DNA of 64,000 bases, taken from assembly GCA_903902325.1 (NCBI GenBank), contig CAIUUO010000123.1, positions 1 to 64,000 of the forward strand, read 5' to 3'. Numbering within the stretch: position 1 is the first letter of the stretch; each line of letters opens with the position of its first letter. Of the stretch, positions 1 through 64,000 are shown piece after piece. A model generated the notes under the pieces. The model did not search any database and was not told the DNA's origin. It saw only the letters and a program-made list of their open reading frames with translations. This stretch comes from an uncultured Bacteroidia bacterium (lineage in GTDB: Bacteria; Bacteroidota; Bacteroidia; Bacteroidales; Prolixibacteraceae). Made by a program: the position numbers and the translations under genes.

Positions 1-593
1 CCGAGAACTTTGGTGATATACGGCATTGGCCCCCAGAATTGGAACAGCGCAAAATGGCTCAGCGCCCTGACAAAATAAGCCTGGCCTCTCAGGTCATCCT
101 TTTCCTTTTGAGTGGCATCCTCGATCCTGTCCACATTCTGAAGCGCCATATTGGCCCTTCTGATGGTAATGAAAGCTGTCCAAAGCACCGGGTTTCGTGA
201 CCCGTCATAGGTCATTTTGTTTACGATGGTTTCAGACATATTGCCCGATTTCCAGGCATGTCCTTCCATATAACGACCTCCGTCGGCACAATCCGTTACC
301 CCTTCGGTTGTATACTTCTGATCCCATTGATCCCAGTAGAACGGATAAAATAGCTTGATGTTAAAATCAGACCAGGTAGTGCTTGACCACATGCTGCCGG
401 CTTGAAGGTATGTTCCTGCATACACGGCATCGAAATAGCTCTTAAAGTTAGAAAGTCTGGTAAATATTACATCGTCAGTCAATCCCTGTTCGGGAGACTT
501 GTCGAGATAGTCGTTCAGGAATTTTTTCACGCACGAAGTTGAAAGAAAAACTGTTAACCCTGCAAAAACTATAATTAATAGGAATTTTTTCAT
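1..593 (-). CDS. SusD/RagB-family outer-membrane lipoprotein (partial, C-terminus outside window)
   Basis: Glycan-binding lipoprotein that caps a SusC channel on the cell surface. The start ATG is at 591-593, and the frame is open to the window edge. The N-terminus reads MKKFLLIIVFAGLTVF and then LSTSC, a signal peptide with a lipobox whose Cys would be lipidated. The mature start (KKFLNDYLDKSPEQGLTDD) is typical of SusD proteins, as are the later segment with many Trp and Tyr residues and the helical TPR-like stretch ending RALSHFALFQFWGPMPYI. The gene follows susC on the same strand after 17 bases, the usual susCD order, so the two are surely cotranscribed. About 197 of an expected 500 to 600 residues are visible. 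The substrate cannot be read from this part. Family assignment is firm. Confidence 0.93.
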   Translation of the reverse strand, partial: MKKFLLIIVFAGLTVFLSTSCVKKFLNDYLDKSPEQGLTDDVIFTRLSNFKSYFDAVYAGTYLQAGSMWSSTTWSDFNIKLFYPFYWDQWDQKYTTEGVTDCADGGRYMEGHAWKSGNMSETIVNKMTYDGSRNPVLWTAFITIRRANMALQNVDRIEDATQKEKDDLRGQAYFVRALSHFALFQFWGPMPYITKVL

Positions 594-610
594 GATATCT
601 GTCTTTGAGA

Positions 611-3600
611 TTAGAATCCAACTTTAACACCTAACCTGAATGATGCCATTATGGGGTAATATCCCTGGTAGAAGTTGGTAGCTTCCGGGTCGCCTTCAAC
701 CAGCGGTGTGATGGTGAAAAGGTTACTTCCACTTGCGTAGACCTGGAGATTTGAAATTCCAAGGGCATTTTTGAGAATGCCAACATTTTTGAAAGTATAT
801 CCCAGGAACAAATCTTTCAGACGAACATAGGAGGCATCCCTGAAGAAGCGACCCTCTATAATGGTCTGATATCCCCTGTCGGCCTCGCCGCCTCCCCAAA
901 CCAGGTTGTCCTGGCTGGAACTTCCGCTGTAATGGAGTGTAGCATGTCCTGCATTCGGATTGGTCGGCGACCAGAAATCGAGCTGGGATGCATGCATACG
1001 CCAGTCACCCTTGATAAATTCAACTTCCCATGCCTGGTTGTACTGTACATATTTTCCCTGGTTTCCAGCCAAAAGAAAGTTGAAATCAAATCCTCTCCAG
1101 CTAAATCCACTTGAGAATGAATAGGTGATGGGCGGATAGGTCAAACCTTTTATCGCATGCTTGTCAAATGCATTTACGGTTCCGTCAACCTTGTAGTCAA
1201 GGAACTTGTAGTCACCGACATATAGTCTGGTTAAATCAACAGGGGAAACATTGTTATGAATGTCATCAATGGAGGTGTAGTACCCTGATCCTGTTAGCGT
1301 AACACCGTTTAACTCGAGTCCGTCGAGTCCATACTCTGCGTTCAGTGTTCCGGTAATAGGTTTTCCTGCTGCTTTCATATAATCGGGATAGCTGGCCGGG
1401 TCATCCTTGAAGATAACACGGTTTTCATTGAATCCGAAAATGACTTTTGCAAAATAATCGAAGTCTCTCCCGAATTTTTTTCTGAATTCCAGATCAATAT
1501 CAATACCATGTTTTTTTACCTTACCCAGATTCAGTTCCTTGATAGAATTTCCAATGAGGAAGGTTGTACTCTTTGGACTCAGCAACATTTGATCACGGTA
1601 TTCGTCGTAAAGATCCACATTCAGTGAAATCAGGTCCTTAAACATTCCAATTTCAAAACCGATGTCACGCTTGTGCGCCCTTTCCCACTGTGCGGACGGA
1701 TTAGCCATGAGGTCTTCGCTGATATAACCACGGTTATCCTTGTAAAAGGAGCTTTGATACAGCCACCTGCTTTTTGCATAGTCGCTTCCAACATATCCGT
1801 CAGAATAACGCACCTTAAGCTTGTTCATCCAGGTAACATTGTTTTTGAAGAATGGTTCTTCCGTTACGACCCATCCAATTGCGGCTGATGGGAACAGGCC
1901 AAAGCGATTGCCCGGAGCGAACCGCTCGGATCCGGTATAACCAACATTAAACTCAACAAGGTACTTTCTGTTGAAATCATAAGTGGCTCTTCCTACCAGC
2001 CCTTCATTATAATAAGGAAAATCAGAATTGGTATTTTTCTGCTGACGGTTGAACAAACCCATTGCTGTTACACTGTGTTTGCCAAACGAATTGGCATAAT
2101 TAAGTGCCGCTTCATAATAATAATCAGTGTTGTAAGGGGTGTTCAGGCCTCCTACATTGATATCAAGAGGAGGATTATAATAATACTCATTTGATTCAGC
2201 AGGGCTGTACTGGTACCAAGGATTTGCAGTAGTACCAATCTTCGTGTAATCGAGAAGCCAGGTTTGGGTGGATGGGTTGGCGGTGAGTTGTCTGTTGTTG
2301 TAGTTTGTACTGACAGAAACCTTGCCATTGAGTTTGAGTCCTGTCAAAAGGAATCCGAGGTCCTGGTTAAAAATTAGGTCAGTAAAAAGCCTTGAGGTAA
2401 GATCCTTGTTGAACTGTCCTGTATTCATCGTATTAAATGGATTGGAGGTATATTCTCCAAATGGGGCAGCATATCTCATTCCTGAGTCGTTGGGGTAATT
2501 TGGATCAGGAACTTGTTGAAGTACCCAGTCGGGGTAGTTTGCCGGGAACCTGGCGCCGCTGGTTGAAAAGAAATCCCTCCAGGGGCTGCTGTTCGGGTTA
2601 TTTTTCAGGTTAAGTGAACCTCCGGCATTTAGTGACAATACAGTAGTTTTTGTAATGTTAAAATCGAGGTTGATCCTGTAATTGAAGAGGTGATTTGAAT
2701 AACCCATATCATAGAAATTCTCTTTTCTCTGCTTGAAGAAGCTACCTTCATACTGATATCCGAAAGCAAGGAAGTATTTTGCAAAATCAGTTCCTCCAGA
2801 TACATTTAAATTTGCTGTTGTAATCGGTGCAAATTTGTTGGCACATTCATCGAACCAGTTGACATTGGGGTATCTCAGTGCATTAAGCGGAGAGGAAGGA
2901 TTTTTATATTCGTTGAGTGAAGATTGTGGTGTGAGCGATGTGAATTGCTGACCATTCATGTAGGCCACGTTCAGATCATTCATAGTGGTATAGGAATCAA
3001 TGTATTGGGGCAGCCTTGTAGCAAGCTGAATTCCGGAGGAAACGCTGAAGTCCATTTTTGGTTTTCCAAGTGTTCCCCTTTTTGTGGTAACAATAATAAC
3101 ACCATTTGCACCCCTGGCGCCAAAAACCGCAGTGGCAGAAGCGTCTTTAAGGACAGAAATTGCATTGATTTCATTCGGGTTTACCTGGGAGAAATCACGT
3201 TCCACACCATCTACAAGTACCAATGGAGCGCTGCCGTTCCAACTGGAAACACCGCGAACATAAATTTCAGCAGCATTAGCACCTGGTTCGCCCTGTTGCT
3301 GGATGGTTAGGATACCTGAAAGCTTGCCTGCAATTGCATTGGTAACATTGGTTGCACCTGCCTGCATGAGGGTGGCATTGTTGACCTGCGTGACGGCGCC
3401 TACAACGGTCTCTTTCTTTTGCGTACCGTAACCAACAATTACAACCTCTTCCACTCCAATGGTTGACTCCTCAAGCACAACCCTGAAACTGGATGAATTT
3501 CCGATCGGGATTTCCTTGGGGTTCATACCGACAAAACTCACCAACAGCGTTTTGGCTCCCGTCGGAATGCTTAGGGAGAAATTGCCATCAATATCTGCAA

Positions 3601-3862
3601 TAGTTCCTACCGTTGTGCCAGCAACAACAACCGTGGCCCCTGGAACGGGAGCACCGCTAATATCACTGACCTTTCCGGTAATTTTTTTCTGCTGTTGCTC
3701 GGCAGGGCTTGGTGCCTGGCCGGACCATGTTGCCGGCAAACCCTTCCCTGCTCCCAGGGAAGCCATTGCAGTCAACAAAACGACAGAAAGCAATTTGATC
3801 TTCAAAAGAAAATGTGAACTACATCCCGGAGGAAAGCAGTCCAGCCTTCGATTTTTTTTCAT
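611..3862 (-). CDS. SusC/RagA-family TonB-linked outer-membrane transporter
   Basis: TonB-dependent channel that imports oligosaccharides or peptides together with its SusD partner. I chose the ATG at 3862 (MKKNRRLDCF), giving 1083 residues. An upstream extension to 3949 adds a sequence unlike a signal peptide. After a hydrophobic leader comes a carboxypeptidase-regulatory-like domain (about 60 to 140, starting ITGKVSDISGAPVPGA), then the plug domain with VVIVGYGTQKKE, the IYVRGVSSWNG segment and VLVDGVERDF (about 140 to 290), then a long aromatic-rich beta barrel ending in LGVKVGF. Length and order match SusC proteins. No FecR-type anti-sigma partner or hybrid histidine kinase lies beside it in the window, so its regulator is not visible here. 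Confidence 0.95.
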   Translation of the reverse strand: MKKNRRLDCFPPGCSSHFLLKIKLLSVVLLTAMASLGAGKGLPATWSGQAPSPAEQQQKKITGKVSDISGAPVPGATVVVAGTTVGTIADIDGNFSLSIPTGAKTLLVSFVGMNPKEIPIGNSSSFRVVLEESTIGVEEVVIVGYGTQKKETVVGAVTQVNNATLMQAGATNVTNAIAGKLSGILTIQQQGEPGANAAEIYVRGVSSWNGSAPLVLVDGVERDFSQVNPNEINAISVLKDASATAVFGARGANGVIIVTTKRGTLGKPKMDFSVSSGIQLATRLPQYIDSYTTMNDLNVAYMNGQQFTSLTPQSSLNEYKNPSSPLNALRYPNVNWFDECANKFAPITTANLNVSGGTDFAKYFLAFGYQYEGSFFKQRKENFYDMGYSNHLFNYRINLDFNITKTTVLSLNAGGSLNLKNNPNSSPWRDFFSTSGARFPANYPDWVLQQVPDPNYPNDSGMRYAAPFGEYTSNPFNTMNTGQFNKDLTSRLFTDLIFNQDLGFLLTGLKLNGKVSVSTNYNNRQLTANPSTQTWLLDYTKIGTTANPWYQYSPAESNEYYYNPPLDINVGGLNTPYNTDYYYEAALNYANSFGKHSVTAMGLFNRQQKNTNSDFPYYNEGLVGRATYDFNRKYLVEFNVGYTGSERFAPGNRFGLFPSAAIGWVVTEEPFFKNNVTWMNKLKVRYSDGYVGSDYAKSRWLYQSSFYKDNRGYISEDLMANPSAQWERAHKRDIGFEIGMFKDLISLNVDLYDEYRDQMLLSPKSTTFLIGNSIKELNLGKVKKHGIDIDLEFRKKFGRDFDYFAKVIFGFNENRVIFKDDPASYPDYMKAAGKPITGTLNAEYGLDGLELNGVTLTGSGYYTSIDDIHNNVSPVDLTRLYVGDYKFLDYKVDGTVNAFDKHAIKGLTYPPITYSFSSGFSWRGFDFNFLLAGNQGKYVQYNQAWEVEFIKGDWRMHASQLDFWSPTNPNAGHATLHYSGSSSQDNLVWGGGEADRGYQTIIEGRFFRDASYVRLKDLFLGYTFKNVGILKNALGISNLQVYASGSNLFTITPLVEGDPEATNFYQGYYPIMASFRLGVKVGF

Positions 3863-4218
3863 AATCTGTCCTGTTTGAAATTTAATATAGTTTGGCTCAA
3901 TCTTCTTCCTAGTTTCTAACAATAAAACTGACAGAAAACACAAATACAATCGATTGCATAAACTGCCATAGAGAATTTATTGCTCTATTATTCATTCATA
4001 ATTTTAAAGATTGGTAGTTATCTAGGTATAAATACTACCGTTGGTTACATTTTTTCTCGAATGTGAATATATGTAAATTTTTGTTAATACAGTTAAGAAA
4101 AAACTGTTTTTTGCTAATTTATATGTAGTCTAGATTAGGTTAGGAAACCCGACATTTGATATTGGGAATATTTTAAAAAGGACAAAAAATGCATTCAGGT
4201 GAGAAATGATAATTAATA
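3863..4218. other. Intergenic region upstream of susC
   Basis: This 356-base AT-rich gap separates the end of the permease gene from susC and should hold the susC promoter. I find no convincing gene. An inverted repeat, GGTAGT at 4013-4018 and ACTACC at 4034-4039 with 15 bases between, could be a regulator site or chance. I could not fit the Bacteroidota -33/-7 promoter consensus with the right spacing. Confidence 0.4.
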
Positions 4219-7200
4219 TCAGTCTACTATCAGCGAAGTTGTCAGATTGTTTTTTAGGGCTATCCAGATGGCAATTGACGTTGATATTATTCCGCAGGTT
4301 ATTACCAAAAGCGACACGGAAGGCAGCCAGATCCATAATCCGGAATGTGACGATGTAATTAAAAAGGGGAGGGCACTCATTGTCCCCGGGATGATTCCGA
4401 TAAGCACGGAAGGGAGTACTACAAATAGTTTTTCAGTCAGTATAATCCTGAAGATTTTGGATTTTGGAAACCCTATTGACTGCAATAATGCATATTCGGG
4501 TATTTGTTCCCATGTTATCCTGAAAATGACAATTCCGAGTCCGGCTGTTCCTATCAACAATCCCAAGGCTCCCAACATCAGGAAAATATTCAGGTAGGTA
4601 TTCTCAATCCTGTTGAAACTGATCAGCCTATCCTTTGCCGTAGTTATTTCAGCTCCGTAATGTCGCCATCCTTCCTGCAATCCCTGCATGTCAGGTTTAT
4701 TTGCCGGGGACCTGACCAGGAACAAATTACCCCCGCTGACGGATGGGAAAGCTTTCACAAAGTACTCCTCTGCCATGATGATATTCCCCTGGAATATTGA
4801 GTTTTCGAGTCCTCCTATTATTTTTAGTTTCAATGGGACTCCCGACTCATCCCTGTAAATAAGCGTGTCGCCGACATGTTTACCCAAACCCCACTGAATG
4901 ACGGTTTGATCGGCAAAAACCGGTAGGACTCCATCCTGCAATTTTTTTTCCAGTGAATTCCATGGATGGACCTTGTCCAACTCCGGTGTTCCAGTGGTAA
5001 AGGTAAATGCCGATCGATCATTAAACTGTTCCGGGTTGCAGGCGATTATCCTTGGCCTGCTGATCCTGTTCAGATTGAGGCAGCTTGCATCGTCACCGGG
5101 CTGAACAAGAAAAGAAACTATCAGGTCATCTGAAGGCAAATTCAATTCACTTTTTCCGGGTTCTGTGTTTGGATCAAAAAGAACTGGCAGGGTGGTTTCG
5201 ATAAAATAGTCATATCCTCCAGTTCCCGACGAAGCTGCCTCCGAATGAAGTGAACCGTCTTGTCGGTATAATCCTGTTGTTACTACAAGAAAAATTCCGA
5301 TTGAAAGAAAACTTACGGATAATAGTGCGCGCTTTCGTTCTCCTGCCAGTTTTTTCAAAATAAATGACCACATCGTAAATTTGACAGACAATTGTCTAAC
5401 CAGAAGTCTTCTGAGTAAATAATCCAGTAGAAGGACGAGTCCGGGAAGCAGACAAAATCCACTGATATAAAATAATTCAGGATTGATTTCTCCACCAATG
5501 CCGGTTAGCGATATTCCAAGGATTGAAAAGGAGACCAGCAATATTCCCCACAAAAGTGATCTGTTTCTATTTCGGGAGCTTTTAATTTTCTTTTGTTTGA
5601 AGATTCCAGTTTCACTTTTCAGAAAACGATTCAATATACCTGCGAACATAAGCAGCGAAATAGGGGCAATCACCAGTACCGACCAAAGGATAGACTCCAT
5701 ACGGAGATCAACCTGTGCAATTGAAGTTCTGACTATATCGAACCAAATGGTATTTATGGCCCTTAAAATCAAATAATTGTAAGAAACACCCAAAGGAATT
5801 CCGAGCAATATGCCCATAAGAATAAGCACGGAGGCTTCTGCCTGAAACAGGTTTCTGATGGTTGCAAGCGGGAATCCGATTGCAGTCAATGTATCCGTTT
5901 CATTTTTTCTGAATCCAAGGAAGAGTTTGAACAGCAACCAGGTCAGCAGGAATGCGGCTATGAGGACAAAGAAACTAAGCCCGAGAAACAGTTGACCGAA
6001 ATCGACCCCATTGGCAGCTGCTGCCAGGCCTTCAGTCTTGACATTATTGACAGTGAATCCAGCCTGAGCCGGCTGTAAACCTGAAAGAAGATTTTTTGAA
6101 AATTCAGAAGATTTCAATCCGTTCATCCGGATTGCTGTCGACTGTCCAAAACGATTACCCCACAACTTTTTAGCTGTTCCAAGTGAAACATAGGCTTTGG
6201 GTGTTCCCTTGAATAGTTTCCAATAGGATTCATCCTTTGGCCTGATTTTTTTCAGGTCTACAGGAACGCCTGTTTTCCATTCGCGGCAATTTCCGGCATC
6301 AGAAAGTCCCGGAATGACAGGCATCAGGTCAGGGTCGGCATATTTTCCCTCCATACTGAAAATATTCTCAACTACAAAGGAGGTGTCTTTTTGTATCAGT
6401 TTCCTCAGCGGTCCAACCTCAAAATAACTCACCCTGACGGTATCAGAAACATTTAATTTCAGGTCATCTGCCAGCCACTGGCTTACATTTATTTTCATAC
6501 CTGACAGAGACTCGTCGGTTGATACAAAAGAGTAGGGGGTATGTCTCCCACGATATTCAAAATCATTGATGAAATAGCTAAAGACAGGGTATGAACCTGA
6601 TATTTCTGAAAGGCAGTATTGTTCGATGGCCGGTTCAATGAAAACCCTGTCGGACAAGAGTTCCGTGCAGTTCAGGGTTTGATTTTCGCGGATATTAAGG
6701 TTCAGATCCTCCGGTTTCCAGCATTGCTGAATGCCGCGATTCAAATTTTTTATACTGATTTCCTCCTTGACGAGAATGACGTTTGCTTTTTGTTGCAATT
6801 TCATTTGTTCATTCAGCCAGGTCAGGTTTAGAAAAATATTGCGCGGAGCCGACTGAATATTCAGCAAGCTGAAATTTCCCAACTCATCCGATTTTAGTAC
6901 GCGGACCACTTTGATCCTAAAGGCAACGGAGGTCTCTTCAGCGGCTACGAAGGGTGTATTGGCCGGGAAGGTATTCAGTTTGTTGACACGGAGCAAGAAT
7001 TCATCGCCGGGTTTGAGACCTGTTATATTTGCCAGGCTCTCATTGATGGCAGTCTCATTACCATCCAGGTTGAAGTTTCCCGGATGATTGGAAAAAGATT
7101 CCAGGTCTTTTTCAACGCCCCAAACTGCAATCTGGTTGTACTGCGATTTTCCGCCTTCAATTATCGCAATTCCATTGGATCGAAGTAAAGAGGTGGTTTC

Positions 7201-7446
7201 GATTCCTGTTTTTGCAGATATCTCTTTGCCAAGATTTTTTCTGAAGAGCCTTTCACCGGCGGTAATCACTTGGGAGGTTTGACCGAGTCGATGTGAGGTG
7301 ATTTGCTGTAAACTCAATTTCACAGAATCACCCACGATCAGAGCACCCAACAAAATTGCAGTACTTAGCGCTACTCCGAGTACAACCGTAAGATTCAGTC
7401 TACGGTAATGCCAGAGGGAGCGAAGTACAAATTTGGTTGGAGACAT
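4219..7446 (-). CDS. FtsX/MacB-type ABC transporter permease, 1075 aa
   Basis: Inner-membrane permease of the type VII ABC superfamily (FtsX, LolC/E, MacB), which usually moves lipoproteins or peptides or transmits force across the envelope. I see about ten membrane segments: one at residues 15-38; three around 489, 542 and 590; three around 640, 668 and 715; three around 965, 1015 and 1050. Large extracytoplasmic domains lie between the first and second groups (about 40-480) and between 730 and 950. This duplicated layout is typical of the long FtsX-like permeases. The ATPase gene ends 54 bases upstream on the same strand, so the two form a transporter. A glycosyltransferase gene precedes them. 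Substrate unknown. Confidence 0.9.
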   Translation of the reverse strand: MSPTKFVLRSLWHYRRLNLTVVLGVALSTAILLGALIVGDSVKLSLQQITSHRLGQTSQVITAGERLFRKNLGKEISAKTGIETTSLLRSNGIAIIEGGKSQYNQIAVWGVEKDLESFSNHPGNFNLDGNETAINESLANITGLKPGDEFLLRVNKLNTFPANTPFVAAEETSVAFRIKVVRVLKSDELGNFSLLNIQSAPRNIFLNLTWLNEQMKLQQKANVILVKEEISIKNLNRGIQQCWKPEDLNLNIRENQTLNCTELLSDRVFIEPAIEQYCLSEISGSYPVFSYFINDFEYRGRHTPYSFVSTDESLSGMKINVSQWLADDLKLNVSDTVRVSYFEVGPLRKLIQKDTSFVVENIFSMEGKYADPDLMPVIPGLSDAGNCREWKTGVPVDLKKIRPKDESYWKLFKGTPKAYVSLGTAKKLWGNRFGQSTAIRMNGLKSSEFSKNLLSGLQPAQAGFTVNNVKTEGLAAAANGVDFGQLFLGLSFFVLIAAFLLTWLLFKLFLGFRKNETDTLTAIGFPLATIRNLFQAEASVLILMGILLGIPLGVSYNYLILRAINTIWFDIVRTSIAQVDLRMESILWSVLVIAPISLLMFAGILNRFLKSETGIFKQKKIKSSRNRNRSLLWGILLVSFSILGISLTGIGGEINPELFYISGFCLLPGLVLLLDYLLRRLLVRQLSVKFTMWSFILKKLAGERKRALLSVSFLSIGIFLVVTTGLYRQDGSLHSEAASSGTGGYDYFIETTLPVLFDPNTEPGKSELNLPSDDLIVSFLVQPGDDASCLNLNRISRPRIIACNPEQFNDRSAFTFTTGTPELDKVHPWNSLEKKLQDGVLPVFADQTVIQWGLGKHVGDTLIYRDESGVPLKLKIIGGLENSIFQGNIIMAEEYFVKAFPSVSGGNLFLVRSPANKPDMQGLQEGWRHYGAEITTAKDRLISFNRIENTYLNIFLMLGALGLLIGTAGLGIVIFRITWEQIPEYALLQSIGFPKSKIFRIILTEKLFVVLPSVLIGIIPGTMSALPFLITSSHSGLWIWLPSVSLLVITCGIISTSIAIWIALKNNLTTSLIVD

Positions 7447-7452
7447 GTTTTT

Positions 7453-7480
7453 GAAAAATGAAAAATGAAAAATGGAAAAG
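7453..7480. repeat. Short tandem repeat, 7-bp unit
   Basis: The unit AAAAATG is repeated three times with an imperfect flank in the gap between the ABC ATPase stop and the permease start. Unlike other repeats in the window it places no stop codon on the coding strand. Confidence 0.6.
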
Positions 7481-7500
7481 GAAGAGTGAATAGGATTACA

Positions 7501-8187
7501 TTATTTCAAACGGATTAGTTTGCAGTTTTCGAGGGAGAGGATGGTGTCCATTTTTTGTGCGATTTCCATCGAGTGGGTTACGATGATCAATGTGGTACCT
7601 TCTTCCCGGTTCAGTTCTACCAGCAGTTCTACCAGGTTAATGGCAGACTGATGATCCAGGGCGCCGGTAGGTTCATCGGCCAGGATTAGTTCCGGCTTGT
7701 TGATAAGAGCCCTTGCAACGGCAGTCCTCTGGCACTCACCGCCTGAAAGTTCCGCCGGTTTTTGGTGTTTTGCATCATTTAATCCAAGTCTCCCAATCAG
7801 ATGACTCGCCCTTTCATTGGTCGCACCTCCCTGAAATATTTTATCCGCCAGGGTAGGCAACAGAATATTTTCGATGAGTGAAAGTTGGGGAAGCAAGTGG
7901 TGGAGCTGAAAAACAAATCCGATCTTGCTGCTTCGGAATTTTGCAAGATCCTTTTCCTTGAGCTGAGTAATATCCTGATTTTTAAAGTATATTTTACCTG
8001 AATCTGGTATATCAAGAGCCCCAATCAGGTTGAGCAAAGTTGTCTTCCCGGAACCCGATGGTCCGACAATGGCAATCATGTCACCCTTATTAACCTGAAA
8101 ATCCAGGTGATCCAGTATCAACCTCCCTTTCGAGCCACTTTCGTTGAAATAGGTTTTGGAGACTTGCTCCATTTTTAGGATAATCAT
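7501..8187 (-). CDS. ABC transporter ATP-binding protein (LolD/MacB type)
   Basis: Cytoplasmic ATPase that powers the FtsX-type permease encoded next. The ATG at 8187 (MIILKMEQVSKTYF) gives 228 residues and leaves 13 bases after the upstream gene; an earlier start would overlap that gene. The Walker A motif GPSGSGKTT is near residue 44, the signature LSGGECQR near 148, and Walker B ILADEPTGALD near 168, followed by the H-loop TLIIVTHSMEIA. Length and motifs fit the LolD/MacB/FtsE group. A Cys in the signature (GGECQR instead of GGEQQR) is a minor variation. Confidence 0.93.
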   Translation of the reverse strand: MIILKMEQVSKTYFNESGSKGRLILDHLDFQVNKGDMIAIVGPSGSGKTTLLNLIGALDIPDSGKIYFKNQDITQLKEKDLAKFRSSKIGFVFQLHHLLPQLSLIENILLPTLADKIFQGGATNERASHLIGRLGLNDAKHQKPAELSGGECQRTAVARALINKPELILADEPTGALDHQSAINLVELLVELNREEGTTLIIVTHSMEIAQKMDTILSLENCKLIRLK

Positions 8188-8200
8188 TTGGCTTATCTGG

Positions 8201-9535
8201 CTAAATTCCTCCGGAGAGGTTGTTGTCAATTTCTGATTTTTGCCTTCGGACTTTCACTGCGTGTTCGTACACCTTTACCATCTTTTTTGCCTGTACGTGG
8301 ATATCGAAGTGCTCTTGAACACCAGCCAGGCTAGCGGTGCTCAACTCCTGAAGTTTTGTGCTGTCAAGGATAACAGATCCAAGTGCTTTGGCAAGTGATG
8401 CAGGTTCGTTGGGTGAATAAATCAAACCGCCACCACTCAGACCTATCACCTCAGGAAATGCGCCAAGGGATGGCTGTACCATTGGGATTCCTGATGCCAT
8501 GGCTTCCAGTTGGTAGAGACCAAACGCTTCACCGTTTAATACCGGAACCGAGATAACCCTGACCGTGTCGAAGAATTTCTGCCGTTCTTCTCCTTCAAAT
8601 TCATCCGCCCAGATTACCATCTTTTCCAGACCGGCTTTAGATAATTTTGTTTTTTGGTTCTTGATGAAATGTATGTCATCACCTGTACTGCCTCCGGTTA
8701 ATTTGAGTTTTACCTCACTGAATTTGTTGTCCTGTTTTAGGATGATGAAGGCATCCACCAGGACTGCCAAGCCGTTTTCCTCGCAAAGCCGGGAGAGAAA
8801 GCCAATCATAGGTTCCTTTAGTGTAATGTTTTCAGGAAAGTAGTCGGCAGCATCCACACCAATGTGTACTGTATACATCTGGTCGTCCCTGATCGTCATT
8901 TTCTTGCGGATCTCACCGGCATAAAAATCACTCACAGAAATAAATGCATCTACCTCTTTGCCACGCTCACCCATCAGGTCCCAAACTTCCGAACGAAATT
9001 TATCTGTCATTACATCCACCCACACGTCTTCGTCCTGCAGGGAACATACTACAGGAATATCCAGTTTTTGCTTGATTCTGCGGGTCAGACCGAGAAGCAG
9101 GGCATTTGACAAATGTACCACATCGGGTTTGGCTTCATTTACAAGCCAGTCAACCATCCTTTCAAGTTCCTCTTTTTGCTGGCCTTCTTCACCAAGCAAC
9201 ATGGAAACAGTCATCTCTTCGAGACCTTTGGCCCTCGTTGAGCCAGCTTTTTGGGCGGCAAACTGCAGTATGCCCTTTGAATCAAGGGCATGTTCAACAA
9301 AAGCCGGCATATGCCTGAAAATAGGATAACGCTGCTTCAGGTAGAGGTTGACTGCTCCGTAAAATACGGGCACGTCGTTCAGGTCGTGCGCATCATCAAA
9401 CAGGGGAAGGTACATGGGTACCTTGATAACCTCATGGCCAAGATCTTTCAGCGCCTTGACGTATTTGCTGTCGCGCAGGCAGTTGCCGCAGTAAAAACTT
9501 CCGCCGGAACCCGGTATAATGTGTACAATTTTCAT
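8201..9535 (-). CDS. Glycosyltransferase, GT-B fold (GT1/GT4 type)
   Basis: Transfers a sugar from a nucleotide-sugar donor to an unknown acceptor in the cytoplasm. I chose the ATG at 9535 (MKIVHIIPGSGGSFYCGNCL), giving 444 residues; this is the typical beginning of the N-terminal Rossmann domain. The C-terminal donor domain has GEAFGLYQLEAMASGIPMV, the E-x7-E type motif of GT4 enzymes. It lies just before the ABC ATPase and permease genes (13-base gap to the chosen ATPase start), suggesting a shared transcript. Whether its product is what the transporter handles is a guess. Acceptor and donor unknown. Confidence 0.88.
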   Translation of the reverse strand: MKIVHIIPGSGGSFYCGNCLRDSKYVKALKDLGHEVIKVPMYLPLFDDAHDLNDVPVFYGAVNLYLKQRYPIFRHMPAFVEHALDSKGILQFAAQKAGSTRAKGLEEMTVSMLLGEEGQQKEELERMVDWLVNEAKPDVVHLSNALLLGLTRRIKQKLDIPVVCSLQDEDVWVDVMTDKFRSEVWDLMGERGKEVDAFISVSDFYAGEIRKKMTIRDDQMYTVHIGVDAADYFPENITLKEPMIGFLSRLCEENGLAVLVDAFIILKQDNKFSEVKLKLTGGSTGDDIHFIKNQKTKLSKAGLEKMVIWADEFEGEERQKFFDTVRVISVPVLNGEAFGLYQLEAMASGIPMVQPSLGAFPEVIGLSGGGLIYSPNEPASLAKALGSVILDSTKLQELSTASLAGVQEHFDIHVQAKKMVKVYEHAVKVRRQKSEIDNNLSGGI

Positions 9536-9734
9536 AATTATATATGACTCTTTTTTTAATATTTGTTCCATCCGTCCGATCCAAAGATGCTTGTTTTTAT
9601 CAGCAATCAAACACGGACAGGGTTATCTCGACATTTCCATTTTCAAACGCCCTACGGCTTCACTCAGGAACCAGTTCCCCCGGAAATTTAATTGCCTTTC
9701 GAATCCGCTCATGGACGGGTTTTAACTCATACCC

Positions 9735-9790
9735 TCCGTTTCTCTGTTTCGTCGTTTCCCAGTTTCATTCTTCTCTTTCATTTCTTTTCA
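9735..9790 (-). repeat. Irregular word repeat at the 3' end of a propeller gene
   Basis: On the minus strand the stop of the propeller gene (TGA at 9778-9780) sits in purine-rich sequence built from a GAAAC/GAAA word recurring every 7 to 9 bases. It resembles the stop-anchored repeats elsewhere in the window but is less regular. Confidence 0.45.
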
Positions 9791-10893
9791 CCAAACACAT
9801 AAATCCTGCCATCACCGGCTCCGACGACGATTTTGCCGGAACAAACGGCGGGGTTACCTGCGATCGGACTTCCCAGTTCATATTTCCAGAGTTCTTTCCC
9901 GGTTTTGAGATCGTGGATATAGAGAATTCCGTCCATGGTACCTGTAATGACCTTATTTCCTGCTATTACGGAAGATGACTCGATTCTGTTACTGGTTTTA
10001 ACCTTCCAGATCACTTTTCCTGAATTTTTGTCAAGACAATAGAGGAATCGATCCTGATTTCCAACCACGATGAAATCTCCGCTTAACGCCGGGGATGCGA
10101 GGAAAGGCAGGTTCATTCCCGGTTCCTTAAAATTCCAGACAATCTTTCCCACCTTCAGGTCCAGACAGAAAAATCGACCCTCGTAATCTCCCACAAAAGC
10201 AAGGTTTCCTTCAATCAGCGGAGAGGATGCGATGTACGTTTCGAGCTTGATTTTTTTGAATACTTTGCCGGTTTCTATGTTTACCAGGTGAATAAAACCG
10301 TCGCAACCGCCAAAAACGGCATATTTTTCATAAATAGCCGGTGCACCGTTGATGTAATTATCAGATTCATAGTGCCATAAACTATCCCCTTTGAAAAATC
10401 CTACTGCGTGTAGGTTGTAATCATAGCTGCCCACTAGCAATCTGATTTTCGAACCAACCTTGTACCAGTTGGCAGAACCCATGATCTGGTTATCCGTCTT
10501 GTATTTCCATATTTGCTTTCCGCTTTTCTCGTCCAGCCTGAAAAACCATCCGTCAAGCGTACCAAAAACCACTGAATTCTCAATCAGTAAAGCAGGTGCC
10601 TCAATCGAATTTCCGGATGCAAATTTCCATTTCATTTTTCCGTCAAAGCCAATTGCATACATATTCCCATCTGTTGATCCGCAGTAAATAGTTTGACCGG
10701 AAACTACGGGAGATGCCTTGATGTCATCCCCGGTAGGAAACGAAAACAACAAATGAGGAGACTCGGGTACGACTTGTGATGTAAAACCTGTTAATTGCTG
10801 GTTTCCTCTGAAAATAGACCAACTTTGCTGGCCATTAACGGCAGTGATTCCAATCAGGAAAACGAGGGACAGGAAAATGAGTCTATTCATCAT
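9778..10893 (-). CDS. PQQ-like beta-propeller protein (propeller E)
   Basis: Exported eight-bladed propeller of the PQQ_2/BamB type. I chose the ATG at 10893 (MMNRLIFLSLVFLIGITAVNG), a clear signal peptide, giving 371 residues. The mature part opens with WSIFRGNQQLTG and has recurring blade ends such as EKSGKQIWKY, NSGKVIWKV and KTGKELWKYEL. Such W-motif blades occur in quinoprotein dehydrogenases and in structural proteins like BamB; I see no reason to assign bound PQQ. It lies 592 bases downstream of the flavoprotein gene, beyond a small convergent ORF, so it probably has its own promoter. It shares the N-terminal FRG motif with the four propellers upstream and seems part of the same locus. 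Confidence 0.88.
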   Translation of the reverse strand: MMNRLIFLSLVFLIGITAVNGQQSWSIFRGNQQLTGFTSQVVPESPHLLFSFPTGDDIKASPVVSGQTIYCGSTDGNMYAIGFDGKMKWKFASGNSIEAPALLIENSVVFGTLDGWFFRLDEKSGKQIWKYKTDNQIMGSANWYKVGSKIRLLVGSYDYNLHAVGFFKGDSLWHYESDNYINGAPAIYEKYAVFGGCDGFIHLVNIETGKVFKKIKLETYIASSPLIEGNLAFVGDYEGRFFCLDLKVGKIVWNFKEPGMNLPFLASPALSGDFIVVGNQDRFLYCLDKNSGKVIWKVKTSNRIESSSVIAGNKVITGTMDGILYIHDLKTGKELWKYELGSPIAGNPAVCSGKIVVGAGDGRIYVFGEKK

Positions 10894-11316
10894 GAAATCA
10901 GTCAATTGACAGTTGATAATTGACAATTGACAATGTAAAATGGATCCGAAGGAAGGTGAAATGCCGGGGAAAAGGCGAAACTCAAATTTATTCACACAAC
11001 AATATATTATGAATGTTATTTACAGCAGATAAAATTACCAAACTATTCGGGTTAAACTAAAGGCTTGCATTGAAAGAAATTTCATGCATTTAAATGATTT
11101 GCCATGTTTTTTTCTAATATTTGGAATAGTTATAAACAATTGCCTGTTAATATATGACTTTATGCAGGAATTCAGATAATTATGAGTATCTTGCAACAAT
11201 TCTGCCATTCAGGGACGGTACTTCACTTCAATGTAAAAAGCGACTCTGACTTAAGCCACATTCGCTTAAAACTTTCAGGCAGTGATCGGATATTTCAAAT
11301 TTAAATACCAGTTATT
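10894..11316. other. Intergenic region between propeller E and the small convergent ORF
   Basis: AT-rich sequence of about 420 bases. Apart from the TTGACAA repeat at its left end I see no gene, RNA or clear promoter motif. It should hold promoters for two divergent genes: propeller E on the minus strand and the small ORF on the plus strand. Confidence 0.4.
10902..10934. repeat. Short repeat just upstream of propeller E
   Basis: Three imperfect copies of TTGACAA/AATTGAC (7 bp) lie 8 bases before the start codon. The same word recurs at 62813-62832 between two unrelated genes. Confidence 0.6.
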
Positions 11317-11490
11317 ATGGCCTCAAATCACAACTACGATAAGAAACCTACCACATTTGTTTCTCCGGATCTTTCTAAATTACAAGCCGTTGTCATTGAC
11401 GTAAAGACCATTCTTTACATTGCACTTGATGCTGATCCGGTTTTGGCCAAAAGCAGTTATTTGTCCAGGGTAGGTATGAAGAAATTATAG
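11317..11490 (+). CDS. Small hypothetical protein, 57 aa
   Basis: An ATG at 11317 opens a 57-residue frame that starts MASNHNYDKKPTTFVSPDLS, contains LDADPVLAKSS and ends SRVGMKKL. It has a balanced composition, no signal peptide and no membrane segment. The middle (KLQAVVIDVKTILYIALDAD) could form a helix or strand. It is the only plus-strand frame in this part and converges on the flavoprotein gene, overlapping its stop codon by six bases. I do not recognise a family. The protein-like composition and exact convergent end suggest a real gene, but evidence is limited. Confidence 0.5.
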   Translation: MASNHNYDKKPTTFVSPDLSKLQAVVIDVKTILYIALDADPVLAKSSYLSRVGMKKL

Positions 11491-13053
11491 ATTTAATTGC
11501 TGTTCTTCGTTAAACATGGCAAGAGCCCCTGTCGGACAAGCCTTTGCCACATCCAATGACGTGTTTTTTAGACCTTGCTCAATTTTTTCATTGAAAGGGA
11601 CTCCTATTTTTACTTCAAAACCACGCCCGATAAAGGTCAATCCAAACTCCTCCCGGTGATTGCTTGTAAGTTGGACGCATATGCCGCATTTGATGCATTT
11701 GGACGGTTCGTAGACAATGCCTTCGCGATGAATAAGTTTCTCTACAGTTTTCCGCTCTTCGCCTTTAAATCTTTTTTGATCAGCAAGGTAATGGTTTGAA
11801 TATTCCCGCAACAGGCAGGATTCCGGCTTGCGGCAGTCGCAATGCATGCAGCGCCTGGCCTCCATCATGGCAGAATCAATTGTGAAACCTTCCTTTCCGG
11901 CACTTTGTCGGGGAAAAGTCTCAGAATCCTTGAGGTAATGGATAAATTCCTCCGTCATCAACTTTCCAAATTTTGAATTGAATCTTGCCGGATAACCCTT
12001 CATCTCCCCTGAATTCAAATATCGGTCAATCACAGCAGCTACTTCTTTGCCCTGGCCAACCGACCGAACAGCCATTTTTGATGTCCGCAGGGCATTACCT
12101 ACTGCAAATACATGACGTATGGAGGTTTGGTAACTGAATTTGTCCGCTACGATCCCCACATTATTGGTTGCTAGTCCATACGGAATTCCATCGGTTGAAG
12201 GCGTACCAGTTGCAACGACAATTGCATCGAATTCCTTTAAAAAATTAGCAAACCGCTCCTTGTCAATGGTTTCATTGACATGAATTTGAACTCCCAATGA
12301 TAAAATTTCATCAATTTCCAATTTGATGGTATCATCTGGCAGGATTTCTTTGTCAATTTGCAAAAGGGTACCTCCCGGTCTGTCAGCCTGCTCGAACAGG
12401 ATGGCCTGATGGCCTTTTATTTGCAGGTAATACGCGGCCGCCAGACCGGCTGGACCGGATCCAATGATGGCGACAGTTTTCCCGGAAGGATCTGAAATCT
12501 TTGGACGATATGGCTGAACACTATTTAAATCTTCATCACCGACAAACCTTTTCAGTGTGCAAATAGATACTGCATCGTCCACCTGTTTGCGCCTGCAGGC
12601 CGCTTCGCAAGGTGCCGGACATATCAACCCCAGAATGGAAGGAAGTGCGATATCCCGCTTGACAACCTCCAGCGATTTTGCAAAATCTCCTTTTGCAATC
12701 AACCTGTTCATCAACGGGATATTCATGTGTGCCGGACACACAGACTGACAAGGAGCCTCGCAGTCACCCACATGTTCACTGAGTAATAACTCCAGTGCTG
12801 TTTTTCTGGATTCCGTTACTTCTTCGTCGTTTGTTACAATGATCTGACCTTCGGATACCGGAGTTGAACAAGAGGCAAATAGCTGCCCGTTTTTTGTGTT
12901 CTTGACCAGACAAACCATGCAGGAAGCGATGTGGCCTGTCTCTTCCATGTAGCACATCACAGGAATGTCAATCCCGGCAGATTTGGCTGCCTGCCAGACG
13001 GAAGTGCCTTCCTGGGCTTCGATTTGCCGATTGTCTATTGTAAGGTTTATCAT
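11485..13053 (-). CDS. Fe-S flavoprotein: [2Fe-2S]-DPYD/GltD-like FAD-[4Fe-4S] oxidoreductase subunit
   Basis: Cytoplasmic redox protein of 522 residues (ATG at 13053, MINLTIDNRQ). Order: a NuoG/HydA-like [2Fe-2S] domain with Cys near 33, 44 and 47 and a fourth near 63; a Cys-rich segment H-x3-C-x3-C-x3-C near 96 that merges into the [4Fe-4S] helical domain of glutamate synthase and dihydropyrimidine dehydrogenase (CPAPCEAACRR near 147); an FAD-binding GSGPAGLAA near 200; and a C-terminal ferredoxin-like part with CIKCGIC near 454 and CPTGA near 505. Only about 118 residues separate GSGPAG from the second FAD motif (FAVGNA), too few for the usual inserted NAD(P)H-binding domain. Electrons would therefore come from the NuoEF-type partner encoded upstream. 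Known relatives work in electron bifurcation, but the reaction here is unknown. Confidence 0.85.
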   Translation of the reverse strand: MINLTIDNRQIEAQEGTSVWQAAKSAGIDIPVMCYMEETGHIASCMVCLVKNTKNGQLFASCSTPVSEGQIIVTNDEEVTESRKTALELLLSEHVGDCEAPCQSVCPAHMNIPLMNRLIAKGDFAKSLEVVKRDIALPSILGLICPAPCEAACRRKQVDDAVSICTLKRFVGDEDLNSVQPYRPKISDPSGKTVAIIGSGPAGLAAAYYLQIKGHQAILFEQADRPGGTLLQIDKEILPDDTIKLEIDEILSLGVQIHVNETIDKERFANFLKEFDAIVVATGTPSTDGIPYGLATNNVGIVADKFSYQTSIRHVFAVGNALRTSKMAVRSVGQGKEVAAVIDRYLNSGEMKGYPARFNSKFGKLMTEEFIHYLKDSETFPRQSAGKEGFTIDSAMMEARRCMHCDCRKPESCLLREYSNHYLADQKRFKGEERKTVEKLIHREGIVYEPSKCIKCGICVQLTSNHREEFGLTFIGRGFEVKIGVPFNEKIEQGLKNTSLDVAKACPTGALAMFNEEQQLNL

Positions 13054-13089
13054 ATTATTTATTAGACTAGTCTGTCGAAATAGTAGAAA

Positions 13090-13197
13090 TTTTACCACAA
13101 AGGACCCGAAGGTTAAAAATTAAGTTCACAAAGCGAATATAATCAATGATATAGCTTTGTGTACTTTGTGTTGCCTTAGTGCCCTTTGTGGTTAAAT
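13090..13197. repeat. Palindromic repeat element between redox genes
   Basis: About 108 bases in the 173-base gap between the flavoprotein and NuoEF genes. The outer arms carry ACCACAAAGG (about 13094-13103) and CCTTTGTGGT (about 13183-13192), with near-matching flanks. Inner copies are TTCACAAAGC (about 13125) and GCTTTGTGTAC (about 13154), plus ACTTTGTG. It can fold as a long nested hairpin and looks like a small interspersed repeat or degenerate MITE. It could also lower expression of the downstream gene. Confidence 0.6.
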
Positions 13198-13226
13198 ATG
13201 ACTTTTTATTCATCCTCCTGGATTGA

Positions 13227-15584
13227 TTAATGAATTTCTACGGCATCCACCGGGCAAACTGTCCTGCAGGCATCACATTTGATGCACAGATCATGGATGA
13301 CTTCATGTTTATGATGCGGTTTGAACAAAATCGCCTCTGTCGGACATTTCTGCGCACACAAGGTGCAACCAATGCATAAATCATTGATTTCATAGCGGAT
13401 CAATCCGGTGCATTTCCCGGAAGGACATTTCCCGTCGATATGGGCCAGGTATTCTTCCCTGAAATATCTGAGGGTAGAAAGTATCGGGTTTGGGGCCGAT
13501 TTTCCCAGACCACACAAACTTCCCTTTTTCGTCCAGCCAGCCAGATATTCGAGTTCATCCAAATCTTTCAAAGTGCCTTTACCTACCGTGAATTTGGTGA
13601 GGATGTCCAGCATTTTCTTAGTCCCAACGCGGCAGAAGGTGCACTTGCCGCAGGATTCATGCTGTGTGAAGGAGAGAAAATAGTGGGCAATGTCGACCAT
13701 GCAGTCATCCTCATCCATGACCACCAGGCCGCCTGATCCCATCATGGCGCCGACTTTGAGCAGGGATTCGTAGTCGATGGGTGTATCGTACAATTGCATG
13801 GGTACGCATCCCCCCGAAGGCCCACCGATCTGAACTGCCTTGAATTTCTTCCCATTTTGAACGCCTCCCCCGATATCCTCCACGATCTGGCGTACCGTAA
13901 TGCCCATGGGGACTTCAATGAGTCCGCCCCTGTTGATCTTTCCTGCAAGGGCGAAAACCTTGGAACCTTTGCTTGTCGCGCTGCCAATGGAGGAAAATTT
14001 TTCGGATCCTTCCAGGATGATGTAGGATACCTGTGCAAAAGTTTCTGTATTGTTGATAAGCGTAGGCATTCCCCACAATCCCTTTTCGGCAGGGTAGGGG
14101 GGACGTATCCGCGGAAAACCGCGCTCCCCTTCGATGGAAGCGATCAGGGCCGACTCCTCACCACAGACAAAGGCTCCGGCACCTTCATAAATATCTATTT
14201 CGAATGAGAATCCGGAACCCAAAATGTCTTCACCAATAAGGTTGTTTTCCCTGCAATAAATCAGCGCCTGGCGAATTCGTTTGACTGCAAGCGGATATTC
14301 GGCACGGATATAAAAATATCCATGTGTGGCATTTACTGCCTTTGCGGCAATCAGCATTCCTTCAATGACCCTGTAGGGATAGGATTCAAGCAGCATCCGG
14401 TCCATGAAAGCCCCCGGATCTCCCTCGTCTCCGTTGCAGATCAGGTATTTTACTTCCGTTTTTTGTTCCGCTGCAATTTTCCATTTGATCCCAGTAGGAA
14501 AACCTGCGCCTCCGCGACCACGCAAGCCGCTCTCCTTGATATGCTGAATAATTTGCTCTCCCGACAGGTCCGCCAGTGCAATTTTCAATGCTTCAAACCC
14601 TTGATGAGCCTTGTATTCATTCAAATCAAGTGGGTTAATGATGCCACGGTACCTGGTAGCGATCGGGATTTGCTGGTCCAGGAAATCTGTGACCTGTTTT
14701 TCACGCGCATCGATGGAGTATTGTTTGACACCTTCCCAGACGGAACTGGTTTGGACATTTTCAAAAAAGCGGTAAATGTTGTTCTTCAGTTTGTTGAAAT
14801 AGCCCGGAGGTTTGAAGTGAGTCGCAATAATTCCCTGAATATCTTCGGGTTTTACTTTGGCATACAGAATTGGTGATTGATTATGCGGAATCACCTCGAC
14901 GAGAGGAACCTGGTGGCACATTCCGACACAACCTACATTTTTCAGGCTCACCCTGATGCCGCTATTTTCCACTGTCTCTTCCACGGCCTTTTTTACCTCC
15001 TCGCTTCCGGATGCCACACAGCATGAACCCAGCCCAATCCTGATTTCCCCTTGTATATGATCGCCTTTCATGCTGCGGAATATACCCTTTTCCGATTTTG
15101 ATGACCCTGCATGCATTTCGAAGTCCTCCAGCATGTTTTCTATTTTATCGGAGGATACATGCCCATAGGTGATTTCGTCGATCTGAACGACAGGAGCCAG
15201 GGTGCAGCAACCTAAACATGCTACCCTTTCTATTGTATATTTTCTTGAAGCATCCGTTTCTTCCTCTGCTGTGAGTTTGAAGTGACGGCGGATCGCATCA
15301 TGGACATGGTCTGCGCCCTTGACGTGGCAGGCTGTTCCGACACAAACCTTGATGATGTGTTCTCCTACCGGATGCATCCTGAACTGCGAATAGAATGAGG
15401 CCACACCGATGATCTGATCATTGGTGATATCCGTTTTGCGGCAAACGTACCGGAGCGCATCTTCAGGCAGGTAATTGAATTTCTGCTGAATGGCCTGCAG
15501 GATTGGAATGACGGATCCTTTTGAACGTCCTTTCTGTTCAATGATCCTGTCAACCTCCTGGTATATGGCTATTTGTTCGTTCAC
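13227..15584 (-). CDS. NuoE-NuoF-ferredoxin fusion, NAD(P)H-oxidising subunit (HydC-HydB-like)
   Basis: Cytoplasmic 785-residue protein that should accept hydride from NAD(P)H on FMN and pass electrons along Fe-S clusters. Residues 1-155 are NuoE/HydC-like, with [2Fe-2S] ligands in CVGTACHVKG (near 86) and CLGCC (near 126). Residues about 178-260 form a second thioredoxin-like [2Fe-2S] domain (GSCC near 187 and CVGMC near 224). Then follows NuoF: FMN loop GRGGAGFPTG near 358, NADH site GDEGDPGAFMDR near 388, SLBB region, [4Fe-4S] motif SCGKCTFCRVGT near 650, and two C-terminal [4Fe-4S] sites (CIGCTLCAQKCP, CIKCDACRTVCP). This is the order of HydB of electron-bifurcating hydrogenases with HydC fused in front. 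No hydrogenase subunit is in the window; the flavoprotein encoded next is the likely partner. Confidence 0.92.
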   Translation of the reverse strand: MNEQIAIYQEVDRIIEQKGRSKGSVIPILQAIQQKFNYLPEDALRYVCRKTDITNDQIIGVASFYSQFRMHPVGEHIIKVCVGTACHVKGADHVHDAIRRHFKLTAEEETDASRKYTIERVACLGCCTLAPVVQIDEITYGHVSSDKIENMLEDFEMHAGSSKSEKGIFRSMKGDHIQGEIRIGLGSCCVASGSEEVKKAVEETVENSGIRVSLKNVGCVGMCHQVPLVEVIPHNQSPILYAKVKPEDIQGIIATHFKPPGYFNKLKNNIYRFFENVQTSSVWEGVKQYSIDAREKQVTDFLDQQIPIATRYRGIINPLDLNEYKAHQGFEALKIALADLSGEQIIQHIKESGLRGRGGAGFPTGIKWKIAAEQKTEVKYLICNGDEGDPGAFMDRMLLESYPYRVIEGMLIAAKAVNATHGYFYIRAEYPLAVKRIRQALIYCRENNLIGEDILGSGFSFEIDIYEGAGAFVCGEESALIASIEGERGFPRIRPPYPAEKGLWGMPTLINNTETFAQVSYIILEGSEKFSSIGSATSKGSKVFALAGKINRGGLIEVPMGITVRQIVEDIGGGVQNGKKFKAVQIGGPSGGCVPMQLYDTPIDYESLLKVGAMMGSGGLVVMDEDDCMVDIAHYFLSFTQHESCGKCTFCRVGTKKMLDILTKFTVGKGTLKDLDELEYLAGWTKKGSLCGLGKSAPNPILSTLRYFREEYLAHIDGKCPSGKCTGLIRYEINDLCIGCTLCAQKCPTEAILFKPHHKHEVIHDLCIKCDACRTVCPVDAVEIH

Positions 15585-15599
15585 ATTTTCTATTTCAAA

Positions 15600-17453
15600 T
15601 TATTTGGATCCAAAGCAGAACAACTGATTCATCCCCCGAATGTAAACCTTCCCATCCGTGAAAACGGGAGAACAGACTGCTTTTTCACCCAATTCCGGAG
15701 TACCCAACAATTGGTAATCCTTGGTAGCTTTAACGATGTGGGTTTTCCCCGACATATCCGTGATGTATACTTTCCCGTCGGCATAGACTGCTGAGGCATA
15801 AAATGGATCACCGTATTCCTGACTCCAGTTTTTCTTGCCCGTCTTGGCGTCGAAGCAGGCAAAAACGCCATAGGAGGTGGCAATGTACAACAATCCCTTT
15901 ACCGCCATCGGGCTGGATACCTCAGGAAGAAATTCGTCGGATTCCCAGGCTATAGCCGGAGTGGCACCGAGTTGGATGCCAACCAGTTTGGCATATTCGT
16001 TGGCGGCAAAAACCATTCCGTCGGCATATCCAACCGAAGGGCCGACCTCTCCTGAAAGGCAATCGACAGACCAAAGTTCCTTGCCGGTTTCCGGATTGTA
16101 ACTACTCACATTGGGATTGGTGGAAAGAATGACTTCCATGCGGCTTCCGGTATTGATGAGGGCCGGGGAGGACCAGGAAATTTTTGATTTTCTGAGTGTT
16201 TCCCAGGCGGTCTCACCCGTCTTGGTAGAGAGCGCGATCAGTTTTCCTGCTTTGTTGGTATCATACTGGACGAGCAATTTATCCTTGTAAATAATCAGCG
16301 AAGAGGAATGTCCGTAATGATTGTCTGGCATTCCCAGGTTTCGCGCCCATAACCTTTTGCCTGTGAGGTCGAATGCGATTACATCACCTGTGGCGAATAT
16401 GGCGAAAACGGCCCGGCCGTCTGTGGCCATGGTTGGCGCTGCCAGTCCGGTATCTGTTGATACTTTTGGAATGCCGGCAGTCGAACCTTCAATCTTATCG
16501 GCTGCGGCTTCCCATAATAGTTTGCCGTTGTTTTTGTCGTAACAATACACCATGCGTGCCTGGGCATCCGCACCTGTCACAAAGAGTTGGTTTCCCCAGA
16601 TAATCGGAGAGCTGAAACCTGGTTTGGGAATTTTTACCTTCCAGACAAGATTCTTTCCCGTATTACCGTTCCATTCCGTCAGGGTGTTCTTCTGGTAAGC
16701 AATTCCAATGCCTTCGGCCCCGCGAAAAAACGGATAATTGGTTTTTAATTCAGCCAGTGTTGGGAATGCCAAAACAGCAGCGATTACAGGTTGTTTTGGA
16801 GGTTCAGCTGCTACCTTTGCTTTTGTTGAGTCAACAGTTTTAGATTTCTGATTCTCTATTCGGGAGAAGGTTTTTGCAGCTATTTCCGATGAAGTAGTCG
16901 AGGGATTCTGAATTGGTTCTATGGCAGTAATTACTGCCTTTTCTTCTTTTGCAACTGGACTTTCCTCTGTCTTGTATTCGTTCAGCATGTTGGTTGATAA
17001 AAATCCGGAAACCAGGGCCAGGAGCAACAAGCCCGCACCTGAATAGATGATCCACTTTCTTGCCATCAGTTCATCCAGTCCTTTAACGTGTTCGATCTGA
17101 TCAATCTCACCAGGCTTTGTGGTAATGGAAGAAATGGTCCTGACAGAAAGTATGGCAATCAGGACACCCAGGATCAGGAGATAGCTTCCTGTTCGAATTT
17201 GCCAGTGGCTTGTAAAGTAGGCTTTTCTGGCCATCAGGTCGAATGCCCTGATTTCCCCCTTCAGGTTTTCATCTGCCGGATTCTGGCTCAGCCGTTTGAC
17301 AAGGGCAGGAATCGTTTTGTTGTTGATCGGGTCGTTCAGTTTTGTTTGAACGAAGTTGGCAATCAACAGTACAGACATCGCCACGGAGAAAATGGCGGCA
17401 AACCAGCCAATCCTGCCGGCGAGTTTGATTTTATCGTTGTCTGAGAAATTCAT
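15600..17453 (-). CDS. Membrane-anchored PQQ-like propeller protein (propeller D)
   Basis: 617 residues. Three membrane segments lie near 15-35, 88-106 and 132-152, with a 50-residue loop after the first. A flexible Thr/Ser/Lys/Ala-rich linker (about 155-225) follows, then a PQQ_2 propeller that opens FPFFRGAEGIGIAYQ and contains blade ends such as NNGKLLWEA, TGETAWE, TGKELWSV and TGKKNWSQEY. With three segments the propeller should lie in the periplasm if the N-terminus is cytoplasmic. The gene sits 15 bases upstream of the NuoEF fusion, so it is cotranscribed with a cytoplasmic dehydrogenase, which suggests a physical or functional link across the membrane. No haem or copper site is visible. 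Confidence 0.88.
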   Translation of the reverse strand: MNFSDNDKIKLAGRIGWFAAIFSVAMSVLLIANFVQTKLNDPINNKTIPALVKRLSQNPADENLKGEIRAFDLMARKAYFTSHWQIRTGSYLLILGVLIAILSVRTISSITTKPGEIDQIEHVKGLDELMARKWIIYSGAGLLLLALVSGFLSTNMLNEYKTEESPVAKEEKAVITAIEPIQNPSTTSSEIAAKTFSRIENQKSKTVDSTKAKVAAEPPKQPVIAAVLAFPTLAELKTNYPFFRGAEGIGIAYQKNTLTEWNGNTGKNLVWKVKIPKPGFSSPIIWGNQLFVTGADAQARMVYCYDKNNGKLLWEAAADKIEGSTAGIPKVSTDTGLAAPTMATDGRAVFAIFATGDVIAFDLTGKRLWARNLGMPDNHYGHSSSLIIYKDKLLVQYDTNKAGKLIALSTKTGETAWETLRKSKISWSSPALINTGSRMEVILSTNPNVSSYNPETGKELWSVDCLSGEVGPSVGYADGMVFAANEYAKLVGIQLGATPAIAWESDEFLPEVSSPMAVKGLLYIATSYGVFACFDAKTGKKNWSQEYGDPFYASAVYADGKVYITDMSGKTHIVKATKDYQLLGTPELGEKAVCSPVFTDGKVYIRGMNQLFCFGSK

Positions 17454-17828
17454 TCTATTCCAATTAATTTTTTTAAGCTATTGGCTGTTAGCGATTAGCT
17501 ATTGGTTAAAACTCAAATTTGATTCAATAAGATTGCAATTGCACGCTATCATAATTTGTTCCCATCCTTTCTGATGTCTAATCACCCTTTGGACACATTG
17601 GACTCTTAAGACATTTAAGACTGCAACTCCACATAGGGTAAATACTCAATTTATCGCTTTCCTCACAATTTATTTTAACACCCCTTCTGTTATGCCCAGA
17701 ATAAATTCTAATCATCACATCAACTCATCTTCCCCGTTCTCATCCTTTCGTCCTTCCGTCGTCCCAGTCCCAAAGTCTCCTAGTCCCCAAGTCTTTTTTG
17801 GTCGTCCAAGTCGTCCACTCGTCCCAAG
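17454..17828. other. Intergenic region with word repeats
   Basis: 375 bases between the NapH-like gene and propeller D. At 17751-17831, starting at the TGA stop of the NapH-like gene on the minus strand, words built from GACTTGG and GGACGA recur irregularly. Near the other end (17477-17506) a TAGCTATTGG/GTTAGC word recurs. The middle holds no gene that I can support. Confidence 0.5.
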
Positions 17829-17831
17829 TCA
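17751..17831 (-). repeat. Stop-anchored irregular word repeat after the NapH-like gene
   Basis: Reading the minus strand, the stop TGA runs straight into CTTGGGACGAG, and variants of GACTTGG, GGACGA and GGGAC follow for about 80 bases. Confidence 0.55.
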
Positions 17832-19094
17832 TTCCTTGACCGGACAATACGGCATGCACCTTGCACAACTCAGGCAGTTGGTCTGATCCGGTTCCCAGTC
17901 CTCCCTTTTCCTGAAAGTGGATAAGCGAATCAGGCTCATTCCGATCACAAGTCCCATAAAACCACCCAGAATCAAGCTGCCGGTTTCGAATTGTTTTCTA
18001 ATGACTACTGCCTCAGCAATAAGTTTATCCATAGACTTGCCCAGACTCATAAAAGTCCTCACATCGATGTTATTGGGATCATTTTTTACTTCCGGGTGCT
18101 CAATGATTAAATCTGCCAGGTACACCGTTCGGTTGAAACGCGAGAGTTGTACGTGCATTTTGGATCCCGCATAGCCTCCTATCCCGATCCAAAACGGTAA
18201 AACCAGGAAATAGACCATCAGCCTGTAAACGTTGCTGCGTCGCTTTCCGGTCTCTGCTACAGGTTCATTGATAGCTCCGAAAGGACAAGAGTTGGCACAA
18301 AGTTTGCATTGAATACATGCAGAAGGAGTAATTTTCATGTGGTGGGAGGAAAACCTCGACATCCATCCCAGCAATACGCCATACGGACAAAAAAATCTGC
18401 AATAGGGCCTGGCTACAAATACTCCAACCAGTAAAAACAAAATACCGAGTACAAGCATGTGGAAAGGCGCGTCCCATCTGAAAAACCCTACAAACGGATC
18501 GTATCTGCAGATGATGAATTCAGATTTGGTTGCAACAAGTAGTACCGCCAGTCCCAGGTACAAAAACGGAATTAGTCCGAGTACTTTCTGCAGCCATTTG
18601 GGGAGTTCAATCGGTTTGAAGGCGATGAGATCCTGTATGGCGCCCAATGGACAAGCGCCGGCACAGAAAATGCGACCGGCAAATAGGGCGAAGATTAGTG
18701 GAAGAAGGAAAAATATCAGTGCCGTAACCGGTATGGCATAGGTCGGATCAACAATGCCCAAAACCACATTCTGAACGGATCCAACTGCACAGATGCAACC
18801 TTCGCGGTACCATCCGAAATAGAGAAGGCTGAATGCCGAAACCCAAAAGACACCCCTCCTTGATCTTTTTTTAAGAACCAACCATGTCAAGATGAGCATG
18901 ACTGCCAGCAAAACGGTCACATCAAGGTATTCGAGTAACTGAAATCTTGCAGCAGGAGCAGTTGTATTCGGCTGACTGTAACCAGTTGCAAACTCCGGTT
19001 TGGGAAACCTTTGTTTGGATTCGGCAGCCATGGAGTTGACAGTTCCAAAAGCCAGTATGACCAGAAAGAATATATATTTTAAAAATCGATTCAT
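17829..19094 (-). CDS. NapH/NosR-like membrane Fe-S protein
   Basis: 421-residue inner-membrane electron carrier. It has an N-terminal signal-like segment, then about six further membrane segments. Motifs: GCICAVGS near 100; C-x3-CP motifs in CAGACPLG (near 147) and CRFFCPYG (near 231), typical of NapH, NosR and related quinol-linked proteins; CRYDPFVGFFRW near 196; a [4Fe-4S] motif CIQCKLCANSCP near 264; and a second, CLSCARCMPYCP, ending three residues before the C-terminus. In NapGH the membrane protein oxidises quinol and passes electrons to a periplasmic ferredoxin; the Tat-exported ferredoxin gene just upstream gives the same pairing here. No FMN-binding domain of NosR is present. The terminal acceptor is not encoded nearby. 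Confidence 0.88.
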   Translation of the reverse strand: MNRFLKYIFFLVILAFGTVNSMAAESKQRFPKPEFATGYSQPNTTAPAARFQLLEYLDVTVLLAVMLILTWLVLKKRSRRGVFWVSAFSLLYFGWYREGCICAVGSVQNVVLGIVDPTYAIPVTALIFFLLPLIFALFAGRIFCAGACPLGAIQDLIAFKPIELPKWLQKVLGLIPFLYLGLAVLLVATKSEFIICRYDPFVGFFRWDAPFHMLVLGILFLLVGVFVARPYCRFFCPYGVLLGWMSRFSSHHMKITPSACIQCKLCANSCPFGAINEPVAETGKRRSNVYRLMVYFLVLPFWIGIGGYAGSKMHVQLSRFNRTVYLADLIIEHPEVKNDPNNIDVRTFMSLGKSMDKLIAEAVVIRKQFETGSLILGGFMGLVIGMSLIRLSTFRKREDWEPDQTNCLSCARCMPYCPVKE

Positions 19095-19130
19095 CTGTTG
19101 TTTCAGTGGAGCTTATTGCCTTTTTATTTT

Positions 19131-19156
19131 GTTACAGGTTACAAGTTACAGGTTAC
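19131..19156. repeat. GTTACAG/GTTACAA tandem repeat before the NapH-like gene
   Basis: Four 7-bp units alternate GTTACAG and GTTACAA, about 37 bases before the start of the NapH-like gene. The same word lies in the same relative place (before a start codon) at 22460-22485. Confidence 0.65.
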
Positions 19157-19180
19157 GTAAAATCGCGATTAAAGCATTTT

Positions 19181-19257
19181 TTCCTTTTTCCTTTATCCTT
19201 TTTCCTTTATCCTTTATCCTTTATCCTTTTTCCTTTATCCTTTATCCTTTATCCTTT
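19181..19257 (-). repeat. Stop-anchored AAAGGAT repeat overlapping the ferredoxin 3' end
   Basis: A 7-bp unit (AAAGGAT on the coding strand, with AAAGGAAA variants) runs for about 77 bases. The last residues of the ferredoxin (KDKG) and its TAA stop at 19242-19244 are encoded by the repeat itself. Because 7 is not a multiple of three, stop codons recur in all frames. Confidence 0.75.
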
Positions 19258-19835
19258 GCAGGAGTCTTCCTGAATCCACCCTTGATCTGGTAGGGCTTAT
19301 CTGCTGGAATGCGGCTGATTGCTTCTGCCGGACAAACCCTGGCGATGGCGCATTCGTTGCAGTTTTTGCAAAGGTTGTGCCTGATCTGAAGGTGCAGTGA
19401 GCCATTCCCGAAAGATGTGCATCCGGCCACACACTTGGCACAACCGATGCAAAGGTTCTCGTCAATGACATATTCGTAGAACGGATCTTCAATGAACCTG
19501 CGTTGAATGGCGGCAGTGGGGCAAAGCTGGTTTTCGGCAGCTGTGCTCCTGGCGTTGGGATCGGGCTTGAGGTATCCTCCGCACAAATCGCAATAACCGC
19601 AAAGGTTATAGGCATGCACACACTTAACAGCCGAAGGCATCCTTACGCATTCGGTGGCACATCTTCCGCACTGTACACATTTGAACGGATCGATCTGCCA
19701 TACCATTCCGCTGGCCCTGGTTTTTTTGACAGACAATGCTGCCACTCCGACCAGGGTACCGGCCAGTGCCAATTGCATCCCGTTGCGGATGAAGCGGCGT
19801 CTTTCAATATTTTTTGGTTCGGAGTTATCTTGCAT
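19242..19835 (-). CDS. Tat-exported polyferredoxin (NapG-like)
   Basis: 197 residues. The N-terminus has a twin-arginine motif (ERRRFIRNG) followed by a hydrophobic stretch, so the folded protein is probably exported with its clusters. Cys motifs: CVQCGRCATEC near 54; CGYCDLCGG near 80 with a later CPTAAI; CIGCAKCVAGC near 130; and CKNCNEC with CPAEAI near 157. This gives about four [4Fe-4S] clusters, as in NapG-type periplasmic ferredoxins. It overlaps the small Tat protein upstream by 11 bases, which suggests translational coupling, and precedes the NapH-like gene. The last four residues (KDKG) come from the AAAGGAT repeat. Likely role: passing electrons from the membrane protein to a periplasmic partner. 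Confidence 0.88.
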   Translation of the reverse strand: MQDNSEPKNIERRRFIRNGMQLALAGTLVGVAALSVKKTRASGMVWQIDPFKCVQCGRCATECVRMPSAVKCVHAYNLCGYCDLCGGYLKPDPNARSTAAENQLCPTAAIQRRFIEDPFYEYVIDENLCIGCAKCVAGCTSFGNGSLHLQIRHNLCKNCNECAIARVCPAEAISRIPADKPYQIKGGFRKTPAKDKG

Positions 19836-20031
19836 TGGATTTTAACTCCTTTTTTGCTGGTTCCAGCGAACATACACTCAATTTTCCGCAATTCCGGCAG
19901 AACTGATTGTCATTGCATCCGTTCATACTGATCCTTTTCTTCAACACTAAAGCTGCAGATCCGCCCACAAGAACCGTAAGGCAGCTATATTGCCCGACTT
20001 TCCTGAAAAAATCCCTTCTATTTGTTTCCAT
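19825..20031 (-). CDS. Small Tat-type protein with a C-x5-C-x2-C-x5-C site
   Basis: 68 residues with start METNRRDFFRKVGQ, a twin-arginine motif (NRRDFFRK) followed by a hydrophobic stretch up to residue 30. The short mature part has four Cys at 39, 45, 48 and 54 (spacing 5, 2, 5), plus Cys17 in the hydrophobic stretch. The even spacing suggests a metal or Fe-S site. The gene overlaps the NHL-type gene upstream by 14 bases and the ferredoxin downstream by 11 bases, so it is surely translated as part of the operon. I know no named family. It may be an electron carrier or assembly partner of the ferredoxin; this is inference. Confidence 0.75.
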   Translation of the reverse strand: METNRRDFFRKVGQYSCLTVLVGGSAALVLKKRISMNGCNDNQFCRNCGKLSVCSLEPAKKELKSNAR

Positions 20032-20995
20032 TCACATTTTTTTCGAAAATACGTACCTGTTTTCTGTCAAAATCCAGGGCCAATATCCTCTGATTGACAT
20101 CAATGGCCAGATCGGGAGCATACCATCCGTTGTCAAACAATTGAGGTGCCGCAACAATGCCTTGCAGTACACCGTGCTGGTCATACAATTTGATGCGCGG
20201 AATGCCTTTTTCAGCCGTAACAAATGAATTATCAGGCAAGATAGCAAACTGCGCAGGATTGCAGCATCCGATAAATCCATCAATTTTTACGGAGGATTCA
20301 CCCCATGCCGTGCGCAACGACCCGTCGTGGTTGTAATTTTCAAGGCTGTGACGGCCAGTGTTTGCCACCCAAAGGAAACCATTGTCGTCCAGGGCCAGAT
20401 CAAAACAGGGACTCGGAATGATATATCCGGGAACTCCTTTCTGCTCATTTTTCTCTCCGATTTTTGAAAGAATTTCCCCGTTGGTATTGCATTGATATAC
20501 GATTCTGTTGCCAGCATCAGCCACATATACTGTCTTACCGGAAACTGCCAGAGAGGTGATGACGGAGTTTTCGTCAAAATTCTTCCATCTAGTGAGTAAT
20601 TTGCCATTAGCATCAAAGGAGGCAACTGAATGCAGCATGCCAATCCATATCTGGTCTTTTGTAACAGGGGCAATGCAGTTGGCCGTATCCGGAAGTTCAA
20701 ACCTGGACAGTTCCTTGCCGGAATAATCATACCTGATCAATTGTTTTTCAGTCAATACCAGGATTTGCTTGCCTGCAACTGCAATGCCTTTGGGCGAACT
20801 GTCGTTAACCTGAAATGTTTTGATCTCATTGTATAGTACGGTGGTGGAATCGATTTTTTTGAATTGATCTACATCCAGCTTGTATGGATTATCCATATTT
20901 TTCCCGGCCTTGTTTCCGATAAAATCCTTGCCGATAATGAATACGATAGCCAGTGCAAGGATAACCAGGATAATATTGATGTGCTTTCTTTTCAT
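20018..20995 (-). CDS. Membrane-anchored NHL-type (six-bladed) propeller protein
   Basis: 325 residues from the ATG at 20995 (MKRKHINIILVILALAIVFI), which leaves 5 bases after propeller C; a longer reading would overlap that gene. One N-terminal membrane anchor is followed by a periplasmic propeller with NHL-like repeats: KGIAVAGKQILVL, ITSLAVSGKTVYVADAGNR, CFDLALDDNGFLWVANTGR and DLAIDVNQRILALD. This differs from the PQQ_2 propellers around it. It ends in an overlap with the small Tat protein gene. Such propellers often bind proteins or ligands; no catalytic residues can be named. Confidence 0.82.
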   Translation of the reverse strand: MKRKHINIILVILALAIVFIIGKDFIGNKAGKNMDNPYKLDVDQFKKIDSTTVLYNEIKTFQVNDSSPKGIAVAGKQILVLTEKQLIRYDYSGKELSRFELPDTANCIAPVTKDQIWIGMLHSVASFDANGKLLTRWKNFDENSVITSLAVSGKTVYVADAGNRIVYQCNTNGEILSKIGEKNEQKGVPGYIIPSPCFDLALDDNGFLWVANTGRHSLENYNHDGSLRTAWGESSVKIDGFIGCCNPAQFAILPDNSFVTAEKGIPRIKLYDQHGVLQGIVAAPQLFDNGWYAPDLAIDVNQRILALDFDRKQVRIFEKNVNGNK

Positions 20996-21000
20996 TTTTT

Positions 21001-22419
21001 TTAGTTTACCGTTACACAATACATGGTTTTTGAATCTCGCAACAACAATTTGCCATCCACAAGGGCCATCGGAGCCCATGCATCACTGCCGTCAAACAGT
21101 TTTTTCTGAGCCAGTTGTATGTATTTTTTTCCATCCGGCTTGATCAAGGTCAAGGTTCCGTCATCGCTCAATATGAACATTTTGTTGTCGCCGATCAGAT
21201 AAGGTCCCAGTCCGAAACGACCTTCCTTTCCGGAGGTCCACAGTGGTTTGGTCACATCTTCCGGACTGACACAAATCAGTTGGTTACGAAGCGGACCTGC
21301 ATCCTTGGGCTGAATTCCGAAAATCAATCCATTCCAGACGATGGGAGTCTGCTGCTCACTTGCCATTCCGTCCTTGGGGAAATATTCTTTCAGTACCTTA
21401 ACGGAATATCCATTATCTGACGTAGATACCTGAATCATCATGCTGCCGGCGCCATATCCTGCACTTAGGAACACCTTGCCATCCGGCAGGCAGACCGGAG
21501 CAGGAGCAACGACAGCATGGTTCCAGGCATTGGATTGCCAGAGGATCTTACCCTCGTCTGCACCTTCTGCCGAAATTCCTACCACTCCGCCCACTGCACT
21601 GTAAACATACATTTTTTTGCCCTTAAATGTCCAGGGCATGACGGAGGAGTGTGACATTTTCAGGTTGCCGGGATTGGGCGTTTCCCACAGAATTTTTCCA
21701 GTTGCACAATCGACAGCAGCCAGAATGGCCGTACCTCCCGGCGCCAGGATTACCCTGTTGTGGTCTATCATCGGGCACTGGCCGGTGAACCACAGGGGAA
21801 CTTCGGATTTGTATTGTTTTACCATGTCGATGCCCCACAACAGATCTCCTGATTCACGTTTGACACACATAACATGACAGCGGGGACCTATCGTGACAAC
21901 AAAATCTGAATTGACAGCCGGCACAGTGCGGGACATACCGTGATTTCTTTTCAAAATCACCCGGTATGAACGTCTCCACAACTCTTTTCCATCCTTCAGC
22001 GAAAAACAGCGCAACGCATCTTCACGCTTCTCTTCGTCGTAATCCATGAGATATACTCTACCCTCATAAACTGCAGGTCCTGCATGGCCTTCGCCCAATT
22101 CGACAGACCAATTGATGGCCGGTTGATTTTCAGTCCAGCTATTTTTTAGCTGAACAGGATTGGCGCTGATATTGTCGTAATTGGCTCCCCTGAAATTCGT
22201 CCAGGAGGCTTTTGAATCGGAAGTTGTATTCCAAAAGAGTTGAAATTTCTCGCCGATATTCACTATTTCTTTGACCATCATCGAGTCGTTACCACGATTG
22301 TCCTGGCCGGGCATGCTTTCATGAAACTGACGGGTAGGATCCCTTAGCAGCCACCAGACAAGCAGCGATACAGCCAATGCAGGAATTAACCAGCCGATAT
22401 ATTTTAGGTCAAATTTCAA
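21001..22419 (-). CDS. Membrane-anchored PQQ-like propeller protein (propeller C)
   Basis: 472 residues. A single membrane segment near 8-25 (YIGWLIPALAVSLLVWWLL) anchors the protein. After a linker the propeller starts WTNFRGANYDNIS and has blade ends such as LKDGKELWRRS, ATGKILWE and EGKILWQS, with LVDGKLLLRDSKTMYCV at the end. The gene is 118 bases downstream of propeller B and 5 bases upstream of the NHL-type gene. It should sit on the periplasmic face of the inner membrane. Family (BamB/quinoprotein-like repeat) is clear; cofactor and role are not. Confidence 0.88.
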   Translation of the reverse strand: MKFDLKYIGWLIPALAVSLLVWWLLRDPTRQFHESMPGQDNRGNDSMMVKEIVNIGEKFQLFWNTTSDSKASWTNFRGANYDNISANPVQLKNSWTENQPAINWSVELGEGHAGPAVYEGRVYLMDYDEEKREDALRCFSLKDGKELWRRSYRVILKRNHGMSRTVPAVNSDFVVTIGPRCHVMCVKRESGDLLWGIDMVKQYKSEVPLWFTGQCPMIDHNRVILAPGGTAILAAVDCATGKILWETPNPGNLKMSHSSVMPWTFKGKKMYVYSAVGGVVGISAEGADEGKILWQSNAWNHAVVAPAPVCLPDGKVFLSAGYGAGSMMIQVSTSDNGYSVKVLKEYFPKDGMASEQQTPIVWNGLIFGIQPKDAGPLRNQLICVSPEDVTKPLWTSGKEGRFGLGPYLIGDNKMFILSDDGTLTLIKPDGKKYIQLAQKKLFDGSDAWAPMALVDGKLLLRDSKTMYCVTVN

Positions 22420-22459
22420 CTTGAAATAGCTTTTTTACTTAAGACTTCTATCTGGTAAT

Positions 22460-22485
22460 GTTACAAGTTACAGGTTACAAGTTAT
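22460..22485. repeat. GTTACAA/GTTACAG tandem repeat before propeller C
   Basis: Four 7-bp units, the same word as at 19131-19156, again about 40 bases upstream of a start codon and downstream of a stop-anchored repeat. Confidence 0.65.
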
Positions 22486-22514
22486 AGGGCACTTTTTGAT
22501 CAGCGCTTTTCTTA

Positions 22515-22548
22515 CTTTAGCCTTTCAACTTTAGCCTTTAGCCTTTAA
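22515..22548 (-). repeat. Stop-anchored GGCTAAA repeat at the end of propeller B
   Basis: The unit on the coding strand is AAAGGCT/GGCTAAA (7 bp, one interrupted copy). The last residues KG and the TAA stop of propeller B (22538-22540) lie inside it. Confidence 0.65.
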
Positions 22549-23782
22549 TATTGTAGACAAAGAGAACATCTCCGTGCCGCAAATACAATTTCCCATTGGA
22601 AATGAACGGATGCGACCAGAAAGGGCCGTTTCCACCTTTCAGTTTAAAAGAACTGATCACTTCAAATTTCTCGGGATTCGGCCTGACCAGTCCGACTGTT
22701 CCCGACTTTTCCTCCATGACGTAAAAGTACCCGTCGGCATAAATCATAGCTCCTTTCGTATTCCACTCCTCTTCGTACTTTTTCTCACCGGTTTCCCAAT
22801 CCAGGCAGATCCACTTGCCCTTGCTGTTGCTTTCCCAGTTGGAGCCATAGACAAATCCATCCTTTTCAATCACCCCATGGTGATGGTTATCCAGAATCTT
22901 ATTGCTCCATTTTTCAGTTACACCGGTTCCCTGGTCGTTCATGTGAAGCATCATGTTCGGGTAATTGTATCCAATCGTTAAAAATATATCCAGACCCTTG
23001 AATGTTGGTATATTGCACCAAATCAGATCTTTATCGTTGTCTTCAATCTTTTTTTCATCGAAGTACCTGTATGTCCAGGCAATTTTGCCGGTGGCAGGTT
23101 CAAGTGCGATCAGATTTGTTGTGGTAACTGCGAGAATGAAACGAAACTTTCCGTATTGATAGATGGTGGGAGAGGCATAGGCACGCTGGCCACCTACCGG
23201 GACACTTTGCCACATCAGTTTTCCTGTCATCTTATCGAAGGCAGTGACGGAGGTCTTGGTACCTGCGGGTGTGCAGATCACTTTGTCGTCCACGATCAGG
23301 GGTGATTCAGAAACACCCCAGTTAAACCAGGTTGCCTGGTACTCCTTGTCGACATTCACTTTCCACAAAATTGAACCATCTTCCAGACTGATGCACGCCA
23401 GTTCCCCGATACCGCTGATCACATAAATGCGGTTTCCATCGATGGTAGGAGTACTTCTTGTTTCAGGAAAAGATTTGGCCCACGAATGTCCGTAAGGAAC
23501 TTTCCATTTGAAAGTACCATCGGTTTTAATGCATGATAAATAATCAAGCGTATCGATCATTCCGGTAGCAAATATACATTGATCTGTAGCCACCACGGAG
23601 GAATATCCCTTACCGATGCCTTCCACTTTCAACAGCAGTTCAGGACCACCTTCGGGCCAGATTTTCAGTAATCCGGAATCGGGGAATTTTCCGTCACGCT
23701 GCGGTCCCCGAAATTGAACCTGCTGGGACTGAACGAAAAAATACAACAACAAAAAAACGACTGTAATGTTAATTCTTCTCAT
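22538..23782 (-). CDS. Exported PQQ-like propeller protein (propeller B)
   Basis: 414 residues with a signal peptide (MRRINITVVFLLLYFFVQSQ). The mature part begins VQFRGPQRDGKFPDSG and continues WPEGGPELLLKVEGIGKGYSS, a signature also seen in propeller A, so A and B are paralogues from a duplication. Blade ends include EDGSILWKVN, MTGKLMWQS, ATGKIAWTY and WETGEKKYEE. No membrane segment after the signal, so it is probably periplasmic or on the surface. There is no C-terminal type IX sorting domain. The gene follows propeller A after 49 bases that consist of a 10-bp tandem repeat. Function unknown. Confidence 0.88.
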   Translation of the reverse strand: MRRINITVVFLLLYFFVQSQQVQFRGPQRDGKFPDSGLLKIWPEGGPELLLKVEGIGKGYSSVVATDQCIFATGMIDTLDYLSCIKTDGTFKWKVPYGHSWAKSFPETRSTPTIDGNRIYVISGIGELACISLEDGSILWKVNVDKEYQATWFNWGVSESPLIVDDKVICTPAGTKTSVTAFDKMTGKLMWQSVPVGGQRAYASPTIYQYGKFRFILAVTTTNLIALEPATGKIAWTYRYFDEKKIEDNDKDLIWCNIPTFKGLDIFLTIGYNYPNMMLHMNDQGTGVTEKWSNKILDNHHHGVIEKDGFVYGSNWESNSKGKWICLDWETGEKKYEEEWNTKGAMIYADGYFYVMEEKSGTVGLVRPNPEKFEVISSFKLKGGNGPFWSHPFISNGKLYLRHGDVLFVYNIKG

Positions 23783-23840
23783 TATTTCAATCTATTTCAA
23801 TCTATTTCAATCTATTTCAATCTATTTCAATCTATTTCGA
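23783..23840 (-). repeat. Stop-anchored 10-bp tandem repeat between propellers A and B
   Basis: Four perfect copies of TCTATTTCAA (plus strand) with diverged copies at both ends fill the whole gap. The end copy supplies the last residues (ISK) and the TAG stop of propeller A at 23832-23834. Confidence 0.85.
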
Positions 23841-25046
23841 AATTTTATATGCAATCAGCGTATCCCCATGCCTTACATATAAAACTCCCTTGTCAATCAC
23901 CGGATGAGCCCAATGCTGTTCTGATCCCAGGGTGACTTTTGTACTGCTGATCGCTTTAAACTCTGCTGGATCCGTCTTTGCCAAAAACAGCTCTCCTTTT
24001 TCGGTATATCCAATCAAATACTTGTTGGCTGCGATGACAACTCCCTTAAAAAATTGCTGGGAGGAATATTTTTTTACGCCGGCTATCCAGTTGATGCATT
24101 GCCAGCTGCGATCGGCATCACCCGAGCCATAAAGGTAACCATCGATGACAACGGCTCCACCCATGCGGCTATCGAAGCTTTTCAATATCCATTCTTTAGT
24201 CACAGAACTGCCATCTGCCCCTAATTTCAGCTTTTCAGCGCCCTGTCCCCAGCCACTAAAAAGCAGGATGCCTCCATCATAAAAAACAGGCGTATTGGCA
24301 TGGGCAGCCCATTGGTTGGGGTGTTCAAATGACCAAAGCAGTTTTCCGGTAGCAGCATCGATCCCCAACACATGATTGGCCATGTGGGTGACCAGCAGTT
24401 TCCGGGATGGTAACTGGATTAGCAATGGAGTACAATAGGCCGACAACTCTCCAAGTCCGCTGCAATTCCAGATCGTCTCACCTGTCATGCGGTTCAATGC
24501 CATTACGTTGTTGGTCTTTCCCCCCGGTGTGCAGAACAGTTTGTCCCCGTCGATTACAAGGGACTCCGTGATACCCCAGGTAATATTGGCGCCATCCATC
24601 TGTGAAAAGAGTTCCTTTTCCCAGACCGGTTTGACCGATTTCAAATCCAAACATACAACTTTACCCATGCCCGTCAAAAGATAGGCCATGTCTCCGACAA
24701 TTGTAGGTGTCGATCTGCATCCAGGATAACTTTCTTCAAACTCTTTTCCATATTTGAATCGCCGGAGTTCTTTCCCGCTTTGATCAAGTACGAATAAAAC
24801 TGCCTGACCGTCTATCATTCCTGTGATGAAAATTTTATTGTTGGCAAATGCAGGCGAAGAAAATCCCTTACCCAGTCCATTGTGTGACCATAGAATTTCA
24901 GGGCCTTGGGAGGGCCATTCCGGCAAAAGTTGATCCACATTGTAAATTCCCGAAGAATTAGTTCCCCTCCATTGAGTTGCAATCTGTCCACTGGATGTGA
25001 TACACAGATATCCGATAAGAAATAAGAGTGCTGTCAATTTTTTCAT
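23832..25046 (-). CDS. Exported PQQ-like propeller protein (propeller A), first gene of the redox locus
   Basis: 404 residues with a signal peptide (MKKLTALLFLIGYLCITSSG). The mature part starts TQWRGTNSSGIYNVD and continues WPSQGPEILWSHNGLGKGFSS, matching propeller B. Blades carry MTGETIWN and ATGKLLWSF. It has no membrane anchor or sorting domain. The gene is first in the row of minus-strand redox genes, with a 335-base gap upstream holding a promoter candidate and two hairpins. Its C-terminal three residues come from the 10-bp repeat. As for the other propellers, the role could be ligand binding, scaffolding or catalysis; nothing in the sequence decides. Confidence 0.88.
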   Translation of the reverse strand: MKKLTALLFLIGYLCITSSGQIATQWRGTNSSGIYNVDQLLPEWPSQGPEILWSHNGLGKGFSSPAFANNKIFITGMIDGQAVLFVLDQSGKELRRFKYGKEFEESYPGCRSTPTIVGDMAYLLTGMGKVVCLDLKSVKPVWEKELFSQMDGANITWGITESLVIDGDKLFCTPGGKTNNVMALNRMTGETIWNCSGLGELSAYCTPLLIQLPSRKLLVTHMANHVLGIDAATGKLLWSFEHPNQWAAHANTPVFYDGGILLFSGWGQGAEKLKLGADGSSVTKEWILKSFDSRMGGAVVIDGYLYGSGDADRSWQCINWIAGVKKYSSQQFFKGVVIAANKYLIGYTEKGELFLAKTDPAEFKAISSTKVTLGSEQHWAHPVIDKGVLYVRHGDTLIAYKISK

Positions 25047-25120
25047 ACGAGTATTATTTATTTTTTTCCGTATGGAATATATTTGGATGATTTCATGAAA
25101 AATGAGATCTGCTTTTTTCG

Positions 25121-25152
25121 TAAAAGTATTAAGGATGGATCAGGTTTACAAT
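25121..25152 (-). promoter_or_regulatory. Candidate promoter for the redox-propeller operon
   Basis: On the minus strand ATTG (25149-25152) and TACTTTTA (25121-25128) are 20 bases apart. This fits the Bacteroidota -33 (TTTG) and -7 (TAnnTTTG) pattern with one mismatch in each box. It lies about 75 bases before the start of propeller A. Confidence 0.3.
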
Positions 25153-25232
25153 ACCATAGGTCACAATTTGTGTAATAAATATTCAGTATTGTTAAGTGAT
25201 TTCCCCGAAGTTTGAGTTCTTATGGAACGAAG

Positions 25233-25269
25233 AAGCCGCAACCTGAATCTGTATTCAATATTGCGGCTT
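25233..25269. terminator. Hairpin between the polysaccharide cluster and the redox locus
   Basis: AAGCCGCAA (25233-25241) pairs perfectly with TTGCGGCTT (25261-25269), and the loop can pair further (TGAAT with ATTCA). A T-rich tract follows on the plus strand. It may terminate transcripts leaving the polysaccharide cluster. Confidence 0.5.
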
Positions 25270-25303
25270 TATTTCATTAGCGAAACGTGAAAAACCTTCA
25301 TTT

Positions 25304-25346
25304 GGTTGTCAATAGGCAATAAGGTACTATTGCTAATTGAACAACC
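25304..25346. terminator. Long imperfect hairpin just after the HPt gene
   Basis: GGTTGT (25304-25309) pairs with ACAACC (25341-25346), and GCAATA with TATTGC, giving a stem of about 18 bp with a 6-base loop (AGGTAC). It lies 35 bases after the stop of the last gene of the polysaccharide cluster, so a terminator or mRNA-stabilising 3' hairpin is likely. Confidence 0.55.
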
Positions 25347-25381
25347 GGAAGAGTTCAGACTAATTCAAAAGGATGTAACCC

Positions 25382-25729
25382 CTACTTATTACTGCCCAGA
25401 TAATCCTTCAATTCAGAGATTAATCCTGAAGTCAGAATTTTTAATTTCGTAAATACCTGATGGATATCTATTTCTGATTTCAGTTTGGCCATTTCTTCAA
25501 GTTTTCTGCACACTTCATAAGGTTCGGGTGCCATGAAGTTGCCAATCACGCTCTTTAAACTATGGGCATTGAAGGCTAACTGCCCGAAGTTGCCCTCCGA
25601 GATATTTTTCTCTATGCTGTAGAGTCTTTCTTCAGATTCTTCAATGAAATTTCCAATTACTAAATTGATAGTTTCCTTGTCGTAATACTGAAAGTTTTCG
25701 TCGAATTGCACTTTGTCAATGATGGCCAT
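25382..25729 (-). CDS. HPt (histidine phosphotransfer) domain protein
   Basis: 115 residues, a free-standing HPt domain. His56 lies in AHSLKS, the expected H-x-L-K-G/S site that carries the phosphoryl group between receiver domains. The rest is a four-helix bundle by its heptad pattern. It is the last gene of the polysaccharide cluster, 9 bases after the UDP-xylose synthase-like gene. Two receiver proteins are encoded in the same cluster (45129-45551, 53058-53444) but no histidine kinase, so it probably links them to a kinase elsewhere. Confidence 0.88.
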   Translation of the reverse strand: MAIIDKVQFDENFQYYDKETINLVIGNFIEESEERLYSIEKNISEGNFGQLAFNAHSLKSVIGNFMAPEPYEVCRKLEEMAKLKSEIDIHQVFTKLKILTSGLISELKDYLGSNK

Positions 25730-25738
25730 GGGTTTATT

Positions 25739-26677
25739 TTAAAGCGTATCTGCAAAATATTGGATGGTTTGGATAAGTCCCTCTCTCAATTGAATCTTAG
25801 GTTCCCAGTTTAGTTTTTTTCTGGCCAGGTCAATGTTTGGTTGACGCTGGGTTGGATCGTCGGAAGGCAAAGGCATCCTGATGATTTTTGATTTGGAGTT
25901 GGTTAGCTGGATGACAAGTTCTGCCAGCTGCATGATTGTGAATTCATTGGGATTCCCAATGTTGACAGGTCCGGTAAAAGATTCAGGAGTTGCCATCATG
26001 CGTATCATCCCCTCGATCAGATCGTCCACGTATTGAAAGCTTCTTGTTTGTTGCCCGTCGCCATAAACAGTGATATCGTTTCCCTGCAACGCCTGTACGA
26101 TAAAATTGGAAACCACCCTGCCATCGTTGGGATGCATCCTTGGTCCATATGTATTGAAAATCCGGATAATCTTGATCCTGACATTGTTTTGCTTGTGGTA
26201 GTTGACGAACAATGTTTCGGCCGACCGTTTTCCTTCATCATAACAGGATCGCTCACCGATCGGATTCACATGTCCCCAGTAGGATTCTGTCTGAGGGTGA
26301 ATCTGCGGATCTCCATAAACCTCGCTGGTGGATGCCTGTAAAATCTTTGCCTTGACACGTTTGGCCAATCCAAGCATGTTGATGGCACCCATCACGGAGG
26401 TCTTCATGGTCTTGATGGGATTGTACTGGTAATGTAACGGCGAGGCAGGACATGCCAGATTATAAATCTCATCCACTTCAATGTAAAACGGGTTCGTGAC
26501 GTCATGCCTGATCAGTTCGAAATAGGGATTATTCAATAAATGGACGATGTTTTGCTTCTGGCCCGTGAAATAATTGTCGAGGCACACCACATCATTGCCA
26601 TCCTTTAGCAATCTCTCACAAAGGTGCGATCCGACAAACCCGGCACCTCCTGTGACCAATACCTTTTTTTTGATCAT
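25739..26677 (-). CDS. uxs: UDP-glucuronate decarboxylase (UDP-xylose synthase)-like SDR enzyme
   Basis: 312 residues from the ATG at 26677 ([19 protein letters not shown]); an ATG at 26687-26689 is also possible. NAD-dependent extended short-chain dehydrogenase: GGAGFVGS near 9-16, catalytic YDEGK in [10 protein letters not shown], and STSEVYGDP. The SCYDEGKR motif, RTFNTYGPR-like region ([18 protein letters not shown]) and RSFQYVDDL are typical of UDP-xylose synthase, which converts UDP-glucuronate to UDP-xylose. The UDP-glucose dehydrogenase gene just upstream makes its substrate. Alternative: a related 4,6-dehydratase or epimerase, less likely. Confidence 0.88.
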
Positions 26678-26689
26678 TTTTATGAACAT

Positions 26690-28015
26690 TTATTTGGTTG
26701 TATCAATGCCAATGCAGAAATAATCAAAACCCTGACGCTTCATTTCAGCGGTTTCATAGATATTCCTTCCGTCAAAAACGACAGGTTTGTTCAATAATTT
26801 TTTGATAATTTTTAAATTCGGAAATTTGAATTCCGGCCATTCAGTTACGAGAAGCAGACAATCGGCATCAATGAGAGCATCATACTGATCATCCGCATAG
26901 GTGATGGTTTCTCCGAGGTAATGGGTAGCCTCTTTCATGGCCACGGGATCGTATGCTGTTACTTTGGCCCCAGCTTCGAGTAATTTCTGGACAATCACGA
27001 TGGATGGCGCCTCCCGCATATCATCTGTTTGCGGTTTAAAAGATAGTCCCCACAAGGCAATCACCTTATCCTTCAGGTCGCCGTTGTAATAGTTGAGCAC
27101 TTTGTTGAAAAGTACAGATTTTTGATCCAGGTTGACCTCTTCCACGGCCCGAAGTACTCTTAATTTGTAATTGAAATCTTCCGCTGTGCGTATCAGAGCC
27201 TTCACATCCTTCGGAAAACAGGATCCTCCGTAGCCGATACCCGGATAGATGAATTTATTTCCAATTCTGGAATCTGAACCAATTCCTTTGCGAACCATAT
27301 TGATATCTGCACCGACAATCTCGCAAAGATTGGCGATGTCGTTCATGAAACTGATTTTGGTGGCAAGCATCGCATTGGCGGCATACTTGGTCATCTCGGC
27401 AGAGGTAATATCCATGAAAATGATCGGATGACCGTTCAAAGTAAATGGTTTGTAAAGGCTTTTCATCAATTCTTCAGCTCTTTGGGAATCAAGGCCAACA
27501 ACAATACGGTCGGGTTTGAGAAAATCATCAATTGCCGCGCCTTCTTTCAGAAATTCGGGATTGGAAGCAACATCAAACGGAATATCAACTCCTCTTTTGT
27601 TCAACTCTTCCTGGAGCGCCATTTTAACTTTTTCGGCTGTACCTACCGGGACCGTGCTTTTTGTGACTATCAGCAAATAATCTTTCATATTTTTTCCGCA
27701 TTCACGGGCTACGTTGATGACATACTGAAGGTCTGCGCTGCCATCCTTACCGGGAGGGGTCCCGACGGCGGTGAACAGTACTTCGCAATCTTCTAGCGCC
27801 TCAGCGAGGGAGGTTGTAAACTTCAATCTCCCTTTTTTTATGTTACGGTGGACCATCTCCTCGAGACCGGGCTCGAAGATGGGGATAATTCCCTGGTTTA
27901 AATTTTCGATCTTTTTTTTGTCGATATCCACACAAGTAACCTCGATACCCACTTCAGCAAAACATGTTCCGGTTACAAGACCTACATACCCACTACCAAC
28001 TATGGTAATTTTCAT
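26690..28015 (-). CDS. ugd: UDP-glucose 6-dehydrogenase
   Basis: Oxidises UDP-glucose to UDP-glucuronate with two NAD+. 441 residues, normal length. N-terminal Rossmann motif GSGYVGLVTG at 7-16, TVPVGT near 125, and the catalytic Cys in GYGGSCFPKD near 255-264. C-terminal UDP-binding region has WGLSFKPQTDDMREAP. It is followed 12 bases later by the UDP-xylose synthase-like gene, so the pair supplies UDP-glucuronate and UDP-xylose for the polysaccharide. Confidence 0.96.
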   Translation of the reverse strand: MKITIVGSGYVGLVTGTCFAEVGIEVTCVDIDKKKIENLNQGIIPIFEPGLEEMVHRNIKKGRLKFTTSLAEALEDCEVLFTAVGTPPGKDGSADLQYVINVARECGKNMKDYLLIVTKSTVPVGTAEKVKMALQEELNKRGVDIPFDVASNPEFLKEGAAIDDFLKPDRIVVGLDSQRAEELMKSLYKPFTLNGHPIIFMDITSAEMTKYAANAMLATKISFMNDIANLCEIVGADINMVRKGIGSDSRIGNKFIYPGIGYGGSCFPKDVKALIRTAEDFNYKLRVLRAVEEVNLDQKSVLFNKVLNYYNGDLKDKVIALWGLSFKPQTDDMREAPSIVIVQKLLEAGAKVTAYDPVAMKEATHYLGETITYADDQYDALIDADCLLLVTEWPEFKFPNLKIIKKLLNKPVVFDGRNIYETAEMKRQGFDYFCIGIDTTK

Positions 28016-28181
28016 TTTGTAATGTATTTGATATTATTATTTGATATAATTTTTGTATTAATTCTTTTATCATTGAAAGTAAGATTCGTCTTTCGCAAAT
28101 TGGTTTTTACCGTGAAATTAATCCATATTGTGCATGAGCCATCCAGATTTAACATGAATATTTTATTAAATACAAGACTGA

Positions 28182-28856
28182 TTAACCTAAACATAGGAGG
28201 TTAACCGTTCTGTTGTTACGGTAAACGATGCTGGCAGTTTCCCCGTTCGGACAACTAAATGTTTTTTTATTGAATTTTCTCAGTAAGATATCATTTTTCT
28301 CGAAACCGCTCACATTGACAGACCCAAGGTTATCTATCAATCCAACTCCGGTAGCTTTCAAAAAGGCCTCCTTCAAAGTCCAGATTTCAAGAAAACGATC
28401 CGGTAGCCCTCCATTTTTGCAATAATCAGCTTCAACTGGTGAGAATGCATATTCTACAAGTGATGCTAAATCCTCTGTGCCGGACAGTTTTTCAATGTCT
28501 GCACCGATTTTTCCACCGATGCAAAAACCAAGAAGCCAGGAACTATTTGTATGGCTTACATTGAAATAGAGATCAGATGTTGACAGATACAATCTGCCAA
28601 ATCTGTTTTTTTTCAATTCAATTTCGGCCGGCTCTGATTTCAGGTAGGATCCAAGCATGGTCCTCAATGCAACATGACAGGATAACCAGGTATTTCTCTC
28701 GCTAATTGATTTGATCCGGTTTCCTATGGCAATTTCATCCCTTGTCAGAACTGAACTGGATAAGGCTATATCCGATGTTCGGCTCGTACCATAGACTACA
28801 AGCACATCCTGAGAGGATTTTAATGTTGGTATTACATCAAGGGTTTTCCAAATCAT
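28182..28856 (-). CDS. 4'-phosphopantetheinyl transferase (Sfp type)
   Basis: Transfers the phosphopantetheine arm from CoA to the carrier domains of the NRPSs. 224 residues, typical of the Sfp/AcpT group. Motifs: NRFGRLYLS, NVSHTNSSW, GADIEKL (Mg2+-binding D-x-E, near 118) and WTLKEAFLKATGVGL (near 157-170). Its place in the same cluster as two NRPS genes gives the function directly. It is 33 bases downstream of the beta-helix gene. A 166-base AT-rich gap without a gene lies before ugd. Confidence 0.93.
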   Translation of the reverse strand: MIWKTLDVIPTLKSSQDVLVVYGTSRTSDIALSSSVLTRDEIAIGNRIKSISERNTWLSCHVALRTMLGSYLKSEPAEIELKKNRFGRLYLSTSDLYFNVSHTNSSWLLGFCIGGKIGADIEKLSGTEDLASLVEYAFSPVEADYCKNGGLPDRFLEIWTLKEAFLKATGVGLIDNLGSVNVSGFEKNDILLRKFNKKTFSCPNGETASIVYRNNRTVNLLCLG

Positions 28857-28889
28857 GCAACAAGTTAATAATTGGTTTTGCTTTCAGAA

Positions 28890-30587
28890 TTACAATTTAA
28901 TGAATTTTCCGGACCATGCATTATTGATAGTACGGATAAGATATACATATACTCCGCCAGGTAGTATCGAGACATTAAGTTCAGCCATACTTGTTCCAGA
29001 TTCAGATTTTGACTGCGCAGATTCCGTTAAAACGGCTCCGTGAATGTCTATAATAGTCACAACGTAATCAGTGTCAGGTTCAGTTACAAAATTAATTTTC
29101 AGCCAATCAGTAACAGGATTTTGCGTAAGCCAGCTAATTTTTTTATGGGTGTCAAAAGTCAGATTGCTGGATGAGGTAATGCCACTATATTCATAGGCAC
29201 CCACGTCCGATTTTGATCCGTATGGACGAGAATAGTGCAGGAAATCGAAGGTTGCAGAAACTTTTGGATTCGGATCGGCTACATCGATCAGAGGAGAACC
29301 GGCAAGTAGTATAAAATCACTTGCAGCATGCAAATTCTGGGACAAGAAGCCTGCAGCTGATCCGTCTCTCTGGAAATAATTATTTTTTAAGGTAAAGTCT
29401 GTACCAGGAATCTGGATCATGACATAGGAATCCGGGCCTTTAAAGCTTGTGTTGCCATTCTGGTAATAGTCGTAGGCTCCCGGGTTGATGATAACATTGG
29501 AAGAGATTAGGTTTCCCCTGCTGATTGCACTTGAAAATCGTATACCGTCTGATTTGGGATTGATGATATTGTTGTTGAAAATATAAAAGGCAGAATCTTT
29601 CTGTACGGATTGGTCTGAAATATACATTCCATGCTTTGGCAATGCAAAATCGCCGGGGAAATAGGTCTTGCCCGGATTGACAAGGATGTTGTTGAAGATC
29701 CTTGTACCCCCAAGACCTAAACAATCAACCGCATCACCTTTCCCGTCGGCGATGTAGTTGTTGTAGCAGTCGCATTTAGTTCCATAATTGATGATGATTC
29801 CTGACATTTGTGTATCAACCCCGGCATCACTGTCAAAAGTAACTGTATTGTTGTAGATCGCACAGTTTTTGGTGGCACATCCGACCTGAATGCCATCCCA
29901 GCCTGTATGCGTTACCGTATTGTTGTATACCTTTACCCCATCCAGCAAACTCGGCATGACAATGGTATCCTTCCCGTTGCATTTGATGGTTTCTCCGAAA
30001 TATTTTGAACTACCGATATACATTCCTTCGTTGGCGACATACCCGATATAATTATCATGAATGATTGTATTATACTGGGTAAATACAGTCCGCTGCGTTG
30101 CAGGCGTACAGTCCGGATCAGTTTTTGCATAAAGTCCTGCAACTTCCGTATTTTCGATGGATACATGATCTATTTCAAAATCCGAACTCAAATAGCCGAC
30201 CTCCATCCCTGCTCCAGCAGCAACCCTTTTTATCTTGAAACCGTACAACGAATTGCGAATCCCAGTTCCGGTAAAATGAATGTACCTGCAATTTCTGATT
30301 GAGATTCCATAGTAGTGGTCGGTATCAATGATGACATCGCCACCCAGGTTGATCATAATAATCGGTTTTGCAGCGCTACCCTTGAAATTTGCAATGCCCA
30401 GATAATCACGATTCCCGGCTATGAAATAAAGTGTGTCACCGGCTTTTACCTGATTGTAGGGTAATACATTGGCATCCACGAAGAATTCGTTTGCAGGTAC
30501 GATGAAGCCTTTGTTCTGACATTCAGCCAACCTGGCAATTGAAATCAGAAATAAAATCAATAAAAATATTTTTCCCTGAACCATCAT
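28890..30587 (-). CDS. Secreted right-handed beta-helix protein with type IX sorting domain
   Basis: 565 residues. A signal peptide (MVQGKIFLLILFLISIARLAEC) is followed by a beta-helix of the pectate-lyase type, with many Asn/Asp/Val-rich turns (YNNTVTHTGWDGIQVG, IYNNTVTFDSDAG, IFNNNIINPKSDGIRFS). The last 80 residues are a type IX secretion sorting domain (NPVTDWLKINF ... LPGGVYVYLIRT ... GKFIKL), so the protein is exported across the outer membrane and probably anchored to the surface. Beta-helix proteins can cleave, epimerise or bind polysaccharide. In this cluster it may act on the polymer being made. Catalytic residues cannot be assigned by eye. Confidence 0.88.
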   Translation of the reverse strand: MMVQGKIFLLILFLISIARLAECQNKGFIVPANEFFVDANVLPYNQVKAGDTLYFIAGNRDYLGIANFKGSAAKPIIMINLGGDVIIDTDHYYGISIRNCRYIHFTGTGIRNSLYGFKIKRVAAGAGMEVGYLSSDFEIDHVSIENTEVAGLYAKTDPDCTPATQRTVFTQYNTIIHDNYIGYVANEGMYIGSSKYFGETIKCNGKDTIVMPSLLDGVKVYNNTVTHTGWDGIQVGCATKNCAIYNNTVTFDSDAGVDTQMSGIIINYGTKCDCYNNYIADGKGDAVDCLGLGGTRIFNNILVNPGKTYFPGDFALPKHGMYISDQSVQKDSAFYIFNNNIINPKSDGIRFSSAISRGNLISSNVIINPGAYDYYQNGNTSFKGPDSYVMIQIPGTDFTLKNNYFQRDGSAAGFLSQNLHAASDFILLAGSPLIDVADPNPKVSATFDFLHYSRPYGSKSDVGAYEYSGITSSSNLTFDTHKKISWLTQNPVTDWLKINFVTEPDTDYVVTIIDIHGAVLTESAQSKSESGTSMAELNVSILPGGVYVYLIRTINNAWSGKFIKL

Positions 30588-30593
30588 AAATTT

Positions 30594-31784
30594 CTATTTG
30601 CCACGTTGAGCCCTTTCCCAGTTCACGGATTGAGATTTTTTTAAAATTCTATTCAGTCCCAGGAAAACGGAAAGATTCATGATGAAGAAGTAGTATGGGA
30701 CAAAAAGCAGTTTCAACCGGATGGACCTGTTTTCAAGATACCATCCCAAAAGTGCTGCCAGGTAAAACAGCAACTGGAGCCAAAAGAGTACGGAATAGAA
30801 ATGAAAAGCGAATATTCCATCCTTGAGTGCAAGCATCAGGCCGGCAGGAATCATCAGTAAAAGGGAAAGAGGTGCAAGCGTCCAGCGCAATACCCTGTGT
30901 GAAATGTACTGGAAAGACAAAACGCCATATTTAAAAATTTTTAGAAGCGATCTTAATCTGAAAACGGACTGGATTCCTCCTGCAGAAATTCTGATCTTTC
31001 GTTTTAATTCCTCCTTCACATTGACAGAGGCTGTTTCGATGGCGTAGGCATCCGGATCATATTGGATGGTATATCCATTCTGGGCTATTCGAAGTGAAAT
31101 AATAAAATCGTCAAGCAATGTATCCATTTCCACTTCCTGATATAATTCTGTCCGGATAGCAAATAATTCTCCCGCAGCGCCTACCACGGAATAGAGTTCA
31201 GCATCCCATTTTTTAAGTTGCGATTCGTATTTCCAGTAAAGTCCTTCTCCGGCGCCCGATGCCGTATCCTTTTCCCTTGAGAAAATTCTTTTTTCACCTG
31301 AAACGCAACCAACACCAGGATCACTGAAAAGCCTCACAATTCGTCGGATCGATTCTTTTCCCAGAATCGTATTTGCATCGCAAAATACAACAAAAGGTGT
31401 TCGGACAAATGCCATTCCCCTGTTCATTGCACCGATTTTTCCATTCCGTTCAGGAGTATGAAGGACTGTTATGTCATGATATTTTTTCAGTTCTTCGGGG
31501 GTTCCGTCGTTTGAGCCATCAGTAACCCAAACCATTTGTAGTTTTTCGCGCGGATAATCCAACTCCAATGAATTCCTGATTTTCTGTTCCACAAATTCTT
31601 TCTCGTTGTAGGCAGCAATAAAAAGAGTCACAACAGGTTCAAAAGAATCATCCAAAACCGATAATTTCCTTATGCCTGTAAATCGCCGGATTTTTATGAT
31701 CAGATACAAAATCATCCCATATCCAAGGTAGGTATAAAATACCACAAAAAACAGTACCCAAAAAATTATGATTATTGATGTCAT
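30594..31784 (-). CDS. Family 2 glycosyltransferase, membrane-bound
   Basis: 396 residues. One N-terminal membrane segment (about 5-30), a GT2 catalytic domain with VTLFIAAYNEKEFVEQKI, WVTDGSNDGT and FCDANTILG (the D-x-D-like metal site), and two to three C-terminal membrane segments after residue 290. LLDDFIISLRI is the usual acidic ED/DD motif near the acceptor site. I see no Q-x-x-R-W motif, so processive synthesis is not implied. It follows the second NRPS gene after 10 bases. Donor and acceptor unknown. Confidence 0.88.
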   Translation of the reverse strand: MTSIIIIFWVLFFVVFYTYLGYGMILYLIIKIRRFTGIRKLSVLDDSFEPVVTLFIAAYNEKEFVEQKIRNSLELDYPREKLQMVWVTDGSNDGTPEELKKYHDITVLHTPERNGKIGAMNRGMAFVRTPFVVFCDANTILGKESIRRIVRLFSDPGVGCVSGEKRIFSREKDTASGAGEGLYWKYESQLKKWDAELYSVVGAAGELFAIRTELYQEVEMDTLLDDFIISLRIAQNGYTIQYDPDAYAIETASVNVKEELKRKIRISAGGIQSVFRLRSLLKIFKYGVLSFQYISHRVLRWTLAPLSLLLMIPAGLMLALKDGIFAFHFYSVLFWLQLLFYLAALLGWYLENRSIRLKLLFVPYYFFIMNLSVFLGLNRILKKSQSVNWERAQRGK

Positions 31785-31794
31785 AGATTATCAG

Positions 31795-34410
31795 TTAGTT
31801 TGTAGTCATCTCATCCAGAGATTTCTGAAGGGATTTGGCGAAAATTTTATCATTTGGTGGCGCAAATATTCGTGAATGTGATCCCGGAATATCATGTATT
31901 ACAATACCTCCTGTTACAAAATCTGCCCAGCCATAGTTTTTGGGATCCCTGATGTAAAAGGTTTGATCCAGAGCTCTGAACAGATGAATTTTTCCAGTAT
32001 ATTCTTTCATGATATAACTCTCAAGAGCATTGTCATTGGCTTTATGAACTTTATGCAGGTATTTGGGTAATTCATTTTTTCTTCCTTCCGAAATACTTTC
32101 CGGTTGTAGTTTGTAGTCATCTTTTGAGAATCTTTGCCTGAACGATTTCAGTTTAGAAGCAAAGAATTCATCTTTTTCATTGACAGGCTTTTTGACGAAT
32201 GTTTTAGCATTCCAGATAATCTGGTTGTAAAACCGAAAAATGCGTCTGATAATTCGTTGTTTCAATTTTAAATGCATGTCGGATGCGTCATCTGATACTG
32301 TATCAAAAACTCCCAGAAAAGTAATTTTTTTGTTTACAGCAACTAGTTGCCTGGCCATTTCGAAGGCAATATGACCTCCCATGGAAAAACCGGCAAGTGC
32401 AAAAGACTCGCTTTTGTCGATTTTAAAAATTTCTTCCAGATAATATTTTGCTATTTCTTCAATTGTAACGAGAGGTTCTTCATTGCCGTCAAGACCTTTT
32501 GCCTGAAGCCCCAATACAGGTTGGTCGGGATGCAGATGAGAAGCTATCGTTGTATAAAGCAATAGGTTGAGTCCGGCTCCATGTACAAGGTAGAGAGGTG
32601 GTTTAGTTCCTTTTGAGCGAATTGGAACCAGCGATCCCCATCTGGCTGATTTGGCTTTCCTGTCGATAAATTCTGACATTTCCCTGATATTGCTGTGGTC
32701 TATTAGGGTAGCCAACGGTAAGCGAATACCCATTTCTTTCTCAATTTTGATCATCAGTTTGACAGCTAAAATAGAGTGCCCACCGATTTCAAAGAAATTT
32801 TCGTCCGTGCCGATCTGCTTTGTTTGGAGTACATCAGACCAGATATAGCTAAGTTTTTTCTCTGTTTCGGTCATTGGTTCCTGAAAATTTTCTGAAATAT
32901 CAGGAGTAGAATCATAGGGCACGGGTAAAGCCTTCCTATCAATTTTCCCTCCTGCATTAACAGGGAATTTATCAATAAAAACAAATGCTGATGGAACCAT
33001 GTATTCTGGAACCTTAGTCCTGAGGAATTTTCGGAGTTTGGAGATCTCTATTTGCTGGTTATTCCCTGCAATGATATAGGCTGCAAGTCTCTTGTCTCCG
33101 GGCGTATCCTCCCTGACCATGACCACACTCTCTTTTATATTCTTGTAATGTTTCAGTGCGGATTCAATCTCTTCGGGTTCAATTCGGAAACCCCTGATTT
33201 TGACCTGTGAATCTAACCGCCCAACATATACTATTTCGCCAAATGAATTGTATCTGGCCAAATCCCCTGTACAATAATATCTTTCAGGTGTGCCTTTGTA
33301 GCGATCCGTGACAGGAAATTTCAGAGTAGTAAGATCATTCAGATGGAGATATCCGCGGGCGATGCTTTCACCCCCGATAAGAATTTCGCCTTCTTCGTTT
33401 TCCCCAACAGGCTCAAAATTTTCGTTGACAATCAAGACTTCATATCCTGGTAAGGATTTGCCTATGGTTACGGCTGAGTTCACATCTATGATAGAGAAGG
33501 TCGCAATCACGGTAGCTTCGGTCGGTCCGTAGGTATTGAAAACCAATCTTCCTGTTTTGCACCATCTGTGGCCCAGATCTGTAGAACAGACTTCACCTCC
33601 GAATATCAATATTTTCATGGATGGAATATCTTCATCAACCATGGACAATAGGGAAGGAGTACAGGAGAGAAATGAAATTCCGAGTTGATTCACCTGGGCC
33701 GCAAACTGGTCGCCTGAGCGCATCAATTCAAAAGTGCCAACTACAACTGTGGCGCCTACAGAAAATGGAAGCCAGATTTCTTCCACCGAAGCATCGAATG
33801 AAACTGAAAAGCCCTGGAGTGTACGGAAGGTGGAATCGATGGGATAAATGGTTTGAGCCCCCAGAATGTAATTGGTCACATTCCTGTGTTCCAATTGAAC
33901 GCCTTTTGGTATGCCCGTTGTGCCGGAAGTATAAATAATGTAGCAAAGATCGTTGGGTGTTCGGTTCTCCACGAAAGGTTGGCTGTCGGGGAAAGGCATG
34001 AGCATATCCCAATGTTCATTTATGTTGAATAGGAGTTGCGGTTTTGATCCCATTGCCATCCTGTCCAAAATCTCATTGGAAGTGATCAGTATTTTCGCTT
34101 CTGAATCCACCATGATGAAATTCGCCCTTTCTGCCAGAATTTCAGGGTCAAGCGGAACGTAGGCGCCACCAGCTTTCAGCACGCCAAGCATCATGATGTA
34201 AACCTCGGCGCACCTGGGCAAAAGGATCACAGCCTTGTGACCTGAGCACACTCCTTTTTCGATTAGGAAATGCGCGAACCGGTTGGCCAAAGCATCTGTT
34301 TCGGCATAGGTAAATTTTTTATCACCCTGTTCAATGGCAATTGCATCGGGGAAGAGAATCGCCGAATAATGAAAATAATGATCTAAAAATTTACTTTTCT
34401 GTTCTTCCAT
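31795..34410 (-). CDS. NRPS: adenylation-carrier-thioesterase (A-PCP-TE)
   Basis: 871 residues from the ATG at 34410 (MEEQKSKFLDHYF). Domains: adenylation about 1-500 (YTSGTTGIPKG near 162, YGPTEATV, GKIDRKALP), peptidyl carrier about 515-585 (FFEIGGHSIL, the Ser carries phosphopantetheine, near 542), thioesterase about 600-865 (nucleophile Ser in GFSMGG near 674, His in PGSHSRIF). No condensation domain, so it either loads one amino acid for another enzyme or receives no upstream chain. From aligned positions I read a specificity code D-A-E-S-I-G-T-V-I-K; the Glu at the third position would suit a basic residue such as Lys, tentatively. The PCP-TE half is closely similar to that of the upstream NRPS. 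Confidence 0.92.
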   Translation of the reverse strand: MEEQKSKFLDHYFHYSAILFPDAIAIEQGDKKFTYAETDALANRFAHFLIEKGVCSGHKAVILLPRCAEVYIMMLGVLKAGGAYVPLDPEILAERANFIMVDSEAKILITSNEILDRMAMGSKPQLLFNINEHWDMLMPFPDSQPFVENRTPNDLCYIIYTSGTTGIPKGVQLEHRNVTNYILGAQTIYPIDSTFRTLQGFSVSFDASVEEIWLPFSVGATVVVGTFELMRSGDQFAAQVNQLGISFLSCTPSLLSMVDEDIPSMKILIFGGEVCSTDLGHRWCKTGRLVFNTYGPTEATVIATFSIIDVNSAVTIGKSLPGYEVLIVNENFEPVGENEEGEILIGGESIARGYLHLNDLTTLKFPVTDRYKGTPERYYCTGDLARYNSFGEIVYVGRLDSQVKIRGFRIEPEEIESALKHYKNIKESVVMVREDTPGDKRLAAYIIAGNNQQIEISKLRKFLRTKVPEYMVPSAFVFIDKFPVNAGGKIDRKALPVPYDSTPDISENFQEPMTETEKKLSYIWSDVLQTKQIGTDENFFEIGGHSILAVKLMIKIEKEMGIRLPLATLIDHSNIREMSEFIDRKAKSARWGSLVPIRSKGTKPPLYLVHGAGLNLLLYTTIASHLHPDQPVLGLQAKGLDGNEEPLVTIEEIAKYYLEEIFKIDKSESFALAGFSMGGHIAFEMARQLVAVNKKITFLGVFDTVSDDASDMHLKLKQRIIRRIFRFYNQIIWNAKTFVKKPVNEKDEFFASKLKSFRQRFSKDDYKLQPESISEGRKNELPKYLHKVHKANDNALESYIMKEYTGKIHLFRALDQTFYIRDPKNYGWADFVTGGIVIHDIPGSHSRIFAPPNDKIFAKSLQKSLDEMTTN

Positions 34411-34471
34411 GTATTTTTCGTTCACTTGACAAATCAAATGGTTTGTATTGAATGAATTTATTGCAGTACAC

Positions 34472-37400
34472 TCATGAAATAGTGTTTATTTCATCCAGGC
34501 ATTTCTGTAGAGCTTCTGCAAAAATTTTATCATTAGGAGGTGCAAAAATTCTTGAATGCGATCCGGGTATATCCATAATCACAACTCCGCCTTTTACATA
34601 TTCAGGCCAGCCGTAGGCAATCGGATCCTTGATGTAAAAGGTATGATCCAATGCCCTGAATAAGTGCATTTTCCCGGGATATTGAGGCAGGATGTACCTG
34701 TCAAGGGCTTCAAAATTGGCTTGATGAACTTTGTGCAGGTACTTGGGCAGTTCACTCTGTTTTCCCTCGGATACGCCCTCCGGTTTTAATTCATAGTCGT
34801 TCTTTGTAATTCTCTGCCTTATCGACTTCATTTTATAGGCAATGAAATCATATTTTTCGCTGGAAGGTTTTTTAATGAACGTTATTGCATTCCAAATTAC
34901 CTGATTGAACAATCGATCCACACGGCCTGCAATTCTTTGTCCCAATAGCAGATGCCTGTCTGATACATTGTCTGATACCGTATCAAATACGCCCAGGAAA
35001 CTGACAGTCTGGCCCATCAGCAGAAGTTGGCGCGCCATTTCGTAAGCAATCTGACCTCCCATTGAAAAACCAGCCAGGGCATAGGATCCGCTTTTGTCAA
35101 TCTTTCGTATCTCATCATTGTAATAGGCAGCGATTCCTTCAATCGTATTAAGAGGTTCGTCGATGCCGTCAAGGCCTTTGGCCTGGAGTCCAAACACGGG
35201 CTGTTCAGGATCAAGGTGGGATACAATGGTCGTATACAGCAGAAGATTTAGTCCGGCGCCATGTACCAGGTAAAGAGGAGGTTTACTCCCTTTCGACCTG
35301 ATCGGAACCAGGGATCCCCATCTGGCAGGTTCGACTTTTTTGTCGATGAATTCAGCCATATCCCTGATGTTGCTGTGATCAAAAAGTGTTGCTAATGGCA
35401 ACCGGATTCCAAGTTCCTTTTCGATTCTGATCATCAGTGTTACTGCGATCATGGAATGGCCTCCGATTTCGAAGAAATTTTCGTCTGTTCCCACGCGTTT
35501 CAATTTGAGCAACTCAACCCAGATCAGGGCCAGCTTTTTCTCTGTATCCGTTTTTGGTTCAATGTAATCTTTGGTACTTTCCTGCCCCGAATCCAAAGGT
35601 GCAGGCAAAGCCTTCCTGTCGATTTTGCCATTGGGTGTCAGCGGAAACTGATCGATAAAGACAAATGCAGTAGGAACCATGTAATCAGGAATTTTGGTGC
35701 GCAGAAACTGCCTGAGTTCAGGAAGGTCTGTCTCCTGGTTCTCTCGCTTAACGATGTAGGCAACAAGTTTTTTATCTCCGGGAGCATCCTCCCTTACCAG
35801 GACTACGTTATCGCTGATGGTAGGATATTGGGTCATTGCTGATTCAATCTCACCCAACTCGATTCTGAATCCGCGTATCTTCACCTGTGAATCTACCCTG
35901 TTGAGAAATTCCAGTTTGCCTTCATCCGTTTGTTGAACAAGGTCACCGGTCCGGTACATTCTGTCGCCAGGCCTGCTCGAAAATGGATCAGGTAAAAATT
36001 TCTCCCTGGTCATTTCCGGTAAATTGAAGTAGCCTTTGGCCAATCCATCCCCGCCAATAAACAACTCTCCCGGATATCCAACCGGTACCGGTTGAAATTC
36101 CGAATTCAATACATAAATGAAAGTATTGTCGATAGGTTTCCCCAAATTTATGTAGCCTGTTTTATCCTTCTCATCCACAACGACTTTTTCCACCGTCGAC
36201 CAGACTGTCGTCTCCGTCGGACCATACATGTTCCACAATTCGCCACATTTCTGTACCAAATCGAAGGCCAGTTCCTTTGGCATTGCTTCACCACCGCAAA
36301 GTATTTTAAGCCTTTTCGACCCGGTCCATTCGGCAGAGTTCAACATTCTGAAAGTAACAGGTGTAGCCTGCAAAATGGTAGCCTTGTTTTCTTCGATTTT
36401 CCGGATGAGCAATTCCGGATTCATGGATGTTTCCTGACTCGCGACAAAGATAGTCGCACCACAAATGATCGGGAGGTACATCTCAAGTCCGGCGATATCG
36501 AACGAAATCGTTGTGACGGCCAGTAGCACATCCCGGGAGGTGATTCCCGGCTTTTTCGCCATGGAGGCTAAAAAATTGACCAATGCCCTGTGCTGGATTT
36601 GAACGCCTTTGGGTTTTCCTGTGGAGCCGGAGGTATAAATAAGATAGGCAACCATGCCGGGATTCACCTTGTAATCCGGATTTTCTCCTGATTCGTTCAG
36701 ATAGGTCTCCTCTTCTTCCACAAAAACGTTTATCGCATCTGTTTCAGGCAGATTATCGAGAAGTTTCTTTTCAGTTAGCAGAATAGCCGGATTCCCATCT
36801 TCCAGTATCAGGGCAAGCCTGTCTTTGGGATATATAGGATCCAGCGGAATATAGGTACAGCCAGCCTTTTGGATCGCAAGAAGGCAAACCAGCAGATCTG
36901 TACTCCGCTCGATACAAATGGCTACAAGAGATCCTTCAACGGCACCTAACCTGTGCAGATATCTGGAGAGTTTGTTTGCCTTTTCATTGAGTTGTGAATA
37001 GGTGACTCTTTTCTTGTCATCACTGATGGCAATGGCATCAGGAGTCTTAAGAACCTGCTCTTCAAAAAGCTGATAGATGCATTTCTCTTTTGGAAAATCG
37101 ACGATTGTGTTGTTCCAATGCCCAAGGATCAACTCTTTTTCCTGATCTGTAACAAGAGATATTTTCTTCAGCTTCTGATCAGGTTGGTCCATCAGACTAA
37201 GGAGAATCTGCTGAAAATGACCTGCCATACTTTCAATACGGCTTCGTTTGAACAGATTTGTGTTGTATTCGAGCACACAATTCAACGTTTTATTCGTCTC
37301 ATAAATATGCAACGTCAGGTCGTATTGCGAAATATGCCTCCTTTTGTCGACCAATTCCATTTTTGCCGTATCCAGGGATGTTACCTCATCAAACATCTCC

Positions 37401-40400
37401 AGATAGTTAAACATTACCTGAAACAGGGGTGAAATATTTGCCGTCCTGGCTACCCTCAATTCCTCAATGATCCGGTCTAAAGGCAATTCCTGGTTCTCGA
37501 AGGCGCTGAAGAATTTCTGCCTGCATTGTTCATAAAGTTCCGGAAAAGTCATATTCTCCAACGGAGTAATGCGAAGTGGAAAATTGTTGATCACCATTCC
37601 AACCAATGATTCACGCTCTTCATAATTTCTGCCGGCGATAGGAATCCCAATCAGAAATTCTTCTTGCGAAATATACCTTGATATTAGCGTATTGAAGATG
37701 CTTAAAAGGGTGATAAACATAGATCCGTTGAGTTTCTGACTAAATTGTTGCAACTGTTCAGTCAAATTGCCGTCTATGGTGAATTGAACCTCATCTCCAT
37801 CGTAAGTTTGATTCTTTGGACGCTGAAAATCCATGGGTAGCTGAAGAATATCCGGAGCGCCCTTTAACTCGAGGATCCAGAAATCCAATTCCTTCTTACA
37901 TTCTTCACCTTTTAGCCATTCATTTTGCCAGTTGGCAAAGTCAGTATAGGCAATCGGTAGGGCAGGGAGGCTGGCCTTCTCATTGTTTTTGAGGGATGTA
38001 TAGATCAGTCCCAGTTCATTCAAAAATACTTTTACAGACCATCCATCCGTTACGCTATGGTGCATATTAAACAGAAATAGCCAATTATCTGAGCTGTATT
38101 TTAATAATTTGCAGATAAATAAAGGTCCTTTTTCAAGATTGAAGAGATGCTGATCGTTTGCATCTGAATTATTTTCAGCCACTCTTTTTCTCTCTTCATC
38201 AGGGAGATTTTCAAGATTTTCAACATTCAGTTTAAAAGTAGTCGGCTCAACAATTCTCTGCACGGGTTCACCTTCAACAGTTGTGATAATTGTGCGAAGT
38301 GACTCGTGTCTCCAAATTAGTTCCGCAATACTTTTTTCAAGCACAACAGTATCCAGATCACCTTTAATGCTGTATTCAAAGGGCATGTTGTATGCCCTGT
38401 TTCCCGGTTCAAAGTTTTCAACAAACCAGAGTCTTTTCTGACCTGGAGATAATGGCAAAAATTTTTGATCTGAAGCAAGATGACGGATTACATTGGTTTG
38501 TCCCTTATCCGTTTCAATGGTTTTTCTTTGCTCAATTTCAAGGGATATTTCAGCAATTGTTTGATTTTCAAAAAGATCGCGCAAAGTAAGGCGAATTGAA
38601 TAATTTCTGATGATTCTGGATATCAGCATAGTAGCGCTCAATGAATTGCCACCCATTTCGAAGAACTTATCTGTAACGGAAATATTTTTGATTCCAAGAA
38701 TTTCGGTCCATAGCGCCGCCAGTTGTTTTTCAATTTCGGTAGCTGGTAATATTATCTCCGATGATTCCTGGTGGGCGTTTTCAACTGGCGCCGGCAAGGC
38801 CTTCCTGTCAACTTTCCCGTTTAGTGTAACCGGGAACTGCTTCATGACCATGAAAGTCGTAGGAACCATATAATCCGGAAGTTTGTCGCTCAAGAAAAGC
38901 TGGAGTTTTTTTAAATCTATGATTACATTTTCCTTCGCAATAAAATAGGCAGTTAATTTCTTGTCTCCCTTCGCGTCTTCATGCACGATAACTACATTGT
39001 CCTTGATCCCGGGAAATTGAGAAATGGCTGACTCAATTTCACCAAGTTCGATCCTGAAACCTCTGATTTTTATCTGAAAATCAACACGATTCAGAAACGT
39101 CAGGTTTCCATCTTCGAAATATTGAACAAGATCCCCGGTTTTATATAATTTTTCATCCGGATTGGAACCGAATATATCCGGAATAAACCTTTCGTCCGTC
39201 ATGTTGGGAAGATTGAGGTACCCCGGAGATACTCCATCCCCGCCGATATACAACTCTCCCGGAATTCCTATCGGAACAGGGACCAGTTTTTTATTCAGCA
39301 CATATAACGTGGTATTGTCAATAGGCCTGCCGATTGGAACGTATCCCTCTCCAGTGGCATCCTGGAAGGTGAGATTTCTGACGACCGAATAAATGGCTGT
39401 TTCGGTGGGTCCGTAGGAGTTCCAAACTCCGGCGCAAATTGGCAGCAATGACCTGACCATCTCTTTTGACAAGGCTTCACCACCTATGATCAATTTCAGA
39501 TTTTTTTTTCCAACCCAGGAATTGATAAGCAGCATTTTGAAGGTTACAGGCGTTGCCTGGAATACGGTTGCATTGGATTCCTCTAATTTTTCGGCCAGAA
39601 GATACATGTCCGTGGTTGCTTCCTGCGCGGCAATAACCAGTTTACCTCCTGTAAAAAGAGGCATGTACATGTCCAGTTCAGCAATGTCAAATGAAATGGT
39701 AGTAACAGCAAAGAGCGTGTCTTTGGACGAAAAATTCAATAATTTCGACATTGAATGCACCAGGTTGACGACAGCAAGTTGTTTGATGGGTACACCCTTG
39801 GGTTTTCCTGTAGATCCTGAAGTATAAAGAATATAGGCTGGTTTTTGTGCGTTTCCGAAGGAAAGGTTACCGCTGGAAAAATGCTGATAGGCTGATTTTT
39901 CATCGAAGAATATCGTTTTTGCCGATGTTTCCGGCATATAATCCTTCAATGATTTTTGGGTCAGGAAAATGACTGGTTTGGCGTCCTGTACAATCAAGGA
40001 AAGTCTTGCTTTTGGGTAAATGGGATCAAGAGGAAGATATGTTGCCCCTGTTTTGGAAATTGCCAGCAAGCCTACTATCAATTGGAGACCCCTTTCCAGA
40101 AAGAGTGCAACAATCTGGTCTTCGCAAGCGCCATTTTCAGAAAGATAATGAGCAACCCGATTGGATGCCTCATTCAATTCGGAATAGGTCATCTGTTCTT
40201 TTTCGTAGACAACAGCAATTGCATCAGGTGTCTTATTTGCCTGATCTTCAAATATATGATGGATGCATTTATCCCTGGAGAAATCCACTTTGTTTGCATT
40301 CCAATCCGAGAGAATTTGTTTCTCTTCTGGTTCTGTCAGTAGTGGAAGCAATTGTATTAGTGAATCAATTTCTTCTGCGATGGCTCGCAGCAAGGTTGTA

Positions 40401-41092
40401 TAATGACCTGCAAGCCTTTGAATGGTAGTTTCCTTGTAAAGTTCCTTGTTATAGGTCAAACAACAAATGAAGGCGCCATCCCTTTCCTCGATTCGAAAGG
40501 CAAGATCAAATATATCGGCTTCCTTATTTTCTAAAGATCCTTCCGGACAATTGCCAGTTTCGGTTGTGGATTTCTCTTGCCGGAATTGAAACAGTACATT
40601 TGAAAATACGGTGGGACCGGACCTTGAAGGTCCATGAACCTGCTGAAATAAATCGATGTAGGAGAGATCACTGTTGTGCTGGGCTGAATCGATTTTTAAG
40701 CCGATCAGTTTAAGGGTTTCCGCGAAGGTTGCCTCCTCCGGGAAAAGGAACCTGACCGGAAGAATGTTTGTTTTTGCATCATTTCCCTGATTCCTGGAGT
40801 TTTCAATGGACAGATTGATAACCAGATCATCTTGTGCGGAATATCTGTACAACAACGTCCCGAAGGTAGTCAACAAAACTTTCCTTAAGTCGGAATTTGA
40901 TGGTTTTGAGCTATTTGAAATTGCGTTGTGCAGATCATGTCCAATCGTAAAGGAGTATTGATCTCCAAGATATGGCTGATTTTGAAGCCGACCGTGATCA
41001 GTTGGTAACTGGATCAGGGTTGGCGCATCTTTAAGTTCATTTTTCCAAAAATTGAAAGACTCAATATTTGGGGGTAAGACTCTGTCAGTCAT
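34472..41092 (-). CDS. NRPS: partial C-A-PCP-C-A-PCP-TE
   Basis: 2206 residues. Domains: an incomplete condensation domain (1-265) holding only the C-terminal lobe and no HHxxxDG motif; A1 (about 275-790, YTSGSTGKPKG near 421); PCP1 (FFEMGGNSLS near 814); a full condensation domain (about 890-1330) with HHSVTDG near 1012; A2 (about 1345-1850, YTSGSTG near 1487); PCP2 (FFEIGGHSM near 1877); TE (GFSMGG near 2010). It has no epimerase. Codes read by alignment: A1 D-I-L-Q-I-G-S-I-Y-K, A2 D-I-L-Q-L-G-M-V-W-K. The second differs by one position from the glycine code of DhbF as I remember it, so Gly is likely for A2; A1 is uncertain. Predicted product: a dipeptide released by the TE, possibly onto a sugar or lipid. 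The second NRPS is encoded 61 bases downstream. Confidence 0.93.
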   Translation of the reverse strand: MTDRVLPPNIESFNFWKNELKDAPTLIQLPTDHGRLQNQPYLGDQYSFTIGHDLHNAISNSSKPSNSDLRKVLLTTFGTLLYRYSAQDDLVINLSIENSRNQGNDAKTNILPVRFLFPEEATFAETLKLIGLKIDSAQHNSDLSYIDLFQQVHGPSRSGPTVFSNVLFQFRQEKSTTETGNCPEGSLENKEADIFDLAFRIEERDGAFICCLTYNKELYKETTIQRLAGHYTTLLRAIAEEIDSLIQLLPLLTEPEEKQILSDWNANKVDFSRDKCIHHIFEDQANKTPDAIAVVYEKEQMTYSELNEASNRVAHYLSENGACEDQIVALFLERGLQLIVGLLAISKTGATYLPLDPIYPKARLSLIVQDAKPVIFLTQKSLKDYMPETSAKTIFFDEKSAYQHFSSGNLSFGNAQKPAYILYTSGSTGKPKGVPIKQLAVVNLVHSMSKLLNFSSKDTLFAVTTISFDIAELDMYMPLFTGGKLVIAAQEATTDMYLLAEKLEESNATVFQATPVTFKMLLINSWVGKKNLKLIIGGEALSKEMVRSLLPICAGVWNSYGPTETAIYSVVRNLTFQDATGEGYVPIGRPIDNTTLYVLNKKLVPVPIGIPGELYIGGDGVSPGYLNLPNMTDERFIPDIFGSNPDEKLYKTGDLVQYFEDGNLTFLNRVDFQIKIRGFRIELGEIESAISQFPGIKDNVVIVHEDAKGDKKLTAYFIAKENVIIDLKKLQLFLSDKLPDYMVPTTFMVMKQFPVTLNGKVDRKALPAPVENAHQESSEIILPATEIEKQLAALWTEILGIKNISVTDKFFEMGGNSLSATMLISRIIRNYSIRLTLRDLFENQTIAEISLEIEQRKTIETDKGQTNVIRHLASDQKFLPLSPGQKRLWFVENFEPGNRAYNMPFEYSIKGDLDTVVLEKSIAELIWRHESLRTIITTVEGEPVQRIVEPTTFKLNVENLENLPDEERKRVAENNSDANDQHLFNLEKGPLFICKLLKYSSDNWLFLFNMHHSVTDGWSVKVFLNELGLIYTSLKNNEKASLPALPIAYTDFANWQNEWLKGEECKKELDFWILELKGAPDILQLPMDFQRPKNQTYDGDEVQFTIDGNLTEQLQQFSQKLNGSMFITLLSIFNTLISRYISQEEFLIGIPIAGRNYEERESLVGMVINNFPLRITPLENMTFPELYEQCRQKFFSAFENQELPLDRIIEELRVARTANISPLFQVMFNYLEMFDEVTSLDTAKMELVDKRRHISQYDLTLHIYETNKTLNCVLEYNTNLFKRSRIESMAGHFQQILLSLMDQPDQKLKKISLVTDQEKELILGHWNNTIVDFPKEKCIYQLFEEQVLKTPDAIAISDDKKRVTYSQLNEKANKLSRYLHRLGAVEGSLVAICIERSTDLLVCLLAIQKAGCTYIPLDPIYPKDRLALILEDGNPAILLTEKKLLDNLPETDAINVFVEEEETYLNESGENPDYKVNPGMVAYLIYTSGSTGKPKGVQIQHRALVNFLASMAKKPGITSRDVLLAVTTISFDIAGLEMYLPIICGATIFVASQETSMNPELLIRKIEENKATILQATPVTFRMLNSAEWTGSKRLKILCGGEAMPKELAFDLVQKCGELWNMYGPTETTVWSTVEKVVVDEKDKTGYINLGKPIDNTFIYVLNSEFQPVPVGYPGELFIGGDGLAKGYFNLPEMTREKFLPDPFSSRPGDRMYRTGDLVQQTDEGKLEFLNRVDSQVKIRGFRIELGEIESAMTQYPTISDNVVLVREDAPGDKKLVAYIVKRENQETDLPELRQFLRTKIPDYMVPTAFVFIDQFPLTPNGKIDRKALPAPLDSGQESTKDYIEPKTDTEKKLALIWVELLKLKRVGTDENFFEIGGHSMIAVTLMIRIEKELGIRLPLATLFDHSNIRDMAEFIDKKVEPARWGSLVPIRSKGSKPPLYLVHGAGLNLLLYTTIVSHLDPEQPVFGLQAKGLDGIDEPLNTIEGIAAYYNDEIRKIDKSGSYALAGFSMGGQIAYEMARQLLLMGQTVSFLGVFDTVSDNVSDRHLLLGQRIAGRVDRLFNQVIWNAITFIKKPSSEKYDFIAYKMKSIRQRITKNDYELKPEGVSEGKQSELPKYLHKVHQANFEALDRYILPQYPGKMHLFRALDHTFYIKDPIAYGWPEYVKGGVVIMDIPGSHSRIFAPPNDKIFAEALQKCLDEINTIS

Positions 41093-41141
41093 TTTATTAT
41101 AATTACAGATTCATTATTTTGTTTATTCTATTCACCGGCTT

Positions 41142-41759
41142 TCAGGATACGCGATCCCATTTCCCGCTGACACTGTTGTATTGTTTGATGATTCTTGCCG
41201 GATTTCCTGCAACAACCGAGTAGGCCGGAACGTTTTTTGTCACAATGGATCCTGCTGCAACGATTGCATGTTTACCGATTGTCACTCCAGCAACTACCAC
41301 CACGTTTGCGCCAATCCACACTTCATTTTCAACAGTGATACTCTTTTTGGATACCGGTTGATCATGGGGTGGAAGCAGAATATCTTCATATCCGTGGTTA
41401 AGCCCCGACATAACAATGTTTTGGGCCAAAATTACATCGTTGCCAATGGTCACAGGACCAATCAGCACATTGCTCATCCCTATTCGGCTTCGCCGGCCGA
41501 TCAGAACATCTCCAACACCATTGTTGATCGTACAAAAATCTTCAATGGTCGAGTTGTCTCCCAGTACAAAATTATTGAATGGCATCACGTCCATCCTGGT
41601 ATATCTGCAAATTCTGGCATTCTTGCCTTTTTTATGTACGAACGGGTTGAGAAACCATTTCACCCAAAGGCGCGGCCTTGCCTGATTTTTTTGTGTCATA
41701 AGACTGAGAACAAACTTTTTCAGTCGTGGATTTGCTTTTATTTTTTCGACCAGATTCAT
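41142..41759 (-). CDS. Hexapeptide-repeat (LbetaH) acyltransferase
   Basis: 205 residues. Left-handed beta-helix repeats from about 60 ([18 protein letters not shown]) to 190, with the typical end [23 protein letters not shown] of the maltose/galactoside O-acetyltransferase group and the catalytic His region SGLNHGYED. It would acetylate a sugar of the polysaccharide or its precursor. Its start overlaps the stop of the upstream glycosyltransferase by 4 bases (ATGA), a sign of translational coupling. It precedes the first NRPS gene by 49 bases. Acetyl donor and position are not visible. Confidence 0.9.
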
Positions 41760-42949
41760 GGTTGATGTTTTGCTTTTTTGATGGCGATTACTATTTCTTT
41801 GACATTGTTTTCCCAGGTATGCTGTTTTGCAAACATTTCCCTTTGCTGACGTCTTTCCTCTGTATCTTCCTCCAGTGCCTTTTCAATACAAATGATAAAT
41901 TCCTCCATATTTTTGGCCAGATAGGTGTAATCAGCGAATACACTCATTGCCTCAGTTCTGGTGGCAACCGTTGGCTTTCCCATTACCAGGTACTCATCAA
42001 TTTTACGCGGATAATTCCCAATGGTAACAGGATTTATTACCTGGGGATTGATGGCCACGTCGAAACAACCAAGGTAGGAGGGAAGTTCATCCGCCGTTTT
42101 ATTCCCAAGAAAATGTACATTGCTCAATTGATGGAGCCTGCTGGCTTTAAATGCATCATCTTCAGGTCCGACCAAAACCAGATTCCATTCAGGTCTGTTT
42201 TCAGCAATATATTCCAAAACTTCCAAATCAAGTCGCAGGGAAAGCAAAGCGCCAATATAACCGATTATTGGACCGGGAATATTTGCGACATCTTTCGGTA
42301 CGGCAGTTACCTTATTTCTGTCGAATTGACCGACATCACAACCCTGCCCGACATAATAAGATTGCGGATTGTATTTTTGTGCAAGTGCGGCCAGAAAGGT
42401 GGAATTGGCAACTACCAGATCGGCTTTTTTCATGTGCAGGGCTTCCACTCTGACTCCGTGTTTTTTCCAGTAATCCACTGCGACGAGGTTGTCGCGTGTA
42501 TAATAGATATAGGTTTCCGGCATCAATAACTCTTTGAGGTAAAAACCACGAAACATGTCACTGTCATTGAACAGGATAATATTGCTGAATCCCAGTGTAT
42601 CCATTGCGAGCTTGATTTGCCTCGAATATCTCTTGTTATTGATGTAATTGAAGAAATCGAATATCCGTGGATTGCCTATCCAGTTAATTGATTCCAAAAT
42701 GGTTGAGGGATATAGATTCCAAAGGCTTGGAGAAATCTCAACTATCTCCGATGACCCTCTCTTCAGAAACTGTATCCTCCTTTTAATTTTTTCTGATCTT
42801 CTCTGCCTGTACCTGGTAATCCTGTCGAGCGGATAATTGACATACAGCACCCTGTTGGTTTTGGATAGTTCCAGGGCAATATTTTTGCAATTGCTCCCGA
42901 TTTCTATATCCCAGGCCTGTATTCCAATGATTACAATATCTCTCTTCAT
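41756..42949 (-). CDS. Glycosyltransferase, GT-B fold (GT1/GT4-like)
   Basis: 397 residues from the ATG at 42949 ([20 protein letters not shown]). An N-terminal Rossmann-like acceptor domain is followed by a donor domain with [31 protein letters not shown] and [21 protein letters not shown] before VMGKPTVAT, the region that contacts the nucleotide sugar. It resembles the glycosyltransferases that build repeat units of exopolysaccharides. Its stop overlaps the start of the acetyltransferase gene. Donor sugar unknown; UDP-xylose or UDP-glucuronate are candidates from context. Confidence 0.85.
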
Positions 42950-42970
42950 GATCACAATAGATTATTCCGG

Positions 42971-44176
42971 TCAGTTAGTTTTGGAAGAAGTATGTTTGGT
43001 ATGGATGAACTGTTTATTTGCTCCTTTGATTTTGAGCAGTGAATCAAGCATCAGTAACATTCCTTTCGGCAGACTTGCCAGAGCCCCAAGTGTTTTTTTG
43101 TTGAAAAAGGAGGCAGGTATCGCAAACAGGAAAGTCAGCACTGTCATCATAATCATAATTGCCCAAATAGCAGAGTAAACGGGAAGGTTGTTTATCCAGA
43201 AATTGGCGATGATAAATAGTACTCCAAAAACTGAAATACCTCCCAGTAAAAGAATCCTTGGAGGCTGCACAAACTGTATGGCTTTGTCAAAATAGTCGGC
43301 ATTCCCCTTCATAAACAGGGCCTTAATAGCCTTGAATATATCCTGTCTGAAATAGTGGAACTGTGCCGACAGCCAGCGGCGTCGCTGATGTCTGAAAACT
43401 TCTGAATTCTGCACTTTCTCATCGTAAACCATGGCATCATTGAGGTATTCGACCGTATGTCCTGCGCTGGTAAGTTTAAGCTCAATTTCCTTGTCAAATC
43501 CTCCTATAGCCTTGACAGGCAGCATCAGTTCCCTGAAAAATTTGTATCGGAAAGCCATTCCGGAGCCGATAATCGCCGAAGAAAGACCCAACACCCTGTG
43601 GCCTTTGCGGAAAATGTGATTGTTGATCTCTTCGCTGATGGCATCCAGAATTGCCCATGAAGTATTTAAGTTTTTTGCAGTCCTGTGTCCCTGTACAACA
43701 TTCCAGTCTTTTTCGAAAGTGCTATTCATCTTGGACAGGAAATCCACCGCCATGATGTTGTCAGCATCCAGTACAATGGCCAGGTCATACGAATCATCCA
43801 GCAATTCCATTGCTTGGTTGAGTGCTTTTGCCTTTGTGCTTTTTTCGAAGGCGACTTCAATTACCTTGATTGGAAGCTGCCTGAGTTTTGCGATTGTTTC
43901 CTGGGTGAAGGAATCGGCGATGACAATCACGTCAAAACACTCCCGCGGATAATCCTGCAGGAGCGCTTCTTCAGCAACTTCCACGATTACTTCATCTTCC
44001 TTGTAGCCAGGAATTAGCACCGCAATCTGTCTTTGAAATGTGGCTTTAGGATACGGCTTTTGCTTATAAAACAGACCGGCAGTAGAGTAAATGAAAATGT
44101 AGACCAGTGACAATCCAAGAATAACCAGGATTGTAATTTGCAGGATATTGAACAGGTAGATCAAGTAAGGGTGCAT
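42971..44176 (-). CDS. Family 2 glycosyltransferase with Q-x-x-R-W motif
   Basis: 401 residues. One N-terminal membrane segment (about 8-30), a GT2 domain with VLIPGYKEDEVIVEVAEEA, IVLDADNIMAVDFL (D-x-D), GGFDKEIELKLT (the ED-like region) and HQRRRWLSAQ near 265-275. Q-x-x-R-W is typical of processive or membrane-embedded GT2 enzymes such as cellulose and hyaluronan synthases. Two further membrane segments lie near 310-355. It could elongate a polymer or add a side sugar. It lies 12 bases from the next glycosyltransferase gene. Confidence 0.9.
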   Translation of the reverse strand: MHPYLIYLFNILQITILVILGLSLVYIFIYSTAGLFYKQKPYPKATFQRQIAVLIPGYKEDEVIVEVAEEALLQDYPRECFDVIVIADSFTQETIAKLRQLPIKVIEVAFEKSTKAKALNQAMELLDDSYDLAIVLDADNIMAVDFLSKMNSTFEKDWNVVQGHRTAKNLNTSWAILDAISEEINNHIFRKGHRVLGLSSAIIGSGMAFRYKFFRELMLPVKAIGGFDKEIELKLTSAGHTVEYLNDAMVYDEKVQNSEVFRHQRRRWLSAQFHYFRQDIFKAIKALFMKGNADYFDKAIQFVQPPRILLLGGISVFGVLFIIANFWINNLPVYSAIWAIMIMMTVLTFLFAIPASFFNKKTLGALASLPKGMLLMLDSLLKIKGANKQFIHTKHTSSKTN

Positions 44177-44188
44177 ATCTGCGTTATA

Positions 44189-45106
44189 TTAATGATTGAA
44201 TTTTGAATTCAGGTGTATCTCGACCGAAAACAGGTGCCGCAAATGCCACCAGAGTGCTTTCATGTAGGCCTTGAAATGGCCATTCCTGACATGAAGCAGG
44301 AAAACAATTGAATTCTTTGGTATGGCAATAATAAGCTGGTACATGATTGAGATCAAAAAGGTCAAACCATGCAGGTTTCTGCGCAGGTAGAGAATTCGGG
44401 AACGATTCATGTAATAGGTCTTGAATGGGGTCTGTTTCCCGGTTGTTACAGACTCTTTGTGCAGCACGACCGAATCATGGACATACCATAAATGATAGCC
44501 GGATTTCAGTATCATGGAACTCCAGTCCAACTCCTCATAATATAAAAAATAGCACTCAGGCATCATTCCAACTTTTTTAATGACAGATACAGGAATCAAC
44601 ATGGCAGCCCCATGTAAGAAATTAGTTTTCCGATCCACTTCAAACTGACCCTTATCCTTTGCCCTATTTCCAAAGCCAAAGCTGCGCATCGTATAAGGGT
44701 TCATGGGGCCTTGCCCGCAAAACTGAATGGTGTCCGGCTGGTAGAAGAATTTTATTTTCGGACTCACGCCTCCGATACGCGGATCGGATTCGCACCTAGC
44801 AATGAGGGGTTCAAGAAATCCTGGAAGTACCTCAGTGTCGTTGTTGATGAAAAGGATATATTTCCCTTTTGCGTTTCTGACTCCTTCATTGTTCCCGCCT
44901 GCAAAGCCAAGGTTTTTTTTGTTTTGAATAAAAATAACATCGGGGAAGGATGTATGGATAATTTCCGGACTCTCCTCAGAAGCATTGTCCACCACAATGA
45001 TTTCAATATTCGGGTAGCTGATCTTTAGAAGCGAAACCAGAAGCGCAACAGTAACGGCGGGATGATTGTAATTGACCGTGATGATCGAAACCAGTGGATA
45101 GTCCAT
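44189..45106 (-). CDS. Family 2 glycosyltransferase (rhamnosyltransferase-like)
   Basis: 305 residues. GT2 domain with SIITVNYNHPAVTVALLVSL at the start, IIVVDNASEESPE, LGFAGGNNEGVRNAKG and LFINNDTEVLP (D-x-D-like), followed by GAAMLIPVSVIKKVG and FFLYYEELDWS. This pattern is that of rhamnosyl and related transferases that work on lipid-linked repeat units. No membrane segments other than a weak one near the C-terminus (about 255-280). Donor sugar cannot be assigned. Confidence 0.9.
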   Translation of the reverse strand: MDYPLVSIITVNYNHPAVTVALLVSLLKISYPNIEIIVVDNASEESPEIIHTSFPDVIFIQNKKNLGFAGGNNEGVRNAKGKYILFINNDTEVLPGFLEPLIARCESDPRIGGVSPKIKFFYQPDTIQFCGQGPMNPYTMRSFGFGNRAKDKGQFEVDRKTNFLHGAAMLIPVSVIKKVGMMPECYFLYYEELDWSSMILKSGYHLWYVHDSVVLHKESVTTGKQTPFKTYYMNRSRILYLRRNLHGLTFLISIMYQLIIAIPKNSIVFLLHVRNGHFKAYMKALWWHLRHLFSVEIHLNSKFNH

Positions 45107-45128
45107 TTTACCTGTCAGATTTGATTTT

Positions 45129-45551
45129 TTAGTTGTCCAAAGGTTTGTTAAGCAAATCTTTTTTTAGTTCACCCCAATAGCAGAGCATCTTGGAAAGATT
45201 TTGCCTATTGAGTGGTTTGGATAAATAGTCGCTCATGCCGAAAAGTTGGCAATTTGCCTTTTCATTTGGTACTGCACTCGCAGTCAAGGCGATAATGACA
45301 GGTGCATCTGGTCCCATTTTCTCAACGATTATTTTGCTTGCTTCGTATCCATCCATTTCAGGCATTTGAATATCCATGAAAACCAGATCATATTTTTTCC
45401 TTTCCACAGCTTTCCATGCTTCAACCCCATTTACCACAAGATCCGTTTTGTATCCTAAAATTTCAAATAGTTTCCTGATCAGCGTCTGATTGATGAAATT
45501 ATCTTCCACAATAAGAATTTCAAAAGGATATTTTGCCGACAATGACTTCAT
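45129..45551 (-). CDS. Stand-alone response-regulator receiver protein
   Basis: 140 residues with a single receiver domain. Acid pocket E16-D17, phosphoacceptor Asp60 in LVFMDIQMPEMDGYEAS, Thr/Ser in ALTASA and Lys in YLSKPLN are all intact. The ALTASA and LSKPL forms are typical of receiver domains from hybrid kinases. There is no output domain. It lies in the middle of the polysaccharide cluster, between the polymerase and glycosyltransferase genes, and may exchange phosphate with the HPt protein at 25382-25729. Confidence 0.9.
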   Translation of the reverse strand: MKSLSAKYPFEILIVEDNFINQTLIRKLFEILGYKTDLVVNGVEAWKAVERKKYDLVFMDIQMPEMDGYEASKIIVEKMGPDAPVIIALTASAVPNEKANCQLFGMSDYLSKPLNRQNLSKMLCYWGELKKDLLNKPLDN

Positions 45552-45579
45552 ATTGTATTATTTTCCATCATGTTGTTGT

Positions 45580-47091
45580 TTACTTCGAATTATCCGGATA
45601 ACCAATTGAAAGGCTGTTGACGGCTAATTCGTCTGGTTTTTCAAATAATAATTTGTCAAATTTTTCTGAACTTAACATAAAAGCCATTGAAATATAGATG
45701 AGTATGCTTGTCGGCATGGATCCAAGTACCTGATTGCCATAGGATGCGACCATAATTCCGAACATTCCGGAAGTCAGCGCTGCTATTTCTATTTTCAATA
45801 TGGGATCCCGTATCCTGAACATAACCAACCAGGATGATTTGCCAATAATGTAAAAGAGAATAAGAAGATGAAGGATAAGTCCAATAATTCCTTCTTCGGC
45901 CCAAATCATGACATACCAACTGTCAGTAGGTATATTCGAAAGAAATGCATTCGGCAGAAAACGCTGTGCTTTTACTCCAGCCTGACCTAATCCTCCTCCA
46001 AAAGGTCGTGATGCCAGAAATATTTTTAATTTTTGCTGATTTTCGAGCCTTACCTGTAGCGAAGGATCATTAAAGTCAAAAGCTGATCTGGTTCTTCTGA
46101 TATATGGGTTACTCTGCCCGATGTTGGTGAATTTGAAGAAACCGACGATCATAATCAGGAAGAGAATTCCCGAAAGAGTAATGAGAAATTTTTTTCTTAA
46201 TACAATCAATGCGGCAAATCCTGCCAGAGGTACAGCGATGGCTCCCCTGGTACCTGATAGAATCATGCCATAAAACCCAAGAATTGCTATGGAAGCAAAG
46301 AATACCTTACTCCATTTCTCTTTTCGAGTGAAGAATAATAATCCTGCAACAAATGCTGAATAGGCCTGGTTGGCACCAAACTGCCCTGCATCACTTAAAA
46401 ATGAAAAAATCCTCAATTGTCCGAAAATGATGTGAGTGACAGCGCCTCCCTCGTTAAGCCAAGTTTTCTCCCATGGGTCAACACCCAGAAAATTTTGGGC
46501 GATTCCTTTGAGCGAAACCAAAATTGAAAATATACCCCATACATAAAAGAAATTATTCAAATGTCTGTTGGTATTCATCAATATCAAAGCGAGCGGTACG
46601 ATCAGCAGCATGTAAAATGAAATACTCCTCATACCATTGATCCATGCGCTGTAGCTTCCTAACTCTGGGTTGAAAAGTTCAAGCATGGCATAAGCAAACC
46701 AGATGATTGCCAGCCATGTAACATCCTTGTTGGCCAAAGACCAGTCAACCTTCTGATAAAATTGTTTGAAAAACAAGGAAACTAGCGTGAGGATCAGTAA
46801 ACCATCCATCATCAGACCAAATGGTAGACCATCAATGTATCGACTCAGTCCGTTGATTAAAAATGAAATGATTACGGCGGTGTACAATCCCAGAACAGGT
46901 CTTTGGAATAAGAATACAAGATAAATGAAAACAAACGGCAATAAAATCATAACAAGGCCAATTACCAAATTCAGAGTGCTTGCAAGCCATGCTGCTACTC
47001 CCAAAATGAGCAGAAGCAGCAAGATGTTCTTTGGCTGCAGGACCCGGTCTGAACCGACGATTTTTTCAAATGGGTTATTTATGCCTGACAT
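45580..47091 (-). CDS. O-antigen polymerase/ligase-like membrane protein (Wzy/WaaL type)
   Basis: 503 residues with about eleven or twelve membrane segments and one large loop (about 350-400, with RTRSAFDFNDPSLQVR and ASRPFGGGLGQAG). This layout and the loop with Arg residues are typical of Wzy polymerases and O-antigen ligases. In this cluster the polymerase role is more likely. It lies between the flippase and a receiver gene, with short gaps. Sequence alone does not distinguish polymerase from ligase. Confidence 0.85.
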   Translation of the reverse strand: MSGINNPFEKIVGSDRVLQPKNILLLLLILGVAAWLASTLNLVIGLVMILLPFVFIYLVFLFQRPVLGLYTAVIISFLINGLSRYIDGLPFGLMMDGLLILTLVSLFFKQFYQKVDWSLANKDVTWLAIIWFAYAMLELFNPELGSYSAWINGMRSISFYMLLIVPLALILMNTNRHLNNFFYVWGIFSILVSLKGIAQNFLGVDPWEKTWLNEGGAVTHIIFGQLRIFSFLSDAGQFGANQAYSAFVAGLLFFTRKEKWSKVFFASIAILGFYGMILSGTRGAIAVPLAGFAALIVLRKKFLITLSGILFLIMIVGFFKFTNIGQSNPYIRRTRSAFDFNDPSLQVRLENQQKLKIFLASRPFGGGLGQAGVKAQRFLPNAFLSNIPTDSWYVMIWAEEGIIGLILHLLILFYIIGKSSWLVMFRIRDPILKIEIAALTSGMFGIMVASYGNQVLGSMPTSILIYISMAFMLSSEKFDKLLFEKPDELAVNSLSIGYPDNSK

Positions 47092-47099
47092 TTCAAAAT

Positions 47100-48494
47100 T
47101 TAGAATTTATTTACTGTTTCACTTTGACCTTTTCGTTTGATGAGATGATCCTTTATTTTTCGAATCAAGGACCTGTAAAAGGATATTCCATGCCTGTTTA
47201 TCTGAAAAAACTCCAGATCCAATTCTTTATTCAGGAGATGAAAACCAATCCAGACACCTAGAGACGTAAAGAGAATAGACGTAACAGCAACCATCGACAA
47301 CGATTTGAAGACGAAAATTGCGATCAGATCGCCGATAATATTGGCAATCACCATATACAGAACTTTGATGAAATTTTTGTCCGGTCTGTTAACGCTGTCA
47401 AGACCAATACCAGTCATTCGGTCGATTGGAAGCAAAAGCCCGTAAATGGTAAATATTCGTACAATAGTGGCTGCATTGAAGCCAGTAACAGGATCGAGTC
47501 CTGCATATTGTTTACCCCCCAGAATAAGAACAAACAGATCTGCGAAAATGAATACGAAGATGCTAATGAATACAAAAAGTATGGTCATGGCTCCTGAGTA
47601 TGTATAGAATAATTCCTTCACTTCACTGATTTTTCCGTTCATACTTTCTTTGGACATTTTTGGAAAGGCCGTGGCCGCAAAACTTCGAAGAGGTATTTGT
47701 TGAAGCTCAGTCAGTCTCATTGGAATACTGTACAGCGCTACTGCTGCCGTTCCAAGCGGGCTCAGACTTATAATAAAAGCATCTGTACTTCTGAGCAAGT
47801 TGGTTCCTATCAACGTGAAAGTTGTATATTTCCCGAAATCCAGCAATGTTCCCGAAGATTTCCTTGTGGCTTTTACTATAAATTTCATTCCATCCCAACC
47901 ATTCAGAAAGCAATATCCGGATACGAATAGATCAATGATGATCCACGACAATACAATCTGAGTCAGGGTCATCTTCATAAACAGAAAGTTGATTATCACA
48001 ATTAAAAAGAAACTGCCGCTTTCCAGAATCCGGAGGAGCAGGATTTTGCCGAAGTGCTGATCAGATTGCATTACAACAATGGCATTATTGATAGGAAGAT
48101 TGACCAAGGCCATAAGGGGATACCATATGAAAAAAAGCTCATAGCCGGCGCGTCGGATAGGTTCGCTAAAGAAGTAATAACAAGTGAGAAGTATGGAACT
48201 GATAAAAAATGTTGCAATCAGACCAATCAGGGCATTGGAACCGATAAATTGATAACGTTCTTCGGAGCTTAACCCGGAAAGGTATCTAACTATTGCCGTA
48301 TTGGTAATCCCCAGTCTGAACATTTCTATAAAAGCAAAGGATGCTGTAAACAAAACCCATTTACCGAATTCTTCCATGGCAAAACTTCTGGCCAAAAGTG
48401 CGAAACCCGCAAAAGCAAAAAATGCGATTGCCAGGTTTCCTGCCAATGAAAGGAAGTTGTCCTCACGAACTATTTTTTTGACTAGATTTCTCAA
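47100..48494 (-). CDS. Polysaccharide flippase (Wzx/MATE-like)
   Basis: 464 residues with about twelve to fourteen membrane segments starting near 13 (FLSLAGNLAIAFFAFAGFAL). The N-terminal half has the charged GNLAIAFF and SFAMEEFGKWVLFTASFA pattern of polysaccharide transporters of the MOP superfamily. It would flip the lipid-linked repeat unit to the periplasm. It precedes the polymerase gene by 8 bases. Its presence with Wzy- and Wzc-like genes shows a Wzx/Wzy-dependent route. Confidence 0.9.
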   Translation of the reverse strand: MRNLVKKIVREDNFLSLAGNLAIAFFAFAGFALLARSFAMEEFGKWVLFTASFAFIEMFRLGITNTAIVRYLSGLSSEERYQFIGSNALIGLIATFFISSILLTCYYFFSEPIRRAGYELFFIWYPLMALVNLPINNAIVVMQSDQHFGKILLLRILESGSFFLIVIINFLFMKMTLTQIVLSWIIIDLFVSGYCFLNGWDGMKFIVKATRKSSGTLLDFGKYTTFTLIGTNLLRSTDAFIISLSPLGTAAVALYSIPMRLTELQQIPLRSFAATAFPKMSKESMNGKISEVKELFYTYSGAMTILFVFISIFVFIFADLFVLILGGKQYAGLDPVTGFNAATIVRIFTIYGLLLPIDRMTGIGLDSVNRPDKNFIKVLYMVIANIIGDLIAIFVFKSLSMVAVTSILFTSLGVWIGFHLLNKELDLEFFQINRHGISFYRSLIRKIKDHLIKRKGQSETVNKF

Positions 48495-48553
48495 TCAGAA
48501 GATTTTGAAATGGTTGAGTTTGTTTTTATGAAAGGTCTTGACATTTTCAATAA

Positions 48554-50944
48554 TCAACTGGTTTGATCGGAGAATTTGCCCAGTACTGACTCTACCACTG
48601 AAATATCCACTCCATTTAGTACGATATACGCCTTGTTGTCTGTGAATTTCGTGAATCTGTCAAGTGCCCCCTGGTCTGCTTCGGTCCAGGTCCTGTTGGA
48701 ACGGCAAACCAAAATTGAAAGGTCTGAATTGGTAAGCAAAGCAACAGGATAGGAATTGTACATGATTGGAGGTAATTCAATCAGAACTAAATCGGGTGTA
48801 TAAGTCAAAGTGTAACTATTCTGACTCAGGATATCCTGATAATTTGAGGCAGACAGGAAGTTTCCGTTGACGGCGAAGCGAATCAGTTCAAATTTTCTGA
48901 ATTCATCTTTGGTTTCTGTCAAAAGCGTTTTCCCATTGCCAATCAGCATGGAAGGGGATCCTATGTTTACGTTTTGAGAAGAACTCTTTTTCTGTTCAGT
49001 TGGTTGAGAAGTGGATAAACCTGTTTGGTCAACGTTTCCATTTTCCATTGCTTTGATGTTTCTTAACAGGTCATGATCGTAACATAGTACCAGAACCTTT
49101 TTTCCCTGATCCCCAAATTTCTGAGCCAGGTTGGCAATAACGACAGATTTTCCTTCTGTTTGCAACGTGCTGAAAAACAATAGTGTCTTCGTCTTGTTCG
49201 ATGTATTTTTCTCCTTCAGATACATTTCAATGTATTGTACCATCACATCGAACAAGCGGTTTACCATGAAAGGCAATTTTTTATAACTCTTTCCAGGCAG
49301 GATTTTTGGAATGACACCAATGACAGGTTGTTTAATAATAACTGTAGCTGTTGACTGATTTTTAATTGAATTGTCTAAAATTTCCAATAAAAATATATAG
49401 GTAAGAACAATCATCAATCCGATCATTGCAGCCAGGACTATCATGATTTTCCGTTTGGTTGGGATCGGTGACAATGGGAAATAGGGTTCATCAAAGATTT
49501 TGATGTTTGATGATAATTCATTATCCTGCATTTTAATCTTGGCCTGATCCAGGGAATGAAGAATGTCAAGATACCTTTGTTCGGTGACAGATATCTCCCG
49601 CTCTATTTTTTTTATCTCTGAACCGGCAGGCGCAAACTCAGAATATTCCTTTTGTTGCTCTTTTATTCGCTGCGAAAGAACACCAATGCTTGCTTTCAGA
49701 CTCTCTGACTCGACAACATTATCGATCCAGTCTTTCAATATGGTTGAGACGGGCAATCCCTCCGTGGTTGTACCGGATGCAGACAATTGTGTGGCAGAAA
49801 GTCTGATGTCGTTTTTCAGTTGGTCGGACAGCTTCCTGAGATTTGCCAATCTTTGCGCATTGTACGGATCAGAAGAACCTACAGTTTCGAGGGTGGCAAT
49901 CTGATAATTCAAATCACCAAGTTGATTCCTTTTATCAAACAGCAACGAATTTTGAAGTTGAACCTGACGCTGAGATCCAAGTTTCTCTTCAAGCCGTTTA
50001 ATGACTGCTTCCACTCCGGCCAGTTTTGTTCTTTTATTGTTGTATTCATCTGAAAGGTTTTCCTTGGCAACGGCAACGGCTTTGCTTTGTTCCCCGTAGT
50101 TGATTATTTTATTGCTATTGTTGAATTCCAGCAATTTGTTTTCTGCAATTTTCAGATTTGCAGACGCTTCTTTAAGTTGGTCGTCAAAATATTTTATCAC
50201 TGCATCGGATCTGTTTTCTGCGATACGCTTATAATTTTTTATACAGACGTCTGCGTAAATTGCAAGTGTTTGCTGTGTAATGGCAGGGTCGTCATTTTCG
50301 TATCTGATTTTTATCAGGTCGCTGTTTTCAAGCCTCTTAACTGTGATGTTTGATATGGCATTGATGGAATAATGAGGATGTTCGTAATTCAACAGTTTGT
50401 AAACAAAATTAGTGTCACTGCTTAACATCAGGGTATTCAGTTTTGAAACTGTTTGTTCAAATTCTGCAGAATCAATCGATACCGGTAAGTTCGAGCCTAA
50501 GGGGCTTGGAGAATTCAGGGATGCGAAATTATTCCTGACAGAATTGTTTAACAGGATATTTGATTTGACAACCAGCGCTTTAACATAAGCTGGTGTGATC
50601 CTGTTGATTTCATCATACGACTTAACTGAAAAAAAACGTGGATTGTTTCTGGCCAGCATCAGGTGCTGGGACAGAAGCCTAAGACAGACTTCCTGCTGCG
50701 TTTCGCGTGAATTAGTTACACTGATCAGGTTGTCGAAGGCAGTATTGACAGTGAAGTAGTTGGATGATTTACTCATATCGACAGTAGAATTGGAAGTAAA
50801 TCCAGTATACAAGGTAGTTTCTGAACCATACTTATAGGCAGGATTTCTGGTCAGAATGAAGACAATCGATGCCAGCAGTACTGGAGCAAGGACGATTATG
50901 GCTATATGTTTTCTCAGAATTCTGAGGATATCTGTCAATTTCAT
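48554..50944 (-). CDS. Wzc-like chain-length/co-polymerase protein with degenerate ATPase
   Basis: 796 residues. N-terminal Wzz domain with a membrane segment near 13-33, a long coiled coil (about 240-480), a second membrane segment near 500-525, then a cytoplasmic P-loop domain. The Walker A region (TLQTEGKSVVIANLA, near 598) keeps GKS but lacks the usual first Gly. The A-prime motif is VLCYDHDLLR, and Walker B reads LIELPP instead of IDTPP. The C-terminus (after LNGVDIS) has no cluster of tyrosines. The domain may therefore not be an active tyrosine kinase. Its gene lies 1 base after the TolC-like gene. Confidence 0.88.
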   Translation of the reverse strand: MKLTDILRILRKHIAIIVLAPVLLASIVFILTRNPAYKYGSETTLYTGFTSNSTVDMSKSSNYFTVNTAFDNLISVTNSRETQQEVCLRLLSQHLMLARNNPRFFSVKSYDEINRITPAYVKALVVKSNILLNNSVRNNFASLNSPSPLGSNLPVSIDSAEFEQTVSKLNTLMLSSDTNFVYKLLNYEHPHYSINAISNITVKRLENSDLIKIRYENDDPAITQQTLAIYADVCIKNYKRIAENRSDAVIKYFDDQLKEASANLKIAENKLLEFNNSNKIINYGEQSKAVAVAKENLSDEYNNKRTKLAGVEAVIKRLEEKLGSQRQVQLQNSLLFDKRNQLGDLNYQIATLETVGSSDPYNAQRLANLRKLSDQLKNDIRLSATQLSASGTTTEGLPVSTILKDWIDNVVESESLKASIGVLSQRIKEQQKEYSEFAPAGSEIKKIEREISVTEQRYLDILHSLDQAKIKMQDNELSSNIKIFDEPYFPLSPIPTKRKIMIVLAAMIGLMIVLTYIFLLEILDNSIKNQSTATVIIKQPVIGVIPKILPGKSYKKLPFMVNRLFDVMVQYIEMYLKEKNTSNKTKTLLFFSTLQTEGKSVVIANLAQKFGDQGKKVLVLCYDHDLLRNIKAMENGNVDQTGLSTSQPTEQKKSSSQNVNIGSPSMLIGNGKTLLTETKDEFRKFELIRFAVNGNFLSASNYQDILSQNSYTLTYTPDLVLIELPPIMYNSYPVALLTNSDLSILVCRSNRTWTEADQGALDRFTKFTDNKAYIVLNGVDISVVESVLGKFSDQTS

Positions 50945-50945
50945 A

Positions 50946-51704
50946 TTAGTTCTTGATTGAATTGTATACGTTAAATTTAATTCCTACGATTTCCTGAAGA
51001 ATCAGGTAGGAGGTATTGAATTCTACCTTGGTTGTCTGAAAATCTGACTCAGCCATGGACAAAACTTCTGCCATCCGGGAGTATTCGGTCACGGTTACCG
51101 CACCACTATGATAATCTTTCTCGCAAATGTCCATATTATATCTTTGGATTTCAAGATGTTTGGCTTTTATTTTCATTAGCCTGTGTCTTAAAATAACCTC
51201 GTTGTATTGTCTGATTACCAATTGCCGGAGTTCATTCCGTTGTACATCAGCCATGTTTTTGGCCTGGTCAAGTTGCATTTTAGCGGTCTTAACCTGATGT
51301 TTCCGATTGAAAATTTCATCAAAAGGCAATCTGACGAAGGCTCCAACTCCATAATTTAATTCGGTGGTTAAAGTGGAAGTTACATCCGGAGACTGACCTC
51401 CAGTAGTGTAGTTGTTGAAATTGTTGAATGTTCCGTATCGGATATCAGTTTGAAATCCGACGTTCCTGGTCCACTGGGTCTGATTGGTCTTCAGGTTTTC
51501 CTGATTGATAATTTTTTGGTTATCCCTGAATTTCACATATGGATTGTAGTGTAATGCAGAATCGATCAATACGCTCAGCGGAGGTAATTCAGATTCTATA
51601 TCACCTTTCAGTAAATCAAATGATTTTGATTCCTGTGATTGGACCGAAAAATGGAATGCCAGTAGGGTGACAACCATTAAAAAATTTTGAAGAAGACATT
51701 TCAT
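50946..51704 (-). CDS. Short TolC-like outer-membrane protein
   Basis: 252 residues from the ATG at 51704 (MKCLLQNFLMVVTLLAFHFS), a signal peptide. The body is helical with coiled-coil pattern (KTAKMQLDQAKNMADVQRNE, RQYNEVILRHRLMKIKAKHLE) and carries the TolC-type start PPLSVLIDSALHYNPYV. It is about half as long as a TolC protomer, with only one OEP-type repeat. It lies 1 base from the Wzc-like gene. No Wza-type export lipoprotein is in the cluster, so this protein may take part in moving the polymer across the outer membrane. Confidence 0.82.
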   Translation of the reverse strand: MKCLLQNFLMVVTLLAFHFSVQSQESKSFDLLKGDIESELPPLSVLIDSALHYNPYVKFRDNQKIINQENLKTNQTQWTRNVGFQTDIRYGTFNNFNNYTTGGQSPDVTSTLTTELNYGVGAFVRLPFDEIFNRKHQVKTAKMQLDQAKNMADVQRNELRQLVIRQYNEVILRHRLMKIKAKHLEIQRYNMDICEKDYHSGAVTVTEYSRMAEVLSMAESDFQTTKVEFNTSYLILQEIVGIKFNVYNSIKN

Positions 51705-51797
51705 AGCTAACTGTTTATTTGCTTTGCTTTTATACTTACATTTTTTCAAAAGGTTTGTAGAAATTGATTTTCATCCAATTGAGCTCTTTAAGAATAC

Positions 51798-53003
51798 TTA
51801 AACTGTGTTTTTTTGAAACATGGCAGGTATCGTTCTTCCTATTAGTCTCAGGTCATACCAAAATGAATATTTGTTTCCAATAAAGTGATCCGCATATTCA
51901 TTATCCAATTTCATCCTCTCCTCCTCAGACATATTGCCACCTCTGCCACGAAGTTCGACCTGCCACAATCCTGTAATTCCAGCCGGAGCCAGAAATCGTT
52001 TGGAGGCGTGCCCCCGTGTCAGTAATTCTGCCTCGTACACGGGAAGTGGTCTGTTACCTACAATCGACATATCACCCTTGATGACATTGATTAACTGTGG
52101 CAACTCATCAATACTAGTATTCCTTATAAATTTTCCAACTCTTGTAATCCGTGGATCGTCAGCAATCTTAATAAAAGCGGATTTTGTTTTTGCAACTTCT
52201 CGTTTCTGTGCATGGTACCAGTAATCACAAATGGTATGATTATCTATGTGCATGATGGGAGAACAACTTCTATCAAAAGGCAATCTGGCACAAACCGGAC
52301 AAGGAATTGAAAAATCAATTTCAGCTTGTTGGGTAGTGGAAGCATACTGATTTTTGTTCTTTGCCAATTTTTTCAACTCTAAATCTGCACCTGTCTTCAT
52401 GGAACGCAACTTATAAAAATCAAAAGTTTCCCTTCCGACTCTTTTCGATGTGTAGTAAATTTTCCCTTTCGATTCAAACAAGATGGCCATGGCAACTATC
52501 AGCAGAACCGGCGACAGAACAAGTAAAGCGGAAATTGCTACAAATAAATCAAACATCCGTTTCGATAAAGGCATCTCATATTTAATATCCTGTTTTTTTA
52601 ACTGATAATAAGATGATACAGAATATTTATTTCTATAATTCACAAGAAACCTGATCCGACTGATCATGCTCTCTTCAGAAGGCAGCGGCAGAATAAATAA
52701 ATCATCAATCAGCGTGTTAAAGGCAGTCTTGAATACTTCCTCCTTGAATTCGTGGGCAATTAGAATAAAAGATACCCTGTCAAATTCAGGTCTTCCCCTT
52801 AACCACTCATGCATCTCAAAGCCATTACCTCCTGACAGATTAATCTCGGATATTACTGCATCCGGCTTCTGACCTGATTTGAGATAATTTGTCGCTTCAA
52901 GGGCATTCGGACAATGCTTTACATTTATTTCCGGATGATTAACCAACCCTCTCAGGTTTTTGGATAATCTGCCAATGAACAATATGTTTAATTTTTCCTC
53001 CAT
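51798..53003 (-). CDS. Pseudo-receiver fused to an initiating sugar-1-phosphate transferase
   Basis: 401 residues. Residues 1-125 have the receiver fold, but the phosphoacceptor is Glu53 (VISEINL), the acid pocket is lost (FIGRL), and Thr and Lys are replaced (ILIAHE, FILPLP). After one membrane segment (about 155-180) comes a bacterial sugar transferase of the WcaJ/WbaP/ExoY type: [41 protein letters not shown] and GITGLWQV. It attaches the first sugar phosphate to undecaprenyl phosphate. An insertion (about 234-265) carries CPVC, C and C residues plus His, a possible zinc site. The receiver gene is 54 bases upstream. The fusion suggests control of the first step by a signal, perhaps through protein contact. 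Confidence 0.88.
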
Positions 53004-53057
53004 TTTTTCTTCGCTTTTTCAATTATGGCATCAATTTTTGATGGTACCAATTTGATA

Positions 53058-53444
53058 CTACCATTTTATGGCATAATGAACAGGGAACAAATTTTTGTTG
53101 ATAAGTTCTTCAAGCTCTTCCGGATTGAATGGCTTAGCCAGAAAATCCTGTGCTCCAAGCCGGTAACATTTTATTCTTTCTTTACTGCTTTCAACACCCG
53201 AAAGCATGATAATAGGCGTATGCTTGGTATATCCTCTTTGCCTGACCTTTTCCAGAAACAAATATCCATCCAAGTTGGGCATTTGCAAGTCGCAGATGAT
53301 CAGGTCAGGCAGGTTTCCCTCCAACCATTCCAATGCATCAAGACCATCACTCTTGCTTTCGACTTCATATTTTCTGGAAAGAAAATTCTCCAGAAGCAGC
53401 CGTATACTCTTTTCATCATCAATTATTAATATTTTGTGCTTCAT
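53058..53444 (-). CDS. Stand-alone response-regulator receiver protein, first gene of polysaccharide cluster
   Basis: 128 residues from the ATG at 53444 (MKHKILIIDDEKSIRLLLE). Intact receiver: acid pocket D9-D10, phosphoacceptor Asp52 in LIICDLQMPNLDGY, Ser in IIMLSGVESS, Lys in DFLAKPFNPEE. No output domain. As the first gene of the row it may report the state of the cluster or partner with the pseudo-receiver on the sugar transferase encoded next. A kinase is not in the window. Confidence 0.9.
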   Translation of the reverse strand: MKHKILIIDDEKSIRLLLENFLSRKYEVESKSDGLDALEWLEGNLPDLIICDLQMPNLDGYLFLEKVRQRGYTKHTPIIMLSGVESSKERIKCYRLGAQDFLAKPFNPEELEELINKNLFPVHYAIKW

Positions 53445-54522
53445 ATTATTTTTTTTCTGTATCAAAATCTTAGTTTCAACATTGATACTTATAGGATAAC
53501 CTCAATTAATGTAATATGTTCATTTCTAATCAGAAATTTTCAAATAATTCTATCTGTCAGGATTAAGACGATCAAATTCAATTCAGTATAGTTAAAATTG
53601 CATGAATGTCTACTTAATGAACAGTTCCATCTGCCAGCGATTCTTGTACATAAGTATTAAGATATCGATAATTTATAGGTTATTTTTTGTGATGAAATCC
53701 AGGCATTAACTGGATTTATCATCCATCTTTTAAATCCTGAACAAACAGAATCTCAAAGGACGTGCCAAACATTCCGCGAAATAGAAATGGGATATACTTC
53801 TGACCTCTAATTGGCTGAATCAGAATAAGAAAGAAAACTGTGAACCTCATTTAGGTGGAAAATTATGCCGTAAATTAGGTTGAGCAGCGCAAACAGAGAT
53901 TAGAATAACAACGCAGGTACGTGAAAATGCGTATTTGAAATTCTGTACATGTTTTCAACTATTTTCTTCCAGCCAATCCATGCTTTCTGCTATTGTCGGT
54001 ACTGAACAGGTATGACCTTCTTGAACTCACTGCATTGGCCTTAGCTCTTTGAAATTTTCACAATAAAAAATCATTTCAGGTAATAATCCGGGATAAAAAT
54101 TCATCTGACTTATTATTTAATGATGTACGTACGATCTGAATTTTAATAACATTTCCGAACAAAAATAGTATCAATAAAATGTAAAGTGTTAATTATAAAA
54201 TGAATACATGATCAATTATTGATTCTTTCAACTGCTATTTCCGGATATCCATATTTAATGCCAGTATTTTTTACTTCCATGAAGGCTTTTTATTACTTTA
54301 GAACCTGACTATTCAGGCTGGATCAACTAGAAATTTTCGTGGTTGAAAGCAACGATAATATTAGGAATTAGAAGTTAGAATCAAATCCATCAAACCAAAT
54401 TTCTTGTCAAATGAAATATCGGATAAATATTTTCAAATTACCAAATTCGCAGGCAAGCGGATGGGTATTGGCTACGACAATCTTCGATTCTTTGTAACAA
54501 TTTAAAAACAAGATCTATACAC
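53445..54522. other. 1.1-kb intergenic region between divergent units
   Basis: AT-rich sequence with no open frame that I can support on either strand and no tRNA. It should hold the promoter of the polysaccharide cluster (minus) and of the esterase gene (plus). The central part (about 53850-54060) has higher GC content and short broken frames and may be a decayed gene or mobile element, but I could not identify it. Confidence 0.4.
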
Positions 54523-55722
54523 ATGAATAACAATTTAAAACTTTTATTTGCAGGTGTGATCTTTTCTTTCTCACTTGTTGCCAACTCTCAGGAGGCAAAA
54601 AAGGTTGATAAGACTGACAAATCATTACTTTGTGTCGGTAATTACTGGACGGAATCCCAGGGAAAATCATTTTTGGAAACCCAAAGACAGAAGTATACCT
54701 CCCAAAAAGAGTGGGAAAGCAGGGCGCAGCAGATCAGGCAGCACATTCTGAAAGGAACCGGACTTGAAAAATTTCCGAAAAAATGTCCTTTGAACGCGAT
54801 TATTGGTGAAAAACGTGTGTATGATGGCTATCAGGTTCAGAATGTTGCATTTGAGAGCCTGCCCGGCGTTTATGTAACCGGTAGTTTGTATACCCCCACT
54901 ACTTCAAAAGGGAAACTCCCGGGTATTATCAGTCCCCATGGTCACTGGTCAAAAGTCGGCGATGTTGGTCGTTATCGTCCCGATGCTCAGAAGCGATTTG
55001 CAGCTTTTGCAAGGATGGGTGCCATGGTTTTTGGCTATGACATGGTTGGATATGGTCAGATGGGTGAACTGGGTTGGAAACACGACCATCCGGAGGTACT
55101 GAAACTGCAGTTGTGGAACAGTATCCGCTGTCTGGACTTTATCCTCGAAATGGGAGCCGACCCGCAAAGAATTGCGTGCACCGGTGCCTCAGGCGGAGGA
55201 ACACAAACTTTCCTTCTAACGGCTGTCGATCAGAGAATCAAAGTCTCTGTACCGGTCGTTATGGTTTCTGCCTATTTTTTTGGCGGATGTGTTTGTGAAA
55301 GCGGTATGCCTATTCATAAAGATGATGATTATCAGACCAACAATGTTGAAATTGCTGCCTGTGCAGCCCCACGTCCCATGTTGTTGGTTTCCGACGGGGG
55401 CGACTGGACTAAAAATAATCCCGTGGTAGAGCTGCCGCATCTGAAATACATTTATCAACTTTTTGGACAGGCCGACAAAGTGCAAAATGTGCATCTGCCC
55501 AACGACAAGCATGGCTATGATGTCAACAAAAGGGCTGCTGTTTATCCTTTCCTTGCCAAATACCTGGGACTTGACGTTAAAAAGGCGATAAACGCAGATG
55601 GAACTGTGAAGGAGGATATGATTGTGATCGAAGACCAGAAGGCCCTGTATCCGTTTGATGAGAAACATCCTTTCCCTGCCAGTGGCATCAAAAGCAATGA
55701 CGGGGTTAAGTGGGACTGGTGA
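54523..55722 (+). CDS. Exported alpha/beta hydrolase (acetyl-xylan-esterase-like)
   Basis: 399 residues with a signal peptide (MNNNLKLLFAGVIFSFSLVANS). Alpha/beta hydrolase fold: oxyanion region SPHGHW, nucleophile Ser in TGASGGGTQT near 222, acid candidates in LLVSDGGDWT and catalytic His in LPNDKHGYDVNKR. Proteins of this group are common in polysaccharide utilisation loci and are usually annotated as acetyl xylan esterases or peptidase S9-like hydrolases. The GH78 gene follows on the same strand after 241 bases, so removal of acetyl or other esters from a rhamnose-containing glycan is plausible. Stop codon lies at the start of a 16-bp repeat. Confidence 0.85.
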   Translation: MNNNLKLLFAGVIFSFSLVANSQEAKKVDKTDKSLLCVGNYWTESQGKSFLETQRQKYTSQKEWESRAQQIRQHILKGTGLEKFPKKCPLNAIIGEKRVYDGYQVQNVAFESLPGVYVTGSLYTPTTSKGKLPGIISPHGHWSKVGDVGRYRPDAQKRFAAFARMGAMVFGYDMVGYGQMGELGWKHDHPEVLKLQLWNSIRCLDFILEMGADPQRIACTGASGGGTQTFLLTAVDQRIKVSVPVVMVSAYFFGGCVCESGMPIHKDDDYQTNNVEIAACAAPRPMLLVSDGGDWTKNNPVVELPHLKYIYQLFGQADKVQNVHLPNDKHGYDVNKRAAVYPFLAKYLGLDVKKAINADGTVKEDMIVIEDQKALYPFDEKHPFPASGIKSNDGVKWDW

Positions 55723-55778
55723 TTAGTTGATGTAATGATTAGCTGATGTGATGATTAGCTGATGTGGTGATTGGCTGA
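55720..55778 (+). repeat. Stop-anchored 16-bp tandem repeat after the esterase gene
   Basis: Four units of 16 bp, each beginning TGATTAG or TGATTGG; the first TGA is the stop codon of the esterase gene (55720-55722). The shift of one base per unit puts TGA and TAG stops in all frames. Confidence 0.8.
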
Positions 55779-55856
55779 AAAATTTCGTCTGTGCTGGTTC
55801 ATCCTCGCTATGCTTGTCGAATGATCTTTTTCCTGTAATCAAGCGAATATGACCGG

Positions 55857-55877
55857 TCCCTGAGCCCGTCGAAGGGA
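55857..55877. repeat. Dispersed hairpin repeat with GTCGAA core
   Basis: TCCC and GGGA arms flank TGAGCCCGTCGAA. A diverged copy (TGCTTGTCGAATGA) lies at about 55811-55824. A similar motif is a common interspersed repeat in many bacterial genomes. It may serve as a terminator or be a relic of a mobile repeat. Confidence 0.5.
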
Positions 55878-55963
55878 GTTAAAGAAAAACCAAAAGTTCG
55901 AATGCCTGTAAAATGTTTAATATAGACCGGACTAAAATATTGTAAATATTTTTTACTAAGATA

Positions 55964-58399
55964 ATGTTATTTAGAAAGTTATATCATTTTCTCATCACGT
56001 TTGCCCTATTCTTTCAGGTAGACCATTATTTTTTGCAAGCTCAAAATGTAAGCAAGGGAGCTTTGACAAATTTGTCATCCGCAACCTGGATTGGTGCGAA
56101 AGAACAAGTTGTGAAAGTTGATTCAATGATGTATCAGGATCATCCGGCCCCTCTTTTCAGAAAGGAATTTTCCGTTGCCGGGAAGCTTAAAAAAGGCACA
56201 CTGACCATCACAGCAGCTGGTTATTACCTTGCATCCATTAATGGAAAACAAATCGAAAACAATCTGCTCGATCCGGCCTGGACCAACTTCAGCAAAAGGA
56301 TTTATTCTTCGGAATATGATGTAACGGCGCTGATTCAAAAAGGTAAGAACGTCATGGGTACCATACTCGGCAATGGGTTTTACAACTCATTGCCGCTCAG
56401 GATGTTTGGCAAATTCAATCTGCGGGAGTATTTACCTGCTGGAGAACCCAGGTTCATTGCAAAACTTCGGCTTGAATTTGCGGATGGATCTATAAAAGAA
56501 ATTGTTACAGATAAGGGTTGGAAAACCTCATCAGGTCCGATACTGCGGAATAATGTCTATCTGGGCGAAAAGTATGATGCAGGGAAAGAGATTGCCGGCT
56601 GGGAATTTCCGGAATTCAATGACATGGATTGGGGAAATGCCATACAATATTCATCGCCCGGCGGTACAATCATTCCTGCATTCTTTCCGGCGGTGAAAGC
56701 GTCCCGGATGATCAAACCTATAGGGATTCAGAATTCAGGTCATGGGATTATTGTTGATTTTGGAGTAAACCTGACCGGCTTATACAGGATTCAACTGAGA
56801 GGAAAATCAGGAGATACCATCGTATTTAGGTTTGGTGAACGTTTGTATGATAATGGCACACTGGACCCTATGACCACTGTGGCAGGACAGATCAAACGAA
56901 ATGGGAGCGGCGGTCCTGGGTCGCCTGATATTGCCTGGCAAACTGATAGTTATATTTTTGGAAATGAAAGGGAGTCAACCTGGCAGCCGCACTTTACATT
57001 TCATACTTTCAGGTACATGGAAATCATGGGATTGAATTATTTACCCGGGAAGGAGGATCTTGAGGCCATTGAATTTCATTCAGCAGTTGAAAATCAGAAT
57101 CAATTTGCCTGTTCATCCGAACTGTTGAACAGCATCCAGAAAGCGTGCCGACAGACCTTCCTCAATAACCTGATCTCCGTCCAGTCTGATTGTCCGGCGC
57201 GGGAGCGGTTCGGTTATGGAGGAGATCTGAACGCGACGAGTGAAACTTTCATCGACAATTTTATTATGCATGATTTCTATCGCAAAACCATTTACGATTG
57301 GATAGATGCGATGCAGGACTCAATTTTTATTGATACCGCACCTTTTGTTGGTATCAAGTATTGCGGCATCAGCTGGGAATCGGCCTTTCTGACAACCCAG
57401 TACCAGTTGTACCAGTATTATGGAGATACTGCAATTATCAATGAATTGTACCAAAAAGACCTTGATTGGATGAAAAAGGTTGCCGGATTGCATCCGGCGG
57501 AAATCATCGACAAAGGTCTGAGCGACCATGAATCGCTTGAAAAAGTACCAGTACAATTGATTGGGTCAACGCATTATCTCGAGTGCGCCCGTATCATGAA
57601 AAGATTTGCGCAATTCAAACACGATGATACAAATGTCAGGAAGTTCAGTGAACTTGAAAAATCGCTTTCCAGGAAACTGGTTGAACGATACTGGCACAGA
57701 CCCGTTCCTGACCCCATCAACAGACAAACATTGTTTGCCACTATGATCTATTATGGAATCATCCCTTCCAATGAACTATCTGCAGCTACGGATTCGCTGC
57801 TAAAGGCTGTCAGGACGGCTCCTGCCGGACATTTCACAACCGGCATCTTTGGTACCAAATATATCCTTGAAGCGCTTTCCATGACAGGTCATTCAGATGA
57901 AGTATTTCGAATTGTCAACAGCACTGCATTTCCCGGATGGGGCTTCATGATTCACCGGGGTGCCACTACCATCTGGGAAGCATGGAAAGAGAGCGACAAT
58001 ACCTATTCCAATTGTCATCCCATGTTCGGAACCGTTTCTGAGTGGTATTTCAGATGGCTTGCAGGAATTCGGCCGCTCGAAGGATATCCGGGATTTAAAA
58101 AATTCATCATAGCTCCTTCATTTCCCGAAGAACTCAACTCTGCCTCTGCCATTTACAATACTCCTTTCGGGAATATTAAGATTGATTGGAAACGTGACTT
58201 GCAAGGTGGAATTAGATTGAACCTAACCATACCAAAAGGTACATTGGCTGAGTTCTCACCATCGGGAAATGCGCAAAAACTGTGGAAAGTGACAAATGTA
58301 AACACCAAAAAGATTGTCACTGCCTACCACGACAGGACTTCCTTTTTACTTCCGGAGGGAGAGTATCAGGTAAATTACAAATTACAAATTACAAATTAA
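55964..58399 (+). CDS. Alpha-L-rhamnosidase, glycoside hydrolase family 78
   Basis: 811 residues with a signal peptide (MLFRKLYHFLITFALFFQV). It removes terminal alpha-L-rhamnose from glycans. N-terminal beta domains include ITAAGYYLASINGK and DPAWTNFSKRIYSSEYDVT, typical of GH78. The catalytic (alpha/alpha)6 barrel has CPARERFGYGGDLNATSETF (acidic residues E and D of the conserved DCP-x-R-x-E-R-x-G-x-x-GD motif), and TIWEAWKESDNTYSN with the second Glu. The C-terminal beta domain ends QVNYKLQITN, of which the tail is encoded by a repeat. It probably acts in the periplasm with the esterase upstream. It is probably not part of the SusCD locus at the left edge, which is 50 kb away. Confidence 0.94.
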   Translation: MLFRKLYHFLITFALFFQVDHYFLQAQNVSKGALTNLSSATWIGAKEQVVKVDSMMYQDHPAPLFRKEFSVAGKLKKGTLTITAAGYYLASINGKQIENNLLDPAWTNFSKRIYSSEYDVTALIQKGKNVMGTILGNGFYNSLPLRMFGKFNLREYLPAGEPRFIAKLRLEFADGSIKEIVTDKGWKTSSGPILRNNVYLGEKYDAGKEIAGWEFPEFNDMDWGNAIQYSSPGGTIIPAFFPAVKASRMIKPIGIQNSGHGIIVDFGVNLTGLYRIQLRGKSGDTIVFRFGERLYDNGTLDPMTTVAGQIKRNGSGGPGSPDIAWQTDSYIFGNERESTWQPHFTFHTFRYMEIMGLNYLPGKEDLEAIEFHSAVENQNQFACSSELLNSIQKACRQTFLNNLISVQSDCPARERFGYGGDLNATSETFIDNFIMHDFYRKTIYDWIDAMQDSIFIDTAPFVGIKYCGISWESAFLTTQYQLYQYYGDTAIINELYQKDLDWMKKVAGLHPAEIIDKGLSDHESLEKVPVQLIGSTHYLECARIMKRFAQFKHDDTNVRKFSELEKSLSRKLVERYWHRPVPDPINRQTLFATMIYYGIIPSNELSAATDSLLKAVRTAPAGHFTTGIFGTKYILEALSMTGHSDEVFRIVNSTAFPGWGFMIHRGATTIWEAWKESDNTYSNCHPMFGTVSEWYFRWLAGIRPLEGYPGFKKFIIAPSFPEELNSASAIYNTPFGNIKIDWKRDLQGGIRLNLTIPKGTLAEFSPSGNAQKLWKVTNVNTKKIVTAYHDRTSFLLPEGEYQVNYKLQITN

Positions 58400-58450
58400 A
58401 AATGAGGGAGTAAGAGTTAACCTTTAATTTGTAATTTGTAATTTGTAATT
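58372..58450. repeat. Perfect 28-bp inverted repeat at convergent gene ends
   Basis: Arm one at 58373-58400 and arm two at 58423-58450 are exact reverse complements, each made of three to four copies of ATTACAA (7 bp), with a 22-base spacer. It can form a strong hairpin and could terminate both converging transcripts. Both genes end inside it. Confidence 0.9.
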
Positions 58451-59548
58451 ATTGCCAAAGGCTACCGATTCTCCCCAGATCAATGCAACGACCGGATATT
58501 TCGATTTTTTCAATTGTTCGTAGGTAAGTTGGAGGTATGCGTCATCTCCCCAATATGGCAATCGGTCCCAGACAGTGTGGCCTAGTTCGAGTTCATGTCC
58601 GGGAAGCACAAGTTCAGGATCAAAGCCTTTTGCAATTCTTAAAATATCCATGGTCCAGGCATTGGGCATCAGAATATCCACCCGGTGATGTTTGGCTACC
58701 TGATCCATAAATTCGTAATCAACCATAAAGTCTCCCTCATTGAGCTCATCTCCTGTGTGGGCAACTGTGATGCCATCCGGTGTGGTGACAAGGGTAATAT
58801 TATTGTCAGTCGATTTTCCCTGATGGCCCGGATAAACTATCACATCAAGTTTTCTGTTGCTGTCGAGTTTAATTGCATGCACCTTCTCTGCAATCCGCTC
58901 GGGATGCTGAATACGTGAGAAAATGGAATCCTGCGGCCAGACCTGGTCAGGCGAAATGACCGGCTTCCCTGCCCGCAGAAATTTTTATGCAACAGCTTTT
59001 GCTGCATGATCTGCATGTTTATGGCTGATGAAGAGTATGTCGCATTGCCTTACAATTTGCTCCATTTCTTCGGATGAAAGGGCAAATTCTTTCGATCCGG
59101 AAGTAATACCACTTACCAGGTCAAATGCCATGGTGACTGTTTTGGTGCGGACTATAAAACCCATGTCGTATACTTTCCAGACCCAGGCTCCGTTCTGAAC
59201 ATTTACCTTCTCCAATTCTCTGATCAGTTTGTTGCCCTGAAAGTGGAAGAATTCCTGCGATGGTTTTCCAAAGGCTGCAAATTTTTCATGGAATACGGCG
59301 TCCAGCAGCAGTTTGGCATAGCCTCGCTCTTTGCCCTCACTGAGGACCGGAGGGTATTTGGCTATGATGGATTTTACAGAGTCAAGGAATACCGCTGCCT
59401 GTCGATCCAGATAATCATTGTCCAGCTGGCTCAGTTGCGGATCAGGATAACCACCTCCACTTTTATTACCGCTTTGCGCCTGGACATTTTGTATCAATCC
59501 TCCCAAAAAAAATAATAGAATAAAACCCCAAACGCTTATTCTTTTCAT
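58424..59548 (-). pseudogene. MBL-fold metallo-hydrolase interrupted by one in-frame stop
   Basis: One reading frame from ATG 59548 (MKRISVWGFILLFFLGG, a signal peptide) to 58424 is broken only by a TAA at 58985-58987, between residues ...HADHAAKAVA and KFLRAGKPVISPDQ. The frame stays the same on both sides, and the missing linker of 34 codons is fully open, so a single AAA-to-TAA change explains it. The metal-binding motif SHKHADHA lies just before the stop, and HTGDELN and PGHELELGHT just after, so the truncated product lacks part of the active site. The C-terminal tail NYKLQITN comes from the repeat. It may be a real nonsense mutation, a sequencing error or, less likely, readthrough. Confidence 0.85.
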
Positions 59549-59550
59549 TT

Positions 59551-59640
59551 TCAAATTATCAAATTGTCGAATTGTCGAATCGTCGAATTGTCGAATTGTC
59601 GAATTGTCGAATCGTCGAATTGCCTAATTGTCGAATTATC
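59551..59640 (-). repeat. Tandem 8-bp repeat between mutS2 and the MBL-fold gene
   Basis: About eleven copies of TCGAATTG (with TCGAATCG and TAATTCGA variants) fill the whole gap. On the minus strand they begin at the TGA stop of mutS2 (59639-59641) and end 3 bases before the start of the next gene. Confidence 0.85.
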
Positions 59641-62116
59641 ACATCTCCACAATCGTAATCCCCGATCCACCAAACTGAACATGTTCATCCCTGAATTTTT
59701 TCACAGCGGGTTCCGACTTCAGATAGGTGCGGATCAGTTCCCTTAGAATGCCATTCCCTTTGCCGTGCAATATGTGCAGTTCGTGGGCATCCACCATAAT
59801 GGCTTCGTCGATAAATTCCTGAATTTTCTGAAGACCTTCCTCCGCACGCATTCCGCGAACGTCAATTCGGGGTTTGAAATTCAGTTTCTTTTCATTGATC
59901 TCACTGTTTATCCTTGCAGTTGTATAGTTTTCTTTTGTTTTCTTCACTTCATTGTGAGAAATCATTTCCACCCTGTCGCGCTTTACGACCGACCGAAGTT
60001 GTCCAAACGCAACCACCAGATTGTTGCCGTTTGTTTCCAAAACGATGCCGGGGGTTTCCTGGTCCTTTAGTTTGATCCAGCTTCCTACCTCCGGTTCATT
60101 GATTTTTACTGGAATTTTTTTGACAACCTTATCCTGTAGTTCTTTAGGAGGACTTTGTTTCTTCTGAATTTCACGCTGCCTGATCTTTTCCATCTTCCTG
60201 ACGATCTGTTCGTCTTCAGAATCTATGGCGGTGACCACAGTTCCCTTGAATTCTTCCAGTTTTTTCCTTGCTTCCTTCGTTTTATCCTTTTCTGCGGATG
60301 CTTCCTTGATCTCCCTGATCGTTTGTTCAATCATTTTATTGGAGGAAGCCAGTAAATCGGTTGCTTCCTTTTTGGCTTTATCCAGGATCTCCTTCCTGAG
60401 TTTTTTGACTTCAGAAAGGCTTAACTCATAGGTAGAAGTGAGATCCTCCAGCTTTTTCTCCGATTGCCTGATGTTCTGGCGTTTGGTTTCCCAATAACGC
60501 TTGTCGCGGACAATATCCCGGAGGTGTTTGTCGAAATCGATATGATCTTTACCAATTTTGTCGGTGGCATCCTGCAATATATCTTCAGGTAATCCTATTT
60601 TGCGGGCTATTTCGAAGGCAAAAGAACTCCCCGGCTTACCGATTTGAAGTTGGAAAAGGGGTTCCATCCGGTTCGAATCGTACAACATGGCTCCGTTGAC
60701 AATACCGTGTACGGATGAAGCAAAGTGCTTCAGATTGGTGTAATGTGTTGTGATCACACCGTAGCTTCCGAGTTGATTGATCCGGTTTAGGATCGACTCG
60801 GCAATTGCACCCCCCAGCATGGGCTCAGTACCTGTACCGAATTCATCAATAAGTACCAGGGATTGCTTGTTACAGTTCCGGACAAAAAATTTCATGTCGC
60901 TCAGGTGAGAACTGTAGGTGCTCAAGTCGTTATCAAGCGACTGATTATCACCTATATCGATGAATATCCGCTCAAATATCCCTACGACGCTGTCCAGATG
61001 CAAAGGGATGGGTATGCCGCATTGAATACTATACTGAAGCAGGCCGACAGTCTTCAGACAGACAGATTTTCCTCCGGCATTTGGCCCTGAAATCAGCAGG
61101 ATACGATCGTCCTTAGTTAATTTGATATTCAAGGGGACAATTTTTCTCTTTTCCCTAACGAGATTCATCTCCAGCAGGGGATGCCGGGCTTCGAGCCAGT
61201 TTAGCTCAGGATGGTGGGAGAGTACCGGTTTGACCGATTTACTTTCATTGGCCCACAAGGCTTTTGCGCGGATGAAGTCCAAAATTCCAAGTATTTCATA
61301 GGAGCTTTCGAGGTCTTCTGCATAAGGCCGCAATTCATCCGTGAATTTGGTCAGGATTCGCACAATCTCGCGTCTTTCGGCGGATTCCAGTTCACGGATG
61401 CGATTATTTGTCTCGACAATTTCTTCCGGTTCAATGTAGGATGTTCGGCCCGTAGCGGATTCATCGTGTACAATCCCTTTCATTTTTCTCTTGTTGCTCG
61501 ACAAAACGGGAATCACTGCTCTTCCGTCGCGAATAGAGACTGTTACATCCTTTTCGACCAATCCTTCCGCCTGGGCATGTTTCAGAATTTTAGCCATGAT
61601 TTTGGAAACGCCCGACTGCAGGGAAAGTATTTCTCTTCTTATTTTAACCAGTTCGGGTGATGCGTTGTCCTTGATGGTTCCGTTTTTGGTCAGAATCTGA
61701 TCAATCTTGTCATATAAAAAAGGGAATATTCTGATATCACGGATGACGAAATAGAGCCGGGGAAAGGTTTCCTGTTCCTTCTCCTTGAAAAAGGCCACAA
61801 TGGATCTGAGGGTTTCGAGGGATCTCTTCAGGTCGAACAATTCAAATACTTCCAGAAAAGCACCCTGAATTTTGGACTTCCTTAATACCGGGCGCATATC
61901 GATGAAGTATCCCGTCGGAAAATTTAACTCCTCCCTGATGATCTTCTGGAATTCAACGGTTTCATCCAATTGTTTTTCAATCAGTTCATGATCGGATGAG
62001 AAGTGACAGTCTGCTACATTTTCCCTGCCCAGTTCACTCAGGCAACGATTGCTCAGAAGTTCCCTGATTTTGTCAAAGCCCGTTTTGTTTTCGAAATTTT
62101 CAGGATAAATTTTCAT
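59639..62116 (-). CDS. mutS2: Endonuclease MutS2
   Basis: 825 residues from the ATG at 62116 (MKIYPENFENKTGFDKIREL). Homologue of MutS without the mismatch-binding domain; it limits homologous recombination and, in some species, rescues stalled ribosomes. Core motifs: Walker A ISGPNAGGKS near 345, Walker B LVLIDEFGTGTEP near 418, and the helix region TTHYTNLK. A long coiled coil (about 510-640) is followed by a KOW-like segment and a C-terminal Smr domain with DVRGMRAEEGL and HGKGNG near 785, as in full-length MutS2. It ends at a tandem repeat. Confidence 0.96.
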   Translation of the reverse strand: MKIYPENFENKTGFDKIRELLSNRCLSELGRENVADCHFSSDHELIEKQLDETVEFQKIIREELNFPTGYFIDMRPVLRKSKIQGAFLEVFELFDLKRSLETLRSIVAFFKEKEQETFPRLYFVIRDIRIFPFLYDKIDQILTKNGTIKDNASPELVKIRREILSLQSGVSKIMAKILKHAQAEGLVEKDVTVSIRDGRAVIPVLSSNKRKMKGIVHDESATGRTSYIEPEEIVETNNRIRELESAERREIVRILTKFTDELRPYAEDLESSYEILGILDFIRAKALWANESKSVKPVLSHHPELNWLEARHPLLEMNLVREKRKIVPLNIKLTKDDRILLISGPNAGGKSVCLKTVGLLQYSIQCGIPIPLHLDSVVGIFERIFIDIGDNQSLDNDLSTYSSHLSDMKFFVRNCNKQSLVLIDEFGTGTEPMLGGAIAESILNRINQLGSYGVITTHYTNLKHFASSVHGIVNGAMLYDSNRMEPLFQLQIGKPGSSFAFEIARKIGLPEDILQDATDKIGKDHIDFDKHLRDIVRDKRYWETKRQNIRQSEKKLEDLTSTYELSLSEVKKLRKEILDKAKKEATDLLASSNKMIEQTIREIKEASAEKDKTKEARKKLEEFKGTVVTAIDSEDEQIVRKMEKIRQREIQKKQSPPKELQDKVVKKIPVKINEPEVGSWIKLKDQETPGIVLETNGNNLVVAFGQLRSVVKRDRVEMISHNEVKKTKENYTTARINSEINEKKLNFKPRIDVRGMRAEEGLQKIQEFIDEAIMVDAHELHILHGKGNGILRELIRTYLKSEPAVKKFRDEHVQFGGSGITIVEM

Positions 62117-62248
62117 GAAATGAATTGAATTCACTGCAAAAGTAGCAAGAAATGAGCAGGAGTGCAAAGGGTGAAATTGAATTGCAGTACGAACAAGATT
62201 TATTTGTAAAAGTTATTTTTGATTAACTTTGTTTCAAATTTTGACTAG

Positions 62249-62812
62249 ATGATCAAATTTATTTCCAGATTTTTGTTGCGTATATTCGGTTGGGAGCTGG
62301 TGGGAGGAGTCATCCCTGAACCCAAGGCGATCGTTTTGGGCATTCCCCATACCTCCAACTGGGACTTTATCATTTCTTTTCTGTATTACAGGGCTGTAGG
62401 CGGAAAATCCAATACCATGGTGAAAAAGGAATTTTTCTTTTGGCCATTGGGATATTTTGTTCGTGGAATGGGCGGAATACCGGTAGACCGCTCCAAAGGT
62501 GCAAGCCTGGTTAAGCAGATACTGTCAGAGTTTGAGAAACGGGAGGTCATGCATCTTGCCATTGCACCCGAAGGTACCAGAAAACCGGTAGCAAAATGGA
62601 AAGGCGGGTTTCATACCATTGCGAGAGCCGCCAACATTCCTGTTTATTTGGCATTTTTCGACTGGGGTCGCAAGCGAATCGGTTATACAGACAAAATAGA
62701 ATTAACAAATGATCTTCAGGCGGATCTGAAAAGAATCAGGCAGTGGTACAAGGATCATGGCATCATGGGCCGCAATCCGGAAGGGATGAACTATGGCGAT
62801 GATCTTGACTAA
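62249..62812 (+). CDS. 1-acyl-glycerol-3-phosphate acyltransferase (PlsC-like)
   Basis: 187 residues. Membrane-associated acyltransferase with the H-x4-D motif in IPHTSNWD (near 35), the GGIPVDR motif (near 75) and APEGTR (near 110), all needed for acyl transfer to phosphatidic-acid precursors. It is shorter than most PlsC proteins and probably acts on another lipid acceptor or is a minor isoenzyme. It lies divergent from mutS2 with 132 bases between, and is followed 17 bases later by the carbon-nitrogen hydrolase gene. Confidence 0.88.
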   Translation: MIKFISRFLLRIFGWELVGGVIPEPKAIVLGIPHTSNWDFIISFLYYRAVGGKSNTMVKKEFFFWPLGYFVRGMGGIPVDRSKGASLVKQILSEFEKREVMHLAIAPEGTRKPVAKWKGGFHTIARAANIPVYLAFFDWGRKRIGYTDKIELTNDLQADLKRIRQWYKDHGIMGRNPEGMNYGDDLD

Positions 62813-62832
62813 AAAATTGACAATTGACAATG
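62813..62832 (+). repeat. AATTGAC repeat in the gap before the hydrolase gene
   Basis: Two 7-bp units (AATTGAC AATTGAC AATG) fill the gap between the TAA of the acyltransferase gene and the ATG of the next. The last word contributes the start codon. The word is also found at 10902-10934. Confidence 0.65.
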
Positions 62833-63612
62833 AGTGATTTATTGAGAATTTCGTTGGTACAGTTTGATGTACTCTGGGAAAACCCCATTGGCAACAGGCA
62901 AAAACTGGATATTCTGCTGGAACCACTCAAAGGTCGCACTGACTTGATTCTATTGCCTGAAATGTATTCCACAGGTTTCTCGATGCATGCAAAATCTCTT
63001 GCCGAATCCATGGAAGGTGATACGATAGGTTGGATGAGGACGCAGGCCGAAAATACGAATGCTGCTGTTGCAGGAAGCCTGATTGTCAAAGAGCTGGGAC
63101 ATTATTACAACAGGTTTCTTTTCGTTTTACCCTCCGGTGATATTTTCTGTTACGATAAAAAACATCTGTTCTCCATGGGAGGCGAGGATCAGTATTTCAG
63201 CCATGGTATAAAAAGGGTTATTGTTGATTATTGCGGCTGGAGAATTGCACTGTTTATTTGTTATGATCTGCGTTTTCCTGTATGGTGCCGGACGATGAAA
63301 GTTGCAGATTTAGTCTTGTTTTCAGCCAATTGGCCAGCTGCTCGCACGCCTGTCTGGCAGACACTTATTAGGGCTCGTGCCATTGAAAACCAACTCTATG
63401 TTGCAGGTGTAAACAGAACTGGCACAGATGGTGCAGGGGTTATCTATACCGGAGAAAGCACACTTATAGATCCGAAAGGTCGAATTGTTTGCACTATGAA
63501 CGACCAATCGGATGTTGTTACGACGTGTGTAGTTTCACTTGAGGAGCTAAACCGGTTCAGAAAAAAATTTCCGGTATCCGATGATGATGATTTATTTGAG
63601 ATTAACGTGTAA
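62830..63612 (+). CDS. Carbon-nitrogen hydrolase (omega-amidase/nitrilase family)
   Basis: 260 residues from the ATG at 62830 (MSDLLRISLVQFDVLWENP); a TTG at 62824 lies inside the repeat and is unlikely. Catalytic triad of the nitrilase superfamily: Glu in LLPEMYSTGF, Lys in YDKKHLF and Cys in FICYDLRFPVW. The sequence resembles the omega-amidase/YafV group, which hydrolyses alpha-keto acid amides, but the exact substrate is not certain. It converges on the partial nitroreductase gene with 5 bases between. Confidence 0.93.
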   Translation: MSDLLRISLVQFDVLWENPIGNRQKLDILLEPLKGRTDLILLPEMYSTGFSMHAKSLAESMEGDTIGWMRTQAENTNAAVAGSLIVKELGHYYNRFLFVLPSGDIFCYDKKHLFSMGGEDQYFSHGIKRVIVDYCGWRIALFICYDLRFPVWCRTMKVADLVLFSANWPAARTPVWQTLIRARAIENQLYVAGVNRTGTDGAGVIYTGESTLIDPKGRIVCTMNDQSDVVTTCVVSLEELNRFRKKFPVSDDDDLFEINV

Positions 63613-63617
63613 CCTTT

Positions 63618-64000
63618 CTATTCAAAACCATTCCACGACACAAGCTGATCCATCGTTTTTCTTTTCTTTTCAGGAATTGAACCAGGGAGCGGATATCCGA
63701 TTGGAATCATAGCCATGGGTTCCAGATTAGAGGAAAGATTGAATATTTCGGCACATTTTTCAGTGTTAAAGTGACAGATCCAGCAGGTGCCCAATCCTGC
63801 TTCAGTGGCAGCAAGCATCAGGTGGTCAATGGCAATAGCAACATCAATGTCCGTATAATCCTTGTCGTCAGTCGGACGACGCCAGCCTTTATCATGATCG
63901 CCGATCGCGACAATGCAGACAGGTGCCGACCTGAACCAGTCGCGGTGGTAACAACCATGAAGCTGATTCAAAAGAGCAGGATCAGTGACAATCACAAATT
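63618..64000 (-). CDS. Nitroreductase-family protein (partial, N-terminus outside window)
   Basis: FMN-dependent oxidoreductase of the nitroreductase fold. 127 residues visible; the frame stays open to the window edge, so the start is outside. Features include DIDVAIAIDHLMLAATEAGLGTCWIC, the usual FMN- and dimer-contacting helix, and the C-terminal stretch MAMIPIGYPLPG. Substrate unknown. It converges with the carbon-nitrogen hydrolase gene. Confidence 0.88.
   Translation of the reverse strand, partial: FVIVTDPALLNQLHGCYHRDWFRSAPVCIVAIGDHDKGWRRPTDDKDYTDIDVAIAIDHLMLAATEAGLGTCWICHFNTEKCAEIFNLSSNLEPMAMIPIGYPLPGSIPEKKRKTMDQLVSWNGFE

Follow-up and report, generated by a model that had tools for sequence, protein, structure and literature searches.

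The small protein sTat, encoded beside a Tat-signal ferredoxin, appears to be a conserved and so far uncatalogued subunit of an exported-ferredoxin complex, and its partnership with that ferredoxin (Fd197) is well supported by sequence comparison. In the reading preferred here, to which a probability of about 0.5 is assigned, sTat serves Fd197 as a dedicated accessory subunit, with an anchored, periplasmic Cys domain that most likely holds one [4Fe-4S] cluster and would extend the electron path of the ferredoxin. The reality of the gene, the conservation of its Cys residues, and its tight association and fusion with Fd197 are established at the level of sequence, and sTat is very probably a working part of an uncharacterized machine that moves electrons across the inner membrane. 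The names used here are labels of this report: sTat for a 68-codon open reading frame (ORF), Fd197 for the adjoining ferredoxin, and likewise NHL353, PQQ404, and others; the window is the whole 64,000-nt stretch of DNA that was analyzed.

The sTat ORF (19825..20031) lies on the minus strand and, read from its ATG at 20031 to 19825, encodes the 68-residue protein METNRRDFFRKVGQYSCLTVLVGGSAALVLKKRISMNGCNDNQFCRNCGKLSVCSLEPAKKELKSNAR; the sequence-only reading had given coordinates without a strand, and the plus strand across this region is interrupted by stops. An R-R-D-F-F start leads into a single hydrophobic stretch, which together form the signal or anchor (residues 5-30) placed before a domain with cysteines C39, C45, C48, and C54. 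These residues make an exact C-x5-C-x2-C-x5-C motif; four Cys residues had indeed been described, and the "even" spacing ascribed to them is loose, being symmetric (5-2-5). The ORF of the upstream propeller gene NHL353 (20018..21079, minus strand) overlaps sTat by 14 nt, and that of the downstream Fd197 gene (19242..19835, minus strand) by 11 nt, so that both overlaps reported earlier for the operon neighbors are correct. In the six-frame translation of the window, the motif occurs once, with a mean random expectation of 0.033 per window (first-order Markov windows); none of these random windows had the motif with R[RK]xF upstream. sTat is a real gene, of the small kind that had been flagged as easily missed in annotation, and its reading frame stays open and conserved in relatives from several phyla, which also answers the question, raised at the time, of coding in related genomes.

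When 149 related genomes were searched at the protein level, dozens of free-standing ORFs of similar length came up. All four Cys residues, whose conservation in homologues the sequence-only reading had singled out as a check, are present in 72/72 distinct sequences, with the exact C-x5-C-x2-C-x5-C spacing in 69 and a first gap of x4 in two and x8 in one. The residues between them vary, and the only invariant positions in an alignment of 38 relatives are R5 and the four cysteines; the window protein and an Akkermansia-titled copy share 31% identity over 58 residues. sTat was found in 88 of 120 genomes of the family (Prolixibacteraceae by record titles) and in scattered families of the order. 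It was also located, via the adjoining ferredoxin, in MAGs titled Akkermansia, Lentisphaerae, Oligosphaeraceae, and Phycisphaerae (Planctomycetota), a spread outside Bacteroidota that comes from one contig scan and from MAG titles that may err for single contigs.

Profile matches in a wider phylum sample, where scoring was limited to the 15 best candidates of each genome, look like chance (partial, many with internal stops, E > 0.001), and plasmids gave no match. The window protein has no match in Pfam, NCBIfam, PHROG, or PDB (best E of 0.45 in the PDB sequence search with the sTat profile), and the 38 relatives, searched singly against Pfam and NCBIfam, gave scattered weak matches only. No description of sTat or its cluster was found in open-licence papers. 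A histidine-kinase match in genome G018 was set aside, the likeness consisting of the common stretch GCGxxxxCxxC only. A PAS-type histidine kinase (L068:7214-8371) contains GCGTSEACRYC, a C-x5-C-x2-C with the spacing of the first three Cys residues of sTat, possibly a metal or haem site, or chance.

Tat targeting, as first proposed, is predicted for the window copy by the twin arginine (RRDFF) before the hydrophobic segment, and TatC is encoded in the same genome (215 bits); in the family, the signal appears relaxed. The twin-arginine position reads RR in 44 of the 72 distinct homologues, RK in 22, and otherwise in 6, so that the second Arg is not conserved across the family, although it is in Fd197: among 70 sTat/Fd197 pairs, RR is found in Fd197 in 70/70 and in sTat in 45/70 (exact McNemar p 6e-8, an optimistic value, given the shared ancestry of the genomes). 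Tat may well accept RK as a signal, because in G111 an sTat-like RK signal is the sole one on the ferredoxin, with no separate sTat. A mature part of about 35 residues, as originally described, presupposes cleavage, and an AxA-type site is not conserved, a crude pattern being found in just 11/72 homologues. The hydrophobic segment is therefore probably an uncleaved anchor rather than a cleaved signal, with the Cys domain outside, an arrangement compatible with Tat export. Between the segment and the first Cys, K/R is nearly always present among the 72 homologues.

Fd197 has 16 near-invariant Cys residues in four CxxC-type groups, which would give room for four [4Fe-4S] clusters, and one less conserved Cys; in the phyla named above, its core shares at least 56% identity with the window copy. 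Among the 120 genomes of the family, Fd197 occurs in 91, including every one of the 88 with sTat, and sTat is absent from all 29 without Fd197. The three genomes with Fd197 and no sTat comprise a contig end (G800), a divergent paralogue (G023), and a different arrangement (G020). At the level of the order (295 genomes), Fd197 was detected in 48 (two of them divergent, at E near 1e-35), and the 28 genomes with strong sTat matches all fall within these 48. Furthermore, the two frames overlap in 50/70 non-redundant pairs and lie at most 30 nt apart in 61/70. The strongest evidence for a physical partnership is provided by in-frame sTat::Fd197 fusions in three other families (G581, G599, G674), in which the sTat signal is followed by the four-Cys domain and then by a ferredoxin core without its own signal. 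The Tat-type N-terminus of the fusions comes from the sTat part and, because each is one protein, the Cys domain and the exported ferredoxin are expected on the same side of the membrane. Thus, the earlier suggestion of a complex with the ferredoxin is well supported, sTat never occurring without Fd197, their frames being coupled, and fusions having arisen in three families; metal binding, suggested alongside it, is plausible by analogy.

In the loci examined, sTat occupies a fixed place in a conserved gene order, all on the minus strand in the window. The block begins with the propeller PQQ404 (23832..25046), followed by two more propellers, PQQ414 (22538..23782; often two copies) and PQQ472 (21001..22419), and by NHL353, whose N-terminus carries a hydrophobic anchor and whose true start is probably an internal MKRKH... 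After sTat and Fd197 come a NapH-like polytopic membrane 4Fe-4S protein (17829..19094; 57.5 bits against PF12801, cut-off 22, and 51.8 bits against TIGR02163, below the cut-off), the membrane-anchored PQQ-like propeller PQQ617 (15600..17453), and a NuoE-NuoF-Fer4 fusion (13227..15584), a cytosolic NADH-type dehydrogenase module. The order covers Lentisphaerae-, Phycisphaerae-, and Akkermansia-titled MAGs among the sTat loci examined. In the window, NuoEF is followed by a 2Fe-2S/Fer4_20/FAD oxidoreductase (11485..13098, minus strand; NuoG-N plus GltD-like) and then by a PQQ-like propeller (9778..10995, minus strand) at the cluster end; a counterpart of the oxidoreductase adjoins NuoEF in other loci.

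Taken as a whole (9778-25046), the cluster keeps its order across Bacteroidota and partly in Planctomycetota-, Lentisphaerae-, and Chitinispirillales-titled MAGs, with up to six propeller genes round one electron-transfer core. The window's own genome gave no FMN_bind match, so this cluster seems to lack the flavin carrier known from other NapH-like systems, although in an assembly of 304 contigs a missing match is no proof. The same genome (G000) encodes an NqrB/RnfD-type protein (L242:5780-6769) apart from any rnf/nqr operon. Elsewhere in the window (28182-41092), one strand carries large NRPS-like ORFs (34472-41092 and 31795-34437), a glycosyltransferase-like ORF (30594-31784), and an ORF resembling phosphopantetheinyl transferases (28182-28856).

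Within the order, some dozen clusters with Fd197, including that of G111, have no sTat-like ORF upstream, a count that is an upper estimate of loss, as some contigs are short or broken. Because such clusters exist, sTat is regarded as an accessory subunit and not as essential to the machine. In two genomes (G592, G666), the sTat position is taken by a small protein that has a hydrophobic segment but neither RR nor the first Cys, its motif being C-x2-C-x5-C, and these variants, like the lack of a conserved cleavage site, count against a strict Tat requirement; C-x2-C-x5-C looks like the core motif of sTat. Four others (G112, G617, G683, G020) have in its place an NHL protein that begins with a Tat-type segment and ends in C-x2-C-x3/4-C. 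Tat-type NHL propellers ending in C-x2-C-x3-C-PLR (L216:2185-3231, L238:9422-10450) replace sTat in some families, and in G020 one Tat-type Cys-ending NHL propeller adjoins an ordinary NHL gene. In two Lentisphaerae-titled MAGs (L148:1973-2350, L149:7869-8477), the sTat region appears broken or merged with the ferredoxin signal; in L148, its parts are spread over two frames, through either a degraded gene or an assembly error.

In the proposed mechanism, the Arg-rich, hydrophobic N-terminal segment of sTat would be embedded in the inner membrane and hold the Cys domain in the periplasm, where the C-x5-C-x2-C-x5-C loop would pack beside Fd197. The C-x2-C-x5-C core and the first Cys would most likely hold one [4Fe-4S] cluster, a cluster type that we infer, and this cluster would dock to, or extend, the electron path of Fd197. 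With NuoEF inside and Fd197 outside, the simplest arrangement would link NAD(P)H to Fd197 and sTat by way of the NapH-like protein: electrons would pass from NAD(P)H to the NuoEF-like module, across the membrane via the NapH-like protein, and to Fd197/sTat and periplasmic partners, or the reverse, both the flow and its direction being what we infer. AlphaFold2 did not model the Cys domain reliably, either in sTat (pLDDT of about 55 over the motif) or in an sTat::Fd197 fusion (mean pLDDT of 55), and structural comparison of the fusion model returned weak ferredoxin-like matches (Z <=3.5), mainly over the ferredoxin part.

The shortness of the motif and the variability of its spacer residues would also suit a structural or assembly subunit, whose cysteines bind zinc or form two disulfides and whose anchor tethers Fd197 or guides NapH docking without electron transport. 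For a loop of 16 residues with four Cys, zinc binding or disulfide formation in the periplasm is just as conceivable, some variants retain just three cysteines, and absence from about a dozen similar clusters is as expected of a helper. However, the Cys domain remains joined to the ferredoxin in the fusions, and the motif is all-Cys, never His, with a core matching that of the RseC [4Fe-4S] domain; a purely structural role is accordingly judged rather unlikely, if worth keeping in view. A short protein adjoining a Tat substrate, with overlapping frames, could likewise be a dedicated export partner that escorts Fd197 through Tat with no lasting role, and TIGR02811 ("formate dehydrogenase region TAT target"), although its similarity is weak, describes a comparable small Tat gene by a redox enzyme. 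Yet Fd197 has its own RR in all 70 pairs while sTat often lacks it, the opposite of what an escort needs, and a persistent fusion would defeat such a role, which makes this explanation improbable.

Equally, the Cys spacing is that of RseC, whose domain is cytoplasmic, and variants with RK or otherwise without RR are not necessarily exported by Tat, so that sTat might be pictured as facing the cytoplasm, where it would act as an RseC-like redox relay or regulator for the NapH/NuoEF machine. Here the fusions are again informative, as their Cys domain shares a side with the exported ferredoxin; moreover, an anchor before the Cys domain and a positive N-terminus favor an N-in/C-out topology, and in RseC the Cys domain is followed by two helices, the profile match also not being significant. 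A cytoplasmic location is therefore considered highly improbable, and the periplasmic accessory subunit of Fd197 is retained as the preferred reading.

sTat represents a conserved small-protein family absent from four libraries and offers a way into a widespread gene cluster of so far undescribed role. Should it bind an Fe-S cluster, sTat would rank with the smallest redox subunits linked to Tat and would show an RseC-type Cys motif at work on the other face of the membrane. Direct tests of the complex are possible with the natural sTat::Fd197 fusions.

With respect to known systems, sTat resembles Fer4 ferredoxins in having four cysteines in a small protein, joined in the fusions to a ferredoxin, but differs from them in lacking the CxxCxxCxxxC signature and any Fer4 match (Pfam, NCBIfam). 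The cluster resembles the NapGH, NosR, and PceC systems in pairing a NapH-like membrane protein with a Tat-exported ferredoxin in the NapG position; it differs from them in its coupling to a NuoEF module and propellers, with no FMN-binding domain found in its own genome, and Fd197 scores 10.8 bits against MauM/NapG TIGR00397 (cut-off 178.85). We know of no sTat counterpart in known NapGH systems. NapH-like proteins are viewed as modular electron carriers across the membrane and are used with different redox partners (PMC8238504).

The closest parallel to sTat, as distinct from family membership, is RseC/MucC (PF04246), a partner of the Rsx/Rnf complex. In vitro, the CX5CX2CX5C N-terminal domain of E. 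coli RseC can be reconstituted with a [4Fe-4S] cluster that is sensitive to oxygen; the last three cysteines matter and are the conserved core of the domain (PMC11729352). sTat shares this motif, the C-x2-C-x5-C core (whether or not another Cys precedes it by five residues) being present in 72/72 homologues, and also the character of a membrane-bound accessory to a transmembrane electron-transfer complex; the analogy in cluster binding is drawn from motif spacing. RseC differs in having two transmembrane helices after its Cys domain, where sTat has one hydrophobic segment before it, and in having cytoplasmic domains and no Tat-type N-terminus; furthermore, Bacteroidales RseC lacks the first Cys and keeps C-x2-C-x5-C, whereas canonical sTat always has it. 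The window protein has no match to PF04246, two of the 38 relatives reached E 0.15 at best, and hhalign of sTat against Bacteroidales RseC profiles was not significant (probability 1.2, E 0.044, over 17 columns round the cysteines), leaving a link by descent unsupported. The cluster was also rejected as an Rnf/RseC replacement, RseC occurring in genomes with and without sTat (61 relatives); the window's own genome gave no RseC match. Going beyond the preferred reading, it may tentatively be proposed that sTat represents a minimal [4Fe-4S] subunit of a new, periplasmic kind, the outer-face mirror image of RseC, and that it is the hallmark of a so far undescribed family of electron exporters, linked to NAD(P)H, built on NapH, partnered by propellers, and common to Bacteroidota, Planctomycetota, and Lentisphaerae.
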